Assembly: GCF_000186345.1 (NCBI RefSeq) | Contig: NC_014962.1 | Location: 2,880,450 to 2,944,449, forward strand | DNA length: 64,000 nucleotides | Reading direction: 5' to 3' | From: Isosphaera pallida ATCC 43644 | Lineage (GTDB): Bacteria > Planctomycetota > Planctomycetia > Isosphaerales > Isosphaeraceae | In this document: positions 1 to 64,000 of the stretch, one piece after another | Position numbering within the stretch: the stretch's first letter is position 1 | Layout of the letters: each line of letters starts with the position of its first letter | Notes under the pieces: generated by a model | Database searches by the model: none | The model's input: the letters and a program-made list of their open reading frames with translations, nothing else | What the model was told of the DNA's origin: nothing | Translations under genes and position numbers: made by a program

Positions 1-130
1 ACTGAATCCGAATAGCGCGGCGTGATTCATCACAGATCAAGTCGCAGCCAAGGGTGAGTGGACGAATCACAGAGAAGAACTTCTCCGAAACAGGAGCTTC
101 ATCTCGTTCATTCTTATGGAAAACAAACCA

Positions 131-230
131 TTTACCAAAGCTCAAGAATCCAGCATGGAATCTGTCAACCGATCAAAATGATTACCAAAGCTCAAGAATC
201 CAGCATGGAATCTGTCAACCGATCAAAATG
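131..230. repeat. Two-copy 50-bp tandem repeat at the tRNA-Leu 3' end
   Basis: Bases 131-180 and 181-230 are the same 50-bp unit; only the first base differs (t versus a). The last two bases of the second copy are the discriminator and final acceptor base of the adjacent minus-strand tRNA, so the duplicated unit carries the tRNA 3' tip plus its downstream flank. No gene is recognised between positions 1 and 228. Confidence 0.9.
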
Positions 231-314
231 CCGGAGACAGGACTTGAACCTGCACCCGATATAACTCGGACTAGCCCCTCAAGCTAGCGCGTCTGCCAAT
301 TCCGCCACTCCGGC
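229..314 (-). tRNA. tRNA-Leu (anticodon GAG)
   Basis: On the minus strand this folds as a class II tRNA. The acceptor stem pairs GCCGGAG with CTCCGGC, followed by discriminator A at 229. The anticodon stem CTAGC/GCTAG (plus-strand 271-275 and 283-287) closes the seven-base loop TTGAGGG, giving anticodon GAG at 278-280, which reads CUC leucine codons. A long variable arm and a T arm with TTCAAGT are present, as expected for tRNA-Leu. The 3' CCA is not encoded. Confidence 0.95.
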
Positions 315-423
315 AAGGGAGGCGATTTTGCGTTGGTGGATTGTACAATCGCCTGGCCTCGTGTCAAGATCGGACCCGGTGAGATCCCGTGTTGGATGGG
401 CATGAGGTTGGGGGGTCGAAGGG

Positions 424-1458
424 GTGGAGGTGCAATGGCTGCAACCGGCGTGGTTGGTGGGGGTGATTCCTGCTCTGGTTTGGCCGTGGATAGCCGATTG
501 GTGTTTGGGCGCGGGGCGATGGGCGGCTCCAGTGGCGTCCGTGACGGGGATCGACCGTCGCGCCCTCCGCGCTGGCAAGCTGGCCTGGGTCATCAACCGT
601 GCAGCTCGCATGGTGGCTCTGGGAGCGCTAGCGTTGGCGCTGGCCCAGCCAGTTCGACCTGAAACCGATCCCGAGCGTTTTGCCAGAGTCCAATCCGAAG
701 GACGAGCCTTAATGGTGGTGCTCGACCGCAGTTCCAGCATGAACGCGCCGGTTGGGCCGGGTGACCGGGGACCGTCCCGTTTCGAGGCCGCGCGGATCGC
801 TTTGGCCGAGTTCATCGCCGGGCGTCCCAACGACGTGATTGGACTAGTCGGGTTCGCCGCCCTGCCCGATCTGGCCGCGGTTCCTTCGCTGGACCGCGAC
901 TTCCTCCGGGCCGCTTTGCTCGCCCAGGAAATCGCCCGCCCTCTAGAGGACGGCACCAACTTGGGCGACGCGCTGGCCCTGGCCGCCGACGCTCTGCGCG
1001 ACCAAGACGCCCTGAGCAAAGTGGTGGTGCTGGTCACCGACGGACGCAACTCCCCCGCCCTCCCCAACCCTCTCGATCCCCAGGTCGCCGCCGAGTTGCT
1101 GGATGACTTGGGAATCACCCTGCATATCCTGGCTCTCGGAACCGAAGACCCAACCGAACTCCTCGAGACCGAGACGACATCGCGTCCAGCAACGGAGCCT
1201 CGAACCAATCTTGCTTCTCTCGGAAGCGAACTGGAACGCTTGGCCCAACGCGCCGGGGGACAGGTCTTCGAGATCACCAACCCCGGTGCCCTCCGCGCTG
1301 CGCTGGCCGCCATCGACCGTTTGGAAACCTCCAGGCTGGAAGATCGCCTGCCCGCTCGCCGTTATCCCCTCCGTCCCGCCCTCCTTATCGTCGCGCTCGC
1401 GGCGCTGAGCGTTGAAGCGTTGGGTGGTTGGTGTCTGGGGGGACGAGTTGCGCGTTGA
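424..1458 (+). CDS. von Willebrand factor A domain membrane protein (BatA/BatB-like)
   Basis: The 344-residue product has two hydrophobic N-terminal stretches (about residues 6-28 and 60-78), a VWA domain and a C-terminal membrane segment (about 318-336), which is the layout of aerotolerance BatA/BatB proteins. The metal-ion-dependent adhesion site looks complete: DRSSSM (D101, S103, S105), T178 in DGTNLGD and D206 in VTDGRN. Bat-type proteins are usually encoded with a MoxR ATPase and a DUF58 protein; neither is beside it here, so its role is open. The GTG at 424 was chosen because it starts just before the first hydrophobic segment. The 370 bases after it hold no recognisable gene. Confidence 0.8.
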   Translation: MEVQWLQPAWLVGVIPALVWPWIADWCLGAGRWAAPVASVTGIDRRALRAGKLAWVINRAARMVALGALALALAQPVRPETDPERFARVQSEGRALMVVLDRSSSMNAPVGPGDRGPSRFEAARIALAEFIAGRPNDVIGLVGFAALPDLAAVPSLDRDFLRAALLAQEIARPLEDGTNLGDALALAADALRDQDALSKVVVLVTDGRNSPALPNPLDPQVAAELLDDLGITLHILALGTEDPTELLETETTSRPATEPRTNLASLGSELERLAQRAGGQVFEITNPGALRAALAAIDRLETSRLEDRLPARRYPLRPALLIVALAALSVEALGGWCLGGRVAR

Positions 1459-1828
1459 CCGACCGATCCGCCTGGCCGTGGCACCGATGAGTCGAACCAA
1501 AGAGGGCGTCAAGACCCACCGAAACTCGCCTCGCCACACGTTGAATCGTCCATCCCAGCCCACGCGAAATCTGCCATTCGAACTACCCAAAGACTGGACC
1601 ACTTGTTAGAATGGGACGCAGCGGAGAATCATTCTCCCCAAGCCGTTGGAGTCGGGACGAAGGCTGGTCCCCGTTCGTCCGATTTGGATTGGCGTGACGC
1701 GATCGAGGTGATTTGGAATGGCGTGGTCGCGTTGGTGTTGGCGTTGGCTGAGGTAAGCCGTTGCCTTGGGGGTGAATGGGGCAAGAGGGACCAGACGCTC
1801 GGCGAGATTCGAGCCGGAGAGACTCGTC
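1459..1828. other. Gene-free gap before fur
   Basis: Short ORFs run through both strands here but none resembles a protein or has a convincing start. It presumably holds the fur promoter; no clear -35/-10 pair was identified. Confidence 0.5.
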
Positions 1829-2407
1829 ATGTCCTATCCATCCAGCCTAACCTTGGCGCGATCCTCCGGTTCCAGCGTGGCTCCCGCGGAAGTGGGGTCC
1901 GACCCGCGGCCTCCTGTCCACCACGACATCGAGTTGCAACCACTCCAGGTCGATAAAAGCCCGGAGGAGAAGTTCCGCGAGTTCCTCGCCATCCGCGGCG
2001 AAAAGTTGACGGCCCCCCGGCGCGCCTTGGTGCGTCACGTCTTCAACGCCCACAAACATTTCGACGCCGACGAACTCACCGCCGAACTTCAAGAACGCGG
2101 CGAGAAGGTGAGCCGCTCCACCGTCTACCGCACCTTGCGGCTCCTGGTGGAAGCCGGTCTCTTGCGGGAGTTGCGACTAACCAACCGCACCGCCTACGAA
2201 CACGACTACGGCTATCCCTCCCACGACCATCTGCATTGTTCGGAGTGCGGGACCATCGTGGAGTTCTCCAACGAGGACATCCGCAACTTGCGCGAGGCGA
2301 TCAGTCGTTCGCACGGCTTCCGCGCCTCCGGCCATAAGTTTATCATTACCGGCATCTGCGAAGCGTGCCGACGCTTGCGGAACAACCGACGGCGTCCCAT
2401 CATTTGA
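1829..2407 (+). CDS. fur: Fur-family transcriptional regulator
   Basis: A 192-residue metal-dependent DNA-binding regulator. After a low-complexity N-terminus of about 45 residues comes the Fur winged helix (TAPRRALVRHVF, then the recognition helix around STVYRTLRLLVEAGLL). The dimerisation domain follows with two zinc-binding Cys pairs, CSEC and CEAC, and His-rich metal ligands (HDHLH). Fur proteins repress iron uptake or other metal-responsive genes when loaded with metal. The family also includes Zur and PerR, and the sequence alone does not decide the metal. ATG 1829 is preceded by GGAGA; an upstream in-frame start at 1766 would add 21 unlikely residues. It lies 67 bases ahead of endonuclease V, perhaps co-transcribed. 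Confidence 0.88.
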   Translation: MSYPSSLTLARSSGSSVAPAEVGSDPRPPVHHDIELQPLQVDKSPEEKFREFLAIRGEKLTAPRRALVRHVFNAHKHFDADELTAELQERGEKVSRSTVYRTLRLLVEAGLLRELRLTNRTAYEHDYGYPSHDHLHCSECGTIVEFSNEDIRNLREAISRSHGFRASGHKFIITGICEACRRLRNNRRRPII

Positions 2408-2474
2408 AGTCGAGGTCGCGGTCCAGGTCAAGGGTTGTTCGTCAAACGAACGTCACGATCGTCATGCCATCACC

Positions 2475-3224
2475 ATGACCGACATGACCGACCCGGTGAC
2501 AATTCCTCACCCCTGGAATCCCACCCCTGCCCAGGCGCGGGCTTGGCAAACCCAACTGGCCACGCGGTTGCGGCTTCAGCCACTCGATCCCAATTGGTCC
2601 ACCCTGGCGGTGGCCGACGTCTCCTCGGATCGAGGTTCCCCGCGCTTGTTCGCCACGGTGTTGCTACTGAAGCGAAAATCGGATGGTTCCTTTGAGCGGC
2701 TCGCCGAAGGCTATGCCGAAGTTCGGGCCACCTTCCCTTATATTGCGGGCCTGCTCTCGTTCCGCGAAGTTCCGGCGATCTTGCGAGCCTTTGACGACCT
2801 GGAGGCTCGCCACGGTCGTTCGATCCGGCCCGACGTGATCCTCTGTGACGGTCAGGGACTGGCCCACCCACGCGGCTTGGGCTTGGCTTGTCATTTGGGC
2901 CTGTGGCTCGATCGGCCCAGCGTCGGCGTGGCCAAAACTCGATTGGTCGGCCAATTCGAACCGGTGGGGCCATCCCCCGGCGACCAATCCCCGCTCATCC
3001 ATCAAGGACGACCCGTCGGCGCGGTGATTCGCACCCGCGCTCGCGCGGGCCCGCTTTTCGTCTCGCCGGGCCACCTCTGCGACCTCGACTCCGCCACGAG
3101 CCTGGTCTGGGCGTGTTGCGACGGACGACGTCAACCTTTGCCAATCCGTTGGGCTCACGAGGCGGTCAACCGTTGGCGTCGCGCCGCCCGAATCAACGAA
3201 CCCGACGCCTCCTGTCCAACATAG
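2475..3224 (+). CDS. nfi: Endonuclease V (deoxyinosine 3' endonuclease)
   Basis: This 249-residue protein matches the Nfi family from end to end. Seen in order: the first catalytic Asp in AVADVS, the wedge/substrate strand FPYIAGLLSFRE, the second catalytic Asp in LCDGQGLAHPRGLG, the conserved lysine in SVGVAKTRLVG, and the SPGHLCDLDSA segment that carries the last metal-site residues. The enzyme nicks DNA one base 3' of deoxyinosine and repairs deaminated adenine. There is an N-terminal extension of about 15 residues compared with E. coli Nfi. It follows fur on the same strand. Confidence 0.92.
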   Translation: MTDMTDPVTIPHPWNPTPAQARAWQTQLATRLRLQPLDPNWSTLAVADVSSDRGSPRLFATVLLLKRKSDGSFERLAEGYAEVRATFPYIAGLLSFREVPAILRAFDDLEARHGRSIRPDVILCDGQGLAHPRGLGLACHLGLWLDRPSVGVAKTRLVGQFEPVGPSPGDQSPLIHQGRPVGAVIRTRARAGPLFVSPGHLCDLDSATSLVWACCDGRRQPLPIRWAHEAVNRWRRAARINEPDASCPT

Positions 3225-3378
3225 ACTCCTGATTCTTCATTTCGAGTTGGTTCAATTCTTGGATGTGACTAAACCACCTGCCGTCGTTGTCTCTCTCCAA
3301 GACGGGTTGGGAGCGACAGCGACGGCGGTTGCGGTGGGCGACGCCGAGAGGCTTCCTTCGAGTGTGTTGAGCTTTAGC

Positions 3379-4872
3379 TCAGCGAGGCTTGCGGGTCACG
3401 CCGGGGGCTTGATCGGTGCGGAACGGCGAGGCGGGCAGGCCGGCCTCGTCGAACAGGTTCACGACCGGATAATCGGCCCAGCCAAAGCGCACCGCCACTG
3501 GGTGAGCTACCTCGGGAGCGGTGGCAATCACCGAATCCCCCTCGATCCGTGCCTGGGCGTTGACAAAGACCCCGTCGGGACCAGCCACGGCGAACCCCGT
3601 CAAAGGGCCGTCCCGCGCCACCAGACCCCCGGCAAATCCCACAAACTTGACGATCGCCTCATTGCCCTTGATCGTCAAGGAGTGGTAAATCGGACCGGTG
3701 TACGGCGTGTCGAATCCATAGGTCATCCCTAGCGCTGCTTTGGCCAGACGCTCGCCCACCGGCTGCTTCTTCTTGGGATGAATGTCGTTGGGATCGCCCG
3801 CGTCGGTGATGACTGCCATCGCGGTCTGGGGAACGATCTTCGCCGTCAACGCTTGGGCTTCGCGCAATTCGGCCCAATCCGATTCCTGGGGCGACTCGAC
3901 GATCTTTTTGAATGGAGCCAGTTGAACGAACAGGAACGGAAAATCTCCCTGTCCCCACGCCGCGCGCCAGTCGTGAATCATGGCCGGGAATAGCGTGCGA
4001 TACTCATAAGCGCGCCCGGCGTTGGACTCGCCTTGATACCAGATCACCCCGCGGATGGCGTAAGGCACCAGGGGCGCGATCATGGCGTTGTACAGCACGC
4101 CCGGCTCGTTTCTGAGGCTTTTGCCTGCTGCTTCAAGATCGGCGAGACGCTTATCGAGGTTCTTAGCGAAGTAGGCCAGTTCAGGGTAGCTCGCCAGAGT
4201 TTCGGGGCGGGTCCACGCCTCGGCGGGGGTGCCGCCGTAGTTGGTGGAGATCAGGCCAATGGGCACCTGCAACTCCTTCTCCAACATCCGCCCGAAATAA
4301 TACGCCACCGCCGAAAAATCGCCTAGAGTTTCCGGTCCGCACGCCACCCAACGACCTTCAAAGCTGGTTTGAGGTGTCGCCGCCCCCCTGCGCGGAACGG
4401 TCAACAACCGAATGCGGGGATTGCTCGATCGAGCCGGGGTCTCAGCGTCGCCCAACATCTTGAACGACCATTGCATGTTCGACTGCCCAGAACAAATCCA
4501 GACCTCGCCCACCAACACGTCATGGCGTTCCAGCGCGCCATCCCCTTCGACCGTGAGGGTAAACGGTCCACCCGCCTTCAAAGGCGGCAGCACCGCGCGA
4601 AACGCGCCGTTGGCGTCGGCGACCGCCTCAGCGGTTTGGTCCTGAATGCTCACGGTGATCTTGGAACCCGGCGCGGCCTGTCCCCAGACCGGCACCGGAC
4701 GGTCTTGTTGCAGCACCATCCCGTCGGTGAACACCGAGGCCAGACTCACCTCGGCCTCGGCTCGGGGAGCAACCGCCGCGGTCCAAAACGCCAGGCCAAG
4801 AAGCCACGCCGTTGGCCTCGTCCAGCAGCTCCACTTCGATCTCGCGCTGATGGCTGTTTGGGTTGTCGTCAT
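3379..4872 (-). CDS. Secreted sialate O-acetylesterase (SGNH-type)
   Basis: A 497-residue carbohydrate esterase. The start at 4872 gives a classical signal peptide ending APRAEA before EVSL; the in-frame start at 4929 would bury it. The mature N-terminus has the family hallmark ASVFTDGMVLQQ and a small beta-sandwich. The catalytic SGNH domain follows with the nucleophile serine in CSGQSNMQW, NYGGTPAEAW, the block IWYQGESNAG and the late Asp-His in DIHPKKKQPVG. Family members remove O-acetyl groups from sialic acids or other acetylated glycans in the periplasm. Such esterases are abundant in planctomycetes that digest complex polysaccharides. It is transcribed divergently from the phage-like operon. 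Confidence 0.9.
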   Translation of the reverse strand: MTTTQTAISARSKWSCWTRPTAWLLGLAFWTAAVAPRAEAEVSLASVFTDGMVLQQDRPVPVWGQAAPGSKITVSIQDQTAEAVADANGAFRAVLPPLKAGGPFTLTVEGDGALERHDVLVGEVWICSGQSNMQWSFKMLGDAETPARSSNPRIRLLTVPRRGAATPQTSFEGRWVACGPETLGDFSAVAYYFGRMLEKELQVPIGLISTNYGGTPAEAWTRPETLASYPELAYFAKNLDKRLADLEAAGKSLRNEPGVLYNAMIAPLVPYAIRGVIWYQGESNAGRAYEYRTLFPAMIHDWRAAWGQGDFPFLFVQLAPFKKIVESPQESDWAELREAQALTAKIVPQTAMAVITDAGDPNDIHPKKKQPVGERLAKAALGMTYGFDTPYTGPIYHSLTIKGNEAIVKFVGFAGGLVARDGPLTGFAVAGPDGVFVNAQARIEGDSVIATAPEVAHPVAVRFGWADYPVVNLFDEAGLPASPFRTDQAPGVTRKPR

Positions 4873-5248
4873 TCGATCCACCTCAATGGAAAAGGGACTT
4901 ATCTCAACACGGTTTAGCGATTGCCTCAAACATGGACCGTCCCGCGACGGTGTCGGTCACGACCCACGGAGCCGATTCTATCCCTTCGTTTCGTGTGTTC
5001 CCACCATCCTCCGCTGGTTGATCTGCACCCCGCGCCCCTCTTCGCGCAGAGCCCTCTTCGATTGTTCGGTGTTTGGTCTCATCTCCTCCGACTGCGATGT
5101 TGCCGGAGTGCCACGCACCGAAGTTCGGCCCCACGACATCGTCTCGGTTCCAAGGGACAACCGAGTTGTCTCGCGTGTACCCACACTGCGACCCCGTCTG
5201 TGCTCAACCCATAGCTCAGCGACCCGAACAATCCGAGGCCTCGGCCTT
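4873..5248. other. Divergent intergenic region between esterase and portal gene
   Basis: These 376 bases separate two divergently transcribed genes and must contain both promoters. Reading frames are open here but the predicted peptides are compositionally odd and no family is recognised. There is no terminase gene in this position, where one would expect it ahead of a portal gene. Confidence 0.5.
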
Positions 5249-6613
5249 ATGAATCCAACTCCCTCACCCGCTACAACCGCTTTGCCTTCCACCCAAGATC
5301 CAAGTTACGACCCGCACCTCGCCGACATCGAAGCCGACTTACACGCCGGGTTGCCCCACCAACGCGAACGTCTCCGCCGCGCCCGTCGCCGTCAGGAACT
5401 TTGGGCGTTGCGCGACGACCCCGCCACGCGTCATGGCTGGGGCGAGACCATCCGCGAGCGCACCGAGAAACCCCGCCGCCCATTGCCAGTCCTGCGCGGT
5501 GTAGTCACCCTCTTGACCTCGCATCTGTACAACCCGGGACCAACCCGCACCCTCCAAGCCAACCCATTGAGCGATGGCTTCGATCTCCAACAACCATCCT
5601 CCGACGTTGGGCTTACTGTGGCCAACGCCTTTTGTCAGGAGGTGTACGCTCACAATCAAATCGACGCCTTGATGCAAGCTGCCGATATCTCCGCCACCCT
5701 TCATGGTGCAGCGGCTATCGGAGTTCACGCCACCGGCGACCCGGTTCGACCCATCCGTTTGGATCTCTACGGCGGCGATGAGTTCGTCGTCTGGACTCCC
5801 GACGACGATCCGGCCCATCCCTTCGCCCTCTGCGCCCTGTCGCGCGACCGCCAACGTCGGCGCGACCGCTACGAACTTTGGACCGCGCGAAGGCGCAGAG
5901 TCTACCTAAGTTCCCAACCTCAGGCGGCCCCCCTCGCTCATCTCCCGACCACCAGCGAATCCGTCCCTCAACGAACGGTGGAACTCATCGAGGACGCACC
6001 CAATCCTTATGGCCGTCTTCCGTTTGCATTCGCCCACGATGAACTGGTGACCCGTGACTTCTGGGATGGCGGTTTGGGGGACTTTTTGGCCGATCTCGAC
6101 CGTGAAATCGACCGGGAATGGTCCCAGCTGGCCTGGATTGGTCAATTCGACCTCCCCATCGGCTTCCTCCGCGACGCCTCGCCCACCGCCCGCTTGATCG
6201 CCCGGCCCGGCCACTTCAACCCATTGGTCGCCGCGCGACCCGGCGAAAAGCCCGACGCTTTTTATCTGCGCTCCGAATACGACCCCACCCGCCGTCTCGA
6301 CGGCTTGGAACGTTACCTCTTCCTCGCCCTGGAGCTTTTGGGCGTCCCTCGCGCGGCGATTCGCCTGGAGCAGGGACGCTCTCCCTCCGGCGCAGCGTTG
6401 GTGGCCGAACACTGGCCGCTCTTGACCCGCGCACGTCGCCGCCGTGACTTGTTCGCCGTTCTCGAAGCCGACCTGCTCGCCACCATGCTCCATTGCGCGG
6501 GAACCTGGTATCGCCAGGATCATCTCATTCACGCCGCCCAATCGACCCGTCTTCACCTGGAGTGGTCCGAACCGATCGCGCCGATCGTTCAGATCCCCTC
6601 TCAAACGTCTTGA
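5249..6613 (+). CDS. Phage portal-like protein
   Basis: A 454-residue acidic/basic mixed protein of the size of dodecameric portal proteins. Features supporting this are a long N-terminal helical part, a central beta-rich wing (LDLYGGDEFVVWTPDDD), the NPYGRLPFAFAHDE segment, and a C-terminal helical stretch where a GxSPSGAALVAEHWPLL motif resembles the part of portal proteins before the clip/stem. It heads an operon whose third gene looks like a capsid protein, which strengthens the call. ATG 5249 was chosen because the in-frame upstream extension to 4646 is low-complexity. Assignment is by pattern, not by alignment. Confidence 0.6.
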   Translation: MNPTPSPATTALPSTQDPSYDPHLADIEADLHAGLPHQRERLRRARRRQELWALRDDPATRHGWGETIRERTEKPRRPLPVLRGVVTLLTSHLYNPGPTRTLQANPLSDGFDLQQPSSDVGLTVANAFCQEVYAHNQIDALMQAADISATLHGAAAIGVHATGDPVRPIRLDLYGGDEFVVWTPDDDPAHPFALCALSRDRQRRRDRYELWTARRRRVYLSSQPQAAPLAHLPTTSESVPQRTVELIEDAPNPYGRLPFAFAHDELVTRDFWDGGLGDFLADLDREIDREWSQLAWIGQFDLPIGFLRDASPTARLIARPGHFNPLVAARPGEKPDAFYLRSEYDPTRRLDGLERYLFLALELLGVPRAAIRLEQGRSPSGAALVAEHWPLLTRARRRRDLFAVLEADLLATMLHCAGTWYRQDHLIHAAQSTRLHLEWSEPIAPIVQIPSQTS

Positions 6614-6691
6614 TTCTGTCAACTATCTTGAATTTGTTTACGCACACATCGATTCAAGATCAATCTCATCTTGTCCTTGGAGGGCTTTTGC

Positions 6692-7168
6692 ATGACGCCA
6701 ACATCCTCGTCTCCCATTGCCAGCGACATCGATCATCCGACGGATCGCAACGATCCGGCCAAGCCGCTCGACCCAACCGATCACTTCCGTGCTGAAGCGC
6801 ACCGGCTCTCGAAGCTGGCCAAGGCGCGAAAGGAGCGCATTTGCGACCTAGAGAGGCAACTCGATCGTCTCCGTTCATCGGCAACGCCCGCCGAGGTTGC
6901 CGAGTCGTCCGACAAGGTCGCCTCAACCCGATTCGCCCGGGAGGAATCGTCGCCGTCACCGTCTCCGACAGACGCCATGAATTCGGGAGGGATGGACCGT
7001 CTGACGCTGCAACCCACCCCACCCGCTCCTGGAGGCAAACGGCCGGTCCCGCTCCATCAGGACGAACCGCTGCGGCTGCGTCGCCACGACTTGACCGACC
7101 CCCGCGTCATGCTCTCCACTCCTCCCCGCGACCTTGTGGACGCCCTGCGACGCGGTTGGGCCGACTGA
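6692..7168 (+). CDS. Putative scaffolding protein
   Basis: A 158-residue protein with an Asp/Pro/Ser-rich N-terminus, a charged helix of about 40 residues (roughly 31-70, AHRLSKLAKARKERICDLER) predicted as a coiled coil, and a polar C-terminus. Position between portal and capsid genes, small size and helical, disordered character fit a head scaffold, but no motif proves it. The start is supported by GGAGG eight bases before the ATG. Confidence 0.45.
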   Translation: MTPTSSSPIASDIDHPTDRNDPAKPLDPTDHFRAEAHRLSKLAKARKERICDLERQLDRLRSSATPAEVAESSDKVASTRFAREESSPSPSPTDAMNSGGMDRLTLQPTPPAPGGKRPVPLHQDEPLRLRRHDLTDPRVMLSTPPRDLVDALRRGWAD

Positions 7169-7285
7169 GTGCACATCGCTTTATTCCTCATCGGGAAGGC
7201 CGTCCACCTTGGAGCGTTCACCCGATGACCAACCTCCACGAACCTTCAGCACGCGGTTTTCTACCCTTCTTGGAGACATACACTC

Positions 7286-8206
7286 ATGGCTTATCCCGAT
7301 GACTTCTTCCAGACTGTTCTGGAAGTGGGCAACGCCGTTGCCGACCGTTACGTGGGCGAAACCGCCCTCATTAGCCGAGTTTATACCGATTTCCGGCTTG
7401 AACCGGGCCGCGCGGGCGATCAAGTCGATCTCCCCTTCCCCGGCGCGATCGAGTTCGCTGACCGCAAAAATCAAGATTTGAACATCCAACCGCTTCAATC
7501 CACTCGAAAGTCAATCACCCTCCAACAACAACCCACTGCCTCCTGGGAAGTGCGGGAATTCGACCAGTACCGCGCCTATCCCCACCTGATCCGCGATCAG
7601 TTCCTCGACCCCGCCCTCAAGGCTGGAGCAGAGTACCTCAACCAGCAAATTGCCAGCCTCTTCGCCCCCGCGTTGTTCAATGTCCATGCCGCGATCCCAT
7701 CGGCGGCAGCCGTGACGATCAAACTGTCACAAATTCAAGCAGCCTGGGTCAAGTTGGCTCAGGCTAAGGTGCCAGTGCGCGACCACGGCCACTTCACGCT
7801 GGCGGTCAATCCGCTCATCTACGGCAACCTCGCAGGCGATCCCGACTTCAATCAGGCCAGCCTCGTAGGGGTCGAGGCTGCCGAAACCGCTCGCCGTCGC
7901 GCTTTGGTCGTCAACCAGTTTGGTGCCGAAGTGGTCATGGATCACGATATGCCCATCAGTCCTTCGAACTATTCCTCGGCTCTGTTTCATCGTCATGCGA
8001 TCGGCCTGGTGCTGCGACCTTTGGAAGTCCCCCCCGCCGCCACCGGCGTGTTGGGCAGCTATCTCAATTATCGCGGCATCCCTTTCCGCCTGATGCTCTC
8101 CTACGACTTCCACCGCCGAAGCTGGATCATGGCGCTCGACTTCGTCTTCGGCTTGACCGTGCTGAGACCAGAAGCCTGTTGCCTGATCCTCTCCAACAAG
8201 TCCTAA
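7286..8206 (+). CDS. Putative major capsid protein
   Basis: A 306-residue protein. It has an N-terminal helical arm (MAYPDDFFQTVLEVGNAVADR), an extended basic/beta segment, a spine-helix-like region around KAGAEYLNQQIASLFAPAL, and a C-terminal beta domain typical of P22-like/HK97-fold coat proteins. There the pattern is a receptor-like loop, then LVLRPL, a GIPFRLMLSYD strand, and a closing hydrophobic LDFVFGLTVLRPE. The gene order portal, scaffold, coat is that of tailed phages. A GGAG sequence precedes the ATG. The family call is inferred from these patterns and context. Confidence 0.62.
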   Translation: MAYPDDFFQTVLEVGNAVADRYVGETALISRVYTDFRLEPGRAGDQVDLPFPGAIEFADRKNQDLNIQPLQSTRKSITLQQQPTASWEVREFDQYRAYPHLIRDQFLDPALKAGAEYLNQQIASLFAPALFNVHAAIPSAAAVTIKLSQIQAAWVKLAQAKVPVRDHGHFTLAVNPLIYGNLAGDPDFNQASLVGVEAAETARRRALVVNQFGAEVVMDHDMPISPSNYSSALFHRHAIGLVLRPLEVPPAATGVLGSYLNYRGIPFRLMLSYDFHRRSWIMALDFVFGLTVLRPEACCLILSNKS

Positions 8207-8365
8207 GCTCTAAACTCCGAGGCCACTCCGTAACAACGAGTCTCCTCGTCCCTTCTCACAATTCGATTCCTCCTTCTCGCCCAAGTATCTGATCGGTCGA
8301 ATCGAAGTTCGCTTAAAATTCCATTCGACCACCCTAACTTATCCTCTTTTCAGGAAACTTTTACG

Positions 8366-8788
8366 ATGTCCATATCTCTGTCCAATTCTTCGGGTCCCAG
8401 CCCGCTGAGTGGCAGCTCGGGACCGATCACCGTCCACACTAGCGCGCTAGGGGCTATTGTCACCGGAGCCGCGGCGTTGGTTGACCCGAATCAGTTCCTC
8501 GCCATGTTGGCGGTCGGCTTGGGTCTCTTCGCCAGCTTTTATGAGCGAATCCGCAAATCGCGTGACCAGGGTTTTGAAACCTTGGCGATTCATCTGCGAC
8601 AGGAACTCGAAACACAATCGCGTCTGTTTGATCGTTTGTCGGTCCTTTGCGACGCCCAAGCCCGGCTGCTTGACCACCTCGACACGACCAACCTGCCCCA
8701 GGAAGGAGAACCTGCGTCGGCTCCCATCGTTGCCCCGTTTTCCGTTCCCGACGCGTCGTCATCCTCAAGCGCCTGCTCGAAGTCATGA
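8366..8788 (+). CDS. Small membrane protein of the phage-like operon
   Basis: A 140-residue protein: Ser/Gly-rich N-terminus, one or two hydrophobic segments (about residues 28-58, ALGAIVTGAAALVD and FLAMLAVGLGLFASF), then a charged coiled-coil helix and a disordered Pro/Ser tail. It could be a holin-like or membrane-anchored accessory protein. No family is recognised. It is separated by 159 bases from the capsid gene, the largest gap inside the operon. Confidence 0.55.
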   Translation: MSISLSNSSGPSPLSGSSGPITVHTSALGAIVTGAAALVDPNQFLAMLAVGLGLFASFYERIRKSRDQGFETLAIHLRQELETQSRLFDRLSVLCDAQARLLDHLDTTNLPQEGEPASAPIVAPFSVPDASSSSSACSKS

Positions 8789-8819
8789 TGTTCGGACAAT
8801 GTTCTGAGGTCAAACATCC

Positions 8820-9239
8820 ATGCCAAATTCAAATTCTGACCAGATGTTCTCTCCATTGCCGCCGATGGTCGCTGGGGCGTCGAACCGGAACCACCCTTGG
8901 AATGACGCGCGACGATTTCACTTGGCCCGCAAGACCCTCCAGCGAAGCCGTCACCGAATCGCCCGCGAGCGACGCGGATTGCTCAAAGCGGTGCCCGTGC
9001 CCGCGTTGATCGCGCTGATTGAGGCCATTTTGCCCCTAATCGCTCAAATCTTCGAGTTGATCGAGCGGGTGTTTCAATCCGCTGGCGATCGAATCGCCCG
9101 CGATCCCGACGCATCCGCCCCGACCACCTGGCCCGTCGCCGCCGATCTCGCCGCGACCCCTGTGTCCGACCTTGATTCCGACCTCGTTCGCGCTCTGGGC
9201 GAGGTGCTGGCCAACCCTTCAGAGGGAGGAACTCGGTGA
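8820..9239 (+). CDS. Small protein with a hydrophobic helix
   Basis: 139 residues. A basic region (RRFHLARKTLQRSRHRIARER) is followed by a strongly hydrophobic helix around residues 59-82 (ALIALIEAILPLIAQIFELI) and a polar tail. It may be a membrane-active or coiled protein; function unknown. GAGG stands before the ATG. Its stop overlaps the GTG start of the next gene (GTGA), which indicates translational coupling. Confidence 0.55.
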   Translation: MPNSNSDQMFSPLPPMVAGASNRNHPWNDARRFHLARKTLQRSRHRIARERRGLLKAVPVPALIALIEAILPLIAQIFELIERVFQSAGDRIARDPDASAPTTWPVAADLAATPVSDLDSDLVRALGEVLANPSEGGTR

Positions 9240-10063
9240 AGAGTTGGCCCGTTGGTTCTCATCGGCGATCGTCGAAGACAACCAGAACAACCGGGGTCGT
9301 CCTGGCGTTCTTTCTCCAGCTCATTGCCGCGGGTTGGCTGAGCGCCGACGAACCCGGAGCGATCCTGACAATTGACGGACCCAACCGCGCTGTCGTAGGG
9401 GAACCTGCGCTTCTAGAGGCGCGGGGGGTGCCGTTGGGAACAACTCCAACACGCTGGCTCCTTGCGTCCGGCCGGGCGTCCTTGCTCACGATTGACAACG
9501 GAACACGACTCGTTTTCGTTCCCAAAGCGTCCGACGAGCTACTTTTCGTTCTCGTTGTGGTGGACCAAGAGCCTCTCAAGGGCGTCCAGACAGCGGGTCA
9601 CCGCGTCCAGGTTATCGACGTAATCGGGCCCGAACCTTTACCCGAACCGACGCCGCGCCCGCCTGAGCCGCCGCCTTTGCCACCTACCGACCCGCTTGGG
9701 ACTCGTCTGCGCGAGATTGCACGATTGGCACCGCCTGACGCGGTTCTCAGAGATCGGATTGCTAACCACCATCGCCGAATCGCCGCTGCCATCACCCGCG
9801 CTGTGGCGGGCGATCCCGAGTTCGCCGCCTTACGAGAACCCCAGGCAATCGCCGCTCAAACCCGCGCAGCACATCGTCGAGTTCTCGACACGCCGGCTCT
9901 TCGGGACGCCTGGAATCCCTGGTTCGACGCTCTGAGGACGTTGCTCGACGACGAGCGTTTCGCAGGACGTTTGGACGACCCAACCGACTACGCGCGTCTG
10001 TGGAATTGGATCGCCTTGAGTTTGACCGAAACAACCGACCAGCCCAGTTCCACCCAGCGTTGA
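9236..10063 (+). CDS. Exported proline-rich protein of unknown function
   Basis: 275 residues. A twin-basic N-terminus leads into a hydrophobic segment (VVLAFFLQLIAAGWLSA) that looks like a signal peptide ending near SADEPGA. Then comes a beta-rich domain (about 45-125) resembling an immunoglobulin-like module, a PEPLPEPTPRPPEPPPLPP linker and a helical C-terminal domain. An exported protein is unexpected within a head/tail cluster. It is coupled by GTGA overlap to the gene before it. Confidence 0.55.
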   Translation: MKSWPVGSHRRSSKTTRTTGVVLAFFLQLIAAGWLSADEPGAILTIDGPNRAVVGEPALLEARGVPLGTTPTRWLLASGRASLLTIDNGTRLVFVPKASDELLFVLVVVDQEPLKGVQTAGHRVQVIDVIGPEPLPEPTPRPPEPPPLPPTDPLGTRLREIARLAPPDAVLRDRIANHHRRIAAAITRAVAGDPEFAALREPQAIAAQTRAAHRRVLDTPALRDAWNPWFDALRTLLDDERFAGRLDDPTDYARLWNWIALSLTETTDQPSSTQR

Positions 10064-10118
10064 ATAAAAAATTCATAGATTTGCACTTTTAACTCGTTTC
10101 TGCGAAGGTTCATCCGCA

Positions 10119-11048
10119 ATGACCGATCCGAGTATGGCTGGACTTACCGGCTGGCGTCCTGACCCGGCGGAAAGTCGGCGAATCGCCGCGTTGCAACCAC
10201 GTCCACGTTGGGAAACGTCCACTGTCTCGCCCGACGACGCCGCGGGGGAAGTCGCCCTTTGGCATCGGGTGTTCGAGAGAGCTACCGGCTCACCCTGCCT
10301 GCTGCCCGATCGTCAAGGCGTGGGCGACTGCGTCGGCTGGGCCTTTGGGCTGGCCGTTTCGTTGTTGAACGCCACCTCGCACCCTGACCACGATCAGGAA
10401 CGCCCAACCGGCTGGCCCTGGGTGGCCACCGAGCCGATTTATGCCGGCGCGCGGGTCCAGGTCGGCGGGGGACGTCTGGGACTTCACGAGGATGGAGCTA
10501 CCGGCGCGTGGGCCGCTCACTGGTTAACTCAGTGGGGAGTGCTTTGGCGAACGGATCACGGCTCTTCCGCCTCGTCCGATCTTGATCTGACTCGGTACGA
10601 CCCGCGACGCGCCCGGCGCTGGGGAGTGGCAGGCACGCCGCGTTCTCTGGAAGCCCTGGCGCGGCAACGTCCCACGCGGGTGGTCACCCAGATTGGAACC
10701 TATACCGAGGCTCGGGCCGCGCTGGCGCGGGGCTATCCCATCGTCGTTTGCTCGGATGTGGGGTTCCGCGATCGCCGCGACCGCGACGGCTTCGCGCCGC
10801 CTCAAGGGCGATGGATGCACGCGATGTGCCTGATCGGGCTGGACGACGACGCGATTCGCCCCGGCGCGCTTTGTCAAAACTCGTGGGGACCGGATTGGAT
10901 TTCCGGCCCAACCCGTCACGAACAACCGCCCGGCTCATTTTGGATCGATGCCAATGTAGTTCAGCGCATGCTCGTCCAGGGAGATTCCTGGGCGGTTGGC
11001 GATCTCGAAGGATTTCCCCATCGTCCCGTCAATCATCGCTTGATCTGA
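10119..11048 (+). CDS. Papain-like (C1-type) cysteine peptidase
   Basis: A 309-residue protein with all parts of a papain-fold active site in the correct order. These are the oxyanion Gln and nucleophile Cys in DRQGVGDCVGWAFG, the catalytic His in RWMHAMCLIGLDD, and the Asn/Trp in CQNSWGPDW. There is no signal peptide and no long pro-region, so it is probably cytoplasmic or packaged. Peptidases in phage structural operons usually mature capsid proteins or act as lysins, but those are normally other folds. Here the role (head maturation, internal virion protein or lysis) is inference. AAGG precedes the ATG. Confidence 0.7.
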   Translation: MTDPSMAGLTGWRPDPAESRRIAALQPRPRWETSTVSPDDAAGEVALWHRVFERATGSPCLLPDRQGVGDCVGWAFGLAVSLLNATSHPDHDQERPTGWPWVATEPIYAGARVQVGGGRLGLHEDGATGAWAAHWLTQWGVLWRTDHGSSASSDLDLTRYDPRRARRWGVAGTPRSLEALARQRPTRVVTQIGTYTEARAALARGYPIVVCSDVGFRDRRDRDGFAPPQGRWMHAMCLIGLDDDAIRPGALCQNSWGPDWISGPTRHEQPPGSFWIDANVVQRMLVQGDSWAVGDLEGFPHRPVNHRLI

Positions 11049-11089
11049 ATCATCAAATTAAAACCAATCTGATATTTTGAGCGTGTGTG

Positions 11090-11266
11090 ATGATACCCGA
11101 ACCTTCCGACCCCAACCCACCTCTACTCGATCCTCCCACGCCGCAAGCCAACCCCGACCGGGCCGAGTGGCAGCGCGACTCCACGCTGGACCACGTCCAG
11201 GACCACACCGAACCTGACAACCAGGAACCGGCCGATCCAGCACGTGCCGCCTGGTGGCTCGAATGA
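11090..11266 (+). CDS. 58-residue acidic proline-rich protein
   Basis: A short reading frame starting MIPEPSDPNPP and ending AAWWLE before TGA. It fills the gap between the peptidase gene and the next gene, uses the same C/G-ending codons as its neighbours and stops 16 bases before the next ATG. Rich in Pro, Asp and Glu, so probably disordered. No family recognised; size and place suggest a small accessory of the phage-like operon. Confidence 0.5.
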   Translation: MIPEPSDPNPPLLDPPTPQANPDRAEWQRDSTLDHVQDHTEPDNQEPADPARAAWWLE

Positions 11267-11282
11267 AGGAGAACACGATTCG

Positions 11283-12074
11283 ATGAGTCAGCATTCTCTT
11301 CTCAAACAGGCGCGAGGCACCTCAGCCACATGGCGGGCGCGGTTACGTCATGAGACCGGAGTTCCATTGACCTATCATGGCCATGAACCGCTTAGCGCGG
11401 TGATCTGGCCTGGATCGGGACGGGCGGAGCGGGTCCGCCCGACGGTGGTCTGGCGGCGTCCTCCCGACGAGGTGGCAGTTCGTATCGAGCCGTCCGACCT
11501 GGAGAAATTGGAGGTGGGCCGGCATCGTCTGCGAATCTACCTTGAACGAGATGATGGTCGGATTCAGCATGTCGCCGAGGCGATTCTTGAAGTGACCCAC
11601 GATCCTCGGCGGGAGCATGATTCGAAGGCCGATCCAGGTCCGCTGGTCTATGGAACCGTCGAGGAGACGTTAGCGTGGCTACCCGACGCGCGGATTCGGT
11701 TCGACCCCGAACGAGAGCAAGCCGCGTTTGATCGTGCCCGCAGCCAAGCGCGTGAATGGCTCGATGGCCGAATTGTCGAAGCTTGGCGAGCCACCGGCGG
11801 CGATCCCCAGTGGATGGCCGAGCAGCTTCGGCGGGGATGCTTGATTGTCGATCACGGCGTGCGCGAGGCGGTCGCACAACGAGCCGCCGCGTTGCTCAGC
11901 CTGGATCGCGTGGTGGAGCTGGCACCGACAAGACGGGCCGCCGCGGCGCCGCCCACTTTGGAGGAGACCGAACGACTCTTGGTCGGTTTGACCATTACCC
12001 TCGACCTGTCCGAGCCACCCGACGGTCGAGCCGATCTGAGCTTGGAATTAGGAGTGATTCGCGTATGGAACTAA
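11283..12074 (+). CDS. Putative head-tail connector protein
   Basis: 263 residues. The first 115 or so form a beta-rich domain. The second half (from LVYGTVEETLAWLPDARI) is helical, with repeated acidic/basic helices such as FDRARSQAREWLDGRIVEAW, which recalls gp6/gp15-type adaptor proteins that dock under the portal. The position two genes ahead of a tail tube-like protein fits. AAGGAG precedes the ATG at 11283; an earlier in-frame start at 11244 would run through the end of the small upstream gene. Assignment is tentative. Confidence 0.45.
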   Translation: MSQHSLLKQARGTSATWRARLRHETGVPLTYHGHEPLSAVIWPGSGRAERVRPTVVWRRPPDEVAVRIEPSDLEKLEVGRHRLRIYLERDDGRIQHVAEAILEVTHDPRREHDSKADPGPLVYGTVEETLAWLPDARIRFDPEREQAAFDRARSQAREWLDGRIVEAWRATGGDPQWMAEQLRRGCLIVDHGVREAVAQRAAALLSLDRVVELAPTRRAAAAPPTLEETERLLVGLTITLDLSEPPDGRADLSLELGVIRVWN

Positions 12075-12307
12075 ACCCGGATCTCATCAAATCGTTGTCC
12101 CATGACATCGAAACCCGTTTGGCCGCCCTTCAAGAGACCTACGACCAGGCGATTGAACGTTTGGCCAACCAACTCGACCAGGAGCGCGCCGAGCGTCTGA
12201 CTGACCGCCAACGGTGGGAGGCGCTGGAGCGGGAATGGCGTGGTTGGGTCGATCGCTCGACAGAGGTTGATCCACCCTCTCGGGCGAGTCTGCTTATGGG
12301 TTGGTAA
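12065..12307 (+). CDS. 80-residue coiled-coil protein
   Basis: Starts inside the end of the preceding gene (10-base overlap), so it is probably translated by coupling. Residues about 5-65 are one amphipathic helix (DIETRLAALQETYDQAIERL onward) with heptad character, followed by a short tail. No family recognised; possibly a small structural or chaperone protein of the phage-like operon. Confidence 0.55.
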   Translation: MELNPDLIKSLSHDIETRLAALQETYDQAIERLANQLDQERAERLTDRQRWEALEREWRGWVDRSTEVDPPSRASLLMGW

Positions 12308-12350
12308 GCTGACGTGATCGATAGCGTCATTGGAACCAGGAGGATGAGAC

Positions 12351-12944
12351 ATGTCCGAAGGGGATGGGATTGATGGGGGCAGCTCCCGCCCAGCTTGGGG
12401 ATGGGCTGCGGTGTCGCCCTGGCGACGTGGGTTCCGAGCCATTGATCGACAGTTGCGAACTGACCCAACCTTAAAGGCCGCGGGGGTGACCATTCGTTCC
12501 TGGAGCGGCGAACCAGGCGACACTGGCCCACCAAGCGTGGCGATGTGTCCCTGGATTCGTCTGACGCCCAAAGCCCGCGTGGGTTCGGGAGACTGGGAGT
12601 CCGAAGGTTGGCAACGGGCCGATTTGACCATCGCCATCGAAACAGCGGTGGCAGGAACCCATTGCGATCCTTTGATGGATCTCTGGTGGGCGATCGTTCT
12701 GGCGCTGTTTCCGCCGCCGGAGACGCCTCGACACGCTGAGGCGGGCCGGGTCCGTACCGAGGCGATCGCGCCTCCGTTGCGGTTTCCAGCTCCGTCCGGG
12801 CATGTCGTCACTTGTTGGGGATTCGAACCGGGACGCCTACGCCTCACCACCCCAGCGATCGAACCCATCGTCACAACTGGACGTGCCGCGATGCTGATGG
12901 GACGCGGTGAATTGACCTTGACCCTCTGTGTGGCGACTCCCTGA
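12351..12944 (+). CDS. Putative tail terminator/completion-like protein
   Basis: 197 residues with a helical N-terminus (PWRRGFRAIDRQLRTDPTLK), a beta strand series around CPWIRLTPKARVGSGDW, an acidic/hydrophobic helix (DPLMDLWWAIVLALFP) and a closing beta strand (GELTLTLCVATP). Alternating alpha-beta parts and the position just before the tail tube gene resemble tail terminator proteins, but no signature motif is visible. A strong ribosome binding site, AGGAGG, lies seven bases before the ATG. Confidence 0.45.
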   Translation: MSEGDGIDGGSSRPAWGWAAVSPWRRGFRAIDRQLRTDPTLKAAGVTIRSWSGEPGDTGPPSVAMCPWIRLTPKARVGSGDWESEGWQRADLTIAIETAVAGTHCDPLMDLWWAIVLALFPPPETPRHAEAGRVRTEAIAPPLRFPAPSGHVVTCWGFEPGRLRLTTPAIEPIVTTGRAAMLMGRGELTLTLCVATP

Positions 12945-13039
12945 AACTGACCAAAAGATATGCGATCGGAAGCTACCTTGTGGAAGATTCCACGAAGTGG
13001 TCTCGTTGATAAAATCACGTAAGATAAGGAATATCTGCG

Positions 13040-13969
13040 ATGAGTACCTCATACACCTGGGGAGCGCGAAGTTGGCTCAAGGCCACACCGGAGGCCGAAT
13101 GGGGGGTCTTCGATCCATCGGCCTCGCCGATCTGGCTACGTTTGGAGGGGGACCGCCCTTTGACCCTGCAACCACGCGCCTTTGTGCGAGAGATCGCCGC
13201 AGCCGACGCGCGTGGTGAAACCATCGATCATGTATTGGCGCGCATTGAAGTCACGGGCACATTAACCACTCCCTTGTATCCCGACCAAGCCGGGGCGTTG
13301 CTTTCCTGGGGACTTTCGCCGCTGGCCGTGGGGGAGCCGGCCACGTATCGGTTACCGTCCATGACGCTTGACGTGTTCGACGGTCACCGCGCCCGGCGAT
13401 TTCTTGGAACGCGGGTCCAAACCTTTTCGCTCAAAACCAGCGCGGCCGATCCTGTGGTCTTGACGCGGCTGACCCTTCAAGCCGGTCGGGTCGATCCGGT
13501 CGATCTGGTGGTGTCCGAACCGTCCGCGTCGGTCTGGCCTGCCGGTCCGCCCTATGGGTTGCACGATCTTCAAGGCGGTCTGCTGCTGGGTTCGCCTCTT
13601 TCCCGCAAGGGGTTCAACCTGGTCGAACTGGTGGTGGAAAATCGCATCGACCCTGTGTTTGATGAGGAGATTCACGCCGGTGACCTGCTTTACTGTGGTC
13701 GGACCGTGAGCCTCACCCTCCGCCAACGCGATCGTGGCAATGAACCGGCGTTCGATCAGACCGCGCATGAAACCCAAACCCGCGTCGCGCCCGCCAAACT
13801 GATCTTCCAACGCGGAGGGCGTTCGGTCGAAATCAACCTGCGGAGCCGTTGCCGCATCACCGAGATCCACGTTGAAACCCCGCTTCACGGCTCCAAGACG
13901 CGCGTCCTTCAAATCCGCTCTGACTTCGACCCCGTCGCGGGCGATTCGCTGGGATGGATCGTCATCTGA
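13040..13969 (+). CDS. Putative phage tail tube protein
   Basis: 309 residues, almost all beta. The opening SYTWGARSWLKATPEAEWG and the block PSMTLDVFDGHRARRFLGTRVQTFSLKT, in which a ligand-like outer strand is followed by a repeated LTL strand, and the line LVELVVENRIDPVF, are patterns seen in tail tube proteins of siphophages. Position before a very large beta-rich tail protein supports it. AAGGA stands before ATG 13040. A contractile sheath or tape measure was not found next to it. Confidence 0.55.
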   Translation: MSTSYTWGARSWLKATPEAEWGVFDPSASPIWLRLEGDRPLTLQPRAFVREIAAADARGETIDHVLARIEVTGTLTTPLYPDQAGALLSWGLSPLAVGEPATYRLPSMTLDVFDGHRARRFLGTRVQTFSLKTSAADPVVLTRLTLQAGRVDPVDLVVSEPSASVWPAGPPYGLHDLQGGLLLGSPLSRKGFNLVELVVENRIDPVFDEEIHAGDLLYCGRTVSLTLRQRDRGNEPAFDQTAHETQTRVAPAKLIFQRGGRSVEINLRSRCRITEIHVETPLHGSKTRVLQIRSDFDPVAGDSLGWIVI

Positions 13970-14015
13970 TCTAGCATCGACACCATCTTATGTCAGTGAG
14001 GAAAGGAGCGGGTTG

Positions 14016-16589
14016 ATGTGGTCCCGGTTGGAATTGAACAACGAGGTGGTGGCACGTCCCTCGGCGCGTCGTTTGAGGCCGACGCGGTTGCTGATCGAGC
14101 CGGGGGGAATCGACCGTCTGGAGTTGTTGGAGGGTCCGGGGGCCTCCTGGCCTTCGGCGACGGTCTGCGGCGATCGCGTCGCCCTCTGGCTCGACGCGGG
14201 GACAAGTCGAGAGCGTCTGGTGTTCTCAGGCGTCGTGACGTCGGTGACGCCTCGACGGGATCGTTGGGGCTGGCGGTTTGCAATCCGATGCTTGGGTGCG
14301 CGTTGGTTGGTGGATGACGTGGCGATTCGCCACCCCAATTCGGGCGTGGGGCGGTTTCGTTTCAACCTGCCCACCGACGACCCCGATCATGTTCCCTCCT
14401 GGTCGGGTTTGACGCTTGGGCAAATTCTTGCACTGGTCTTGCAAGCACATGCTCCGGCTCTGGCCGAGCGCGGAGTGGTTCTTGGACCAAACGAGGAGTT
14501 CGAATCACTGGATTTGAATCCACCTACTCCCGTGGAGATTGCGGGCGAACGATTGATCAACACGCTGGAACAGGTTCTCGCGCGATGGGCTCCCAACCAT
14601 CGTTTGGTGTTCGAACCGATCGCCGGAGCGGGCGGAACCGGAACGACGCCGTCCATCCAGGCGACGCTTCGACTGTTGGATCGCGGGCGCGTGGTCGAAC
14701 CGGGTTCGGACGAGGTCGGTGTGATCCGTTTAGGGAGGGGGGGCGCGACGTTGATCGAAGCGTCCGAACGAGTCGAGGACTGCGCCACCAGGGTCCGCGT
14801 GGTGGGTTCGGCCGAGATCGAGCCGTTCGAGTTGCGCTTGTCGGATGAAAGTCTTCAAGAGGATTGGACCCATGCTCAGGAGGAGGCGTGGACTTTGGCG
14901 GACTACGAGTCGGCCCGCGAGGCGGTTGATGCGGGCGAAGTGGTGTCGATGAGTTCACGGGTGGTTCGGGTCCGAAGCGACAACTCCGCGCGGGTTTGGC
15001 CGCTCAACGCTTGGGCGGGGACGCGACGGGGGCGTTTGCGATTGTCGGCCACGCCAATTGATCTGCCGGGGCAGCGGCTCCGTTCGCAGCAAACCCGGTT
15101 CGTCCAGTCCAACGAGGCATTGGCCGCGGGGGGTACGGCAGAGATCACGGTCGATCGAGATTTCACCATCAATGTCTTCAGCCGTTACGCGCTGTACGCC
15201 CTCAAGGGCGATGATGAGCGTCCGCATGTCTTTCGGCGTTACAAACCGACTGATCCTGAGATCGCCGCGCGTTTGCAATTGATGTTCGCCCACAACGAGC
15301 CATATCGGTTCAACGGAGGCGCGGGGGCAGTGCTGACCCGCACGGCGATGGGTTTCGTGGAGGTAGGCGGGATTCGCCACCAGGGGGTCGTGGAGATTGA
15401 TCCCGGAGCCGGCACGATCACGTTCACCGAGCCGGTCGTAGCGATGGCCGGGCTCAATCAGCGCGACGCTTTATTGGAAACTTCTCAAGCGTTGAATCGT
15501 CCTGACGACGTGGTGGTGTTCGTGCCAGTGGCGGTTGATCCGATCGAGTTAAACGAGCCGGAGCAGGGCGATGGTCCCGGTTATGGTGGCACTGCCTGGA
15601 GTTGGCGGGGTTTGCGGCGGACCCGCACCATCGCTCTGCCCGAGTGGCGTGATCGCGGAGCCGAGTCGCAGGTCCGTCGGGCGGCAAGCGAAACCCATCG
15701 CGCCCTGCGGGATGTTCGTTTGCGCGCGGTGGTGGTGCTTTGGGAGGACTCAGGACGGGATTGGCTGCCTCTGGGTGGTTGGGCGCGGTTGGAGGCTTAC
15801 GAAGATCCGGGACCAGATGCGCGTCCGATTGATCTGGGACGTTGGGGCCAGGTCGCCTTGCCCGTGGTGGCCGCCAGTTTGGTTTGGGATCGTCATGGCG
15901 GCTCGACCACTACGTTCGTTCTCTCCAACGACGTCGTCGATGAACCGGGCGCGGTTTGGAACGCCGCCACCCTGCCAGGTCTAACCGGCGACGTGATCAC
16001 CAATAACTTCCTGGACGCGCCGGGGTTGGCGAGGATCGGGCATCCCTGGGCGGGCTGGAATGGAGTCCCGGAAACGACCCGCATGCCGAAGCCATCTTCG
16101 GTCATGTCTTTGGAATCCTCGCGCCAGGCTGGTTCGTCGGATTGGAATCACCCCAAGCGAGCCGAGGCCGAGGCAGTTGGACCGGCGGTGGATCGACAGG
16201 TCGAAGCCTCCGCGAGGACGTTGGAATCGCTCAACGCCGGGATTGCAGCGACCGCGGACTCTGCGACTCTCACCGACTCATCCTCATCTTTACAGGACAT
16301 GGCAAGTTCACAAATTAAGAAAGGTGAATATCGTGAATTCGTTCGATCTCCAAGCACGGTTGAGGGAGTTGGAACGTCGTCTGGGAGAATTGGAGCGCCG
16401 TCTCGGCGACCAAGAGCGCCGCGCCGTCAACGACGCCCAACGATTCGCTCTGTTGAGACTTTGGATGATGGTGACGCTCATCGTCTGGGTAGGCATGTCG
16501 GAGACGACGACATGGATAGGATTGGCCCCATCCGACGCGAGGGGGACGACCGCGTTGGTCATCCCCGACCTCGCGCCTCCCGGCGATAA
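14016..16589 (+). CDS. Large tail hub/baseplate-like protein
   Basis: 857 residues. The N-terminal third (EPGGIDRLELLEGPGA onward, then RLVFSGVVTSVTPRRDRWGW) looks like the first domain of phage tail hub proteins (late-control gene D/gp27 type), with the hallmark of a surface measured against a reference baseline and an oligomer-forming barrel. A helix-rich middle and several beta blocks follow. The start at 14016 has GGAG about eight bases upstream. The last 86 residues or so are Arg-rich and compositionally odd; they overlap the next gene by 257 bases in another frame, so the true C-terminus may lie earlier or reflect a frame change. Confidence 0.55.
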   Translation: MWSRLELNNEVVARPSARRLRPTRLLIEPGGIDRLELLEGPGASWPSATVCGDRVALWLDAGTSRERLVFSGVVTSVTPRRDRWGWRFAIRCLGARWLVDDVAIRHPNSGVGRFRFNLPTDDPDHVPSWSGLTLGQILALVLQAHAPALAERGVVLGPNEEFESLDLNPPTPVEIAGERLINTLEQVLARWAPNHRLVFEPIAGAGGTGTTPSIQATLRLLDRGRVVEPGSDEVGVIRLGRGGATLIEASERVEDCATRVRVVGSAEIEPFELRLSDESLQEDWTHAQEEAWTLADYESAREAVDAGEVVSMSSRVVRVRSDNSARVWPLNAWAGTRRGRLRLSATPIDLPGQRLRSQQTRFVQSNEALAAGGTAEITVDRDFTINVFSRYALYALKGDDERPHVFRRYKPTDPEIAARLQLMFAHNEPYRFNGGAGAVLTRTAMGFVEVGGIRHQGVVEIDPGAGTITFTEPVVAMAGLNQRDALLETSQALNRPDDVVVFVPVAVDPIELNEPEQGDGPGYGGTAWSWRGLRRTRTIALPEWRDRGAESQVRRAASETHRALRDVRLRAVVVLWEDSGRDWLPLGGWARLEAYEDPGPDARPIDLGRWGQVALPVVAASLVWDRHGGSTTTFVLSNDVVDEPGAVWNAATLPGLTGDVITNNFLDAPGLARIGHPWAGWNGVPETTRMPKPSSVMSLESSRQAGSSDWNHPKRAEAEAVGPAVDRQVEASARTLESLNAGIAATADSATLTDSSSSLQDMASSQIKKGEYREFVRSPSTVEGVGTSSGRIGAPSRRPRAPRRQRRPTIRSVETLDDGDAHRLGRHVGDDDMDRIGPIRREGDDRVGHPRPRASRR

Positions 16590-16698
16590 TCCACGCCTGG
16601 AGGCTAAACCGCATTGGAAGACCAAGGGATGTGACGGGTCGGCGAGTGTGTTGCGCCTTAAGGCGATCGCGTTCCCAAATGGGGAGGATGGTACATGA
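16333..16698 (+). CDS. Small coiled-coil membrane protein
   Basis: 121 residues starting at GTG 16333. A perfect heptad-like coiled coil (RLRELERRLGELERRLGDQE) is followed by a hydrophobic helix (LLRLWMMVTLIVWVGM) and a Pro-rich tail. This frame is far more protein-like than the overlapping tail-hub frame, so it is probably a real gene. Its stop overlaps the next ATG (ATGA). Possibly a membrane-bound lysis or attachment component; function unknown. Confidence 0.55.
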   Translation: MNSFDLQARLRELERRLGELERRLGDQERRAVNDAQRFALLRLWMMVTLIVWVGMSETTTWIGLAPSDARGTTALVIPDLAPPGDNPRLEAKPHWKTKGCDGSASVLRLKAIAFPNGEDGT

Positions 16699-17171
16699 GT
16701 CGAGGTGGAGGTTTGGAGGATGGGTCGGTCCAGGCCGCAGGGTTGGAGGCGCGAGTGCGGACGATCGAGGATCGCCTGCTGAGGTTAGACGCACGTCTGA
16801 AACGCCTGGAGGCAGCACGGGCGCGGTTGGAGGCGATTTGGTCGTGGTGGCCGTTTTGTCGTCGTCGCGGCGGGGTTGGGATGGTGACGACTCCGTGCTG
16901 TCCGGCGGGGGTGCCGGCGCGTCTGGAATTGTCGATCGCCGGGGGGATGCCCGTGGTTCTGGATTACGACGCCGCCGCGCGGCAGTGGCGACAGGTTGGG
17001 GGACCGGATCGGTTTCGTCTGCGCTGCGAGGAGGGAGCGCGGGTGTTTCAGTCGTTCGACACCGACGATCCTTATTGGGAGGATTCGGTTTTCACAGCGT
17101 GTTCACCCTTCCGTGTTGAGTTTCTAAGAGGAGCGGACATGTCACGATGGGTTGTTACAGAGGCACGTTAG
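16695..17171 (+). CDS. Coiled-coil protein at the end of the phage-like operon
   Basis: 158 residues. The N-terminal 45 residues form a coiled coil (LEARVRTIEDRLLRLDARLK and a second helix), a Cys/Arg-rich hinge follows (WWPFCRRRGG, TTPCC), and the C-terminal 90 residues are beta-rich with conserved aromatic residues (YDAAARQWRQVGGPDRF). Four-base overlap with the gene before it. Unknown family; it marks the last gene of the phage-like run. Confidence 0.55.
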   Translation: MSRGGGLEDGSVQAAGLEARVRTIEDRLLRLDARLKRLEAARARLEAIWSWWPFCRRRGGVGMVTTPCCPAGVPARLELSIAGGMPVVLDYDAAARQWRQVGGPDRFRLRCEEGARVFQSFDTDDPYWEDSVFTACSPFRVEFLRGADMSRWVVTEAR

Positions 17172-17369
17172 CGCGTCCGATCGTTGCATGCAGCAGGTCA
17201 CACGTCACGGGACGTCGCATAGCGGGGGGTTCGCAAGCAAGGCGGTTGTTTGACTCAAGTTGAGTTGCAAGGCCGGTCGAAAGGAATCGAGAGGCCGGAT
17301 CGTCTGGGACGTTCCGGCAACGCGCCAACCGCGTCGCGTCGCGTCGCGCGTTCAGGAGGAGTTGGAATC

Positions 17370-19589
17370 GTGAATGTCGCCTCCGTTGCCCCAGCGATCC
17401 GCCGTGGCCCGACCGGCTCGGTGTCGGTCGTCCCGTTGCCTCTGGCAGCGGGGCGCGGCGTGGGCGTGGGGGTGAGTTGGCGGCTGATCGTGGTGCTGGC
17501 GGCCCTTTGTTCGGGCGGTTGCGCCACCAGTGGAATTCAACGACAATATCGGTTGAGTCAGGCCGGTCCGCCGCGGACGATCGCGCTGGTGGGGGACCGG
17601 CCTTTGTCGATCACGGCGGGCGAGCCGGGCCGCTCGATCGCCTCGACCGACCGCCCTAATCGGTTTCGTCTGGCAGGCTTTCCCATTGGCGGCGGCCTGC
17701 GATCCAACGGGCGGGAGGATCTCGAACGAGAAGAGTCGGGTGGTTCCAGCGCGCGGGCGGAAACCCCGCGGGGCGGCGGGTTCAATCTGCGGCGGATCGG
17801 CTCGTCGATCGAATACGGCACACCGCGCGGTCCGGTGGAGGTGTCTGGTCGGGTCGTTTCGACGACGGGCCGGCCGGTAGAGCGGGTGCGGGTGCGGGTG
17901 GCGCGGCTCGACGATCCCGACGAACCGCCGCGAATCATCGAGACCGACTCCCAGGGACGGTTCACCGCCAAGGAACTGACCCGCGACGGCGAATATTCCT
18001 TCGTGGCGGAGTTGACCACGCCGGAAGGTCGTCTCACCGGACGGGTGGTGGTCCTGGCTCCCGAACCTTATGTAAGGATCGTGTTGGAGGAGTCGATTGA
18101 CCGTCCCAAGGGTCGCTCGTCCTCTGGATCGGTTGCGTCTTCAGGGTCCGACCGCGCGAGCCCGAGCGACCGTGATTCATCGGTTCGGACGCGGCGCGCC
18201 GCGGATTCCGATCGGTCGGCGGTTCGAATTCGGGCGGGGAGTCCCGATTTCGAGATCAATTCAGGGCCAATCCGTCAGGACGACAACGACAACCGCACGC
18301 AAGGGGATTGGCGCGACGGGACGGTTCGGGACGAGTGGAACTCCATCACCTCTCGGAATCGGTCCCGCGATCAAGGTTGGAACAGGAACGGATTGGACGA
18401 CGACGAGGGGCCGAACCCGTTGCCTCCGGCGATCGAGCGACCGCGTGGAACCACGCTGGCTCCCGCCGACGGGTTCCGCGACGACGCGCTGGATTCGAGC
18501 GGTCGGACTCGGGAGAACGGCGGCTTGCGCCGATTCGAAGCCGGTGAGAACGAATCGGATTGGCGGGTGGAATCAGAGTGGGGATTGAGAGTGCAAGCGA
18601 TCGATTGGAACGACCTGCGCGAGCCATTGCGATGGTCGAGTCGGGAACGTCGGCCTCGTTCCGATGATTCGGGTCGGTTCGAACCCTGGTCCGATCGGCC
18701 CGTACCCACCATTTTCGACAACCCGCCGCCGCCACGTCCTCTGGGCATGGCGTCGGGTACGAGGCGGTTGGACATGGGCGATCCATTCGGACGCTCGAAT
18801 TCCAGTAGGGATGAATCCGGGTTCGGGTCGCCGTTGGATTCAATGTTCGACGAGTTGGAACAATCGCGGACGGCAGCGGGTTCGGAAGGCGATCGAACCA
18901 CGCCGGGTTCGTCGAGCGAACCCCCCGCGCCGCCAACCCGCTGGGGCGACCTCGATTGGTCGGTGCATTCAACTCATCGTGGCGGCTCCCAGATTCGTTC
19001 GTCCGGTTCGTCGTCGCCCGCGGCTCGTTCTTCGGGAGCCGTTGGTCGCCACCCTCGGGTGGCGGATCGCGTCGCGTCTCGGGATGATCACGTGGCTCCG
19101 GCATCCGCTTGGGCTCCAACGCCCCGGCGACCCTTCGACCTGATGTTGAGCGACCTCGACGGTCATTCGATTGCGCTTGAGAGTTTGGTGGAAGAAAGGG
19201 CGGATTACGTGCTCATCGACTTCTTTGGAACCTGGTGCGATCCCTGTCGGGTTACGATTCCGCGCCTCATTGAATGGGATTCGCGGTTCGCTGGTCGTCT
19301 GAGCGTGGTGGGCGTGGCTTACGAGCGGGGAGGATTGGAGGAGTCTTCGGCCAAGGTCAAGCGGGCGGCCGGTCTGATGGGGATCAGCTACCCTCTGGCG
19401 TTGGGTCGAAGCGAGGGGACACCAGTGGGACAGCCTCCGCGATGTCCTCTGGCGCGTTGGTTCGAAGTGGATCGTTTCCCGACCCTGGTGTTGCTGGATC
19501 GTTGGGGTCGGGTGGTTTGGAAAGGGCAAGGAGGCCGTTCGGAGACCCTCGACGAACTCGACCGCGTGTTGACGACCTTGATGAGATGA
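17370..19589 (+). CDS. Lipoprotein with carboxypeptidase-regulatory-like domain and TlpA-type thioredoxin domain
   Basis: 739 residues. GTG 17370 follows an AGGAGG ribosome site. A signal sequence ends in a lipobox, LCSGGC, with the lipidated Cys at residue 51. Next is a beta-sandwich of the carboxypeptidase regulatory type (GPVEVSGRVVSTTGRPVERV and GRFTAKELTRDGEYSFVAEL), then about 330 residues of Arg/Ser/Asp-rich disorder, and a C-terminal thioredoxin-like domain (about 590-735). The redox motif WCDPC is at W622-C626 in FFGTWCDPCRVTIPRL. This should be an outer/inner-membrane-tethered thiol-disulfide oxidoreductase acting in the periplasm. The long disordered linker is unusual for TlpA proteins. 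Confidence 0.82.
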   Translation: MNVASVAPAIRRGPTGSVSVVPLPLAAGRGVGVGVSWRLIVVLAALCSGGCATSGIQRQYRLSQAGPPRTIALVGDRPLSITAGEPGRSIASTDRPNRFRLAGFPIGGGLRSNGREDLEREESGGSSARAETPRGGGFNLRRIGSSIEYGTPRGPVEVSGRVVSTTGRPVERVRVRVARLDDPDEPPRIIETDSQGRFTAKELTRDGEYSFVAELTTPEGRLTGRVVVLAPEPYVRIVLEESIDRPKGRSSSGSVASSGSDRASPSDRDSSVRTRRAADSDRSAVRIRAGSPDFEINSGPIRQDDNDNRTQGDWRDGTVRDEWNSITSRNRSRDQGWNRNGLDDDEGPNPLPPAIERPRGTTLAPADGFRDDALDSSGRTRENGGLRRFEAGENESDWRVESEWGLRVQAIDWNDLREPLRWSSRERRPRSDDSGRFEPWSDRPVPTIFDNPPPPRPLGMASGTRRLDMGDPFGRSNSSRDESGFGSPLDSMFDELEQSRTAAGSEGDRTTPGSSSEPPAPPTRWGDLDWSVHSTHRGGSQIRSSGSSSPAARSSGAVGRHPRVADRVASRDDHVAPASAWAPTPRRPFDLMLSDLDGHSIALESLVEERADYVLIDFFGTWCDPCRVTIPRLIEWDSRFAGRLSVVGVAYERGGLEESSAKVKRAAGLMGISYPLALGRSEGTPVGQPPRCPLARWFEVDRFPTLVLLDRWGRVVWKGQGGRSETLDELDRVLTTLMR

Positions 19590-19616
19590 AACGAAATGAA
19601 ATAAGAGGAGGAGATG

Positions 19617-19745
19617 ATGAGACGAACTGAGGGGAGTTGGTCCACGCCCCCGTCATCGCGTTGTCTTGTCATCCCGCGCCGCCGCCCGCTTGAGCGGAAC
19701 GATCGCTTCAGGGAAGATGGGAAAAGGATGGTCGAATCCGCTTGA
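19617..19745 (+). CDS. Possible 42-residue leader peptide upstream of glycogen synthase
   Basis: An ATG at 19617 lies five bases after AGGAGG, the best ribosome site in this stretch (a second ATG sits three bases earlier). It opens a short basic reading frame (MRRTEGSWSTPPSSRCLVIP...) ending at a TGA 91 bases before the glycogen synthase start. It may be a leader or spurious. Included because of the strong start signal. Confidence 0.25.
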   Translation: MRRTEGSWSTPPSSRCLVIPRRRPLERNDRFREDGKRMVESA

Positions 19746-19836
19746 CGTGGTTGAGTGTTTCGCCCAAGGTTCCCGCCTCGTGGGTTGTCCGTCTGTTGCC
19801 CCGACATTTCCGTCCTCACCCAGTCGGAGACCCAGG

Positions 19837-21789
19837 ATGAGTCGTCCTCCCGCTCCGTCTTCCCAACCCGACCATTGCGACCCATCGGCGTGGACTTCGG
19901 AAGCACCCCTGTTGCATGTCGAGGCCGGTCGAGGCCGTTTCGCTAACGGAAAGTCGGCTTCGACCAATCCAACCGCACCCTTGGGGTCAGGCGTGGATTC
20001 GTCGTGTAGGACGGGGGATTCGCCCTCAACCAGGTTTTCGTTGGGGCGTCTCTCTGCCAGGATCGATGCGGGAGCACCTCCGTCACGTCCAACGGCTCCT
20101 CAGCCGGGGTCGGGATCACCAACCTGGGGTGCCAGCGCGTCGCCTCCGCTGGGTTCCAACCTCAATCCGACGGTCGGAATCCACAGGGAACACGCAGCAC
20201 GAACCGCCGCAGGCGAAGCGGGCGTCGCGGTGGCCAAGGGGGATGCCGAGCCACCCTTGAGGATCGCGCTGCTGACTTCCGAGGCGGTCCCATTCGCCAA
20301 GACCGGCGGCCTGGCCGATGTCGCGGGTGCACTGCCCAACGCGCTGAATCGCCTAGGGCAACGCGCCACGGTGATCCTGCCCTGTCATCGTTCGGCGTGG
20401 AAGGCGGGCGTGCCGATCCGGGCGACGGGAATCACGGCACAGGTTCCGGTGGGCACCGCGCTGGTCAACGCTGATTTCCTAGAAGCGGTCGTTCCTGACC
20501 GCGACCCCTCCCACCCCGGCACCCGCTTTATCCTGATCGACCAACCCGCCTTTTTCGATCGTCGCTCGCTCTACGGCGAACACGGCTCAGACTATCGGGA
20601 CAACGCCGAGCGGTTCCTCTTTTTCACCCGAGCGGCGCTGGCAGCGATCCAAGAGTTGGATCTAAAGCCAGACCTGATTCATTGCAACGACTGGCAAACC
20701 GGGCTGGTGCCGGTCCATCTGCGGGAGCCGTTGGGGTCGTCATGGAGCCAGGTGGCCTGTCTGTTGACCATTCACAACATGGCGTATCAAGGGTCGTTTC
20801 CGGCCAGTGACTTCCGGTTGACCGGTCTGCCGCCTTGGTTATTCGATTATCGCGGCGTGGAGGCTTACGGTCGGTTCAACTTCCTTAAAGCTGGTCTGGT
20901 CTTCGCGGACGCCATTTCCACCGTTAGCCCCACCTACGCCCGCGAGATTCAAACCCCCGAGTTTGGTTGCGGCCTGGACGGCCTGCTCCGTCATCGCGCC
21001 GGCGACCTGTTCGGCATCGTCAACGGCATCGACCCGGCTCAGTGGAATCCAGCCATCGACCCTCACCTCGCCCAGACCTACGATCGCGACACCGTTCTCG
21101 AAGGCAAGGCGGTCTGCAAGGCGTTTTTGCAACGTCGCGCCTCCCTGCCCGAGCGGCCTGAGGTGCCACTCTTCGGCGCAGTGGGACGGCTCGACCCCCA
21201 AAAAGGTTGGGATTTGCTTGCCCGGGTCCTGCCCAACTTCCTGGCGCATCATGATGTGCAATTGGTCGTGTTGGGTGAAGGACAACCACGCTACCACGAA
21301 TTGCTCGACCACCTGGCCTCCGACCATCCCCACAAGGTCCGCGCCTTCTTGGAGTTTTCCAACGCGCTGGCGCACCAGATCGAGGCGGGGGTGGATTTCT
21401 TTTTGATGCCGAGTCTTTACGAACCGTGCGGATTGAACCAACTCTACAGCATGATTTACGGTGCGGTGCCGATTGTCCGGGCTACCGGCGGTCTGGCCGA
21501 CACGGTGATCGACGCCACCCCGGACGCTCTGGCCCAAGACCAGGCCACCGGCTTGGTGTTCCGCGACGCCACGCCCGAAGCGTTGGCTCACGCATTGGAA
21601 CGAGCGTTGGACCTGTTCCACCAGCCTCACCTGCTCCATCGCCTCATCCGGTCGGCAATGAGTCGGGATTGGTCCTGGGATCGTTCAGCCCGCGATTACG
21701 TAGCGCTCTATCGTCGTTTGGCTTACCGTCGCCGAGCCAGCCGAACCGCATCCGCCACCATGCTCGACCCCCCTTCACGTCTTGCCTAA
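19837..21789 (+). CDS. glgA: Glycogen (starch) synthase, GT5 family
   Basis: 650 residues, about 130 longer than typical bacterial GlgA because of a Ser/Pro-rich N-terminal extension of about 140 residues. The GT-B fold enzyme begins at LRIALLTSEAVPFAKTGGLADV with the ADP-glucose phosphate-binding KTGGL (K155). Later blocks include ADAISTVSPTYAREI, the loop before VGRLDPQKGWDLL, and the nucleotide-sugar site EPCGLNQLYSMIYGAVPIVRATGGLADTV. It adds glucose from ADP-glucose to a growing alpha-1,4-glucan. ATG 19837 was chosen over ATG 19717 and TTG 19666, which would only lengthen the low-complexity N-terminus. Confidence 0.9.
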   Translation: MSRPPAPSSQPDHCDPSAWTSEAPLLHVEAGRGRFANGKSASTNPTAPLGSGVDSSCRTGDSPSTRFSLGRLSARIDAGAPPSRPTAPQPGSGSPTWGASASPPLGSNLNPTVGIHREHAARTAAGEAGVAVAKGDAEPPLRIALLTSEAVPFAKTGGLADVAGALPNALNRLGQRATVILPCHRSAWKAGVPIRATGITAQVPVGTALVNADFLEAVVPDRDPSHPGTRFILIDQPAFFDRRSLYGEHGSDYRDNAERFLFFTRAALAAIQELDLKPDLIHCNDWQTGLVPVHLREPLGSSWSQVACLLTIHNMAYQGSFPASDFRLTGLPPWLFDYRGVEAYGRFNFLKAGLVFADAISTVSPTYAREIQTPEFGCGLDGLLRHRAGDLFGIVNGIDPAQWNPAIDPHLAQTYDRDTVLEGKAVCKAFLQRRASLPERPEVPLFGAVGRLDPQKGWDLLARVLPNFLAHHDVQLVVLGEGQPRYHELLDHLASDHPHKVRAFLEFSNALAHQIEAGVDFFLMPSLYEPCGLNQLYSMIYGAVPIVRATGGLADTVIDATPDALAQDQATGLVFRDATPEALAHALERALDLFHQPHLLHRLIRSAMSRDWSWDRSARDYVALYRRLAYRRRASRTASATMLDPPSRLA

Positions 21790-21966
21790 TCCGAACGGAG
21801 TTGGGTTGATGGACCCATTGCCCGTCGCGTCTCGGCCTGGTCCACTTCGCTCCGTCTCCGTCCGGTTCCACGCCTCGGTTTGGCTGCGCCGCGGCGGTCC
21901 TCCCCTAATTATGCACGAGCGACATTCAAACGATTGCGACTGAAGGGGCGAACCTTCGAGATCACC

Positions 21967-22869
21967 ATGCTCTACTTGACACTCTCGGTCCTTTTGGCGT
22001 GGAGTCGCGGCGAAACGATGATAACGCCGGAGTCAACCACGCCTCCAGTCCCAACGCCGCCGTCGCCGTTCGCGTCGCTGGAAACAGCTCTCCCACCTCC
22101 ACCGTTTGGTGTCCGCGAGGATCGCGGGAGGGACTCGGTACTGCGAACCGCGCCGGTGGGTTGGAATCGTCCTTGGTTCTCCAAGTCAGATGTGGATTCC
22201 ACACAAGACGGAGGCAGGACAATCGACCCGGCGGTGGTCCATCCCTTGGCAGAATCGCTGGCAGATCGGTTCGCGGCCTGGCCGTTCCAGCCCGGAGGGA
22301 AAACCCGCGCCGCGACGCCTTGGAGCCTTCCCCAACCACCGCTCGAATACCTACTACCGCCCGATCCGTCCAAAGCGACCAACTCGGACTCCAACGCATG
22401 GGATTCGGATTCCAACGCGGCCGCCAATGTCACCGCTCGCTCGTCCACTCAGACCAACGCGACTAGGTCCTTCAATCCGGCCATCACCTTTCTTGACCTG
22501 GTCCCACCCGAGGACCGTGATCGCGACGGCTTCGGGGTCGCCCCGTTCGGAGTCGTGCCGTTGATTACCGCCGACCCGCCGCGGCTCAACCTCGACATCC
22601 TGGAATCCGGTACGGTCTGGGGCGACACGATTCCCGTCTTGATCCTCCAGAAGAAGACGCTCCAGGACCAACCCGCCCCACAGCGGGATGCGGGCGGCTC
22701 GAACGCCGCTGAGTCATCCCTGCCTCACAACGCCTCTCGTGACGCGGGACGTTCGGGAATGCTACTTCTAGGTCTTGGTGGTGGTCTGACGCTCGGGCTG
22801 TTCATTCTCCGAGGACTTGGCCCGGTGGCTTGGACCCGTCGCCTCGCCAGCGTGCCCCGGGCGCGATGA
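21967..22869 (+). CDS. Proline-rich membrane protein of unknown function
   Basis: 300 residues starting at ATG 21967. An N-terminal hydrophobic segment (MLYLTLSVLLAWSRG) suggests a signal peptide or anchor. The middle is Pro/Ser/Asp-rich and disordered, and a C-terminal hydrophobic segment (GMLLLGLGGGLTLGLFILRGL) near residue 265 is a membrane anchor. The basic tail (WTRRLASVPRAR) after it is typical of a cytoplasmic end. No family is recognised. In-frame extension to 21880 is possible. It lies 177 bases after glgA. Confidence 0.55.
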   Translation: MLYLTLSVLLAWSRGETMITPESTTPPVPTPPSPFASLETALPPPPFGVREDRGRDSVLRTAPVGWNRPWFSKSDVDSTQDGGRTIDPAVVHPLAESLADRFAAWPFQPGGKTRAATPWSLPQPPLEYLLPPDPSKATNSDSNAWDSDSNAAANVTARSSTQTNATRSFNPAITFLDLVPPEDRDRDGFGVAPFGVVPLITADPPRLNLDILESGTVWGDTIPVLILQKKTLQDQPAPQRDAGGSNAAESSLPHNASRDAGRSGMLLLGLGGGLTLGLFILRGLGPVAWTRRLASVPRAR

Positions 22870-23139
22870 CACCAGCTAGGGTGGACAACCCCACCCGACC
22901 CAATCCCCCATCGTCGTCCCGACCACGAAAGCGTTGTCACATCGTCAGCGTGTGGATTTTGATAGACCCTTGTGAAACAATTCTCCATAACAGGGTCAAT
23001 CCCACGGCCTGTCGGTATGCAAGGCCGTTCCACCGTCTGCGGCGTGGCCAACGACTTGGGATTCGTCCTCAATCCCACGGCCTGCCCAGTATTCGAGGCT
23101 GTTCCGCCCTTGACGACTTGAGCGAGGAAAGAGCTGACG
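22870..23139. other. Intergenic region with a two-copy hairpin repeat
   Basis: A 270-base gap between the membrane protein gene and the PVC dehydrogenase gene. It contains the two repeats listed separately. No gene is seen. Confidence 0.6.
22996..23107. repeat. Two spaced copies of a hairpin-forming 39-bp repeat (period 73)
   Basis: Copies lie at 22996-23034 and 23069-23107. Both begin TCAATCCCACGGCCTG and contain the same inverted repeat, CGGCCT paired with AGGCCG in the first and AGGCTG in the second; the change keeps pairing through a wobble. The loops between differ in sequence but not much in length, with spacing of about 34 bases between copies. Possibly a two-unit degenerate CRISPR-like or RNA hairpin element; no cas gene is nearby. 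Confidence 0.55.
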
Positions 23140-26100
23140 ATGACAACCGCGAGGCGTTGGCGATTCCAACGGAATGGAACCGTCTTTCGGGAGGGATGGC
23201 TTGGAACGATCGGGTTGGGAATAGGGCTTTTTTTACTGTTGGCTGATCCGGGGTGGGTGGCCAACCGGGTGGCGGCTCAGGACTTGGTAGCGACCACCGA
23301 GCCGCTCGAACCGGCGGCCCAACGGCTCAAGCTGCGGGTTCCCGACGGGTTTGAGATTCAACTGGTCGCGGCCGAGCCGGACATCCAGAAGCCGCTCAAC
23401 CTGGCGTTTGATGCGCGGGGACGCCTTTGGGTCACCGACACGGTGGAATACCCTTACCCCGCCGAGGAAGGGACCGTCCCCCGCGACACCCTCAAAATCC
23501 TGGAGGACTTTGGACCCGACGGCCGGGCGCGACGCATCACCACCTTCGCAGCCCAATTGAACATTCCCATCGGCGTTCTGCCTTGGGGCAATGGAGCCAT
23601 CGGCCATTCGATTCCCCAGTTGTGGCGGTTCCGCGATCTCGACGATGACGGTCGGGCCGACCTCCGCGAGGCGCTGCTGGGTCCCTTCGGTTACCGCGAC
23701 ACCCACGGCATGGTTAGCCACCTACGCCGGGGGTTCGACGGCTGGATTCACTGCTGCCACGGCTTCGCCAACGACTCGGAGATCCGCGACCGTCGGGGCC
23801 GGGTGTTGCGGCTCAACTCGGGCAACACCTTCCGGTTTCGGTTGCGTCCCGAAGGTGTGGAGGCGGAACACGCCACCTTGGACTTGGAGGTCGAACCTTT
23901 CACTTTTGGCCAGGTCAATCCCTTTGGCCTGGCGTTCGACGCCTGGGGCGACCTCTATTCTTGCGACTGCCATTCACAACCGCTCTATCTGCTGATGCGC
24001 GAGGGGTGTTACCCTAGCTTCGGTAAGCCGGACGACGGTTTGGGGTTCACCCCCGAAGTGACTCTGGACGACCACGGCTCCACCGGAATCGCCGGCGTGG
24101 TGGTGTACGAGGCCGACCATTTCCCGGACCTCTGGCGGGGCACCGTCTTCATCGGCAACCCGGTTACCTCGCGGATCAACCATGACCGTCTCGAATGGAA
24201 CGGCTCGACCCCCCGCGTTGTCCGTCAACCCGATTTCGTGGTCAGCGACGACCCCTGGTTTCGTCCGGTCGATCTCCGATTGGGACCCGACGGCGCGCTC
24301 TATGTAGCGGACTTCTACAACCGGATCATCGGCCACTACGAAGTTCCCTTGACCCACCCCGGACGCGACCGACACCGGGGACGCATCTGGCGGATCGTTC
24401 ACCAAGGTCAAGGCGGCCGACCACTGGCCCCGATCGTCGATCGTCGCCGAGCTGATGCCGAACGCCTGATCGCCGATCTCGACGACGCCAATCTAGAGGT
24501 TCGACTAACCGCCACCCATGAACTGGTCGATCGCTTCCAGCGCGATCCCAGCAACGGTCTTGATCGGCGGCTCCAGGAGGCGCTCGAAACCTCGGGCACC
24601 GGGAATCACAACGGAGCGCCCCCCAAGATCGCTCCCCTCACGCCGATCGGCCGCACCCACGCCCTTTGGGCGCTGCAACGCATGGGACGTTTGACCGACG
24701 CGCTGACCCGGACGTTCGCTTGCGATCCCGATCCTTTGGTGCGAACCCACCTCATGCGGATGCTGGGCGACCGCGCGCCAGAGACCTGGACCGAAGCGAT
24801 CCGCGCCCTGGCGCACGCCGGTTTGAACGACCCGCATCCCCGTGTGCGCCGCGCGGCCGCCGAGGCGTTGAGTCGCCATCCCCAGGCGGTTTCGGTCGCT
24901 CCGTTGATCGCGGCGATTCGGGCGGTGGACGCAAACGACCCTCTGCTGCGTCATGGTCTGCGGATCGCGTTACGCAACCAGTTACGCGACGACTCGGCCG
25001 CCGCTTGGCATCGCGTCGAAGCCCTTGGCGAAGCGGATCCCTCGGCCCGGGCGATCGCCGCCGACGTGGCGGTGGGTGTTCCTTCAGCGCGCGCCGCTGC
25101 GTTCCTGATGGCCTGTCTTGAGGACCAGACCAATCCAGTCGCCCCAAATCGCCGCGAGGCATCGATTCGCCACATCGCCCGTCATGGAGACGATCCAGTG
25201 GTCGCCGCCCTGATTGGGTGGATCGCCGGAACCGAAGTCGGCGGAGCCCCCCTCAGAGGCGTGGCCGCGTTGTCGTCCTACGCCGAGGGGGCACGCCAGC
25301 GGGGACGCTCGCTCGACCCGCGGGCGTTGGATCAAGCGTTGACCCTCTGCCAAAGGCTTCTGGAATCCTCCGAGTCCACGGACGAAACGATCCGCGCCGC
25401 CACCGACCTGGCCAAGACCCTCAAATTGACCGCGATTCACGCCGACCTGTTGGCCTTCGCGCATCAGACCACCCGTCCCGCCCACCAACGCGCTTGGGTG
25501 CTGACGGCCGCCGCCGAACTTGATCCACCGGCAACCGTCGAGACCCTGGCGGCGATCGTCACCGACCGCAGCGAGTTTTGGGGGTTGCGTGCCCACATGG
25601 GCGACGTGCTAGCTGGTCTTCAGCCCGAGCGTTCCCGCCCCGCCTTGTTGGAGGCGCTGGGGGACGCCCCGCTCCACCTCCAAACTCCTCTGGCGGCCAG
25701 TCTGGCCCGTGATCCCGCCGGTGCCGCCGCCCTCGTCGAAGCCATTGAGGCCGGCCGGGTTTCCCGCTTGGTCCTCAAGGACCGCACCGTGGAAATGCGT
25801 CTGCTGGCAACGCGGGGCAGCGCAGCGGCCGAGGAGTTGGAACGGCTCCGCATGGGAATGCCCGACGCTGATCAAGCCTTGCAGGAGTTGATCGAACGCC
25901 GTCGCGCCCGTTACCGGGAAATCCCGGTCGATGTGGCGCGGGGACGCGCCGTGTTCGAGCAGCATTGCGCCTCGTGCCACATGATCGGCAACCAGGGAGG
26001 CAAGGTGGGTCCGCAACTGGACGGGGTGGCTATCCGCGGCCCGGATCGTCTGCACGAGGATATCCTCGACCCCAGCCGCAACGTCGATCAGGCGTTCCGC

Positions 26101-26340
26101 TTAACCACCCTGGTGTTGGCCAGCGGCCAGGTCGTCAGCGGTCTCGTGGTGCGCGAGGAGGGCCAATTGATCGTACTGGCCGACGCCGACGGCCGCGAAC
26201 GCGCCTACGACGCCCACGAGATCGATGAGCGGGTGGTCTCCAACCTCTCCCCTATGCCGGCGAATTTCGGCGAGCGACTCGACGAAACCGAACTAGCTCA
26301 CTTGATTCAGTTCCTCGTCGCTCAACCCGGGATGCGTTGA
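23140..26340 (+). CDS. PVC-type membrane-bound dehydrogenase (beta-propeller, HEAT repeats, cytochrome c)
   Basis: 1066 residues. The N-terminus is a signal/anchor sequence (GLFLLLADPGWVANRVAAQ). Residues about 65-430 form the NHL/PQQ-like beta-propeller of planctomycete and verrucomicrobial dehydrogenases (PDGFEIQLVAAEPDIQKPLN, ..., LRLGPDGALYVADFYNRIIG). The middle is a run of HEAT-like helix pairs, and the C-terminal domain is a cytochrome c with the heme site CASCHM (C943, C946, H947) and an axial Met region. These proteins are thought to oxidise sugars or other substrates in the periplasm; the substrate is unknown. It is read as a single gene. Confidence 0.85.
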   Translation: MTTARRWRFQRNGTVFREGWLGTIGLGIGLFLLLADPGWVANRVAAQDLVATTEPLEPAAQRLKLRVPDGFEIQLVAAEPDIQKPLNLAFDARGRLWVTDTVEYPYPAEEGTVPRDTLKILEDFGPDGRARRITTFAAQLNIPIGVLPWGNGAIGHSIPQLWRFRDLDDDGRADLREALLGPFGYRDTHGMVSHLRRGFDGWIHCCHGFANDSEIRDRRGRVLRLNSGNTFRFRLRPEGVEAEHATLDLEVEPFTFGQVNPFGLAFDAWGDLYSCDCHSQPLYLLMREGCYPSFGKPDDGLGFTPEVTLDDHGSTGIAGVVVYEADHFPDLWRGTVFIGNPVTSRINHDRLEWNGSTPRVVRQPDFVVSDDPWFRPVDLRLGPDGALYVADFYNRIIGHYEVPLTHPGRDRHRGRIWRIVHQGQGGRPLAPIVDRRRADAERLIADLDDANLEVRLTATHELVDRFQRDPSNGLDRRLQEALETSGTGNHNGAPPKIAPLTPIGRTHALWALQRMGRLTDALTRTFACDPDPLVRTHLMRMLGDRAPETWTEAIRALAHAGLNDPHPRVRRAAAEALSRHPQAVSVAPLIAAIRAVDANDPLLRHGLRIALRNQLRDDSAAAWHRVEALGEADPSARAIAADVAVGVPSARAAAFLMACLEDQTNPVAPNRREASIRHIARHGDDPVVAALIGWIAGTEVGGAPLRGVAALSSYAEGARQRGRSLDPRALDQALTLCQRLLESSESTDETIRAATDLAKTLKLTAIHADLLAFAHQTTRPAHQRAWVLTAAAELDPPATVETLAAIVTDRSEFWGLRAHMGDVLAGLQPERSRPALLEALGDAPLHLQTPLAASLARDPAGAAALVEAIEAGRVSRLVLKDRTVEMRLLATRGSAAAEELERLRMGMPDADQALQELIERRRARYREIPVDVARGRAVFEQHCASCHMIGNQGGKVGPQLDGVAIRGPDRLHEDILDPSRNVDQAFRLTTLVLASGQVVSGLVVREEGQLIVLADADGRERAYDAHEIDERVVSNLSPMPANFGERLDETELAHLIQFLVAQPGMR

Positions 26341-26465
26341 TTCGATGAGAGCGAGGTCGGGGGGCAACGGGAACCGATCCAAGAGCAACAGTGTGGCGAC
26401 GGGACGCGGTTTCGTTCCCATCCAACCCCCCGCCCGCCTCGGCGTATTGTTCAACCCAGTTGGGT

Positions 26466-27080
26466 TCAGCCAGAGGGGACCGCCATCCGCGCACGCAAGG
26501 TTTTCATACCTAAGTGAACCAGTACTCCAACATACGAGATGCTATAGCCTGTGATACGACTAATTTCTTTGTATGAAAAACCATGTTGAAACTTGAGACG
26601 GATCACCTCACGTTGGGCAGGTGGCAGGGTTTCGAGATGATCTAAAGCGCGTTGGGCTTGGTCGCGGCGTTCCAGAAGTTCGGCGGGGTTGGCGAGCGGA
26701 TCGGCTGGGGCGGCGATTGGGTTGGGGGTGTTGTCAAGCGTGTTGGTATTCATCCGGCCCTCCTTGCGAACGACATCGAGCGCTTGGTTGCGGCACACGG
26801 TGAAGAGCCATTCGGCCAGGTGGGAATCGATCTGGGAGCGATCCTGAAGGCAGAGTTTCAGGAAGGTTTCTTGAACCACGTCGCGGGCGCGGTCGAGGTC
26901 GTGGGTGAGGCGATGGGCGTAAACGATCAGGGGACGTTCATAGCGTGCCACCGCGGCGCGGACCCAGGCGGCGTGGTCGATCGGTGGCGAGGGTGGAACC
27001 GCAGTCCGTTCGGTGGAGTCCCGGGGGGAATCCACCGAGGCTTGGGTCGCGCCGCGGGTCTGCTCGCCAATCCGACTCAT
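26466..27080 (-). CDS. ECF-type RNA polymerase sigma factor
   Basis: 204 residues with start at 27080. Region 2 (ERPLIVYAHRLTHDLDRARDVVQETFLKLC) recognises the -10 element and core polymerase. A linker rich in Asn/Pro follows, and region 4 (LETLPPAQREVIRLKFQHGFSYKEIS with a helix-turn-helix after it) binds the -35 element. An upstream in-frame start at 27218 would add 46 residues encoded partly by a TTTTG microsatellite, so it is less likely. It lies downstream of the anti-sigma-like gene on the same strand; the two are probably one regulatory pair. Confidence 0.85.
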   Translation of the reverse strand: MSRIGEQTRGATQASVDSPRDSTERTAVPPSPPIDHAAWVRAAVARYERPLIVYAHRLTHDLDRARDVVQETFLKLCLQDRSQIDSHLAEWLFTVCRNQALDVVRKEGRMNTNTLDNTPNPIAAPADPLANPAELLERRDQAQRALDHLETLPPAQREVIRLKFQHGFSYKEISRITGYSISYVGVLVHLGMKTLRARMAVPSG

Positions 27081-27370
27081 AGGGAGGTGTCCATCCAATC
27101 CCGCGCCTCGGGCCAAACGATTCAGCCACGATCGTTTCAACCAACCGACCCGACTGAGTTGCACTGAGTTGGTTTGATTTGTTTTGTTTTGTTTTGATTG
27201 ACTCACTGACTGACGCAACCCGATGATAGCTGTCAGTCCGATCCATCACCATCGAATGAATGATTCAAGTGACATGGCGGTTACCGGGGTGTGAGCGACG
27301 GGGTCGTGAACCGGCGCAGCGCGATGGAGGCGAGCGGCGTCCTGGGGTCGTGTCGCCGCCTCGGGAGGCG

Positions 27371-29440
27371 TTAGGGTGGATCGGGAACGCTGTGGAGTTG
27401 GAGTTTCAAACGCTCGACCAGGGCGTTGAGCCGACGACGACGTTCGGCCAACGGATCGCCGGGGTCGGACGGGACGAGGTTCCAGTTCGATCGGTCCTCT
27501 TCCTGAACAACGCGCTGGAGACGGTGAGGGTTTCCTTGGGACCAATCACGCAGCGCCTCGCCCAAAATGGCCAGGTCGAGGGCGTCGCGCGCCGAGCGGC
27601 TCAGATTGTCTCGGCGTTCGACTGTGGCGATCAGGCGTTGACGGGGTGGCGATTCGTTGAGTGGATCGCCTGCCGACAGGGACGCGGTTTGGATGGCCAG
27701 AGTCCCCAACAGGAGCGGTTGGTCTGGTTCGAAGAACCGTCGTGGGATCAGTTCGACCACCAGTTTGTAAGCCACCCCCAGCGATTCCAAGGGGATGCCG
27801 ACGGTGTTGAGGACTTGGGGAGCAGCGTCGAGGGGGGCAATCGCCGGCAAGTCCGATTCGTAGGTGGGATTTCCCAACGGGCGAATCGCTCGGATCACAG
27901 CCGGGTTCCAGCGGATCGAGACCCAAGACAGCTCCGCTTTTCTCCGGCGGGATTCCGTCGCGTCAGGTTGCAAATTGGTCGCGGTCTCGTGCGATCGCAG
28001 ACTCAGCACAACCACCCAACGCTGGTCGTTCCAGGGGGATCGGGTCAATTCAACGCGGGCTTTGAGCGGAGGAACCCCGCCGACCACAACAGCCCGATCG
28101 TCCTCGAAGTCGCGGGGGTCGGGTGGCAGGGCGTTGATCCATACGGCCGGGTCGCTCGACCCGCCGGGCCAAGGAGGACCGGGCTCCGACTCACGCTCGA
28201 TTTGGTCCAACGGCAACGGTGGTTCCCAGGGCGTCACTTCGAACTCCAGCTTGTCGTCGATAACGACCCAGGGCGGGGAGTCCCCAGGGTCTTCCGGGTC
28301 GTCGCGTCCGAACTCGTCTTGCTTCTGCTGGATCTTGGTTGGCTGGAGTCGAGTCGCCATCCCTTCGCCGCCGAATTCTCCCTCCACGTGTTCAAGCGGT
28401 TTGGACGGGAGTTGGGCGACTCCCAAGGACAGGTCGGGGTGGGTGTGGTCGGGATCGGAAGTTGCGCCGGGGGTGACATTGTCTGGTTCGGCGAGCGTCG
28501 CGGCCTGGTTTCGAGGCGTCCGTGTTGGAAGCGAACTGCTCCCGCGAAGCCGATTCGCCATTGCGGATTGCGGCGGGGTCATTCGAGGGGTTAGAGCTGG
28601 CCGCGGGGCTTTCTCCAGGTCGCGGGCAACTAAAGGCAGCGGCGGCGGGTCGGGGGTCGAATGTACGAAACGGAAACGGACCCGGCCACGGCTGGATAGG
28701 AATCCTTCGGAGTCCATTCCCATTAACCCGCGTGGATCGTTGTTCTGGTCCAAGCGCAATGCCAGGGCATCGCGGTTGGGCGCGGGCGGCCCCGCCAACT
28801 CGAACACTGGCATCGCCGCCATCGACCCACCGCGTTCGACGGCGGCCGAGGGAATCGGAACCCCGGTGGGCGGAGACGTCGCCATCTTCGGCATAGCTAG
28901 ATCACGGGCGCGCTCAAACTGGCTCTCGGTTCCAATGCTTCCCAGCCAAACCACTCCACCGGCGGCCAGCGCTAACGACGCGGCCAGGCCCAACGCGAAC
29001 CAGCGGGTTCGTCGAGACGCCGACTTGTTGAAGCGCGTGAGCGGCAGGGTCGCGGAGGATGGGTCGCCAACCGAGGGTCCGGGAACGTCCGCGAGGGGGT
29101 CGATCGCCTGGGCTAAGGTCCGTTCAATGGCATCGCGGCGGCGCTGATCCAGCCCCCGTTGGCCCACCCCGGCGTGGAGCGCCTCGGAGGAGGTAGCGTG
29201 GTGATCTGAAGATGGTCCACGTCTCTCGCTCAAGGGCCACTCGCGGAGTTCGTCGTGGAGTTCATTGGCCAGACGTTGACTCAACGCGCGGAGTTCCTCG
29301 ACCCAAAGCTGGGCTTCAGAATGGGAGGCGAGCCAGTGTTCCCAGTGGGCTTGGTCGGCGGGTTCAGCTTCGCCCAGCGCATAGGCGGTCAGGCGGGGAT
29401 CGTCCTTCCAGTCCTCGCCGGGCGGACTCCAGGCGGCCAT
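27371..29440 (-). CDS. Anti-sigma-factor-like membrane protein (C-terminal YfbK-like domain, no VWA domain)
   Basis: 689 residues from 29440. The N-terminus (DDPRLTAYALGEAEPADQ...) has the DxRLTAYALGE block common to planctomycete anti-sigma factors and VWA/YfbK-type proteins. A hydrophobic segment (WFALGLAASLALAAGGVVWLG) near residue 170 spans the membrane. A long Pro/Arg-rich stretch comes next. The C-terminal 270 residues (VSIRWNPAVIRAIRPLG... AYKLVVELIPRRF... ALRDWSQGNPHRLQRV) resemble the C-terminal domain of YfbK-type proteins, but the VWA domain normally between is missing. It probably senses an outside signal for the adjacent sigma factor. An in-frame start at 29734 is less likely. 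Confidence 0.6.
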   Translation of the reverse strand: MAAWSPPGEDWKDDPRLTAYALGEAEPADQAHWEHWLASHSEAQLWVEELRALSQRLANELHDELREWPLSERRGPSSDHHATSSEALHAGVGQRGLDQRRRDAIERTLAQAIDPLADVPGPSVGDPSSATLPLTRFNKSASRRTRWFALGLAASLALAAGGVVWLGSIGTESQFERARDLAMPKMATSPPTGVPIPSAAVERGGSMAAMPVFELAGPPAPNRDALALRLDQNNDPRGLMGMDSEGFLSSRGRVRFRFVHSTPDPPPLPLVARDLEKAPRPALTPRMTPPQSAMANRLRGSSSLPTRTPRNQAATLAEPDNVTPGATSDPDHTHPDLSLGVAQLPSKPLEHVEGEFGGEGMATRLQPTKIQQKQDEFGRDDPEDPGDSPPWVVIDDKLEFEVTPWEPPLPLDQIERESEPGPPWPGGSSDPAVWINALPPDPRDFEDDRAVVVGGVPPLKARVELTRSPWNDQRWVVVLSLRSHETATNLQPDATESRRRKAELSWVSIRWNPAVIRAIRPLGNPTYESDLPAIAPLDAAPQVLNTVGIPLESLGVAYKLVVELIPRRFFEPDQPLLLGTLAIQTASLSAGDPLNESPPRQRLIATVERRDNLSRSARDALDLAILGEALRDWSQGNPHRLQRVVQEEDRSNWNLVPSDPGDPLAERRRRLNALVERLKLQLHSVPDPP

Positions 29441-29788
29441 ATCGCCGGGGTCGCCGTTGCAACCCGTCCCAAGTGGGGACAGAGGGGGGTCGGGCCGATC
29501 GGGTTGAGGGGGGGGGGAGGCGGCGCTCAACGGGAGATGCCTCGGGGACGCGACCAGGAAGCAGGAGAAACGGCAAGACAACAGGCGGGGACACCCTTCG
29601 CGATCGCACCGCCCTCCAGAAATCGTCAAGACCTGTCGCCAACTGGACGTGGCACCGCGGCCGAGCGAAGTGGCCTGGCGGCTTGGAGAGTCCACGATGA
29701 CGACGGGCAACCCGACCGACTTCTTAACAGGCACACTTTGATGAACCCTGACAACGATCCTGATTGTGACGGCGACAGCAACGGGGAC

Positions 29789-30805
29789 TCATGGGGTTGG
29801 AGGCTTAGTGGGTGGTTGGGAGAGGGGTTGGGGGTCGAGGTCTGGAGGGTAGGTCTCGGAGTCAATTGGGGTATCTTGGGCATTGCCCCAGTCGGACCAG
29901 CCCAGATAGTAGTTTTGGGTCGGGTGACCGACGAGTTCAGCAGCGAAGGCGACGACCGCGGCGCGTCCACCGCTTTGGCAATGGCTGACCACCTTGGAAC
30001 CCGGCTTCAAGCCGACCGAGGCCAGCTTGGTCCGAATGTCGTCGCGGCTAAGGAAACGCCCCGACTGATCCACGAAGTTGGACCATTCCAGATGGCACGC
30101 GCCGGGGATGTGGCCGCCCCGTTTGGAGCGGATCGTCTTACCGGCGAATTCCTGGGCGCTTCGGGCGTCCAGGATCATGGCCTCGCGTAGTTCGCCGTCG
30201 AGCAGTCGCCGAACCTGCTCCCGGTCGGCCAGTCGCTCCTTGCGGAAGCGGACCTTGAACGGCCACGGTTCAACCTGAGGCACGTCTCGCGTGACTGGCA
30301 ACCCGCGTTCGACCCAAAGCGTATGGTTGCCGTCGAGCAACGCCACCTGCCCCACTCCCAAGTAGGTCAGGAGCCACCAGATGCGGGCAGCGTCGAGTTG
30401 GCGATGATCGTCCACCACGACCACCAGAGTCTCCGGGCTGATTCCCAGCGGAGCGAGCCAGTGTTCCCAGACCTCGCGGTTGGTCAACGCGCCAGGTTTT
30501 TGGGACATCTCCTCGACCGCCTTGGGATCCACCCAAACCGCGCCTGGGAGATGGCCTTGGTCGTACTGCTCCCGAGGGCGAGCGTCCAAAATCCTCAAGG
30601 GGGTCATGGCGTCGCTCTTCTCAATCAGGTTCGCCAGCTGCTGGAAGCTCATCAACCGGGCCAGTCCCGACTTGGGCTCGACGACCTCCTTCGCGGGCTG
30701 TGCCTCCACCCGGGCCGTCCATCCCCCCCCAACGGCCAAAGCCATGCCCCACCACGTCACATGAACAATACGCCACGGGATCTGAGTCCAAGACGGTCTC
30801 AACAT
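29789..30805 (-). CDS. Periplasmic two-domain rhodanese (thiosulfate sulfurtransferase-like)
   Basis: 338 residues from ATG 30805, which has AAGGA about ten bases upstream and gives a signal peptide (WRIVHVTWWGMALAVGGGWTARVEA). Two rhodanese domains follow. The first (LRILDARPREQYDQGHLPGA, residues about 65-170) lacks the catalytic Cys; the second (AMILDARSAQEFAGKTIRSKRGGHIPGA) ends with the active loop HCQSGGRA, which holds the sulfur-carrying Cys. Such enzymes move sulfane sulfur from thiosulfate to a thiol or cyanide acceptor. It is first in the minus-strand run with the anti-sigma-like and sigma genes. Confidence 0.88.
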   Translation of the reverse strand: MLRPSWTQIPWRIVHVTWWGMALAVGGGWTARVEAQPAKEVVEPKSGLARLMSFQQLANLIEKSDAMTPLRILDARPREQYDQGHLPGAVWVDPKAVEEMSQKPGALTNREVWEHWLAPLGISPETLVVVVDDHRQLDAARIWWLLTYLGVGQVALLDGNHTLWVERGLPVTRDVPQVEPWPFKVRFRKERLADREQVRRLLDGELREAMILDARSAQEFAGKTIRSKRGGHIPGACHLEWSNFVDQSGRFLSRDDIRTKLASVGLKPGSKVVSHCQSGGRAAVVAFAAELVGHPTQNYYLGWSDWGNAQDTPIDSETYPPDLDPQPLSQPPTKPPTP

Positions 30806-31218
30806 GTTGCGGATCCTTGTTCGTCGTCTCGAATGAGGAATCAACTCAACTCAACTCAACCGGGTTTGCCTCGGAGAAGGAGATGGCAACGGGTATGCCA
30901 ACCCTAGAAATCGCTCCGAGTGCTTCATTGAGTACGACCGAATCCGGGACAGCGTTGAGTTGACTTGCTTTGGCCAATTGACCCAAGTTGCAAACTTGGT
31001 CGTGCGTTGGGAACTTGTCCCGCGCCGAGGCGGCATGGAACCGTTGCGAAGAAGAAGGTTGTTCCAATCTTGACCCCTTGGACAGACCCCTCACGAGGTC
31101 GGCATGCGATCTGCATCAAGAAGCGTGGAGAAACCGCCCACGGTTGCGCGGTGTGGCCTGGGATGGCATGGACGCCAGGGAGGAGGATGACGAACAACGT
31201 GACGAAGGGACCTCGATC
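30806..31218. other. Divergent region upstream of csrA and the rhodanese gene
   Basis: Roughly 410 bases without a gene. Near 30842-30860 there is a short CAACT microsatellite. The inverted repeat listed separately is at 30983-30999. Promoters for both flanking genes must be here; none is clear. Confidence 0.5.
30983..30999. promoter_or_regulatory. 17-bp dyad upstream of csrA
   Basis: CCAAGTT and AACTTGG form a perfect 7-bp inverted repeat around a 3-base centre. It lies about 220 bases before csrA. It could be an operator or a small RNA hairpin; it lacks a T-run, so a terminator is unlikely. Confidence 0.3.
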
Positions 31219-31566
31219 ATGTTGGTGGTAAGTCGCAAGCTTGGGGAACGGATCCGGATTGGTGAGGAAATCGAGGTGGTGGTGGTGAAGATCGACCGCA
31301 ACCAGATACGCCTGGGGGTGGCTGCGCCCCGTGATGTGGAGGTGTATCGTCACGAAATTGCCCCACCGGGTCGTCGGACCTCGGCCAAGCGGCCCAAGCG
31401 CTCCCCCAACGGCGATGTTGCCACCGATCAACCCAGGTTCATGCCCGGCCATCCCATCCCCAATCCCCTCAAGGTGGTTTCATCGAACGCCGAGAACGCC
31501 GAGGCCACGACGGTTTGCGAGTCCGCGCCGCTTGGTCCCATCGGGTCCACCAATCCGGCCGTCTGA
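31219..31566 (+). CDS. csrA: Carbon storage regulator CsrA with long C-terminal tail
   Basis: 115 residues. The first 50 or so are canonical CsrA (MLVVSRKLGERIRIGEEIEV and IRLGVAAPRDVEVYRHE), the RNA-binding dimer that recognises GGA loops in mRNA leaders and blocks or stabilises translation. Family proteins are usually 60-75 residues; this one continues with about 60 further residues rich in Pro, Ala, Asn and Arg (PPGRRTSAKRPKRSPNG...). The ATG at 31219 was chosen because the CsrA fold starts exactly there. It sits 405 bases before the Pfa operon. Confidence 0.92.
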   Translation: MLVVSRKLGERIRIGEEIEVVVVKIDRNQIRLGVAAPRDVEVYRHEIAPPGRRTSAKRPKRSPNGDVATDQPRFMPGHPIPNPLKVVSSNAENAEATTVCESAPLGPIGSTNPAV

Positions 31567-31971
31567 GAACAAGACGCGCCGTTCCTCAAAGCGAATCTGG
31601 GGCGGCGATCCGTCCTATCTCAAACGACCCTCAAGCAGCAACGCAACGGCGATCAGCGAAAGGTTCCCATCCCCCCGCGCGACCCTGATGGTTCTTGACT
31701 TGAGACGGACGGGTTTGGCCGTCCCGTTCGTGTTGCTTTCCTTGCTCCGCTCGGTGGAGAACCGAACGATCCCGACCGCCAGTGTCTGGCGAGTCGCTTG
31801 AAGCGCGTGGTAATCTGACCGGCCCAAATGGGTTGAGTGGTCGGGGCCTCCCCGCCGCCCAGTTCCCTGAGCGTGCCGGGATCCACCCCGTTGCGTAAGG
31901 ATTCCGCCGCTGCGTCCGCCACCGCCCTGGGTTGGCCTGGCTTTCGTTCTCCGCCGGTCCTGGAACCCGTT
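31567..31971. other. Region between csrA and the Pfa operon
   Basis: About 400 bases. The pfaD frame is open from 31837 but the start at 31972 is preferred, so most of this is likely leader and promoter for the Pfa operon. No other gene is seen. Confidence 0.5.
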
Positions 31972-33588
31972 ATGCCCCCTGTGTCCGACCTCGATCCCAC
32001 ACTCCGATCGGCTCTCCTCGACCTGAGCCGTTCCTATCACCCGCCCGGCGATCCCTATCCTTGGCTGACCCCCTGGCGGCTCGAGGATTTGGGCGATCCC
32101 GGCTTTCGCGCTGCGCATCGGGTCCGGTTCAACGTCATGTCCGGCGCGATGGCCAACGGCATCGCCTCAGTGGAGCTCGTTGAGGCAATGGCGCGGGGGG
32201 GGATGGTCGGAATTTTCGGCGCGGCCGGTTTAGGACCGGAACGGGTAGCCGCAGCGCTGGACCGTCTCCAAACCAGCTTGGGCGATCGTCTTCCATGGGG
32301 CGTCAACCTCATCCATTCACCCAACGAACCGGCGCTTGAAGAGGCCGTGGCCGCGCTGTTGATCGCCCGCGGGGTTCGTTTGGTGGAAGCGTCAGCTTAC
32401 CTTGATTTGACACCGGCGATCGTCCGCTATCGTCTGGCCGGTCTGGAGCCGGACCCCGCCGATCCCCAGCGGGGTCGTCCCCGGCACCGAGTGATCGCCA
32501 AGGTCTCGCGGGTCGAAGTGGCCGCCAAGTTTCTCGGTCCGCCTCCGCCGCGTCTGGTCGCCAAGCTGCTGGACGAAGGAGCGATCAGCCCGCTTCAGGC
32601 CCGTTTGGCCCCCACCATCCCTATGGCCGACGACCTCACCGCCGAAGCCGACTCCGGCGGCCATACCGACAACCAACCCCTCGTCGCGCTGCTGCCCGCC
32701 CTGTTGGAATTGAGAGACCGCGAGTCGAAACGCCACGGCTGGACCATCCCCCCCCGCGTTGGGGCCGCCGGGGGGATCGCTACCCCCGCCGCCGCCGCCG
32801 CCGCCCTGGCAATGGGAGCCGACTACCTTGTGACAGGCTCGGTCAACCAAGCATGCGTTGAGTCCGGCACCTCCCCCATCGTGCGCCGGATGCTCGCTGA
32901 AGCTCGCCAGGGCGACCTGGCGATGGCCCCCGCCGCCGACATGTTCGAGATGGGCGTCAAGGTTCAGGTCCTCAAACGCGGCACCCTCTTTCCCCTCCGC
33001 GCCGCCAAGCTCTACGAATGGTATCGCAACCACGAGTCGCTCGATCATCTCTCCCAAAGCGACCGCGACCAGCTGGAACGGACCATTCTTCGTCAGTCAA
33101 TCGAAGCGGTTTGGGAACAAACCCAGAGCTTCTTCCAGCGCCGCGACCCCCGCCAGCTCGAACGGGCCGCCCGCGACCCCAAACACAAGATGGCTCTGGT
33201 CTTCCGCTGGTATCTCGGGCTGTCGTCGCACTGGGCCAACTCCGGTCAGCCCGACCGCGTGGTGGACTACCAAATCTGGTGCGGCCCAGCAATGGCGGCC
33301 TTCAACGCCTGGGTCGAAGGCTCTCACCTAGAATCGCCCGAAAACCGCCGCGCCGCGGAAGTCGCCCTCCAGATCCTCCACGGAGCCGCCGTGCTGTTGA
33401 GATCGGCCACCCTCCAAGGACGCGGTCGGCGTATCCCCGGCGACTGGATTCGACCCCGCCCCCTCCCCCCCGAGGAACTCCTGCGACGCCTGCGGTCCCC
33501 CCACCCCTCCGCAACCTCTCCACCCCGGACCGCCCCTCCCGAAGACCCCCGCTCCGTCCCTCTAGCCCCCAGCCTCGGCGTCCGCTAA
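31972..33588 (+). CDS. PfaD-type enoyl reductase (2-nitropropane dioxygenase fold) of PUFA synthase
   Basis: 538 residues, the usual size for PfaD. This FMN-binding TIM-barrel enzyme reduces enoyl intermediates during PUFA synthesis. Visible family blocks are RVRFNVMSGAMANGIAS, MVGIFGAAGLGPERV, GVNLIHSPNEPALEE, VEASAYLDLTPAIV, VIAKVSRVEVA, a glycine-rich VGAAGGIATPAAAAAALAMGADYLVTGSVNQA for the FMN phosphate, and the C-terminal helical lid with QTQSFFQRRDPRQLERA and KHKMALVFRWYLG. The start at 31972 is the ATG nearest to the conserved N-terminus; a GTG at 31837 is possible. First gene of the Pfa operon. Confidence 0.93.
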   Translation: MPPVSDLDPTLRSALLDLSRSYHPPGDPYPWLTPWRLEDLGDPGFRAAHRVRFNVMSGAMANGIASVELVEAMARGGMVGIFGAAGLGPERVAAALDRLQTSLGDRLPWGVNLIHSPNEPALEEAVAALLIARGVRLVEASAYLDLTPAIVRYRLAGLEPDPADPQRGRPRHRVIAKVSRVEVAAKFLGPPPPRLVAKLLDEGAISPLQARLAPTIPMADDLTAEADSGGHTDNQPLVALLPALLELRDRESKRHGWTIPPRVGAAGGIATPAAAAAALAMGADYLVTGSVNQACVESGTSPIVRRMLAEARQGDLAMAPAADMFEMGVKVQVLKRGTLFPLRAAKLYEWYRNHESLDHLSQSDRDQLERTILRQSIEAVWEQTQSFFQRRDPRQLERAARDPKHKMALVFRWYLGLSSHWANSGQPDRVVDYQIWCGPAMAAFNAWVEGSHLESPENRRAAEVALQILHGAAVLLRSATLQGRGRRIPGDWIRPRPLPPEELLRRLRSPHPSATSPPRTAPPEDPRSVPLAPSLGVR

Positions 33589-33755
33589 CCCCAAGTCGCC
33601 CTCCTCCTCGTTCCAGCTCCAATCCCCACCCCGCAACCGCAACCGCCGACGACCCCCGAACCCATATTCCCTCTCCTCAAGACAACCCGTGTAGAGACCT
33701 GATTCCCCCGACCAAACTCTCCAGATTCGCCAAGTTTTCCGGATACCCAAAGAAG

Positions 33756-35036
33756 ATGGGGTTGCGAGATCCGATCATCTTCGGCGCGTTTGACGCAACC
33801 CCGGCCCAAGAGACGAGCTTCTCGACCGTGACCGATCCCGCTCCCGACCAGCTTGAGTTCCCCCCCTCCACCTCGGCCCCGGCTTGGAGCCGCGTCGCCA
33901 CCACGCCATCATCAGGCGTGTCCCGCGTCGCTTCGCAACCGGACCGACCACGGTTCGAGCCGGTGGCGATCGTGGGCATCGGGTGCGCCTTTCCTGGCGG
34001 TCCCGATCGAGACGGCTTCTGGAACGCGATTCTCCGCGGCGACGACGCGATCCGACCCATCCCTCCCAGCCACTGGCGTCCCGAGGATTACCTCGACGCC
34101 GACCCCAAAGCCCCCGACCGCGTCTACGCCGCCCAAGGCGGCTTTCTCGACCCCATCGAGTTCCCGATCCTGGAATTCGGCGTCGCCCCCCAAAACCTCG
34201 AAGCCACCGACACCACGCAACTGCTGGGCCTCGTCGCCGCCCAAGCCGCCCTCGCCGACGCTGGACTCGCCGGCCCCCACGCCCGCCCCTTCGACCGCGC
34301 CGCCTGCTCGGTGATCCTCGGCGTCACCGGCACCTTGGAACTCGTCGTCCCCCTCGGCGCACGGCTGGCCCACCCATTGTGGCGCGACGCCCTGCGACAA
34401 CACGGCGTGCCCGAGGACCAAGCCCAACAGATCATCCAGTCAATCGCCGACCGCATGGTCCCCTGGCAGGAAAACTCCTTCCCCGGCCTGCTCGGCAACG
34501 TCGCCGCCGGACGCATCGCCAACCGCCTGGACCTCCACGGCTCCAACTGCGTGGTGGACGCCGCCTGCGCCTCCTCGCTGGCCGCCATCCACCTCGCCTG
34601 CCTCGAACTCCAAACCAGACGCGCTGACCTCGTCCTCTCTGGCGGCCTGGATACATTCAATGATATTTTTATGTATATGTGCTTTAGCAAGACGCCGGCG
34701 TTGTCGCCCAGCGGCCAGGCGCGGCCGTTCGACGCGGGGGCCGACGGCACGACGCTGGGCGAGGGCTTAGGGGTGGTGGTCCTCAAGCGTCTGGCCGACG
34801 CCGAAGCGCAGGGGGATCGGATCTACGCGGTGATTCGGGGTTTGGGATCGGCTAGCGACGGTAAAGGGTCAAGCGGTGTACGCGCCGCTGGCCGCCGGTC
34901 AGGCCCGCGCGTTGAGACGCGCCTACGAGCTGGCCGGCATCGAACCGGCGACGGTGGAACTCCTCGAGGCCCACGGCACCGGCACCAAGGTGGGCGACCA
35001 GGTGGAATTGACCGCGTTGCGCGAGGTGTACGCTGA
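33756..35036 (+). CDS. PUFA synthase subunit A, N-terminal part (ketosynthase, frameshifted)
   Basis: Probably the 5' part of one gene broken by an apparent extra G near 34875. Starting at ATG 33756, residues about 68 onward are a type I KS domain (FEPVAIVGIGCAFPGGPDR), with the nucleophile Cys at residue 271 in DAACASSL. After 34874 the correct frame continues at 34876; the original frame instead runs to a stop at 35036 through nonsense sequence. Upstream of 33756 the same frame is open but encodes Pro/Arg-rich nonsense. The KS C-terminal His residues and all later domains are in the next entry. If the sequence is right, the product would be a truncated KS. Confidence 0.85.
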   Translation: MGLRDPIIFGAFDATPAQETSFSTVTDPAPDQLEFPPSTSAPAWSRVATTPSSGVSRVASQPDRPRFEPVAIVGIGCAFPGGPDRDGFWNAILRGDDAIRPIPPSHWRPEDYLDADPKAPDRVYAAQGGFLDPIEFPILEFGVAPQNLEATDTTQLLGLVAAQAALADAGLAGPHARPFDRAACSVILGVTGTLELVVPLGARLAHPLWRDALRQHGVPEDQAQQIIQSIADRMVPWQENSFPGLLGNVAAGRIANRLDLHGSNCVVDAACASSLAAIHLACLELQTRRADLVLSGGLDTFNDIFMYMCFSKTPALSPSGQARPFDAGADGTTLGEGLGVVVLKRLADAEAQGDRIYAVIRGLGSASDGKGSSGVRAAGRRSGPRVETRLRAGRHRTGDGGTPRGPRHRHQGGRPGGIDRVARGVR

Positions 35037-38000
35037 ATCGGCCCGGCGTCTGGGGCGTCCGGTCGAGTCCTCCTGGTGCGCTCTGGGGTCGGTCAAGTCG
35101 CAGATCGGCCACACCAAGGCCGCCGCTGGAATCGCCGGGTTGCTCAAGGCGGCGTTGGCGTTGTACCACCGGACCTTGCCGCCTACCATCAAGGTGTCAA
35201 CCCCCGTCGAAGCGCTGAGGCCAGGCCGTTCGCCGTTTTACATCGCCACCGAAGCCCGTCCCTGGGCGCGTCCCCCCGGCGTCGCCACGCCCCGACGCGC
35301 AGCCGTGAGCGCCTTTGGCTTTGGCGGCTCGAACTATCATTGCGTGCTGGAGGAGGCCCCGACCCGCGCGGCCACCCCCACGTCGTCCGAAGCGATCGTT
35401 TGGGACGATGACCTGGCGCTGATCGCCCTGTCAGGATCGGACGCCGCGGCGATTCGTCGGCAACTGACCACGCTTGAGACCCTCTCGACAGGTTCCGACC
35501 AGTGGGACAACGGCTTCCGCGACCTCAAATCCTGGCGGGCATTGCTGAGCGTCGCAGCGCAGGGTCGAATAGCGTTCCGCCGCGACGATCCGATCCGCTT
35601 GACCCTCGTGGTCCGCCGCGACGATCCCGCAACCCGGTCCCGCTCCTTCGCCGCGGCCCTGCGCCGGTTAGAGGCTCTGGAGACCACGGGCGGGTCGGCA
35701 GATCCAACCATCCCGGAACCACCCGCGATCGCCGAGTCGGTCTGGTTGGAGACCGGTCCTCCGGCCCAGGCCGGCAGTCTGGCGTTGATCTTCTCGGGAC
35801 AAGGCTCCCAGCGTCTCGGCATGGGCCGCGACCTTTTCACCCGCTTCCCCCAGGCGCGTCGGGAATTGGAGCGTGCCGAGGCCCAGGGGCCGCCCAGTGG
35901 CTGGCGGGGTAGCCTTACCGACGTGATCTTCCCCAAGAGCCTCGGCGTGTTGGACCAGGACGAACGGGCTGAGGCCGAGCGACGCCTACGCGACACCGCC
36001 GCAGCCCAACCAGCGCTGGGGGCAATCGAACGGGGAATGCTGGCGATTCTCGAGGAGGTCTTCGGCCTGGAATGGGGCTGTGCCGCTGGTCACAGCTACG
36101 GCGAGCTGACCGCGCTGCTCGCGGCGGGACGGATCGACCGTGACGCCCACGCCCGCCTCTCGCGGGCGCGAGGTGAGGCAATGGCCGCCCAGGGACGCGG
36201 CGCGGGCCGCTCGTCGGGCGGAATGCTCGCGGTGTTGGCCGCCGAAACCCAGGTCGAGGCGGTGTTGCGGCAACGCGACCCCGCCCTGGCCACGCGTCTG
36301 ACCGCCGCCAACCGCAACGCGCCGCGCCAAATCGTCTACGCCGGCGACCCCGCCGACCTGGAACGGGCCCGCGAATTGCTCCGAACCGCCGGAATCGACG
36401 CCCGCCCCCTGCCAGTCTCGGCCGCGTTCCACTCCCATTTCGTCGCGCCAGCCCGCGACGACCTGGCCCGGGTGTTGGAAACAATTCCTTTCGTCCCCGG
36501 CACCCATCCCGTGTTCGCCAACCTCAACGGTGCCCCCTACCCCGCCGACCCCGCCGCCGCCCGCGCAACCCTAGCCGACCAACTCGCCCGACCGGTCGAG
36601 TTCGTCACCCTGATCCAAACCCTCAGACGCAGCGGCGTCACCACCTTCCTCGAAGTGGGTCCCGACGCCAAACTCGTGGGACTGATCCGGGCTATTCTCG
36701 CCGAAGATCGCTCCCACCCATCGACCGCTGCCTCCAGTCCACCCGCCCGCGTCTCGGTTCTGGCGCTGGACCCGCCAGCCCGGCCCGACGCAGGACCCTC
36801 GCCCGGCCTAGTTCACCTCGCCCGCGCTTTGGCCGGTCTGGCCGCGCTGGGCTATCCTCTGCGTTTGGATCAATGGCACCCCGTCGCGGCCCAGACCGCG
36901 TCAACCAAGCCTCGTCCCACCGTCCCCCTGGTCGGAGCCAACCACCGCTCCGCCAAAGTGGTCGCGGCCGCCTCGGTTCGCCCCCCGGCCGTGGCCGCCT
37001 CCCCTGCGTCAACCCACCAAGACGCGCTGCGGGGAAATCTGCCCGAGACCGCGGTTTCCCCGCCCGTCGCCACGCCTTCGGCCTCCCCCACTTTCTCGTC
37101 GTGGAACCCGCCGCCCACCCTTTCCGAGCCGGTTCCGTTCCCCGCCGTTGTCCCTCAGCCCCTCGAGCCCGGAGCGATGCCCTCGACCCGTGACCCCCAG
37201 CCACCCGCGTCTCCCGAACCGCGCCGCGACCACGCCCCGCATCGGACGAATGGCGACGTTGCCGGGTCCGCCCTGCCCCTCGCCCGTGCCGATCGCCTTG
37301 CAACCGTCGCCAGTCCCAACGGGGAACATCGGATTGGACAACCGGGATTCGCTCCGCCACCCCCAACCGCCCCACCCCCCGCGGATTCCCAACCGCCCGC
37401 CTCAACCCCGGTTGATTTTCACGCAGGCTCCACCCAGGCGCCGACTCATCTCCCTCCCTCCGCCCCGTCCGCGTTGTTGATCCTGAGCCGAGACGGTTTG
37501 TTGGCCCTCCAACGGCTCGCCGAACGGACCGCCGACCTACATCGTCAGTTTCTGGAGGGGCAGGATCGCCTTCAGCAAACCTTTCGCGCCCTGCTCGACC
37601 AGTACCACCGCGCCGGCGCGGAAGCGGGAACCTTCCTGATCCCCAACCCGCCGACTTCGTCGATCGCCCCTCCCCCACCCTGTCTGTCTCCGGAGCCAAC
37701 CTCGGCCCCGACTCCCGAACCTGTTCGGGCCACCCCAGTCACCCCTGCCCCCCGCCTCGAACCCGATCGTCCCACCGAACCCCCCGAACCCCCGCCCATC
37801 TCGTTCGGCCCAACGCCCTTCAGCCCACTCGAACCACCGACACCCATCCAGGACCACCCGCTCCACCCCCCTGCCCCCATCCCCGAGGAACCCGCCGCCG
37901 ATCCTGTCGCCGCTGATCCGCGAATCGGAAACGGACTCGACCCAGCGCGGGTGTCAGCACTTTTGCAGGTGGTGTCGTCCAAAACCGGTTATCCCCAAGA

Positions 38001-41000
38001 GATCCTCAATCTCGACATGGAACTGGACACCGATTTGGGAATCGACTCGATCAAACGAGTCGAAATCCTCTCGGCCGTCCAGGAACGGTTGCCCGATGCT
38101 CCCGAAGTGGCCCCCGAAGTCCTCGGAGGATTGCGCACGCTCCGCGACATCGCCGCCCATCTCGGCTCCAGCTCCATATCCACCAACATCAACATACCCC
38201 CGGTTGAAGAACCGACCACCCCGCTAACAACCTCGTCCACCTCCTCGGAATCGCAGGCGTTGTGGGACGGACTCGACCCAGCGCGGGTGTCAGCGCTTTT
38301 GCAGGTGGTGTCGTCCAAAACCGGTTATCCCCAAGAGATCCTCAATCTCGACATGGAACTGGACACCGATTTGGGAATCGACTCGATCAAACGAGTCGAA
38401 ATCCTCTCGGCCGTCCAGGAACGGTTGCCCGATGCTCCCGAAGTGGCCCCCGAAGTCCTCGGAGGATTGCGCACGCTCCGCGACATCGCCGCCCATCTCG
38501 GTGGCTCGACCACGTTGGCGTTGAGCGATGATCCGCCGCCCTCAAAGACACCCGCGCCGCCCAACCCGGTGGAGGAGGCCGCTCCGGTCCCTTTTGGATT
38601 GGGGGCGGAGCCGTCGGTCGGCTTCGCTCCCCCCTCCCGAACCCCGTTGCCGCGTCGCCGCACGCCGTCGGACGCCCAGTTGCGACGCCTGATCGTCGAG
38701 GCGATTCCCACTGAGCCCGCACCGCCGCTCCAAGAGGGCCCCGGCCCCGCGACCCAGGGCGTTTTCCTGGTGGCCGTCGCGTCACCGCCGTGGGGCGACG
38801 CGGATGGGTCAGATCGGGTTTTGGCCCAAGCGATTGTGTCTCGACTCAACACGCTGGGGTGTCTCGGGCGAGCCGTTTTAGTCGAACCGTCCCGGCTCGC
38901 CGACGCCGCGTTGCCCGCCGGTCCCGGACGCGGCTTACTCCTTATCGCCCCGCGCCGTATTGAATCCGTTCATGCAGATGAATGGCTGCGTTTCGCCTTC
39001 CGGGCCGTCCGAGAAGCCGGTCGAGGTTGGCAAACCGACCGGTCGACTGCAGACGCGGCGACGTGCGGGAACACTCTCCGCCCGATTCTGGCCTCGTTGA
39101 CCCGGCTCGACGGCGGGTTCGGCTTGGTGGACGCCCGCAAGATGATCGTCCCCGAGTTGGGCGGCGTCGCCGGTTTAGTCAAGACCGCCGGCTGGGAGTG
39201 GCCCCACGTGGCGGCCCTGGCCCTCGACCTCGACCCCAACTGGAACGATCCCTCCCGCGTCGCCGAGGCGGTCGTGGCCGAACTGGTCGCGCGGGCTCAA
39301 CCGGACCCCCACGCTTCCAGCACCTTCGACTTCCCTCAAGCGAGTCGAATGGTTCCCGAGATCGGTCTGGCCCCCAACGTTCGACGCCAAGTCCGGCTCC
39401 GCGACGCTGATCTCGACCCCGACTTCAATGTTGATGTTCATGAATCATCCCAGACCTTGATCTCAACCCATCTTGACAGCTTGGAGCGGATCGCTTCGTC
39501 GTCTTCGACTACCCGCGGGTTGCCGTTGGGTCCTGGCGAAGTGGTGGTGGTCACTGGCGGAGCGCGGGGAATCACCGCCGAGACCGCCCTGGCGCTGGCG
39601 CGTCTGGCCAAACCGACCCTGGTGATTCTAAGCCGAAGCGCCGCGCCCCAGGCTCCGCCGGCCTGGATCGCGTCGGAGGGAGCGGTCACCGAAGCCGATG
39701 TGACCCGCGGCCTGCTCCGTCGGGTCGATCCGGCCGCCCAAACCGACCTCGCCGCCATCCGCGCCGAGGCGCGGCGGTTGTTGGCCGAGCGCGAGGCGTT
39801 CCAGAACCTTCAACGCTTGCGCGACGCGGGAGCCACTGTGATCGCCAGCTCGGTCGATGTCCGCGATGCCCACGCCCTGGCCCAAACCTTCGCTAATCTC
39901 AGACGCGAGGTCGGACCAATCCGCGGCGTGCTGCACGGCGCGGGCATCCTGGCCGACAAGCCGATCCTTGCCAAGGACGAAGACTCGTTTCAACAGGTGT
40001 ATGAAACCAAGGTGGTCGGGCTGCGGGGATTGCTGGCCGCGTTGGAGCCGGACGAATGGCGGTTCCTAGCCCTCTTCTCCTCCACCACGGCGCGTTATGG
40101 TCGGGCTGGTCAGGTCGATTACGCCGTGGCCAATGAAGTCCTCAACAAATGGGCCGATCGGTTGGCCGCGGATCATCCCAACCGTCGCGTCGTGGCGCTG
40201 GGGTGGGGACCGTGGGCCGGCGGGATGGTGACTTCCGCGCTGCGTGGGGTTTTCGAGCGCGAAGGGATCGGTCTGATTCCTTTAGACCAAGGAGCCGACT
40301 TTTTGGCCACCGAACTCGCCCGGCCCGGCGACCAGGCCGAAATCGTGGTGTTGGGTCCAGGGCGCGTTCCGGGACTGGACGACCATCCGCCTGGCCATTT
40401 CCTCTCCCCCGTTCAGGCGTCTCAAGAATCCCGCGCCCCGACTCCGCCCCCACCCCCGACTCCGCCCCCGGGGAATCTGCCGGCAATGCCAATATCAGCA
40501 TTACCATCAATGCCAACCTCAATCTCGTCGTCGCTCCCTTCAGTGGTGGTCTCGCCGCCGTCGCGGCCCCACGCGGTGTCGTTCATCGATCGGGTGACGC
40601 TGTCGGTTCAAACAGCCCCAGCGCTGCATTCGCACGTCCTGGGCGGGCGGGCGGTGGTGCCTTTAGCGTGGCTTCTGGAATGGCTAGGACACGCGGCACT
40701 GGCACGTCAGCCGGGTCGCCACTTAATTGGTTTTGACCATCTGCGCGTCGATCATCCCGCTGTCGTGGACGCCGTTGAACCCACCCGCTTCGAGACGTGG
40801 GTTGGTCCGGCCGAACCGCCGGCGTTTGCCGTGGCCGGCGTCACGCCCCGCACTCCAAGCGAGGAAGCCGCGCTGCGGCTTCCGCTGACGCTGCGGGATA
40901 GCAACGGCCGCCCCCTGCTCACTGCCTGGGCCCGCTTGACGGAGTCTGACGCTCGTCCGAGTCCTCTGGTACCAACGCTGCCCGACCGGAAATCATCGGT

Positions 41001-41580
41001 GTCAAACGCCTCGACAGGTTCGATACCGACGGTCGAGGCGTTCTACGAGGCCGACCTGTTTCACGGCCCCTTTTTCCGAGCGATCGACCGAATCGAATGG
41101 CTGGATGAAACAGGGATGGCGGTGACGACCCGCCCCGGCCCTCCTCCGCCGCAATGGCTGAGCAACCCGCCCCGCTCGCGCTGGTTGAGCGACCCCCGCG
41201 TCCTGGATGTCGCGTTTCAACTGATGGTCGGCTGGATGAGCCGAATGCGGGATCACGCGGTGTTGCCGGTGGGCTTTGAACGCTGTCGTCTGGCCGCGCC
41301 GGAGGACTGGCCACGCCAAACGTCGGACTCGGGTTCATGGTCTTCCGCGACTTGCCTGCGTGTGACAATGCGGATCCATTCGGCCCGCAACGGTCGTTTA
41401 GTGGCCGATCTCGAGGTGATCGAGGTTCTCCGAGGAACCCTGCTGGCCCGCATCGAGGGGGCAACCGCGGTGACCAGTCCGGTTCTTCGTCGAGCCTTCG
41501 TCCAAACCGAACTGGACGCGACGCCCGCGATGGCGGCGACTTCCACCCGCGGGGTTAGAGGGGAGGGTCGGGTCTCGTGA
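34876..41580 (+). CDS. PUFA synthase subunit A, main part (KS C-term, AT, ACP x2, KR, DH)
   Basis: 2234 residues from the frame that resumes at 34876. In order: KS C-terminal half with the two catalytic His (EAHGTGTKVGD and SVKSQIGHTKAAAG); an acyltransferase (LIFSGQGSQRLGMG, active Ser in GHSYGE); a proline-rich linker; two nearly identical ACPs with phosphopantetheine Ser in GIDSIKR (37931-38165 and 38267-38501); a ketoreductase (VVVTGGARGITAETALALA, LFSSTTARYGRAGQVDYAVAN); and a C-terminal hotdog dehydratase-like domain (LHSHVLGGRAVVPLAWL). This matches PfaA/Pfa2. The last base pairs overlap the next gene (GTGA). Confidence 0.9.
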   Translation: MYAPLAAGQARALRRAYELAGIEPATVELLEAHGTGTKVGDQVELTALREVYAESARRLGRPVESSWCALGSVKSQIGHTKAAAGIAGLLKAALALYHRTLPPTIKVSTPVEALRPGRSPFYIATEARPWARPPGVATPRRAAVSAFGFGGSNYHCVLEEAPTRAATPTSSEAIVWDDDLALIALSGSDAAAIRRQLTTLETLSTGSDQWDNGFRDLKSWRALLSVAAQGRIAFRRDDPIRLTLVVRRDDPATRSRSFAAALRRLEALETTGGSADPTIPEPPAIAESVWLETGPPAQAGSLALIFSGQGSQRLGMGRDLFTRFPQARRELERAEAQGPPSGWRGSLTDVIFPKSLGVLDQDERAEAERRLRDTAAAQPALGAIERGMLAILEEVFGLEWGCAAGHSYGELTALLAAGRIDRDAHARLSRARGEAMAAQGRGAGRSSGGMLAVLAAETQVEAVLRQRDPALATRLTAANRNAPRQIVYAGDPADLERARELLRTAGIDARPLPVSAAFHSHFVAPARDDLARVLETIPFVPGTHPVFANLNGAPYPADPAAARATLADQLARPVEFVTLIQTLRRSGVTTFLEVGPDAKLVGLIRAILAEDRSHPSTAASSPPARVSVLALDPPARPDAGPSPGLVHLARALAGLAALGYPLRLDQWHPVAAQTASTKPRPTVPLVGANHRSAKVVAAASVRPPAVAASPASTHQDALRGNLPETAVSPPVATPSASPTFSSWNPPPTLSEPVPFPAVVPQPLEPGAMPSTRDPQPPASPEPRRDHAPHRTNGDVAGSALPLARADRLATVASPNGEHRIGQPGFAPPPPTAPPPADSQPPASTPVDFHAGSTQAPTHLPPSAPSALLILSRDGLLALQRLAERTADLHRQFLEGQDRLQQTFRALLDQYHRAGAEAGTFLIPNPPTSSIAPPPPCLSPEPTSAPTPEPVRATPVTPAPRLEPDRPTEPPEPPPISFGPTPFSPLEPPTPIQDHPLHPPAPIPEEPAADPVAADPRIGNGLDPARVSALLQVVSSKTGYPQEILNLDMELDTDLGIDSIKRVEILSAVQERLPDAPEVAPEVLGGLRTLRDIAAHLGSSSISTNINIPPVEEPTTPLTTSSTSSESQALWDGLDPARVSALLQVVSSKTGYPQEILNLDMELDTDLGIDSIKRVEILSAVQERLPDAPEVAPEVLGGLRTLRDIAAHLGGSTTLALSDDPPPSKTPAPPNPVEEAAPVPFGLGAEPSVGFAPPSRTPLPRRRTPSDAQLRRLIVEAIPTEPAPPLQEGPGPATQGVFLVAVASPPWGDADGSDRVLAQAIVSRLNTLGCLGRAVLVEPSRLADAALPAGPGRGLLLIAPRRIESVHADEWLRFAFRAVREAGRGWQTDRSTADAATCGNTLRPILASLTRLDGGFGLVDARKMIVPELGGVAGLVKTAGWEWPHVAALALDLDPNWNDPSRVAEAVVAELVARAQPDPHASSTFDFPQASRMVPEIGLAPNVRRQVRLRDADLDPDFNVDVHESSQTLISTHLDSLERIASSSSTTRGLPLGPGEVVVVTGGARGITAETALALARLAKPTLVILSRSAAPQAPPAWIASEGAVTEADVTRGLLRRVDPAAQTDLAAIRAEARRLLAEREAFQNLQRLRDAGATVIASSVDVRDAHALAQTFANLRREVGPIRGVLHGAGILADKPILAKDEDSFQQVYETKVVGLRGLLAALEPDEWRFLALFSSTTARYGRAGQVDYAVANEVLNKWADRLAADHPNRRVVALGWGPWAGGMVTSALRGVFEREGIGLIPLDQGADFLATELARPGDQAEIVVLGPGRVPGLDDHPPGHFLSPVQASQESRAPTPPPPPTPPPGNLPAMPISALPSMPTSISSSLPSVVVSPPSRPHAVSFIDRVTLSVQTAPALHSHVLGGRAVVPLAWLLEWLGHAALARQPGRHLIGFDHLRVDHPAVVDAVEPTRFETWVGPAEPPAFAVAGVTPRTPSEEAALRLPLTLRDSNGRPLLTAWARLTESDARPSPLVPTLPDRKSSVSNASTGSIPTVEAFYEADLFHGPFFRAIDRIEWLDETGMAVTTRPGPPPPQWLSNPPRSRWLSDPRVLDVAFQLMVGWMSRMRDHAVLPVGFERCRLAAPEDWPRQTSDSGSWSSATCLRVTMRIHSARNGRLVADLEVIEVLRGTLLARIEGATAVTSPVLRRAFVQTELDATPAMAATSTRGVRGEGRVS
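37931..38501 (+). repeat. Direct repeat encoding the tandem ACP domains
   Basis: Bases 37931-38165 and 38267-38501 are identical over 235 bp except for one substitution (a at 37959, g at 38295); the offset is 336 bases. Both encode the ACP domain with GIDSIKR. The linkers between and after differ. Such identity implies recent duplication or gene conversion. Confidence 0.95.
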
Positions 41581-44500
41581 ATCCGCTCGCCACGACCACC
41601 CGGCTCTCGGATCGTCCCGCCGAATCGACTCGCGTGGCGATCCTGGGCGGCGGTGGCCTCTTTGCTGCCGCCACCGATCCCCAGACCTTCCGCATGCTTC
41701 TGGAACGCGGCGACCACGCTTTGCGCCCCCTGCCACCGCATCGGGTCGGTCGGGAACGTCCCGAAGACCTGTTGGGGCCAACCTCCACTGATCCCGACAC
41801 CGTAGCCTCGCTTCAAGCCGGTTGGATCGACGAGGAGGCGCTGGACCCTCACGCGGCTTGGCGAGCTTCGGGATTGCCAGGCACTCCGGGGCTGGATCGC
41901 GCCTTCGTCGAACGCCTCGATCCCACCTTCCGCCTGGCCCTAGCCGCCGCGACCCGCGCCTGGGCCGATGCTCTCGATCGAGCCGGCGTTGAAGCCCGCG
42001 AACGACTGCTGGGACCCCACGCCCGAATCGGAGTGATCCTGGGGCAAATCCTGCTGCCCACCGAGACCGCGACCCGCTTGACCCTGCGACACTTGGCTGC
42101 GGAATGGCTCAAGCACGAGTCCGACCGCTCGCCTGGTTTGGCCGACGCCCCCTCCCCCTGGGATGCCGCGCTGCCGCCGGTGGACCCGGCCAACCTAGCC
42201 GTGGGCGGCTGGACCGCCACCCTGGTGGCCCGCTGGCTGGGCATCACGCGGCCCGTCGTCGCCTTCACCCTAGACGCGGCATGCGCCTCGTCGCTCTACG
42301 CGCTCAAGCTGGCGCGCGACGAACTGCTCGCCGGTCGGGCCGACCTCATGCTCTGCGGCGGAGTCTCCCGGCCCGATGCGCTCTACACCCAGATGGGGTT
42401 CAGCCGCCTGCATGCCCTCTCCCCCAAAGGCCGGCCCACCCCGTTTGACCAGTCGGGCGACGGCTTAATCGTCGGCGAAGGGGCCGGGGTATTCGTCCTG
42501 ACCCGCTGGGACAAGTCGGCCCCTCTTGGCGAACGTCCGATCCGCCCCCGCGCCATTCTCGTCGCCGCCGGTCTCTCCAACGACCTGCGTGGCGGCCTGC
42601 TCGCTCCCTCCAGCGAAGGTCAACTGCGGGCGATGCGCGCCGCCTACGCCCAGGCCGGCTGGCATCCCGGCCAGGTCGATTGGATCGAATGCCACGCCAC
42701 CGGAACCCCGGTCGGCGACGCAGTGGAATTGGAAAGTCTGCACACCCTTTGGCGCGAGGCGGGCGAACAGGGACCGCCCGGGCGCTGTCCGCTGGGTTCG
42801 GTCAAGTCCAACGTCGGCCACGCCTTGACGGCCGCCGGAGCCGCTGGTCTGCTCAAACTGCTGGACGCTCTCGAAACCCGGCGGATTCCTCCGACCTCGG
42901 GGCTTCGCAATCCCCTGCCTGCGCTCGATTCCCGATCGTCGCCGTTTCGGGTTTTGACCCGGGCCGAACCGTGGACGCCCCGCCACCCGGACCAACCCCG
43001 TCGCGCCGCGTTATCCGGCTTTGGTTTCGGCGGCATCAACGCTCATTTGCTCATCGAAGAAGCGCGGGAGGATTCCCCGAGCGTCTCGGCCGCAGGATCG
43101 CCGCGGCCGAGGTTCGAAGCCCCAACCACGCCTGCCCGAAACGAGGATCCGCCCCCCGCCCTGGCGGTGGTAGGCCTGGCGATCCGCACCGACCGTCACC
43201 CCGATCTCAACGCCGTGCGAACCGCGTTGTTCGATCCATCGCCTCCCCGCCTGGACGACCCCAAGGCCAAACCACCCCAGCGCGCCTACCGCATCGCGCC
43301 GGGACGCTTCCGCGTGCCACCCCGCGAACTTGAACAAGCCCTCCCCCAGCAAATTCTCGCCCTGGACGTGGCCACCCGCGCCTGGGAGGATGCCCACGGC
43401 CCAGCCGCGTCGGATCAAACCACTCGGCGGCACCAGGATCGAACCGACCATCCCCGCGTGGGAGGTTTCGTGGGACTGGAACTCGACCCGCGCACCTGCG
43501 ACTTCCACGCCCGTTGGCACGCCGTTCTGTTGGTGCACGCTTGCGAGTTGGCTCAGGGCGGAACCCTCGACGACCAGACCAAGGCCGATCTGGTTCGGCG
43601 TTTGTCCCAAGGCGCGCATCCCCCCCTGTCGCCCGATCGGGTCATGGGGGCGCTGGGAGGCATCGTGGCCAGCCGGATCGCCCGCGAATTGCGGCTGGGC
43701 GGTCCCTGCTTCACCCTCTCCAGCGGCTCCACCTCGGGGCTGGACGCGCTGCGGGTGGCTGCCCAAGCAGTTCAACGCGGCGAACTCGAAGCTGCGGTGG
43801 TAGTCGCCGCCGACCACGCCCAGGATCCCCGGACCGCAGCACGTCTGGCCGCCTTGGGCGAGGCCGACCCCGGCCGTCATCGTCCCGCGGCCGCCGGCGT
43901 TGCGTTGATCCTCAAACGGTTCGACGACGCCCTCAAGGCCGGCGACCCGATCTGGGCAGTGATCGAGTCGGTTGGCCAGGCCCCCCCATTCTCGGGCCAA
44001 ACCGATCCAAACTCGTCGATCTCTTCCGAAGAACAACGGTCCGCGGCCTCTGCCATGCGATTCGACGGACAGGGTCTCACCGAACGCCTCGGTGCGACTG
44101 GGGCGGCCGCGGGTTTGCTGGAAGTGGCCCGAGCCATCCTGGCGCTGCACGAGGATCTGCTGCCGCCAGGAGTGGGAACCGGACCCGACCGCGACCGTCC
44201 CCGCTTCTGGCTACGCAATCGCCAAGATGGTCCGCGTCGGGCCCTGGTGAGTCGTCCAGGCGATCTTGAATGCCATCAGGTGTTCCTCCGCGGTTGCGAA
44301 CCCCGCCGCCGCGCCGCCTCGATTCAGCCCTTGGGACCACCCGCGACCCAATGGATCAGCCTAGGAGCCAACGACCAGGCCGGTCTACTCGCCGCGCTGG
44401 ATCGCCTGGAATCAGCCGGTCCGATCCAACCCAGCACGTTTCAGCACATCGCATCCCAGCACGTCGGCCCGTGGCGGATCGCGCTGGGACTGACGCCCGG

Positions 44501-47500
44501 TCGTCCCGAAGATCACGGCGAATTGGTCGCAGCGGCACGTCGCGTGGTGACCGGCCAACCCCTCGCCGGAATGTCGAAGTGGGCCGCCCGGCTGGTCTGG
44601 ACCGACCCCCAACTCATCGCGCCCTCCACCGACGCTCCCACCCAGCGTCGTCTGGCCTTCGTCTATCCCGGCACCGGAGCGCATTGTCTGGGCATGGGAC
44701 GGGAGATCGCCGCGGCCTGGCCGGAAATTCTCCGCCGTCAGGATTCGGAGAATCAACGCCTGAAAGATCAATATCGCCCCGATCTGTTCTGGGAGTCGCG
44801 GGCGCTCCCGCGTCCCGCCGATCCCCGCGATTTGTTGCTGGCTCAGGTCGCCCACGCCACTTGGTTGACCGACTTTCTCATCGCCCACGGTGCCCGTCCC
44901 GGGGTGGCCTTGGGCTACTCGCTAGGCGAGACCTCCGCCCTGTTTGGCCTTCGAGTTTGGACCGACCGCGACGAGATGCTGGAACGGGTCGAAACCTGGC
45001 CACTCTTTCGTCACGACCTGGCCGGGGAGCAACGCGCTGCCCGTCGCGCCTGGGGACTGGCCGAGACCGAACCGACCGACTGGATCGCCGCCGTCCTCCC
45101 CGCCCCCCTGGAATCAGTGCGTCAGGCGCTTCAGGAAGCCGGCATACGACGGGTCGAGCCCCTGATCGTCAACACCCCCCGCCAAACCGTCGTCGGCGGT
45201 CCGCGCGGCGAAATTCTCGACCTGGCCCGCCGCCTGTGTCTGACCGATCGAACCGCCACCGCTGCGAACTCCCCGCCCCGCCGCCCGTCCGAAACCAACA
45301 CCCCATCGGGGTCGCTCTCCCCAAGCCCGTCGCCAGCCTCCTGGTCCGAAGTGCCCGGCGTCTCGATCGCGCATTGTTCCATCGTAGAACTGGTCCGCGA
45401 CGACTACCGCGCCATGCACCGTCTGCCCACCCGAACGGTCGAACCAACCGATCCCTTGTTCATCTCGGGGGCCACCGGCCAACCCTATCGCCCCGACACC
45501 GAATCGGCCGCCCGGGCGATCGTCGATCACGCCACCCGAGGCATCAACTTCCCCCTCGCCGTGGAAACCGCCTACCGTCTCGGAGCCCGCCTGTTCGTCG
45601 AAGTCGGGCCCGGATCAGTCTGCACACGTATGATCCAAGAAATTCTTGGATCTCGCCCCCATCTTGGAATTCCTTGTCAACCTCATGGCGTCGATCCCAT
45701 CGAAGCGCTTCAGCGCACTTTGGCGACTCTCCACGTGAACCACGCCCTGCCACGGCTGGATTGGCACGCCGCTCCACCGTCGGATGTCACAGCGACGCCG
45801 TCGCCCACGTCCTCGCCCATCGTGATCCCCTACGACGCACCTCGCCCCGATTGGCCTGACCCGCCGCCTTGTTGTCTCCAACCCACTCGCGCCACCATGC
45901 CTTCCTCATCGTCGAGTCCTCCCCGATCCTTCAGCCCAACCGAACTCGAAACCAATCCCACCAGCGATTCCTGGAACAACGCGGTCGCCGATTCTCTGAC
46001 CCAAGGAGGGGCCTCCCCATGCTTTTCGGAGTCGTCATCGGCCCCGCGACCGGTGGTCGTCGGGGACACTTCGAGCGACCAGGCCGACGAGTTCCCGGTT
46101 CGCCTGTGGCAAGGTATGGAGGCGGCCGCCGATCAATCAGCGCGGGCTCACCACGCCTTTTTGACCTTTTGCCGCAACCTAAGCGAAACCCTGGCCGTCC
46201 AAACCAAGCGGGTGCTGGACCTGGAACGCCATGACAGTAGCCCGGCCCAATCCAAGCCGCTAGAGATTTCGAGCTGCCATTGGGTGGACGGCGAACCTCG
46301 GAGAGGAGGCGATGCGTCCAGCGGAGCGTCCAAGGCCAAACCTTGGCTGGACCGCGCAGGCTGCCTCGCCTTCGCTGTCGGGCGAATCAGCGATGTGCTG
46401 GGGCCGGAATTCGCCGAGATCGACGCTCACCCCACCCGCGTTCGTCTCCCCGACGAACCCCTGATGCTAGTGGACCGGATTTTGGAGATCGAAGGGGAAC
46501 CTAAGTCGCTGACGCATGGTCGCATCGTAACCGAACACGACGTGCGACCCGACGCCTGGTATCTCGATCACGGGGTCATGCCAACCTGCGTGGCAATCGA
46601 GTCGGGTCAAGCCGACCTGTTCCTTTCCAGTTGGTTGGGAATCGACTTCCGAACCAAGGGGGAGGCGGTGTATCGTCTGCTCGACGCCGAGATCGACTTC
46701 GCCCGCGGCCTGCCCCGCCCCGGCGAGACAATCCGTTACGATATCACCATCGACCATTTCTTCCGACAGGGAACAACATATCTTTTCCGGTTTCGATTCG
46801 ATGGCACCATCGACGGCCAACCGCTCTGTCGGATGCGCAACGGTTGCGCGGGGTTTTTCACCCGTGAGCAGCTTCATTCTGGCCAAGGTCTCGTCTTCAC
46901 TTCCCACGATCTGGCTCGTCGTCCCGGAGTCAAGCCGGCCGATTGGCGTCCCCTGGCACCCATTGAGTGCGTCGAATCCTACGACGCGGCGCAGCTCGAC
47001 GCCTTGCGACAGGGCGACTACGCCGCGGCCTTCGGTCCGGCCTTCGCGGGGTTGAACCTGACGAACCCCTTGAGCCTGCCCGGCGGCCGGATGCGGACGA
47101 TTCACCGGGTGGTAGAACTGGACCCAACCGGCGGACGATTCGGGCTGGGATCAATCAAGGCAGAAGCCGACATTCACCCGGACGACTGGTTTCTCACGTG
47201 TCATTTTGTTGACGACATGGTGATGCCGGGCACCCTCATGTTCGAGTGTTGCCTGCACACCCTGCGGGTCTTTTTGTTCCGTCTGGGTTGGGTGGGGGAG
47301 GCGACCCCCGAGGTCGCCTTCGAGCCGGTCCCCGGGGTCGGCAGCCGGCTCACGTGCCGTGGTCAGGTGACGCGGGAGACCCGTGTGGTCGGCTACGAGT
47401 TGACAATCAAGGAGATTGGGTATCGTCCCGAACCCTACGCGATCGCCGACGCTGTCATGACGGCCGACGGCAAGCCGATTGTTCGGGTGGAGACGATGTC

Positions 47501-48698
47501 GCTCCAACTCACCGGCCTCGATCGGGCAACGTTGGAGCGTCTTTGGGACCGTACGCCGGCTGTGACCATCGAAGCGCAGCGGGCGAGCGGTTCCGACAAA
47601 ACAGCTCGTCGTCCGATGTACGATCATACGTCTATTCTCGAATTCGCGGTGGGTCGTCCCTCGGCCGCTTTCGGCGAACCCTACCGCGTCTTCGATTCCG
47701 AACGCATCATCGCGCGATTGCCTGGTCCACCCTACAACTTCTTGCATCGAGTCGAGAAGGTGGATGGTCCCCCTTGGGTGTTGACCCCAGGTATCGAAGC
47801 GTGGGGAGCCTACGACGTTGATCCCAAGGACTGGTACTTCGAGGCCGAGCGCGGCTGGCCGCCGCGGATGCCCTACGCAGTGCTGCTGGAGTCGGGTCTG
47901 CAGCTTTGCGGCTGGCTGGCCGCCTATCAGGGATCGGCTTTAACCAGCCCTATCGACCTGTCGTTCCGCAACCTAGGCGGGCAGGCGGTCCAACATCGAC
48001 CGGTCGGCAGCGACGCGGGCACGCTCCACTTGTGGTCGCGAATGACCCGTTTCTCCCAATCTGGCGGTATGATCGTCCAATGGTTCGACTTCGCGGTGTC
48101 CGACGAACGGGGCCCGGTTCTGACCGGCGACACCTACTTCGGGTTCTTCTCCAAGGTGGCGCTGGCTCGACAGGTTGGCATTCGAGAATCTCAGCCGCCG
48201 AGCTGGACCGCAGCCCAGCGGGCCGAGGCCCGCGCCTTTGCCCGCGCGTTTCCCCGCCACGCGCCGTTTCCGGACGACCGCTTGCGCATGATCGACCAAA
48301 TCGAAGGCGTGCTGCCGCGGGGAGGATCACACGGGCTGGGGTCCATTGAAGGCTCGATGTCGATCGATCCCTCGTCCTGGTATTTCCAAGCTCATTTTCA
48401 TCAGGATCCTGTGATTCCCGGCTCGCTCGGGTTGGAGTCGTTGCTGCAACTGCTCAAATACCTCGCAGCCGACCGTTGGGGCGTCCCCGCTTCGGGGTTT
48501 GAATCGATGCCGCCGGGAACCCAACACGCCTGGACGTATCGAGGCCAGGCAATCCCCGCCAATCGCCGCGTGGTGACCGTCGGAGACGTGACGGCGATTG
48601 ACGACCACCACCGAGTGCTCACCGGCGACGGCGCGTTGCTGGTCGATGGCTTATACATCTATCAGATGAAAGGGTTTGCGGTACGCGTCGTGGATTGA
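41577..48698 (+). CDS. PUFA synthase subunit C with fused acyltransferase (KS-CLF-AT-DH-DH)
   Basis: 2373 residues. KS1 (residues 1-515) has the nucleophile C236 in DAACASSL and His in ECHATGTPVGD and GSVKSNVGHALTAAG. The next domain (about 525-870) is a chain-length factor: its Cys position is Ser718 in SSGSTSGLDAL, so it cannot condense. An acyltransferase follows (VYPGTGAHCLGMG, Ser1115 in GYSLGE, to about 1430). The C-terminus has four hotdog units arranged as two FabA-like dehydratase pairs (from about 1595, 1855, 2015 and 2250), e.g. GRISDVLGPEF and HFHQDPVIPGSLGLESLLQLL. The layout matches Pfa3 of terrestrial myxobacteria, but without the C-terminal acyltransferase (AGPAT) of that protein. 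GTG start overlaps the previous stop. Confidence 0.92.
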   Translation: MNPLATTTRLSDRPAESTRVAILGGGGLFAAATDPQTFRMLLERGDHALRPLPPHRVGRERPEDLLGPTSTDPDTVASLQAGWIDEEALDPHAAWRASGLPGTPGLDRAFVERLDPTFRLALAAATRAWADALDRAGVEARERLLGPHARIGVILGQILLPTETATRLTLRHLAAEWLKHESDRSPGLADAPSPWDAALPPVDPANLAVGGWTATLVARWLGITRPVVAFTLDAACASSLYALKLARDELLAGRADLMLCGGVSRPDALYTQMGFSRLHALSPKGRPTPFDQSGDGLIVGEGAGVFVLTRWDKSAPLGERPIRPRAILVAAGLSNDLRGGLLAPSSEGQLRAMRAAYAQAGWHPGQVDWIECHATGTPVGDAVELESLHTLWREAGEQGPPGRCPLGSVKSNVGHALTAAGAAGLLKLLDALETRRIPPTSGLRNPLPALDSRSSPFRVLTRAEPWTPRHPDQPRRAALSGFGFGGINAHLLIEEAREDSPSVSAAGSPRPRFEAPTTPARNEDPPPALAVVGLAIRTDRHPDLNAVRTALFDPSPPRLDDPKAKPPQRAYRIAPGRFRVPPRELEQALPQQILALDVATRAWEDAHGPAASDQTTRRHQDRTDHPRVGGFVGLELDPRTCDFHARWHAVLLVHACELAQGGTLDDQTKADLVRRLSQGAHPPLSPDRVMGALGGIVASRIARELRLGGPCFTLSSGSTSGLDALRVAAQAVQRGELEAAVVVAADHAQDPRTAARLAALGEADPGRHRPAAAGVALILKRFDDALKAGDPIWAVIESVGQAPPFSGQTDPNSSISSEEQRSAASAMRFDGQGLTERLGATGAAAGLLEVARAILALHEDLLPPGVGTGPDRDRPRFWLRNRQDGPRRALVSRPGDLECHQVFLRGCEPRRRAASIQPLGPPATQWISLGANDQAGLLAALDRLESAGPIQPSTFQHIASQHVGPWRIALGLTPGRPEDHGELVAAARRVVTGQPLAGMSKWAARLVWTDPQLIAPSTDAPTQRRLAFVYPGTGAHCLGMGREIAAAWPEILRRQDSENQRLKDQYRPDLFWESRALPRPADPRDLLLAQVAHATWLTDFLIAHGARPGVALGYSLGETSALFGLRVWTDRDEMLERVETWPLFRHDLAGEQRAARRAWGLAETEPTDWIAAVLPAPLESVRQALQEAGIRRVEPLIVNTPRQTVVGGPRGEILDLARRLCLTDRTATAANSPPRRPSETNTPSGSLSPSPSPASWSEVPGVSIAHCSIVELVRDDYRAMHRLPTRTVEPTDPLFISGATGQPYRPDTESAARAIVDHATRGINFPLAVETAYRLGARLFVEVGPGSVCTRMIQEILGSRPHLGIPCQPHGVDPIEALQRTLATLHVNHALPRLDWHAAPPSDVTATPSPTSSPIVIPYDAPRPDWPDPPPCCLQPTRATMPSSSSSPPRSFSPTELETNPTSDSWNNAVADSLTQGGASPCFSESSSAPRPVVVGDTSSDQADEFPVRLWQGMEAAADQSARAHHAFLTFCRNLSETLAVQTKRVLDLERHDSSPAQSKPLEISSCHWVDGEPRRGGDASSGASKAKPWLDRAGCLAFAVGRISDVLGPEFAEIDAHPTRVRLPDEPLMLVDRILEIEGEPKSLTHGRIVTEHDVRPDAWYLDHGVMPTCVAIESGQADLFLSSWLGIDFRTKGEAVYRLLDAEIDFARGLPRPGETIRYDITIDHFFRQGTTYLFRFRFDGTIDGQPLCRMRNGCAGFFTREQLHSGQGLVFTSHDLARRPGVKPADWRPLAPIECVESYDAAQLDALRQGDYAAAFGPAFAGLNLTNPLSLPGGRMRTIHRVVELDPTGGRFGLGSIKAEADIHPDDWFLTCHFVDDMVMPGTLMFECCLHTLRVFLFRLGWVGEATPEVAFEPVPGVGSRLTCRGQVTRETRVVGYELTIKEIGYRPEPYAIADAVMTADGKPIVRVETMSLQLTGLDRATLERLWDRTPAVTIEAQRASGSDKTARRPMYDHTSILEFAVGRPSAAFGEPYRVFDSERIIARLPGPPYNFLHRVEKVDGPPWVLTPGIEAWGAYDVDPKDWYFEAERGWPPRMPYAVLLESGLQLCGWLAAYQGSALTSPIDLSFRNLGGQAVQHRPVGSDAGTLHLWSRMTRFSQSGGMIVQWFDFAVSDERGPVLTGDTYFGFFSKVALARQVGIRESQPPSWTAAQRAEARAFARAFPRHAPFPDDRLRMIDQIEGVLPRGGSHGLGSIEGSMSIDPSSWYFQAHFHQDPVIPGSLGLESLLQLLKYLAADRWGVPASGFESMPPGTQHAWTYRGQAIPANRRVVTVGDVTAIDDHHRVLTGDGALLVDGLYIYQMKGFAVRVVD

Positions 48699-48791
48699 TT
48701 GAGCCAAGCAGCTCGCCAAACCAGCCAACGCCGCGGTGGGAGTACGAAAGGACCCAGCCCGATTGATCCGAGATGTCATTGAGGAACGTGA

Positions 48792-49847
48792 ATGCGCTAT
48801 TCTCGTGTCTTTGTGGATGCCATTGGGTATGAATTGCCGCCGATCGTGGTCAGTTCCGACGACTTAGAGGAACGGCTGGCTCCGGTCCTCTCGGCATTGC
48901 GGATTCCTCGGGGACAGCTAAAAGCCTGGACCGGGATTGTCGAACGTCGTTGGTGGGAAGAGGGATTTCCACTCGCCCAAGGCGCCATTCAAGCGGCGCG
49001 CCGCGCGCTTGAAGCCTCGCGGGTACGTCCCCACGAGATCGAGGCGGTCATCTACGGGGGAGTGAGCCGCGAGCTATTCGAGCCGGCGACCGCCTGCCAA
49101 GTGGCGGCCGATCTGGGGGTCGCGGACCACGCGGTGGTCCATGACGTTTCAAACGCCTGTCTGGGCGTGCTGACAGGAATGGTAGAAATTGCCAACCGCA
49201 TCGAACTCGGACAAATTCGCGCTGGGATTGTCGTCTCCTGCGAGTCGGCGCGGGAAATCAACGAAATCACGATCGAAGAACTGCTGGCTCATGTTCATGA
49301 CCTGGAACGCTTCAAGGAGGGAGTGGCGACCCTGACCGGCGGTTCGGGAGCCGCGGCAGTGGTGCTGACCGACGGCTCGTTCGGTCCCGAGCCGGGCCGG
49401 CGGTTGCTGGGCGGGGTGACCCGGACCGCTCCCCAATTCCACGCGCTTTGTCGTTGGGGAATCGAAGCAGTGCTGACGCCCGCAGCCCGTTGTTTCCGCC
49501 AATTCATGAGCACCGACAGCCTGGCCGTCCTCAAGCATGGAGCCGATCTGGGATTCCGCACTTGGGGGGCGTTTCTGCGCAAACTTGGTTGGAGCCAAGA
49601 ATTAATCGATAAGATCATTTGTCATCAAGTGGGCCAAAGCCACCGCGACGCGATCCTCCGGGCCCTGGGCATCGCGCCTGAGAAGGATTTCCCAACCTAC
49701 CCGTACTTAGGCAACATCGGCACTGTTTCGCTGCCCCTGACCGCCGCTTTAGCGGAAGAACGCGGCTTCCTCAAACCTGGCGACCGCGTCGGTTGGCTGG
49801 GCATCGCCAGTGGACTCAATTGCATGATGCTGGGATTGGAGTGGTGA
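48792..49847 (+). CDS. oleA: OleA-like thiolase (FabH/KASIII superfamily)
   Basis: 351 residues. The catalytic triad of the thiolase fold is present: Cys123 in VSNACLGVLTG, His in ICHQVGQSHRD and Asn in YLGNIGTVSLPL. The N-terminal block GVSRELFEPATACQVAADLG is nearer to OleA than to FabH of fatty acid synthesis. OleA joins two fatty acyl chains head to head to make a beta-keto acid, the first step of long-chain olefin synthesis. It sits 93 bases after the Pfa genes on the same strand and overlaps oleB by TGATG. A KASIII priming fatty acid synthesis is the main alternative. Confidence 0.8.
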   Translation: MRYSRVFVDAIGYELPPIVVSSDDLEERLAPVLSALRIPRGQLKAWTGIVERRWWEEGFPLAQGAIQAARRALEASRVRPHEIEAVIYGGVSRELFEPATACQVAADLGVADHAVVHDVSNACLGVLTGMVEIANRIELGQIRAGIVVSCESAREINEITIEELLAHVHDLERFKEGVATLTGGSGAAAVVLTDGSFGPEPGRRLLGGVTRTAPQFHALCRWGIEAVLTPAARCFRQFMSTDSLAVLKHGADLGFRTWGAFLRKLGWSQELIDKIICHQVGQSHRDAILRALGIAPEKDFPTYPYLGNIGTVSLPLTAALAEERGFLKPGDRVGWLGIASGLNCMMLGLEW

Positions 49848-50812
49848 TGTCCACGACGGTTCCATCCTCCCACCGTCTTGACCGGGTCGAGGAGTTTCTC
49901 GCGGCTCATCCGGGCCGGCGCTTCGCAACCCCTTCAGGACCAGCTCTGGTCTATCGGGAGTCCGGCGATCCATCAACGCCGCCGGCAATCCTGGTCCACG
50001 GCAACCCAACCTGGAGCTATCTGTTCCGCCGTCTCATCGACCCCTTGGCCGAACGGTTTCGAGTCATCACCATGGATCATGTGGGGTGTGGCGAATCCGA
50101 CCGCCCCTCGGAACAGACTTACGGATATCGTTTAGCCGACCGAGTCGCGGATTTAGAAGCCCTGATGGATCATCTCGACCCGAATCGGCCCTTCACCCTA
50201 ATCGCTCACGACTGGGGAGCGCTGATTGGACTAGCCGCGGCGGTGCGCCGGCCCCATCGCTTCGGACGCCTGGCGGTGATGAACACGGCCGCCTTCCCAC
50301 TGCCGGCGAATCGACCCTTCCCCCGCGAATTGGTCGTCGCGCGGTTGCCGCTGCTGGGACAGTTTCTCGTGTGTCGGCTCAATCTGTTTTGCAAGACCGC
50401 GGCCCGCCGCTGCGTTGTCCACCCCCTCTCCACTGAGGTCCGTCGCGGCTTTCTGCACCCCTACGACAGCCCCGAACGCCGTCGAGCGGTCCATCGTTTC
50501 GTGCGAGACGTTCCATTGCGGCCGGGCGATCCATCCTGGGATCTCCTGGTTCAAACGAGCGAAGGGCTACAACTCTTTCAAGATCGACCGTTTTGGATCG
50601 GATGGGGACAACGTGATTTTCTCTTCGACGCCCCCTTCCTGGAGGAATGGCGCAGGCGTGTCCCCTTCGCCGAATACGCCCTCTTCCCCAACGCGGGACA
50701 TTACCTGCTGGAGGACGACTTCGAAGCCGTCGCTTCCGCGTTGATAGAGTTCGTGAATCGAACCGAGTGCATCTTCCCACCTCACCAACGACTCAACCCA
50801 ATCCAAGCCTGA
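49847..50812 (+). CDS. oleB: OleB-like alpha/beta hydrolase (haloalkane dehalogenase family)
   Basis: 321 residues from ATG 49847, which shares a base with the oleA stop. The haloalkane dehalogenase-like fold shows an oxyanion/halide-region HGNPTWSYLFR, DHVGCGESDRP, the nucleophile Asp122 in AHDWGALIGL (in place of a serine) and the catalytic His in NAGHYLLEDD. OleB converts the cis beta-lactone to olefin and carbon dioxide. The pairing with OleA makes OleB more likely than a true dehalogenase. An in-frame GTG at 49793 would overlap oleA by 54 bases and is less likely. No oleC or oleD follows in this window. Confidence 0.82.
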   Translation: MSTTVPSSHRLDRVEEFLAAHPGRRFATPSGPALVYRESGDPSTPPAILVHGNPTWSYLFRRLIDPLAERFRVITMDHVGCGESDRPSEQTYGYRLADRVADLEALMDHLDPNRPFTLIAHDWGALIGLAAAVRRPHRFGRLAVMNTAAFPLPANRPFPRELVVARLPLLGQFLVCRLNLFCKTAARRCVVHPLSTEVRRGFLHPYDSPERRRAVHRFVRDVPLRPGDPSWDLLVQTSEGLQLFQDRPFWIGWGQRDFLFDAPFLEEWRRRVPFAEYALFPNAGHYLLEDDFEAVASALIEFVNRTECIFPPHQRLNPIQA

Positions 50813-51211
50813 AACCAAGTGCCTCAGTCGAATTGACTCGGAGTGTTCCACATGACATTGATATGCTCAGACCCAATTTAATTTACATGAACAGCTTGGA
50901 AACCATCAAACCGTTCTCCGCAATTTTGAGGGTAGGAGAAGTCCCCTTGTGATCCGAACGGGAATCGCGGGCCGCGTCCACGGCAGAGTGGTGGTACGGT
51001 GAATCGGTTCCACAACCGATCCAAACCCGCCTGGTCGAAACGTGTCGCGCGTTCGTCGGATCTTTCTGCACACATGGGAGGCCGCCGTTGCGGTTGAGCG
51101 TTATGATGGTCACTTAAAGTACACTCAAGAGGTGGTCGTCTTCGAGCCAAGAACACGGCAACGCTGAACCGACTTGGTGGATACGGGTGAGGTTAACGAG
51201 ACACGATTCCC
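50813..51211. other. Intergenic region after oleB
   Basis: About 400 bases. Local A+T-rich stretches are seen (near 50870-50890 and 51115) but no gene and no hairpin with T-run. Probably the end of the Pfa/Ole operon and the promoter for the next gene. Confidence 0.5.
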
Positions 51212-52894
51212 ATGAATGTGATGATGTTAGGGCTGGATGGCGCGACCTGGGACTTGCTCGACCCTCTCATTGATCGCGGGGCCATGCCTAACCTGGCCGC
51301 GATGAGGCGTAGAGGGTGTGCCGGCACGCTGCGTTCGGTCTTTCCACCACTATCGCCGGTGGCTTGGACCACGATCATGACCGGCAAGAACCCGGGTCGT
51401 CATGGTGTCTTTGAGTTTTTAGAGTATGCCCACAACCCGTTAAAAGGGCGTGTCAACACGTCGCAGTCGATTGACTCGGAGTTGGTCTGGGAGACCGCGG
51501 CGCGTCACGGCAAAAGGGCGGTGGTTGGGGCGGTGCCGATGAGTTGGCCGCCACGTCCTTGCGACGGGTTGGCCTTCCTGGGCGATTTCCTGGCACCGGC
51601 CCGCGCAAGCGATTTCAGCAACGACCCGGCTCTCCTGGCCGATCTCCAACGGTACCTGGGCCAACCCTACCGGCCTTGGAACACGGCGGTCCATGACGGA
51701 GGCCGAGAGGCCGAAACCATCGCTGAACTGACCGTTTTTCTGGAGCATCATCTCAAAACGATCGAATTCCTGATGAACGCACGTCCTTGGAATCTGTTTT
51801 TATACAATCTCATGGCTGTGGATCGCTTCCAGCACGAGCTTTGGCATGTGTGGGACCGCACTCACCATTGCGCCAGAGGACGGGAAGCGGAGTTGGCCCG
51901 ACTGGAACCGGCTTTTGTGGACTTCTGGAGACGTTTGGATGAGGGTCTCGGGCGGATTCTCGCCCGAAAACCAAACGAGACTATGGTCTTGCTCGTGAGC
52001 GATCACGGTTTCGGACCAATCGAGTGGTTCGTCAACTTTAACGTCTGGTTACTCGACCAAGGTTTCATCGCCTTGCGATCCGATTGGTATGTGCGTCAGA
52101 AAGCCTGGTTTTATCGCCGCGGCGTCACGCCCTCGTGGTTTTATAACCTCATGGTCAAAGCGGGGACGGCGCGTCAGAGGGTAGGGCGATTCCAAGGCAA
52201 GCAACGTAACTGGCTGGATCGGCTGGGCGAGTCAATGTTTCTCTCCCGCCACCATCTTGATTGGTCGCGGACGAAAGCCTACGCCCAAGGTAACTTCGGT
52301 CAGATTTTCCTCAACCTCAAAGGTCGTCAGCCTCAAGGTCGGGTTGATCCCGCCGAGGCTCCCGAATTGATCGCCGAACTCAAAGAGAAGCTCGCTGCGC
52401 TTCGTCACCCGGAAACTTGTGAGCCTCTGGTGGCACGTGTGTATGAGCGTTCGGAACTTTATCATGGGCCGCACGAGCACTTGGCTCCCGATTTGACTGT
52501 CGTGCCGGGCGACTGGCGTTGCCGCACAATTGGTCTGCACGATTTTGTCACCCGCAAGGTGGTCGCCCCCTCGTTCGGACCCACCGGAGACCACCGCATG
52601 GAAGGGATTCTGGTGGCCGAGGGTCCCGGCGTCTGCCCCGGTTCCCGGCTCGACACTCAAGCCGATCTGGCCGACCTGGCTCCCACGATGCTGGCCTTGC
52701 TGGGCATCCCTCTCCCCGACGATCTCGACGGCAAGCCCTTGATCGAGCTTCTCGAACCAACGCTCGCCGCCTCGATTCAACACCAAACCGCCCGAAAACG
52801 CGACACCAACCCCTTTCCACCCTACCCCTCCGACGCCGACGCCGAAGACGAGGCGGTCGTCAAACAACGTCTGGCGGACTTAGGTTATCTATGA
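51212..52894 (+). CDS. Type I phosphodiesterase/nucleotide pyrophosphatase-like alkaline phosphatase-superfamily protein
   Basis: 560 residues. The alkaline phosphatase-fold metal and nucleophile residues are recognisable: D9 in LGLDGATWD, the nucleophile Thr in PVAWTTIMTGKNPGRHG, the metal-binding VSDHGFG, and GDHRMEGILVAEGPG followed by the typical DLAPTMLALLGIPLP. No signal peptide, so cytoplasmic. Family members cleave phosphodiester or pyrophosphate bonds or hydrolyse sulfates. The substrate is unknown. Located 399 bases from oleB, so a role with the lipid cluster is not shown. Confidence 0.8.
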   Translation: MNVMMLGLDGATWDLLDPLIDRGAMPNLAAMRRRGCAGTLRSVFPPLSPVAWTTIMTGKNPGRHGVFEFLEYAHNPLKGRVNTSQSIDSELVWETAARHGKRAVVGAVPMSWPPRPCDGLAFLGDFLAPARASDFSNDPALLADLQRYLGQPYRPWNTAVHDGGREAETIAELTVFLEHHLKTIEFLMNARPWNLFLYNLMAVDRFQHELWHVWDRTHHCARGREAELARLEPAFVDFWRRLDEGLGRILARKPNETMVLLVSDHGFGPIEWFVNFNVWLLDQGFIALRSDWYVRQKAWFYRRGVTPSWFYNLMVKAGTARQRVGRFQGKQRNWLDRLGESMFLSRHHLDWSRTKAYAQGNFGQIFLNLKGRQPQGRVDPAEAPELIAELKEKLAALRHPETCEPLVARVYERSELYHGPHEHLAPDLTVVPGDWRCRTIGLHDFVTRKVVAPSFGPTGDHRMEGILVAEGPGVCPGSRLDTQADLADLAPTMLALLGIPLPDDLDGKPLIELLEPTLAASIQHQTARKRDTNPFPPYPSDADAEDEAVVKQRLADLGYL

Positions 52895-52995
52895 GCTTCG
52901 TCCCCGTTGAACCGTGACGCCGTCGTGGAGCCGTTGGGCCACAAGCGTTTGGTTCCGGTTGTTCGCCCTCATGCCTTCAAGCCGCGAGTGTTTCA

Positions 52996-54396
52996 ATGAG
53001 CCAAGACGTCTCAGAGAGTCGCCTCTATCGACCTCGAATCACGCGAATGCTTGTTTGGCAAATCGTCGTGGTCGTCATGTTGACGATCGGCTACTCGGGT
53101 TATTACTTTTGTCGCTCCAACTTTTCGGTTTGCCTGCCGCAAATTGGGGCGGAGTTGGTGGCGTTGGGGTTGAAGCCCGACGCGGATTCGGCCAAGGAGT
53201 TTTTGGGCATCCTGCTTTCGATGGGAACTCTCGTTTACGCGGTTGGCAAGTTCGTCAACGGGACCGTGGCCGACTTTTTGGGCGGGTCGCGGTTTTTCGT
53301 GTTGGCGATGGTGATGTCGGTCGGCTGCACGTTCTTGTTCGCCTTCGGGCAGACCTTGCCAGTCTTCACCCTGGCCTGGCTGCTCAACCGCGGGGTGCAG
53401 TCCGGGGGATGGCCGAGTTTGATGAAGGTCTCGGCGCGTTGGTTCGCGCATCGGACTTACGGAACCGTGGTTGCTGTGATCAGCATGAGTTTCCTGCTAG
53501 GCGACGCCGCCGCGCGGGCATTCATGGGGTGGTTGCTGGACGAGAAGGCGATTTGGGGGATCGGCACGATTCGAGCGTTTGACTGGCGCGAGGTTTTTCT
53601 CACGGTCGGCGCGATTTTGGCGGTGGTCGCCGTGTTGACCTTGATTCTGGTGAGGGAGTCGCCTGTCAAGCGGGGGTTGTCTGAACCGTCGGCTCATCCC
53701 GACAATGTGTACGGCGAACGGGGGGAGCAAGCGCGTCCCGACGGCCTGTGGGAACTGGTTGGCCCGATGATCACCAATCCATTCTTCTTGCTGGTATGCG
53801 GGCTCTCCATCGGCGCGACGTTGCTTCGAGAGTCCTTCATCAACTGGACGCCCACCTTCTATCAAGAAGAACTGAAGTATGACCCGGGGCAGGCTGCGCG
53901 GCTCAGTTCGTTGTTTCCTTTGGTGGGGGCGGTTTCCGTGATTCTGGCGGGGGTGGCCAGCGATCTGCTGGGGCGATCGGGGCGGGCGATGATCCTCACC
54001 GCTGGGATGACCTGTTCAGCGTTGGCTTTAACGCTTTTGGCAACCTCGAATCCCGCGTCGTTTGGGTTGGGATATGTCGGAGTCATTACATTCATCGCGT
54101 TCGCGCTTCTTGGTCCCTACTCGTTTCTGGGAGGAGCGATCGCGTTGGATTTCGGGGGCAAACGAGGCGCAGCGTTGGCCTGTGGCATGATCGACGGGAT
54201 TGGTTACTTCGCCGGGGTGTTGGCCGATTTAATGGTGGCGTTCCTCTCCAGTCGTCTGGGGTGGCCGGCGGTGTTCGGCATTCTAGCCGGGGTCGCCGGC
54301 CTTTCGGCGGTGGTGGGGTTGTGCTACTGGTTGGGGATAATCCACCGTCATCGTCATGGTGTTCGTCAATCAAGCGCGACGCATCCGACAAGCTAA
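52996..54396 (+). CDS. MFS organophosphate:phosphate antiporter-family transporter (GlpT/UhpT-like)
   Basis: 466 residues with twelve hydrophobic segments and the signature of the OPA family: YSGYYFCRSNFSVCLP in the first helix, KFVNGTVADFLGGSRFF, and NRGVQSGGWPSLMKVSARWF. The central cytoplasmic loop (RESPVKRGLSEPSAHPD...) separates two six-helix halves. Relatives carry glycerol-3-phosphate, hexose phosphates or phosphonates in exchange for phosphate. Located 101 bases after the phosphodiesterase, which could release such phosphates; a joint role is inference. Confidence 0.88.
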   Translation: MSQDVSESRLYRPRITRMLVWQIVVVVMLTIGYSGYYFCRSNFSVCLPQIGAELVALGLKPDADSAKEFLGILLSMGTLVYAVGKFVNGTVADFLGGSRFFVLAMVMSVGCTFLFAFGQTLPVFTLAWLLNRGVQSGGWPSLMKVSARWFAHRTYGTVVAVISMSFLLGDAAARAFMGWLLDEKAIWGIGTIRAFDWREVFLTVGAILAVVAVLTLILVRESPVKRGLSEPSAHPDNVYGERGEQARPDGLWELVGPMITNPFFLLVCGLSIGATLLRESFINWTPTFYQEELKYDPGQAARLSSLFPLVGAVSVILAGVASDLLGRSGRAMILTAGMTCSALALTLLATSNPASFGLGYVGVITFIAFALLGPYSFLGGAIALDFGGKRGAALACGMIDGIGYFAGVLADLMVAFLSSRLGWPAVFGILAGVAGLSAVVGLCYWLGIIHRHRHGVRQSSATHPTS

Positions 54397-54466
54397 GCGC
54401 GGTGGATCCCCCCCTTTTTGAACCGTGGCGGATTGGGCCATGAGGGGGCGGTTTGATCCAGCGGGT

Positions 54467-55975
54467 TTAGGGACGATACGCACCTGGGGGCTCGACTGGC
54501 TCGACTTTGACGCGACTCCACCACTGATTGGCCTTGTCAGGGTCGTAGGCCGGGTTTCGTTGAGGCATCTGGGCGTTAACTTGGTGTCGCCAGAAGCGCA
54601 GTTCAGACAAAAGTTGCTGACGGCGTTCCGCGTGGTCGGGTTGGGCGGCCAGGTCGTGGGTTTCGCCCAGGTCGTTTGCCAGGTTGTAGAGTTCGACGGT
54701 TCCTGTCTCGAAGAATTCGATCAATTTGTATCCATCGCGCTGAATCGCGCCTGAGGGTCTCCCGGTATGGTAGTGGGGATAGTGCCAGTAAAGGGCGCGA
54801 TCGGGCGGGGCGGTTTCGGGGCGGCCAATCCACGGTCTCAAGTCAAGGCCGTCGAAACGGTCGGGTGGGTGGGTATGCGTGGAGGGGTGGGCGGCGGCCA
54901 AGAGAGTGGGGGCAAGGTCGTGGGTGACGACCGGAGTCTCGACCACGGTTCCCGGTTTGGTCAGGCCGGGGATGCGGGCGATCATGGGGATGCGGATTCC
55001 TCCTTCGTAGAGGGTGCCCTTTTGGTCGCGTAAGGGGCGGTTGCTGGTACCGGGCCAGCCGCCGGATTCCCGTTCCAAACCACCGTTGTCCGAGAGGAAA
55101 ACGACCCAGGTGTTGGAATCCAGGCCGCGTTGGTTCAAGGCGTTCAAAATGCGGCCAATCGACGTATCCATTTCTTCAAGAAGAGCGGCGTAGTCGGGAC
55201 GAGCCGGCGGCCGTCCCTCGACCTGGGGCTTGGCGCGGTATTTGGCTTCGAGGCGAGGATCGGCTTGGAGGGGGATGTGAACGGCGAAATAATGAACTTG
55301 AAGTAAGAATGGACGATCGTCTTGGCGGTTGATGAAGTCCACGGCTTTGTCGGCAAGAACTTCGGGTCCGCGACGGCGTGGTTGGTCCGGTTTAGCCTGC
55401 TGCCCAGGCGGATAGTTATGGCTGGAGAACTCCAGCGCCTCGTCGTAGCCTTGGTCGGTGGGTCCGAACCCGTTGCCGCCCAGGTGCCACTTGCCGAAAT
55501 ATCCGGTGCGGTATCCGTGGGCTTTGAGACGTTCGCCCAGGGTCTCGGCCTCCAGGGGCAGAGCCTGGGCAGGCGGAGGTTCGGCGAGTTTCTCGAAGGG
55601 ACGCCAATGGCCGGGGATGTGGGCGGTCAAGCCGTAACGGGCCGGGTGGCGTCCGGTTTGGATCGACGCGCGGGTGGGTGAGCAAACTGGCGCGGCGGCG
55701 TAAGCGGCGGTGAAACGGGCACCGCCAGCGGCCAAGGCGTCCAGGTTGGGGGTTTCGTGGAAAGGATGGCCGTAGCAAGCCAGGTCGGACCAACCCAGAT
55801 CGTCAGCCACCAGAATCACGAAGTTGGGTGGACGATCCTCCAAATGAGGCGGGGTCCCGCCGCACAAGGCGTGCGTCGCCCCAACAAGTCCGCCCAACGC
55901 GAGCAGAACCATCGTCGCGCCAGCGCGCATCGGTTGCATTCGACACCACTGGCCTAATGGAATGATGGTAGTCAT
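54467..55975 (-). CDS. Secreted type I sulfatase (arylsulfatase family)
   Basis: 502 residues from ATG 55975, with GGAG twelve bases upstream; the signal peptide (PMRAGATMVLLALGGLVGATHALCGG) is followed by the sulfatase domain. NFVILVADDLGWSD holds the first metal ligands (D58, D59) and APVCSPTRAS holds the C98-x-P-x-R motif in which Cys is converted to formylglycine. Further ligands are in VVFLSDNGG and the HYPHYHTGRPSGAI block. It hydrolyses sulfate esters on glycans or small molecules. Sulfatases are expanded in planctomycetes; this one lies alone, convergent with the MFS transporter. Confidence 0.92.
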   Translation of the reverse strand: MTTIIPLGQWCRMQPMRAGATMVLLALGGLVGATHALCGGTPPHLEDRPPNFVILVADDLGWSDLACYGHPFHETPNLDALAAGGARFTAAYAAAPVCSPTRASIQTGRHPARYGLTAHIPGHWRPFEKLAEPPPAQALPLEAETLGERLKAHGYRTGYFGKWHLGGNGFGPTDQGYDEALEFSSHNYPPGQQAKPDQPRRRGPEVLADKAVDFINRQDDRPFLLQVHYFAVHIPLQADPRLEAKYRAKPQVEGRPPARPDYAALLEEMDTSIGRILNALNQRGLDSNTWVVFLSDNGGLERESGGWPGTSNRPLRDQKGTLYEGGIRIPMIARIPGLTKPGTVVETPVVTHDLAPTLLAAAHPSTHTHPPDRFDGLDLRPWIGRPETAPPDRALYWHYPHYHTGRPSGAIQRDGYKLIEFFETGTVELYNLANDLGETHDLAAQPDHAERRQQLLSELRFWRHQVNAQMPQRNPAYDPDKANQWWSRVKVEPVEPPGAYRP

Positions 55976-56310
55976 GTTCAACGTTAACTCCAAGAAGCTC
56001 GGGGTATGTGCAAGTCAGTGGACTGGTTGACGTGGTTGTGGAGTGGGCGAAACCCGCCTCCTGCGGCTTCGAGGCGGGGGGGCGTGAGATGAGACACCGA
56101 GACAGCCGGACATGAGGGTCCGAATGATCCAAACAGGCAGGGTCAATGGTGCCATATCCATCCGCTTGTGGCAACCCTTGGCTCGGTTCGGAAGGGGGGA
56201 GGTGGTTCGCGACGCCCTGACCAATCATGGCGGGACCAGATGCCAATCAAAGCGTGATGAGACTTGAAGGCGACGGGAAGGTTGCCGGGTGGCATCTGGC
56301 TTGTTGTTTT

Positions 56311-56339
56311 TTCAAAACCACATCTACAAAGATTATAGT
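56311..56339 (+). promoter_or_regulatory. Sigma70-like promoter candidate
   Basis: TTCAAA at 56311-56316 and TATAGT at 56334-56339 are separated by 17 bases and lie in an A+T-rich patch. The -10 box matches the consensus at five of six positions; the -35 box at four of six. A transcript would start near 56346 and have a leader of about 118 bases to the gene at 56464. Confidence 0.5.
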
Positions 56340-56365
56340 CTAATTGCATACTCCCCGCGAAGGCG

Positions 56366-56385
56366 TCGCGTCTTGAAGGACGCGA
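56366..56385 (+). promoter_or_regulatory. 5'-leader hairpin (7-bp stem, 6-base loop)
   Basis: TCGCGTC (56366-56372) pairs perfectly with GACGCGA (56379-56385) around TTGAAG. It is about 80 bases before the GTG start at 56464, within the predicted leader. No T-run follows, so a stabilising or regulatory hairpin rather than a terminator. Confidence 0.4.
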
Positions 56386-56463
56386 TGGCCGCTGGGCGGT
56401 CTCTCTGACGAGTGGTGCGTCGGACGCCCTCAAAACTGACCGCGTTTGGCGGGGAGATGTCGC

Positions 56464-57165
56464 GTGTTTAAGAAGCTTGCGCGTTCATGGTGTCGAAAGT
56501 CGGACGAGTCCAACAAGCCGCGCATGAGCGAGAATCGCGCGTTGGGGCGTCGGGTGCGACGGATGACGCCGGAGTTGGAGGATCTGGAACCCAAAATCGC
56601 CCTTTCAGGCATGAGCGCTGATACGCCGATGGCTCAGCCCGAACCACCCACCAACCGTCCTCGCATGGTTCAACCACCCGCCAACCGTCCTCCCGCGGCG
56701 TCTAACCCGCCCACCTTTCCCCGTCCGCTGCCGCCTCATTTGCATCCCAAGATCGGTCCGGTTGACGAGGAGGAGGTCTTCACCTCCGGCCCCATCATCA
56801 ACATCCTCAAGCCGCCCGCTCCTGGCGAAACCACCAACAAACTCCTCACCCCCGAGCAGCGTGAGCGGATGAACGTCTACCTGGGTGTCAACCGTTGGGG
56901 TCTGATCATCCCCAACATCGAGACCATCGACTGGTTGCAGCCCATCTGGAACGCGACGAATGGACCAATGCTCGAATATGTGATTTTACGCGATCCCGAG
57001 GATTACGAATTCTGGTTCGACCTGGACGAACTGTTCCCACACGAGCCGATCTCGCGGATCGTGCAGACGCCCGATGGTCCCAAGGAGGAACTTTTCCCTT
57101 GGATCACACATGAGCAGATCATTTACTATTTGGTGGTCCCGTCGCTGCGGAGTATCCCGTTCTGA
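56464..57165 (+). CDS. Planctomycete LE-x-LE-x leader protein, function unknown
   Basis: 233 residues from GTG 56464, with GGGGAG six bases upstream. The N-terminus (FKKLARSWCRKS...) leads to RRMTPELEDLEPKIALSG, which resembles the LExLExRxLLS motif that precedes exported and surface proteins in planctomycetes. A Pro-rich linker with repeated PPxNRP follows. The C-terminal 120 residues are globular (LTPEQRERMNVYLGVNRWGL, DWLQPIWNATN, PEDYEFWFDLDELFPHEPI). Unknown family; probably a surface or secreted protein. The upstream TTG at 56446 is a weaker start. Confidence 0.65.
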   Translation: MFKKLARSWCRKSDESNKPRMSENRALGRRVRRMTPELEDLEPKIALSGMSADTPMAQPEPPTNRPRMVQPPANRPPAASNPPTFPRPLPPHLHPKIGPVDEEEVFTSGPIINILKPPAPGETTNKLLTPEQRERMNVYLGVNRWGLIIPNIETIDWLQPIWNATNGPMLEYVILRDPEDYEFWFDLDELFPHEPISRIVQTPDGPKEELFPWITHEQIIYYLVVPSLRSIPF

Positions 57166-57318
57166 GCGGGTCGAGGCCACAGCGGGGCTGGGATTCCCAA
57201 CCTTGGCGAACCGATCCGTCTCGTAGCGGGTTGGGTCGTCGGCTATGATGGTTGGGGGCGGACGCGGTGGTCGAACCGTCCGGTCGGCGAGACGCGGGGT
57301 CAGACGGGACGAGCGATC

Positions 57319-59379
57319 ATGGCGCGTCGGATCACACTCAGGAAGGCCGCGGGGCGGTCCGATTGGGAAGCGATGCTGGTGGGTCTCAACGAGGTCCAGC
57401 GGCTGGCCGCAGCGGCTCCCGACGGGGTCAACCTGATTTTGGCTGGCCCCGGCTCGGGCAAAACCCGGGTCATCACCCATCGGGTCGCCTGGTTGATTGG
57501 TCAGGGAGTTGCCCCCGAGTCGATTCTGCTGACCACCTTCACCCGACGCGCCGCCAGGGAAATGGTGGCGCGTCTGAGCAGTCTGGTCGGTCCGGCCGCC
57601 GACCAGGTTTGGGCCGGAACCTTTCATCAGATCGCCAACCGCCTCCTGAGACGCCGAGAGTTCGCCGAGGCGTTGGGATATCAGTCCAACTTTTCCATCC
57701 TGGACGCCGAGGACGCGCTGGACTTGGTGGCCCAGGCCATCGACGAACTGGGTCTGGGGACGCGCGGCCGTTCCTCTACGCGACGCGGCGGTTCGGAGTC
57801 AGGTTGTGGCGAGGCGGGCGGACCCTTGAAACCCTCTACGGTCCAGGCGGCCTTAAGCTTGGCTCTGAACACGCGGACCGGCTTACCGCGGATCGTGGAG
57901 GAGCGGTTCCCCGAGTTGAGTGGCCGCATCGAGCAGGTCGAGGCGATCGCCCGCACCTACGCCGCCAAAAAGCGGGCGGCCAACGCGATGGACTACGACG
58001 ATCTGCTGGTCCAGTGGATGAGGCTGATGGAACAACGACCCGACGCCCGCGACCGCATGGCCCGCGAGTTCACGCATCTGCTGGTCGATGAAATGCAGGA
58101 TACCAACACTCTTCAGATCGAGATCGTAGAAACCCTAGCCGCTGCCGGCGCGGGCAACCTGACCGCGGTGGGCGACGACGCCCAGTCGATCTACCGCTTC
58201 CGGGGAGCCAACTACGACAATCTGCTCAAGTTCCCCGAACGTCACCCCGGTTGCCGCGTCTTCCGGCTCGAAATCAATTATCGATCCACCCCGGAGATCG
58301 TCGCCTTCACCAACGATTCCATCCGGCACAATGTCGAGGGGTTTCCCAAAACGCTGATCTCAGCGCGTCCAGCGTCCCACCTCAAACCGCTCGCCGCAGC
58401 CACCTCCAACGCCTACGAGGAGTCGGATCTGATTTGCCAACTCATTCAGGAGGCGGTCGAAGCTGGCCGTCGCCTTGGCGAGATCGCCGTACTCTACCGC
58501 AACCACCACGATAGTATCGTGTTACAGGGGGACCTCGTCACTCGGGGCCTCAAGTACACCGTGCGCAGCGGCCTCAGGTTCTTCGAGCAAGCGCACATCA
58601 AAGACGTGCTGGCGCATCTGCGGGTCCTCTCCAACCCGCGCGACGAGACGGCTTGGAGGCGTTTGCTGCTGCTGTTGCCAGGAATCGGTCCAGCGGCCGC
58701 GAGTCGGATTCTCGAGACCATCCTGCCTACCGCCAATCCTTTGGACACGCTAGCAACTGCCGAGGCGATGGCCTCGGCACCCCCTCGCGCCCGGGGACGC
58801 TTCGCCGCCTTTGTGGCCGACCTGGCCCAAATACGAGCCGCCGACCCCGGCAACCGTCCCGCCGAGGCCGTCCATGCCGTCCTCAAAAGTGGTTATACGG
58901 AGATTCTGAAACAAAAGTACGAACATCCCGAACAACGTCTTAAGGATATTGAACAATTGGGCGTGCTGGCCGCCCGCTACGACGCGCTAGATCGTCTGGT
59001 GGCCGACCTGCTTTTGGCCGGCGACGTTTACGGCATGGACACCCTGGAGCCGGACGAACCGGCCGAAACCCTCGTCCTCAGCACGGTGCATCAGGCCAAG
59101 GGGTTGGAGTGGTCGATGGTGTTCGTGATGCGTTTGATCGAGGAATCCTTCCCCAACGCCCGCGCGGTGATCGAACCCGGCGGGCTCGACGAAGAGCGTC
59201 GGATCTTCTACGTCGCCATCACCCGCGCCAAGGACGAGTTGATCTTGACCTACCCCCACCTGCTCTCACGCGGAGGGCGGGGGCCGGTGGTTCTGACCAA
59301 ACCCAGCCGGTTCCTCCAAGAGATTGATGTTAACCTGTATGAGCGAGCCATTGTTTCTCGGGACGTTGAACCCTTCTGA
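57319..59379 (+). CDS. UvrD/PcrA-family DNA helicase (superfamily 1)
   Basis: 686 residues, normal for PcrA/Rep. The Q-motif (LNEVQRLAA), Walker A (AGPGSGKTR, K48), motif Ia (TTFTRRAAREM), Walker B (LVDEMQD), motif III (VGDDAQSIYRFRGA), motif IV (INYRSTPEIVAFTN), V (STVHQAKGLEWSMVFVM) and VI (DEERRIFYVAITRAKDEL) all occur in order. It unwinds DNA 3' to 5' and serves repair or replication restart. Walker B reads DEMQD where DEFQD is more usual. The stop lies 19 bases from the convergent HD gene. Confidence 0.93.
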   Translation: MARRITLRKAAGRSDWEAMLVGLNEVQRLAAAAPDGVNLILAGPGSGKTRVITHRVAWLIGQGVAPESILLTTFTRRAAREMVARLSSLVGPAADQVWAGTFHQIANRLLRRREFAEALGYQSNFSILDAEDALDLVAQAIDELGLGTRGRSSTRRGGSESGCGEAGGPLKPSTVQAALSLALNTRTGLPRIVEERFPELSGRIEQVEAIARTYAAKKRAANAMDYDDLLVQWMRLMEQRPDARDRMAREFTHLLVDEMQDTNTLQIEIVETLAAAGAGNLTAVGDDAQSIYRFRGANYDNLLKFPERHPGCRVFRLEINYRSTPEIVAFTNDSIRHNVEGFPKTLISARPASHLKPLAAATSNAYEESDLICQLIQEAVEAGRRLGEIAVLYRNHHDSIVLQGDLVTRGLKYTVRSGLRFFEQAHIKDVLAHLRVLSNPRDETAWRRLLLLLPGIGPAAASRILETILPTANPLDTLATAEAMASAPPRARGRFAAFVADLAQIRAADPGNRPAEAVHAVLKSGYTEILKQKYEHPEQRLKDIEQLGVLAARYDALDRLVADLLLAGDVYGMDTLEPDEPAETLVLSTVHQAKGLEWSMVFVMRLIEESFPNARAVIEPGGLDEERRIFYVAITRAKDELILTYPHLLSRGGRGPVVLTKPSRFLQEIDVNLYERAIVSRDVEPF

Positions 59380-59398
59380 CGCGGCGGACGCGAGAGGT

Positions 59399-60280
59399 TC
59401 AGGATGGGGGGGCTTCCGCTTCCAAGTCGCCGTCGCCATCGTCGTCGGCGAGTTGTCGGAGGAACTCGAGAACCTCGTCCAGCGTCTCGACGGCCACGCC
59501 GGGCACGCGACCAGCCAAGTCGCATTCGCGCAGGAGCTTGAGGTCCTCGATCCAATGCGGGTCGGGACAGGAGCGCCGAAGCGAATCGGTCACGTTGGTG
59601 TGATGGTGGCGGATGAGCCAGGCGGAGCGCTGGGAGATCGCGCCACGAAGCGCCTCTAGACCAGCGGCGACGTGGTCGCGGGGGTCGATCGCCATGCCGA
59701 CATCGTGCAGCAACGCAGCCAGGAGGAATTCCTCATCGTAGGGCAACCGCCGTCGGGCCTGGTCGAAGACTTGAAGCGCATGATAGAGCGCGTCCCCTTC
59801 AGGGTGGCGGATTGGATCCTGTTTGACCTGCTCCAAAGGCAGAAGCGTCATGCGGTAAATCTGGAAGCGGTCAAGATGAGAAGAGGGGTCGTGGTTTAGA
59901 CCGTTTGGGTCTTGGTCTGGCTTCGAGTCCTCGGGTTGGGGCATGGGAGCCAAAGCGTTGGATCCAGGCCGGCGGGCCAGTTCGACCAGACGCAGCCGCA
60001 CTTCGGTGTCGGCGGGAAGCTCGCCGGGACGCACCCGCACACCCAGCACCGCCGCGGCTTTGCGTTTGGCCTCGTAGAGTGTGGCGGTATCCAAACGATC
60101 CAGATCAAGGCGGCCATCGCGTTGCGACTCGGCCGAGGCCGAGGAGTCGACCGCCTCCACAATGCGGGGGAGCAACCGTCGGGCCGCCTCGTCGGCGATC
60201 CGTTGGCGAACCCGGGCCGAATCCTCGGCGCGACGATCGGCTTGACGATATTTTTTCCGATATTTGTCGTGGAGGGCCAT
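59399..60280 (-). CDS. HD-domain protein (putative metal-dependent phosphohydrolase)
   Basis: 293 residues. The N-terminal 130 residues are charged and helical (KYRKKYRQADRRAEDSARVR and EAKRKAAAVLGVRVRPGELP), probably a coiled coil plus a small unknown domain. The C-terminal half carries the HD motif: a histidine-bearing helix (GDALYHALQVFDQAR), LLAALLHDVGMA with the His-Asp pair, and later HHHTNVTDS. HD proteins hydrolyse nucleotides or cyclic nucleotides. Upstream lies the tandem palindrome listed separately. Confidence 0.75.
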   Translation of the reverse strand: MALHDKYRKKYRQADRRAEDSARVRQRIADEAARRLLPRIVEAVDSSASAESQRDGRLDLDRLDTATLYEAKRKAAAVLGVRVRPGELPADTEVRLRLVELARRPGSNALAPMPQPEDSKPDQDPNGLNHDPSSHLDRFQIYRMTLLPLEQVKQDPIRHPEGDALYHALQVFDQARRRLPYDEEFLLAALLHDVGMAIDPRDHVAAGLEALRGAISQRSAWLIRHHHTNVTDSLRRSCPDPHWIEDLKLLRECDLAGRVPGVAVETLDEVLEFLRQLADDDGDGDLEAEAPPS

Positions 60281-60377
60281 GACGCATCGTCGATCAAGAA
60301 ACGGGGCGATGGGAAGACCGAACCACCTGGGTTGAACGCGACACGACCAAGTTCGGTTCGGTCCCTGGGGTCCGCAC

Positions 60378-60421
60378 GAGGCCGCGATGAGTCATCAGGG
60401 AGGCCGCGATGAGTCATCAGG
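60378..60421. promoter_or_regulatory. Two tandem 22-bp units each carrying an 11-bp palindrome
   Basis: Units 60378-60399 and 60400-60421 are identical. Each contains GATGAGTCATC (60386-60396 and 60408-60418), a palindrome with 5-bp half sites around one base; centres are 22 bp (about two helix turns) apart. They lie about 100-140 bases upstream of the HD gene's start and 5 bases past the stop of the upstream minus-strand gene. This looks like a pair of operator sites. Confidence 0.5.
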
Positions 60422-60425
60422 GAGG

Positions 60426-62285
60426 TTACAAGCGGGGCGGCTTGGGAGTGAACGGCGGCGCGAAGGCGTTGGCTCCTTTCACCTTGACCTTGCGACGATA
60501 GACCTTGTCGAGGCTGGTGGCATACACCACGTTGAACTCTGGTCCGCCGAAGCAGAGGTTGGTAACCCGTTCACGGTTGGGCATCGGCAGAATCACGTTA
60601 ACCCGCCCAGCTTGATCGCAAATCTGAAGACCCATCAGGGTGCCCACCCAAAGACGACCATCACGGTCCACCCGGATTCCATCGGCCAGCGAGTCGTCGG
60701 CTGTTTCGGGAACATGTAAATAATCAAACTTCTGTTTGTGCGCCAACGAGCCGTCGGGTAGGATTTGGTAGCTGTAGACCCATTTGGATCGGCTGTCGGC
60801 CACATAGAGCAACGATTGATCGGGCGAGAGGGTCACGCCGTTGGGGGTTTTGGGCTCCGCGCCCGAATCGACGACGCTGGCGGTTCCGTCGGGGGCGATT
60901 CGCCAAACCCGTCCCTTGCCAGGGGCGGCGAAATCGGGGTTGGTCACGTAGATCGAGCCATCGTGACGCACCACCAGATCGTTGCCTCGGAAGCCCTGGG
61001 CGATGACCTTGGGCTGGGAGGGATTCTCTAGGTCGTAGGCCAGGATCGTTTGGTCGCCGGCGGCCACGGCGTAAAGTTTGCCGTCGGGCCCGAACGCCTG
61101 ACCGTTGCCGCCCCGCGAGTCGGCCAGAAATTCACTCACCACGCCGTCGAGTCCGACTTTGTAGGTCTTGCTCGCCCCTACGTCGTTGAAGAAGACTTCC
61201 CCCTTGGCGTTGACGGCCGGTCCTTCGGTGAATCGATGGCCTTGCGAGACTAATTCCCAGTCCTCGCCGGGCAAGATGAGCTCTTGGTACTGGGGCGAGC
61301 CTCGACCGGCCTTGATTGGTTGGGGCCAATCCTTCCAGAGGAACCGCATCGCCTCGGGAAAGATCTCGGTGGGCTTGGAATTGTTGTGCTGGCCGTCGTC
61401 GAACGAGTGGGCCACGTCGTAACCGGCGAAGGTCAAAGCCCGAAGCATGGTTTGGTTGGCCATCCACCAGTCGCCCGCGTAGATATTCAAGTCGTTGGAG
61501 CCGTCCTGGAGGAAGATTCGGATTGGTTTGGGTTCTGTTTTGCGGATCAGGGTGGGGTAGCGGTCCCCGCCACGCAGACCAACGTAGGTTCCAATACCGG
61601 AAAACACCCGCGAAAAGGCGTCGGGACGCTCCCAGGCGGCGGTGAAGGCGCAAATTGCTCCGCTGCTGGTGCCGCCGATCGAGCGGTCGTTGCCGTTTTG
61701 GGACAACCGCAAGGGACGGCCATCGGCGGTTCGGAGGGCTTCCACGGCGGGTAGGATTTCCTCAAGAATCAAACGGGCGTAGGCATCGCCCAAACCGTCG
61801 TATTCCACGCTGCGGTTGAAGCGGTCTAGCGCCCCCTCCGGACCGGGCACCCGCCCGGGCGCGACAAACACGCCGATTGTCACCGGCATCGCCCCTTCGT
61901 GGATCAAACGATCGAACACCTCGGGCGCGTTGAACTGAACGCCGTCCTGGTTGACGTGAACGCACGCCGGAGTCTTGGGGTCGTATTGGCGGGGCACATA
62001 AACCTGAACCTTGCGGGTGGTACCGGGAAAAATCGCGCTGCGGTCGAACTCGAACGACAGCATCTCCCCACGCGGCGGCTCGTCTTGAACGCTTGCGGTC
62101 CCTGGTTGTTCGGCCCGAACCGACGGGATCAGGGCTAAAGCGACGAGCGCCGTTGCCACCAGTCCAGCCGCGGCGAATTGTCCGGTGAGTCCGTCGCCGG
62201 CCTCCGGCAGGCCCGATCCCGCCGATCGATCCCAACTGGATTTCCAACCTTGACGGCTCCGATCGAAACGCGCACGTTGAAACAT
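60426..62285 (-). CDS. Secreted esterase fused to SMP-30/gluconolactonase-type beta-propeller
   Basis: 619 residues from ATG 62285. The signal peptide region (QFAAAGLVATALVALALIPSVRA) is followed by an enterochelin-esterase-like alpha/beta hydrolase (residues about 55-325) with KVQVYVPRQYDP, the nucleophile Ser in RSIGGTSSGAICAF and His in DDGQHNNSKP. The second half (EDWELVSQGHRFTEGPAVNAKG onward) is a six-bladed propeller of the gluconolactonase family, with metal-binding residues in GEVFFNDVGASKTY, HDGSIYVTNPDF, TPNGVTLSPDQSLLYVADS and DSLADGIRVDRDGRLWVG. It probably cleaves esters and lactones outside the cytoplasm. Confidence 0.85.
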   Translation of the reverse strand: MFQRARFDRSRQGWKSSWDRSAGSGLPEAGDGLTGQFAAAGLVATALVALALIPSVRAEQPGTASVQDEPPRGEMLSFEFDRSAIFPGTTRKVQVYVPRQYDPKTPACVHVNQDGVQFNAPEVFDRLIHEGAMPVTIGVFVAPGRVPGPEGALDRFNRSVEYDGLGDAYARLILEEILPAVEALRTADGRPLRLSQNGNDRSIGGTSSGAICAFTAAWERPDAFSRVFSGIGTYVGLRGGDRYPTLIRKTEPKPIRIFLQDGSNDLNIYAGDWWMANQTMLRALTFAGYDVAHSFDDGQHNNSKPTEIFPEAMRFLWKDWPQPIKAGRGSPQYQELILPGEDWELVSQGHRFTEGPAVNAKGEVFFNDVGASKTYKVGLDGVVSEFLADSRGGNGQAFGPDGKLYAVAAGDQTILAYDLENPSQPKVIAQGFRGNDLVVRHDGSIYVTNPDFAAPGKGRVWRIAPDGTASVVDSGAEPKTPNGVTLSPDQSLLYVADSRSKWVYSYQILPDGSLAHKQKFDYLHVPETADDSLADGIRVDRDGRLWVGTLMGLQICDQAGRVNVILPMPNRERVTNLCFGGPEFNVVYATSLDKVYRRKVKVKGANAFAPPFTPKPPRL

Positions 62286-62638
62286 CGACACAGTTCCATT
62301 GCAGAGCGAAGCAGTGACGAGCAGGCAAAGCGCGGCCCGCGACGCTCAGACCACGACCTTGGAGAGGAGATCCGAAAACGCAATGAACATCCTCGGACTG
62401 GTCCGTAGTGGATGACGACTTGGACTTGAGTGTGGCCCACCCCTAGGTCTGTTGTCTAGACCCCGCCGGGGGACAGGGCTTTGGCCGGTCGCGGGCCGCC
62501 GCTTCGCGCTTGCGTGCGTTTCGAATGAGAAACTTCAGGCAGGATGACCACGAGATCGCCCTGGCCGTGGTCGCGGGATGCCCCCAAATCGTGCCGTATG
62601 CGTCGCGTGTTCCCCTTTTCCAATTCGGAGTTGAAACC
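62286..62638. other. Intergenic region between esterase fusion and glsB-like gene
   Basis: About 350 bases. A 10-codon frame with a good ribosome site occurs near 62382 but is too short to call. Divergent promoters of both neighbours must lie here; none is clear. Confidence 0.4.
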
Positions 62639-62887
62639 ATGATGTCGTTGGTTTGGTTCCTGCTAGTGGGTCTAGTGGCTGGGTCGGTAGCGGTTTGGAT
62701 TCGTGGTGGCCCTGATCGCGGCTGGATCGGCAACATGGTCCTCGGGATCGTCGGTGCCCTCGTGGGCGGCTTCCTCTTCCAGTTGCTCGGCTTCACCACC
62801 AATAGCCTTCTCGGCGAACTGATCTCCGCGGTGGTGGGCGCGTTGGTCTTCCTCTGGGCCCTCAAGGTTATCTCGAAGTCCACCTAA
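62639..62887 (+). CDS. GlsB/YeaQ/YmgE-family membrane protein (transglycosylase-associated)
   Basis: 82 residues, three hydrophobic segments separated by glycine-rich turns (FLLVGLVAGSVAVWIRGG, GWIGNMVLGIVGALVGGFLF, LISAVVGALVFLWALKV). This is the pattern of the small stress-linked family found in many bacteria. GGAG lies ten bases before the double ATG; the in-frame extension to 62510 has no ribosome site. A strong hairpin follows the stop. Confidence 0.88.
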   Translation: MMSLVWFLLVGLVAGSVAVWIRGGPDRGWIGNMVLGIVGALVGGFLFQLLGFTTNSLLGELISAVVGALVFLWALKVISKST

Positions 62888-62911
62888 CTTAGTCGATAAG
62901 ACGTGGACCGA

Positions 62912-62940
62912 GGGACGTGGTGTAACAAACGCCACGTCCC
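62912..62940 (+). terminator. Hairpin terminator after the glsB-like gene
   Basis: GGGACGTGG (62912-62920) pairs perfectly with CCACGTCCC (62932-62940) around an 11-base loop, 25 bases past the stop codon. No clear T-run follows, so termination efficiency is uncertain. Confidence 0.6.
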
Positions 62941-63329
62941 ACCCTTCCCAACCCACTCCCCGATCGCGTCTCTCCCACGCCAACCCTCACTCCCTAGCCT
63001 CCCACCCCCCTTCCCTTACTCCCAAATCGCCTCGCCGACCAAACGCGATCAACGACTCGTTGGTTCCGAACAACCCCTTTCCCAAAACGCCTCGCTTCAT
63101 CCCCTTGGCTTGAATGGGTCAACCGTTTTTTGTTGCTTGTTTTCGTATTCTGGAACAACCCGCTAAAAAATCGAAACGCTCCGAAGGAAGTTGTCCTAGA
63201 TTGCGGTTGGTGTCAAGCGCGGTTGAATGTGAAGTGAAGTTGGCGGGCGAAATCAATGGCTCGCGGTTGTGGGTCGTTGCTGCGGCGGAAGAGGGGACCG
63301 ACTGAGCGTCCCAATGAGGGAGCGGTCCG
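62941..63329. other. Gene-free stretch before the kinase gene
   Basis: About 390 bases, including a Pro/C-rich part (62941-63060) and a more A+T-rich part (63120-63180). No gene is recognised. The kinase promoter is probably here. Confidence 0.5.
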
Positions 63330-64000
63330 ATGTGGATGAGGGCAGTGGCGCGGGTGGTGGCGAAGCTGGCGGCCGATCGTTTGGCCGAGGGGCGTCTGCG
63401 TGGCACCTTGGAGGAGGTGGCGGCGCGGTTGTGGGCCGAAGAGGGGCCGGTTCGCTCCGACGCCCAATGGCGTGCGGCGTTGTCAGCCGAGGCGCGACGG
63501 GACACGGAGGAAGCGTTGCGACGCGCCGACGAGTTGGCCGTGGAGTTTGGCGGGAATCTCAGCGAGGCGGCGTCGCTGGCGCTACGGTCGTATCTGGGGG
63601 TGGTGCCCTCGCGCGTGCGGCTGTCCCAGCGTCGTCCCGACGACCCTCAAGGATGGACCACTCCCGATTGGTTGATCCCGCGGCGCGCGCATGACCTGAT
63701 GCGGTTTTTGCCGCCGGCGGTGCCCACCTTCCAGCCAGGCGCGATGCCGTGGGACTCGGCCGACTGGGAGTTGACCGACCTGTTGGGGATTGGTGGCTTT
63801 GGCGAGGTCTGGAAGGCGCGCAATCCGCTGTTTCCGGCGGTTCCTCCGGTGGTCTTCAAGTTTTGCACCCTCAAACGCGCTGAGCAAATGGCGTTTCGTC
63901 ACGAGGCGGCGATCTTGTCGCACGCAATCCGCGAGCGGGTCCATCCCGGGTTGATTCCGCTTCGGGCCACCTTTTTGGAGCGTCAACCTCCGTGCCTGGC
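63330..64000 (+). CDS. Ser/Thr protein kinase, N-terminal part (runs off the window)
   Basis: At least 223 residues. ATG 63330 opens a charged helical N-terminal domain of about 150 residues (RVVAKLAADRLAEGRLRGTL... LAVEFGGNLSEAASLALRS), followed by a eukaryotic-like kinase domain start: WELTDLLGIGGFGEVWKA is the glycine-rich ATP loop and VVFKFCTLK holds the ATP-binding Lys. The rest lies past 64000. Such kinases are numerous in planctomycetes. Confidence 0.75.
   Translation, partial: MWMRAVARVVAKLAADRLAEGRLRGTLEEVAARLWAEEGPVRSDAQWRAALSAEARRDTEEALRRADELAVEFGGNLSEAASLALRSYLGVVPSRVRLSQRRPDDPQGWTTPDWLIPRRAHDLMRFLPPAVPTFQPGAMPWDSADWELTDLLGIGGFGEVWKARNPLFPAVPPVVFKFCTLKRAEQMAFRHEAAILSHAIRERVHPGLIPLRATFLERQPPCL

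Follow-up and report, generated by a model that had tools for sequence, protein, structure and literature searches.

A PUFA synthase gene cluster joined to oleA and oleB in Isosphaera pallida, with oleC-oleD displaced and pfaA frame-broken

A 64,000-nucleotide stretch of the Isosphaera pallida IS1B genome (the window; C2:2880450-2944449 in a genome of 5,472,964 + 56,340 bases) very probably carries the pfa half and the oleA and oleB genes of an ancestral pfaD-pfaA-pfaC-oleA-oleB-oleC-oleD polyene cluster for a Shewanella-like pathway, with oleC and oleD moved elsewhere and pfaA broken. I. pallida IS1B is a hot-spring planctomycete that grows at 40-55°C (PMC3072084). The fatty acids published for it comprise C14 and C18, plus C18:1 in trace amounts, and include no PUFA; neutral lipids are absent from the lipid data of the same paper (PMC3072084).

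The link from Pfa to Ole is already known in Shewanella, and a planctomycete version was published in 2011, when Shulse and Allen suggested the same link for the Type I pfa cluster found in deltaproteobacteria and one planctomycete and observed frequent linkage of ole genes (PMC3098273). New here are the seven-gene order fixed across the family, an OleA clade that goes with pfaD, and two features of I. pallida: the dislocated oleC-oleD pair and the broken pfaA frame.

Gene layout and the frame break in pfaA

The cluster comprised the following features (window positions):

31972..33588, + strand: pfaD-type enoyl reductase (TIGR02814, 596 bits, over cut-off)
33756..35036, + strand: 5' part of pfaA, N-terminal half of the KS with the catalytic Cys (ORF; PF00109; TIGR02813 profile positions 7-308)
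34866..34873, + strand: single extra base (GGGTCAAG) breaking pfaA (relatives in frame; position-3 GC frame shift nearby)
34876..41580, + strand: 3' part of pfaA, C-terminal half of the KS, AT, two ACP, KR and DH (TIGR02813 from profile position 309; Pfam)
41577..48698, + strand: pfaBC fusion with KS, Cys-less CLF-like KS, PfaB-like AT and three FabA-like stretches (Pfam, NCBIfam, motifs)
48792..49847, + strand: oleA thiolase (NF006720, 464 bits, cut-off 285; PDB 3row, E=7e-57; alignment; tree)
49847..50812, + strand: oleB-like alpha/beta hydrolase of the haloalkane dehalogenase fold, candidate beta-lactone decarboxylase (HDWG and AGHY motifs kept; synteny with oleB of relatives)

The original prediction had placed pfaD, the pfaA domains, a pfaBC-like gene, oleA and oleB on this one strand, and profile matches far above chance agreed with it; the overlaps named at two junctions (GTGA at 41577, TGATG at 49845-49849) were found as described. 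The gene predicted as KS-CLF-AT-DH-DH did contain the KS, the CLF-like KS and the AT, but Pfam detected three FabA-like stretches instead of two DH domains, and the full HF...P motif was present in two of them. The fused pfaBC with its KS-CLF-AT-DH domains and the PfaD enoyl reductase above cut-off inside the cluster fit a Type I pfa-like synthase. Such a synthase has one intact PfaA (KS-AT-ACP-KR), which was found in the orthologues of relatives; in the I. pallida sequence PfaA was split in two frames.

A gene for a CsrA-family regulator lay directly 5' of pfaD on the same strand (window 30988-31566; PF02599, E=1.5e-19). A promoter scan 5' of pfaD found no sigma-70-like site, and terminator matches were at chance level. 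The downstream phosphodiesterase (51212) and MFS (52996) genes were rejected as operon members, as they were not beside the cluster in ten relatives.

All domains of the predicted KS-AT-ACP2-KR-DH gene were present, but in two frames and not in a single ORF. The KS Cys motif DAACASS was in the frame of ATG 33756, in which genuine coding extended to approximately 34868 and the frame then continued to a stop at 35036. The KS His motifs, AT, two ACP, KR and DH were in the +1 frame (ORF 34876-41580). Alignment to relatives showed exactly one extra base at approximately 34869 in the first KS, the window reading GGG-T-CAA-GCG-GTG-TAC where relatives read, for example, GGG-CAG-GCC-GTC-TAC; close to the same position the position-3 GC pattern of pfaA switched frame. 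The added base was ambiguous, an extra T giving GQAVYAP and an extra A giving GSAVYAP. In ten Isosphaeraceae genomes and one distant relative pfaA was unbroken, with the peptide SDGKGQAVYAP or similar. A conserved programmed frameshift was rejected because relatives read pfaA in frame.

Two further observations were made in pfaA. At window 34650-34690, within the conserved KS region, a stretch (GATATTTTTATGTATATGTGCTTTAGC) was rich in AT and its codons were unusual, and 3' of it the codon style seemed to turn from C-ending to G-ending; the stretch is possibly a recombination junction. The two ACPs (window 37939-38515), 112 residues apart, were identical at 230 of 240 bases and therefore point to a recent duplication or conversion.

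OleA, OleB and the displaced oleC-oleD pair

The prediction of an OleA-like thiolase rather than a KASIII held. NF006720 was matched well over its cut-off, OleA structures were the best structural matches (197 bits, vs 73 to the best FabH-type), and the protein grouped with OleA in the tree; a KASIII/FabH identity was ruled out by the same three analyses. Residues C123, H278, N308 and E97 aligned, respectively, with the active-site Cys, His and Asn of Xanthomonas OleA and with the Glu contributed by its partner subunit. Compared with Xanthomonas OleA, the planctomycete OleAs had an extra loop near residue 230 (residues 226-241), and several pfaD-linked OleAs were longer still, at 380-400 aa.

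OleC, OleD and an Sfp-type phosphopantetheinyl transferase (PPTase), which the original prediction had noted as missing from the window and wanted sought genome-wide, were all detected outside it, and their loss from I. pallida was ruled out. The two ole genes were:

C2:1508904-1510709, - strand: oleC, olefin beta-lactone synthetase (E=2e-160)
C2:1507746-1508882, - strand: oleD, 2-alkyl-3-oxoalkanoate reductase (E=6e-107)

The genome carried oleB in the window and, apart from it, oleC and oleD as an adjacent pair (C2:1507746-1510709) 1.42 Mb from oleB. Both OleC and OleD scored below the narrow equivalog cut-offs, which were set for Xanthomonas and Shewanella. The single Sfp/HetI-like PPTase had 277 aa and matched the HetI model with E=8e-27, under the equivalog cut-off, and PF01648 over its cut-off; one AcpS-like protein was also present. 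The pfa genes and oleAB were on one strand with the predicted junctions, but the claim of one transcriptional unit is incomplete in I. pallida because oleC and oleD sit 1.42 Mb away.

Identity to the Singulisphaera acidiphila proteins differed among the Ole enzymes. For OleA it was 67-68% in I. pallida and 62-73% in other family members. For OleB, OleC and OleD it was 46%, 48% and 55% in I. pallida, vs 58-73%, 58-67% and 60-66%, respectively, in the others. OleC and OleD of I. pallida formed the longest end branches of their trees, which were weakly supported and did not place I. pallida firmly. The divergence of the three proteins may reflect decay, heat adaptation or lost linkage.

Conservation of the cluster and the pfaD-associated OleA clade

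Ten well-assembled Isosphaeraceae genomes were read to both sides of oleA, and every one had pfaD-pfaA-pfaC-oleA-oleB-oleC-oleD in one run and in this order. The same run, whole or clipped by contig ends, also occurred in further families of planctomycetes and, in other phyla, in one MAG each of Elusimicrobia, Desulfobacteraceae (a sulfate reducer) and Betaproteobacteria. Among 45 Isosphaeraceae genomes, 29 had PfaD together with a close OleA, 3 had OleA only, 2 had PfaD only and 11 had neither. Across 393 genomes sampled from the phylum the corresponding numbers were 61, 115, 4 and 213, so that OleA was present in 61 of 65 pfaD genomes and in 115 of 328 others (Fisher p=6e-20, the related genomes not being independent). 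Pairs of pfaD and OleA on the same contig were 13-21 kb apart in 27 genomes.

The best OleA identity to that of the window was at least 47% in all pfaD genomes listed and, with one exception, at most 47% in genomes without pfaD. Phylogenetic analysis placed the pfaD-associated OleAs and their close kin in one clade (SH-aLRT 97); the tree was a quick one, its outgroup was distant, one of its branches was very long, and named Shewanella and Geobacter OleAs were not among its sequences.

In many planctomycetes that lack pfaD, an OleA-family thiolase (40-47% identity) stood by itself, and no oleB or oleC was detected within approximately 7 kb of it. In four of its contexts the genes beside it were compared (flotillin, SPFH, MoeA and kinase genes) and were never shared; olefin-making may not be its role. 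One planctomycete had oleA-oleB-oleC-oleD in order with no pfa cluster within the fetched stretch; this is a possible FAS-fed olefin cluster.

The cluster was compared with three known systems. Like the Type I pfa cluster of Gemmata obscuriglobus, Geobacter and Desulfuromonas, it had a pfaBC fusion, a planctomycete member and a proposed feed to olefin biosynthesis. It differed in the frame-broken pfaA of I. pallida and in the Isosphaeraceae ole genes being physically joined in a fixed order, whereas Shulse and Allen note linkage only generally. S. acidiphila had the same seven genes in the same order; unlike in I. pallida, its pfaA was intact and oleCD lay directly 3' of oleB. In Shewanella, pfaB and pfaC are separate genes and pfa and ole lie in separate operons, unlike in I. 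pallida. The enzyme set itself is the same in Shewanella (pfaA-E and oleABCD, 31:9 polyene; Allemann 2019), whose hosts are cold-adapted and marine whereas I. pallida is a hot-spring host at 40-55°C.

The proposed pathway and alternative readings

In Shewanella, OleA accepts 16:4 chains carried by the Pfa ACPs, and the C31 product arises from two of them (PMC6463001); E. coli with pfaA-E and oleA produced a 31:8 ketone (PMC6463001). The use of Pfa chains by OleA is demonstrated for Shewanella. The catalytic steps, substrate chain and product in planctomycetes are proposed by that analogy. On the ACPs of PfaA, the PfaA/PfaBC/PfaD synthase would assemble polyunsaturated acyl chains. OleA would join two of these, probably straight from ACP, and with 16:4 chains the result would be a C32 beta-keto acid; OleD would reduce the condensation product, OleC would form the beta-lactone and OleB would decarboxylate it to a C31 polyene. 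In I. pallida the oleC-oleD pair appears to have been displaced from the cluster yet kept together, and pfaA to have received a one-base insertion in its first KS. Rattray et al. (2009; PMC2649909) ascribe C31:8 and C31:9 hydrocarbons to planctomycetes with reference to the species descriptions of Schlesneria paludicola and S. acidiphila. S. acidiphila carries the full seven-gene cluster.

The predicted Pfa-to-Ole link was upheld by gene order, co-occurrence and the pfaD-specific OleA clade, and such a pathway is well supported by the gene data in Isosphaeraceae; pfaA is frame-broken in I. pallida, however, and the idea had already been published. Counting against the pathway too are the PUFA-free fatty acids published for I. 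pallida, the OleC and OleD scores under the equivalog cut-offs, and the greater divergence of OleB, OleC and OleD compared with OleA. The function of the pathway in I. pallida depends on whether the pfaA insertion is real. The evidence for the frame break comes from one I. pallida assembly, and quite possibly, at somewhat less than an even chance, the break arose through a mistake in sequencing or assembly, or in culture, with pfaA intact in wild I. pallida. The genome was assembled from 141x reads with a stated error rate of less than 1 in 100,000 (PMC3072084), which, despite that depth, leaves room for up to approximately 55 errors in the genome; the TCA(A)GCG reading would be an A run longer by one base. 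However, Illumina polishing was applied, and the alternative reading, a T inserted after GGG and before CAA, does not correspond to a homopolymer error.

A more tentative reading is early decay of the pathway, in which a genuine insertion disables pfaA and the ole genes drift or are kept for other acyl chains. The break was seen in I. pallida alone among the relatives compared, and the genome had no close second copy of the broken KS, the next best match being the pfaC KS (38% identity). The relocation and long branches of oleCD and the divergent OleB point the same way, as does host growth at 40-55°C, where polyunsaturated lipids are not expected. Against decay, no further stop or frameshift was found across approximately 19 kb of coding sequence of the cluster, the catalytic motifs were intact in every domain, and OleA was about as conserved as in relatives.

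A PUFA synthase devoted to PUFA for membranes or storage, next to Ole enzymes that use ordinary FAS chains and share no substrate with it, is very unlikely. The 115 planctomycete genomes with an OleA-family protein and no pfa favour this reading, since the family is therefore not tied to Pfa chains. However, the OleAs of non-pfa genomes fell outside the pfaD-associated clade, nearly all of those fetched were without adjoining oleBCD, and the co-occurrence of pfaD and OleA was strong and local. Also very unlikely is a real yet tolerated break. The first KS would then be made by +1 frameshifting at the GGG-TCA site, where TCA ranks among the less used serine codons of this DNA, or as two polypeptides through a restart at GTG 34876 (preceded by AAAGGG); if true, a thermophile would be making polyunsaturated hydrocarbons with a PUFA synthase that is recoded or split.

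For the polyunsaturated C31 hydrocarbons attributed to planctomycetes, the joined pfa-ole genes are a concrete, family-wide candidate cluster, and they reveal an OleA lineage travelling with PUFA synthases. The Isosphaera type strain is a poor choice for testing the pathway because its pfaA is frame-broken, and S. acidiphila would be the better test organism.
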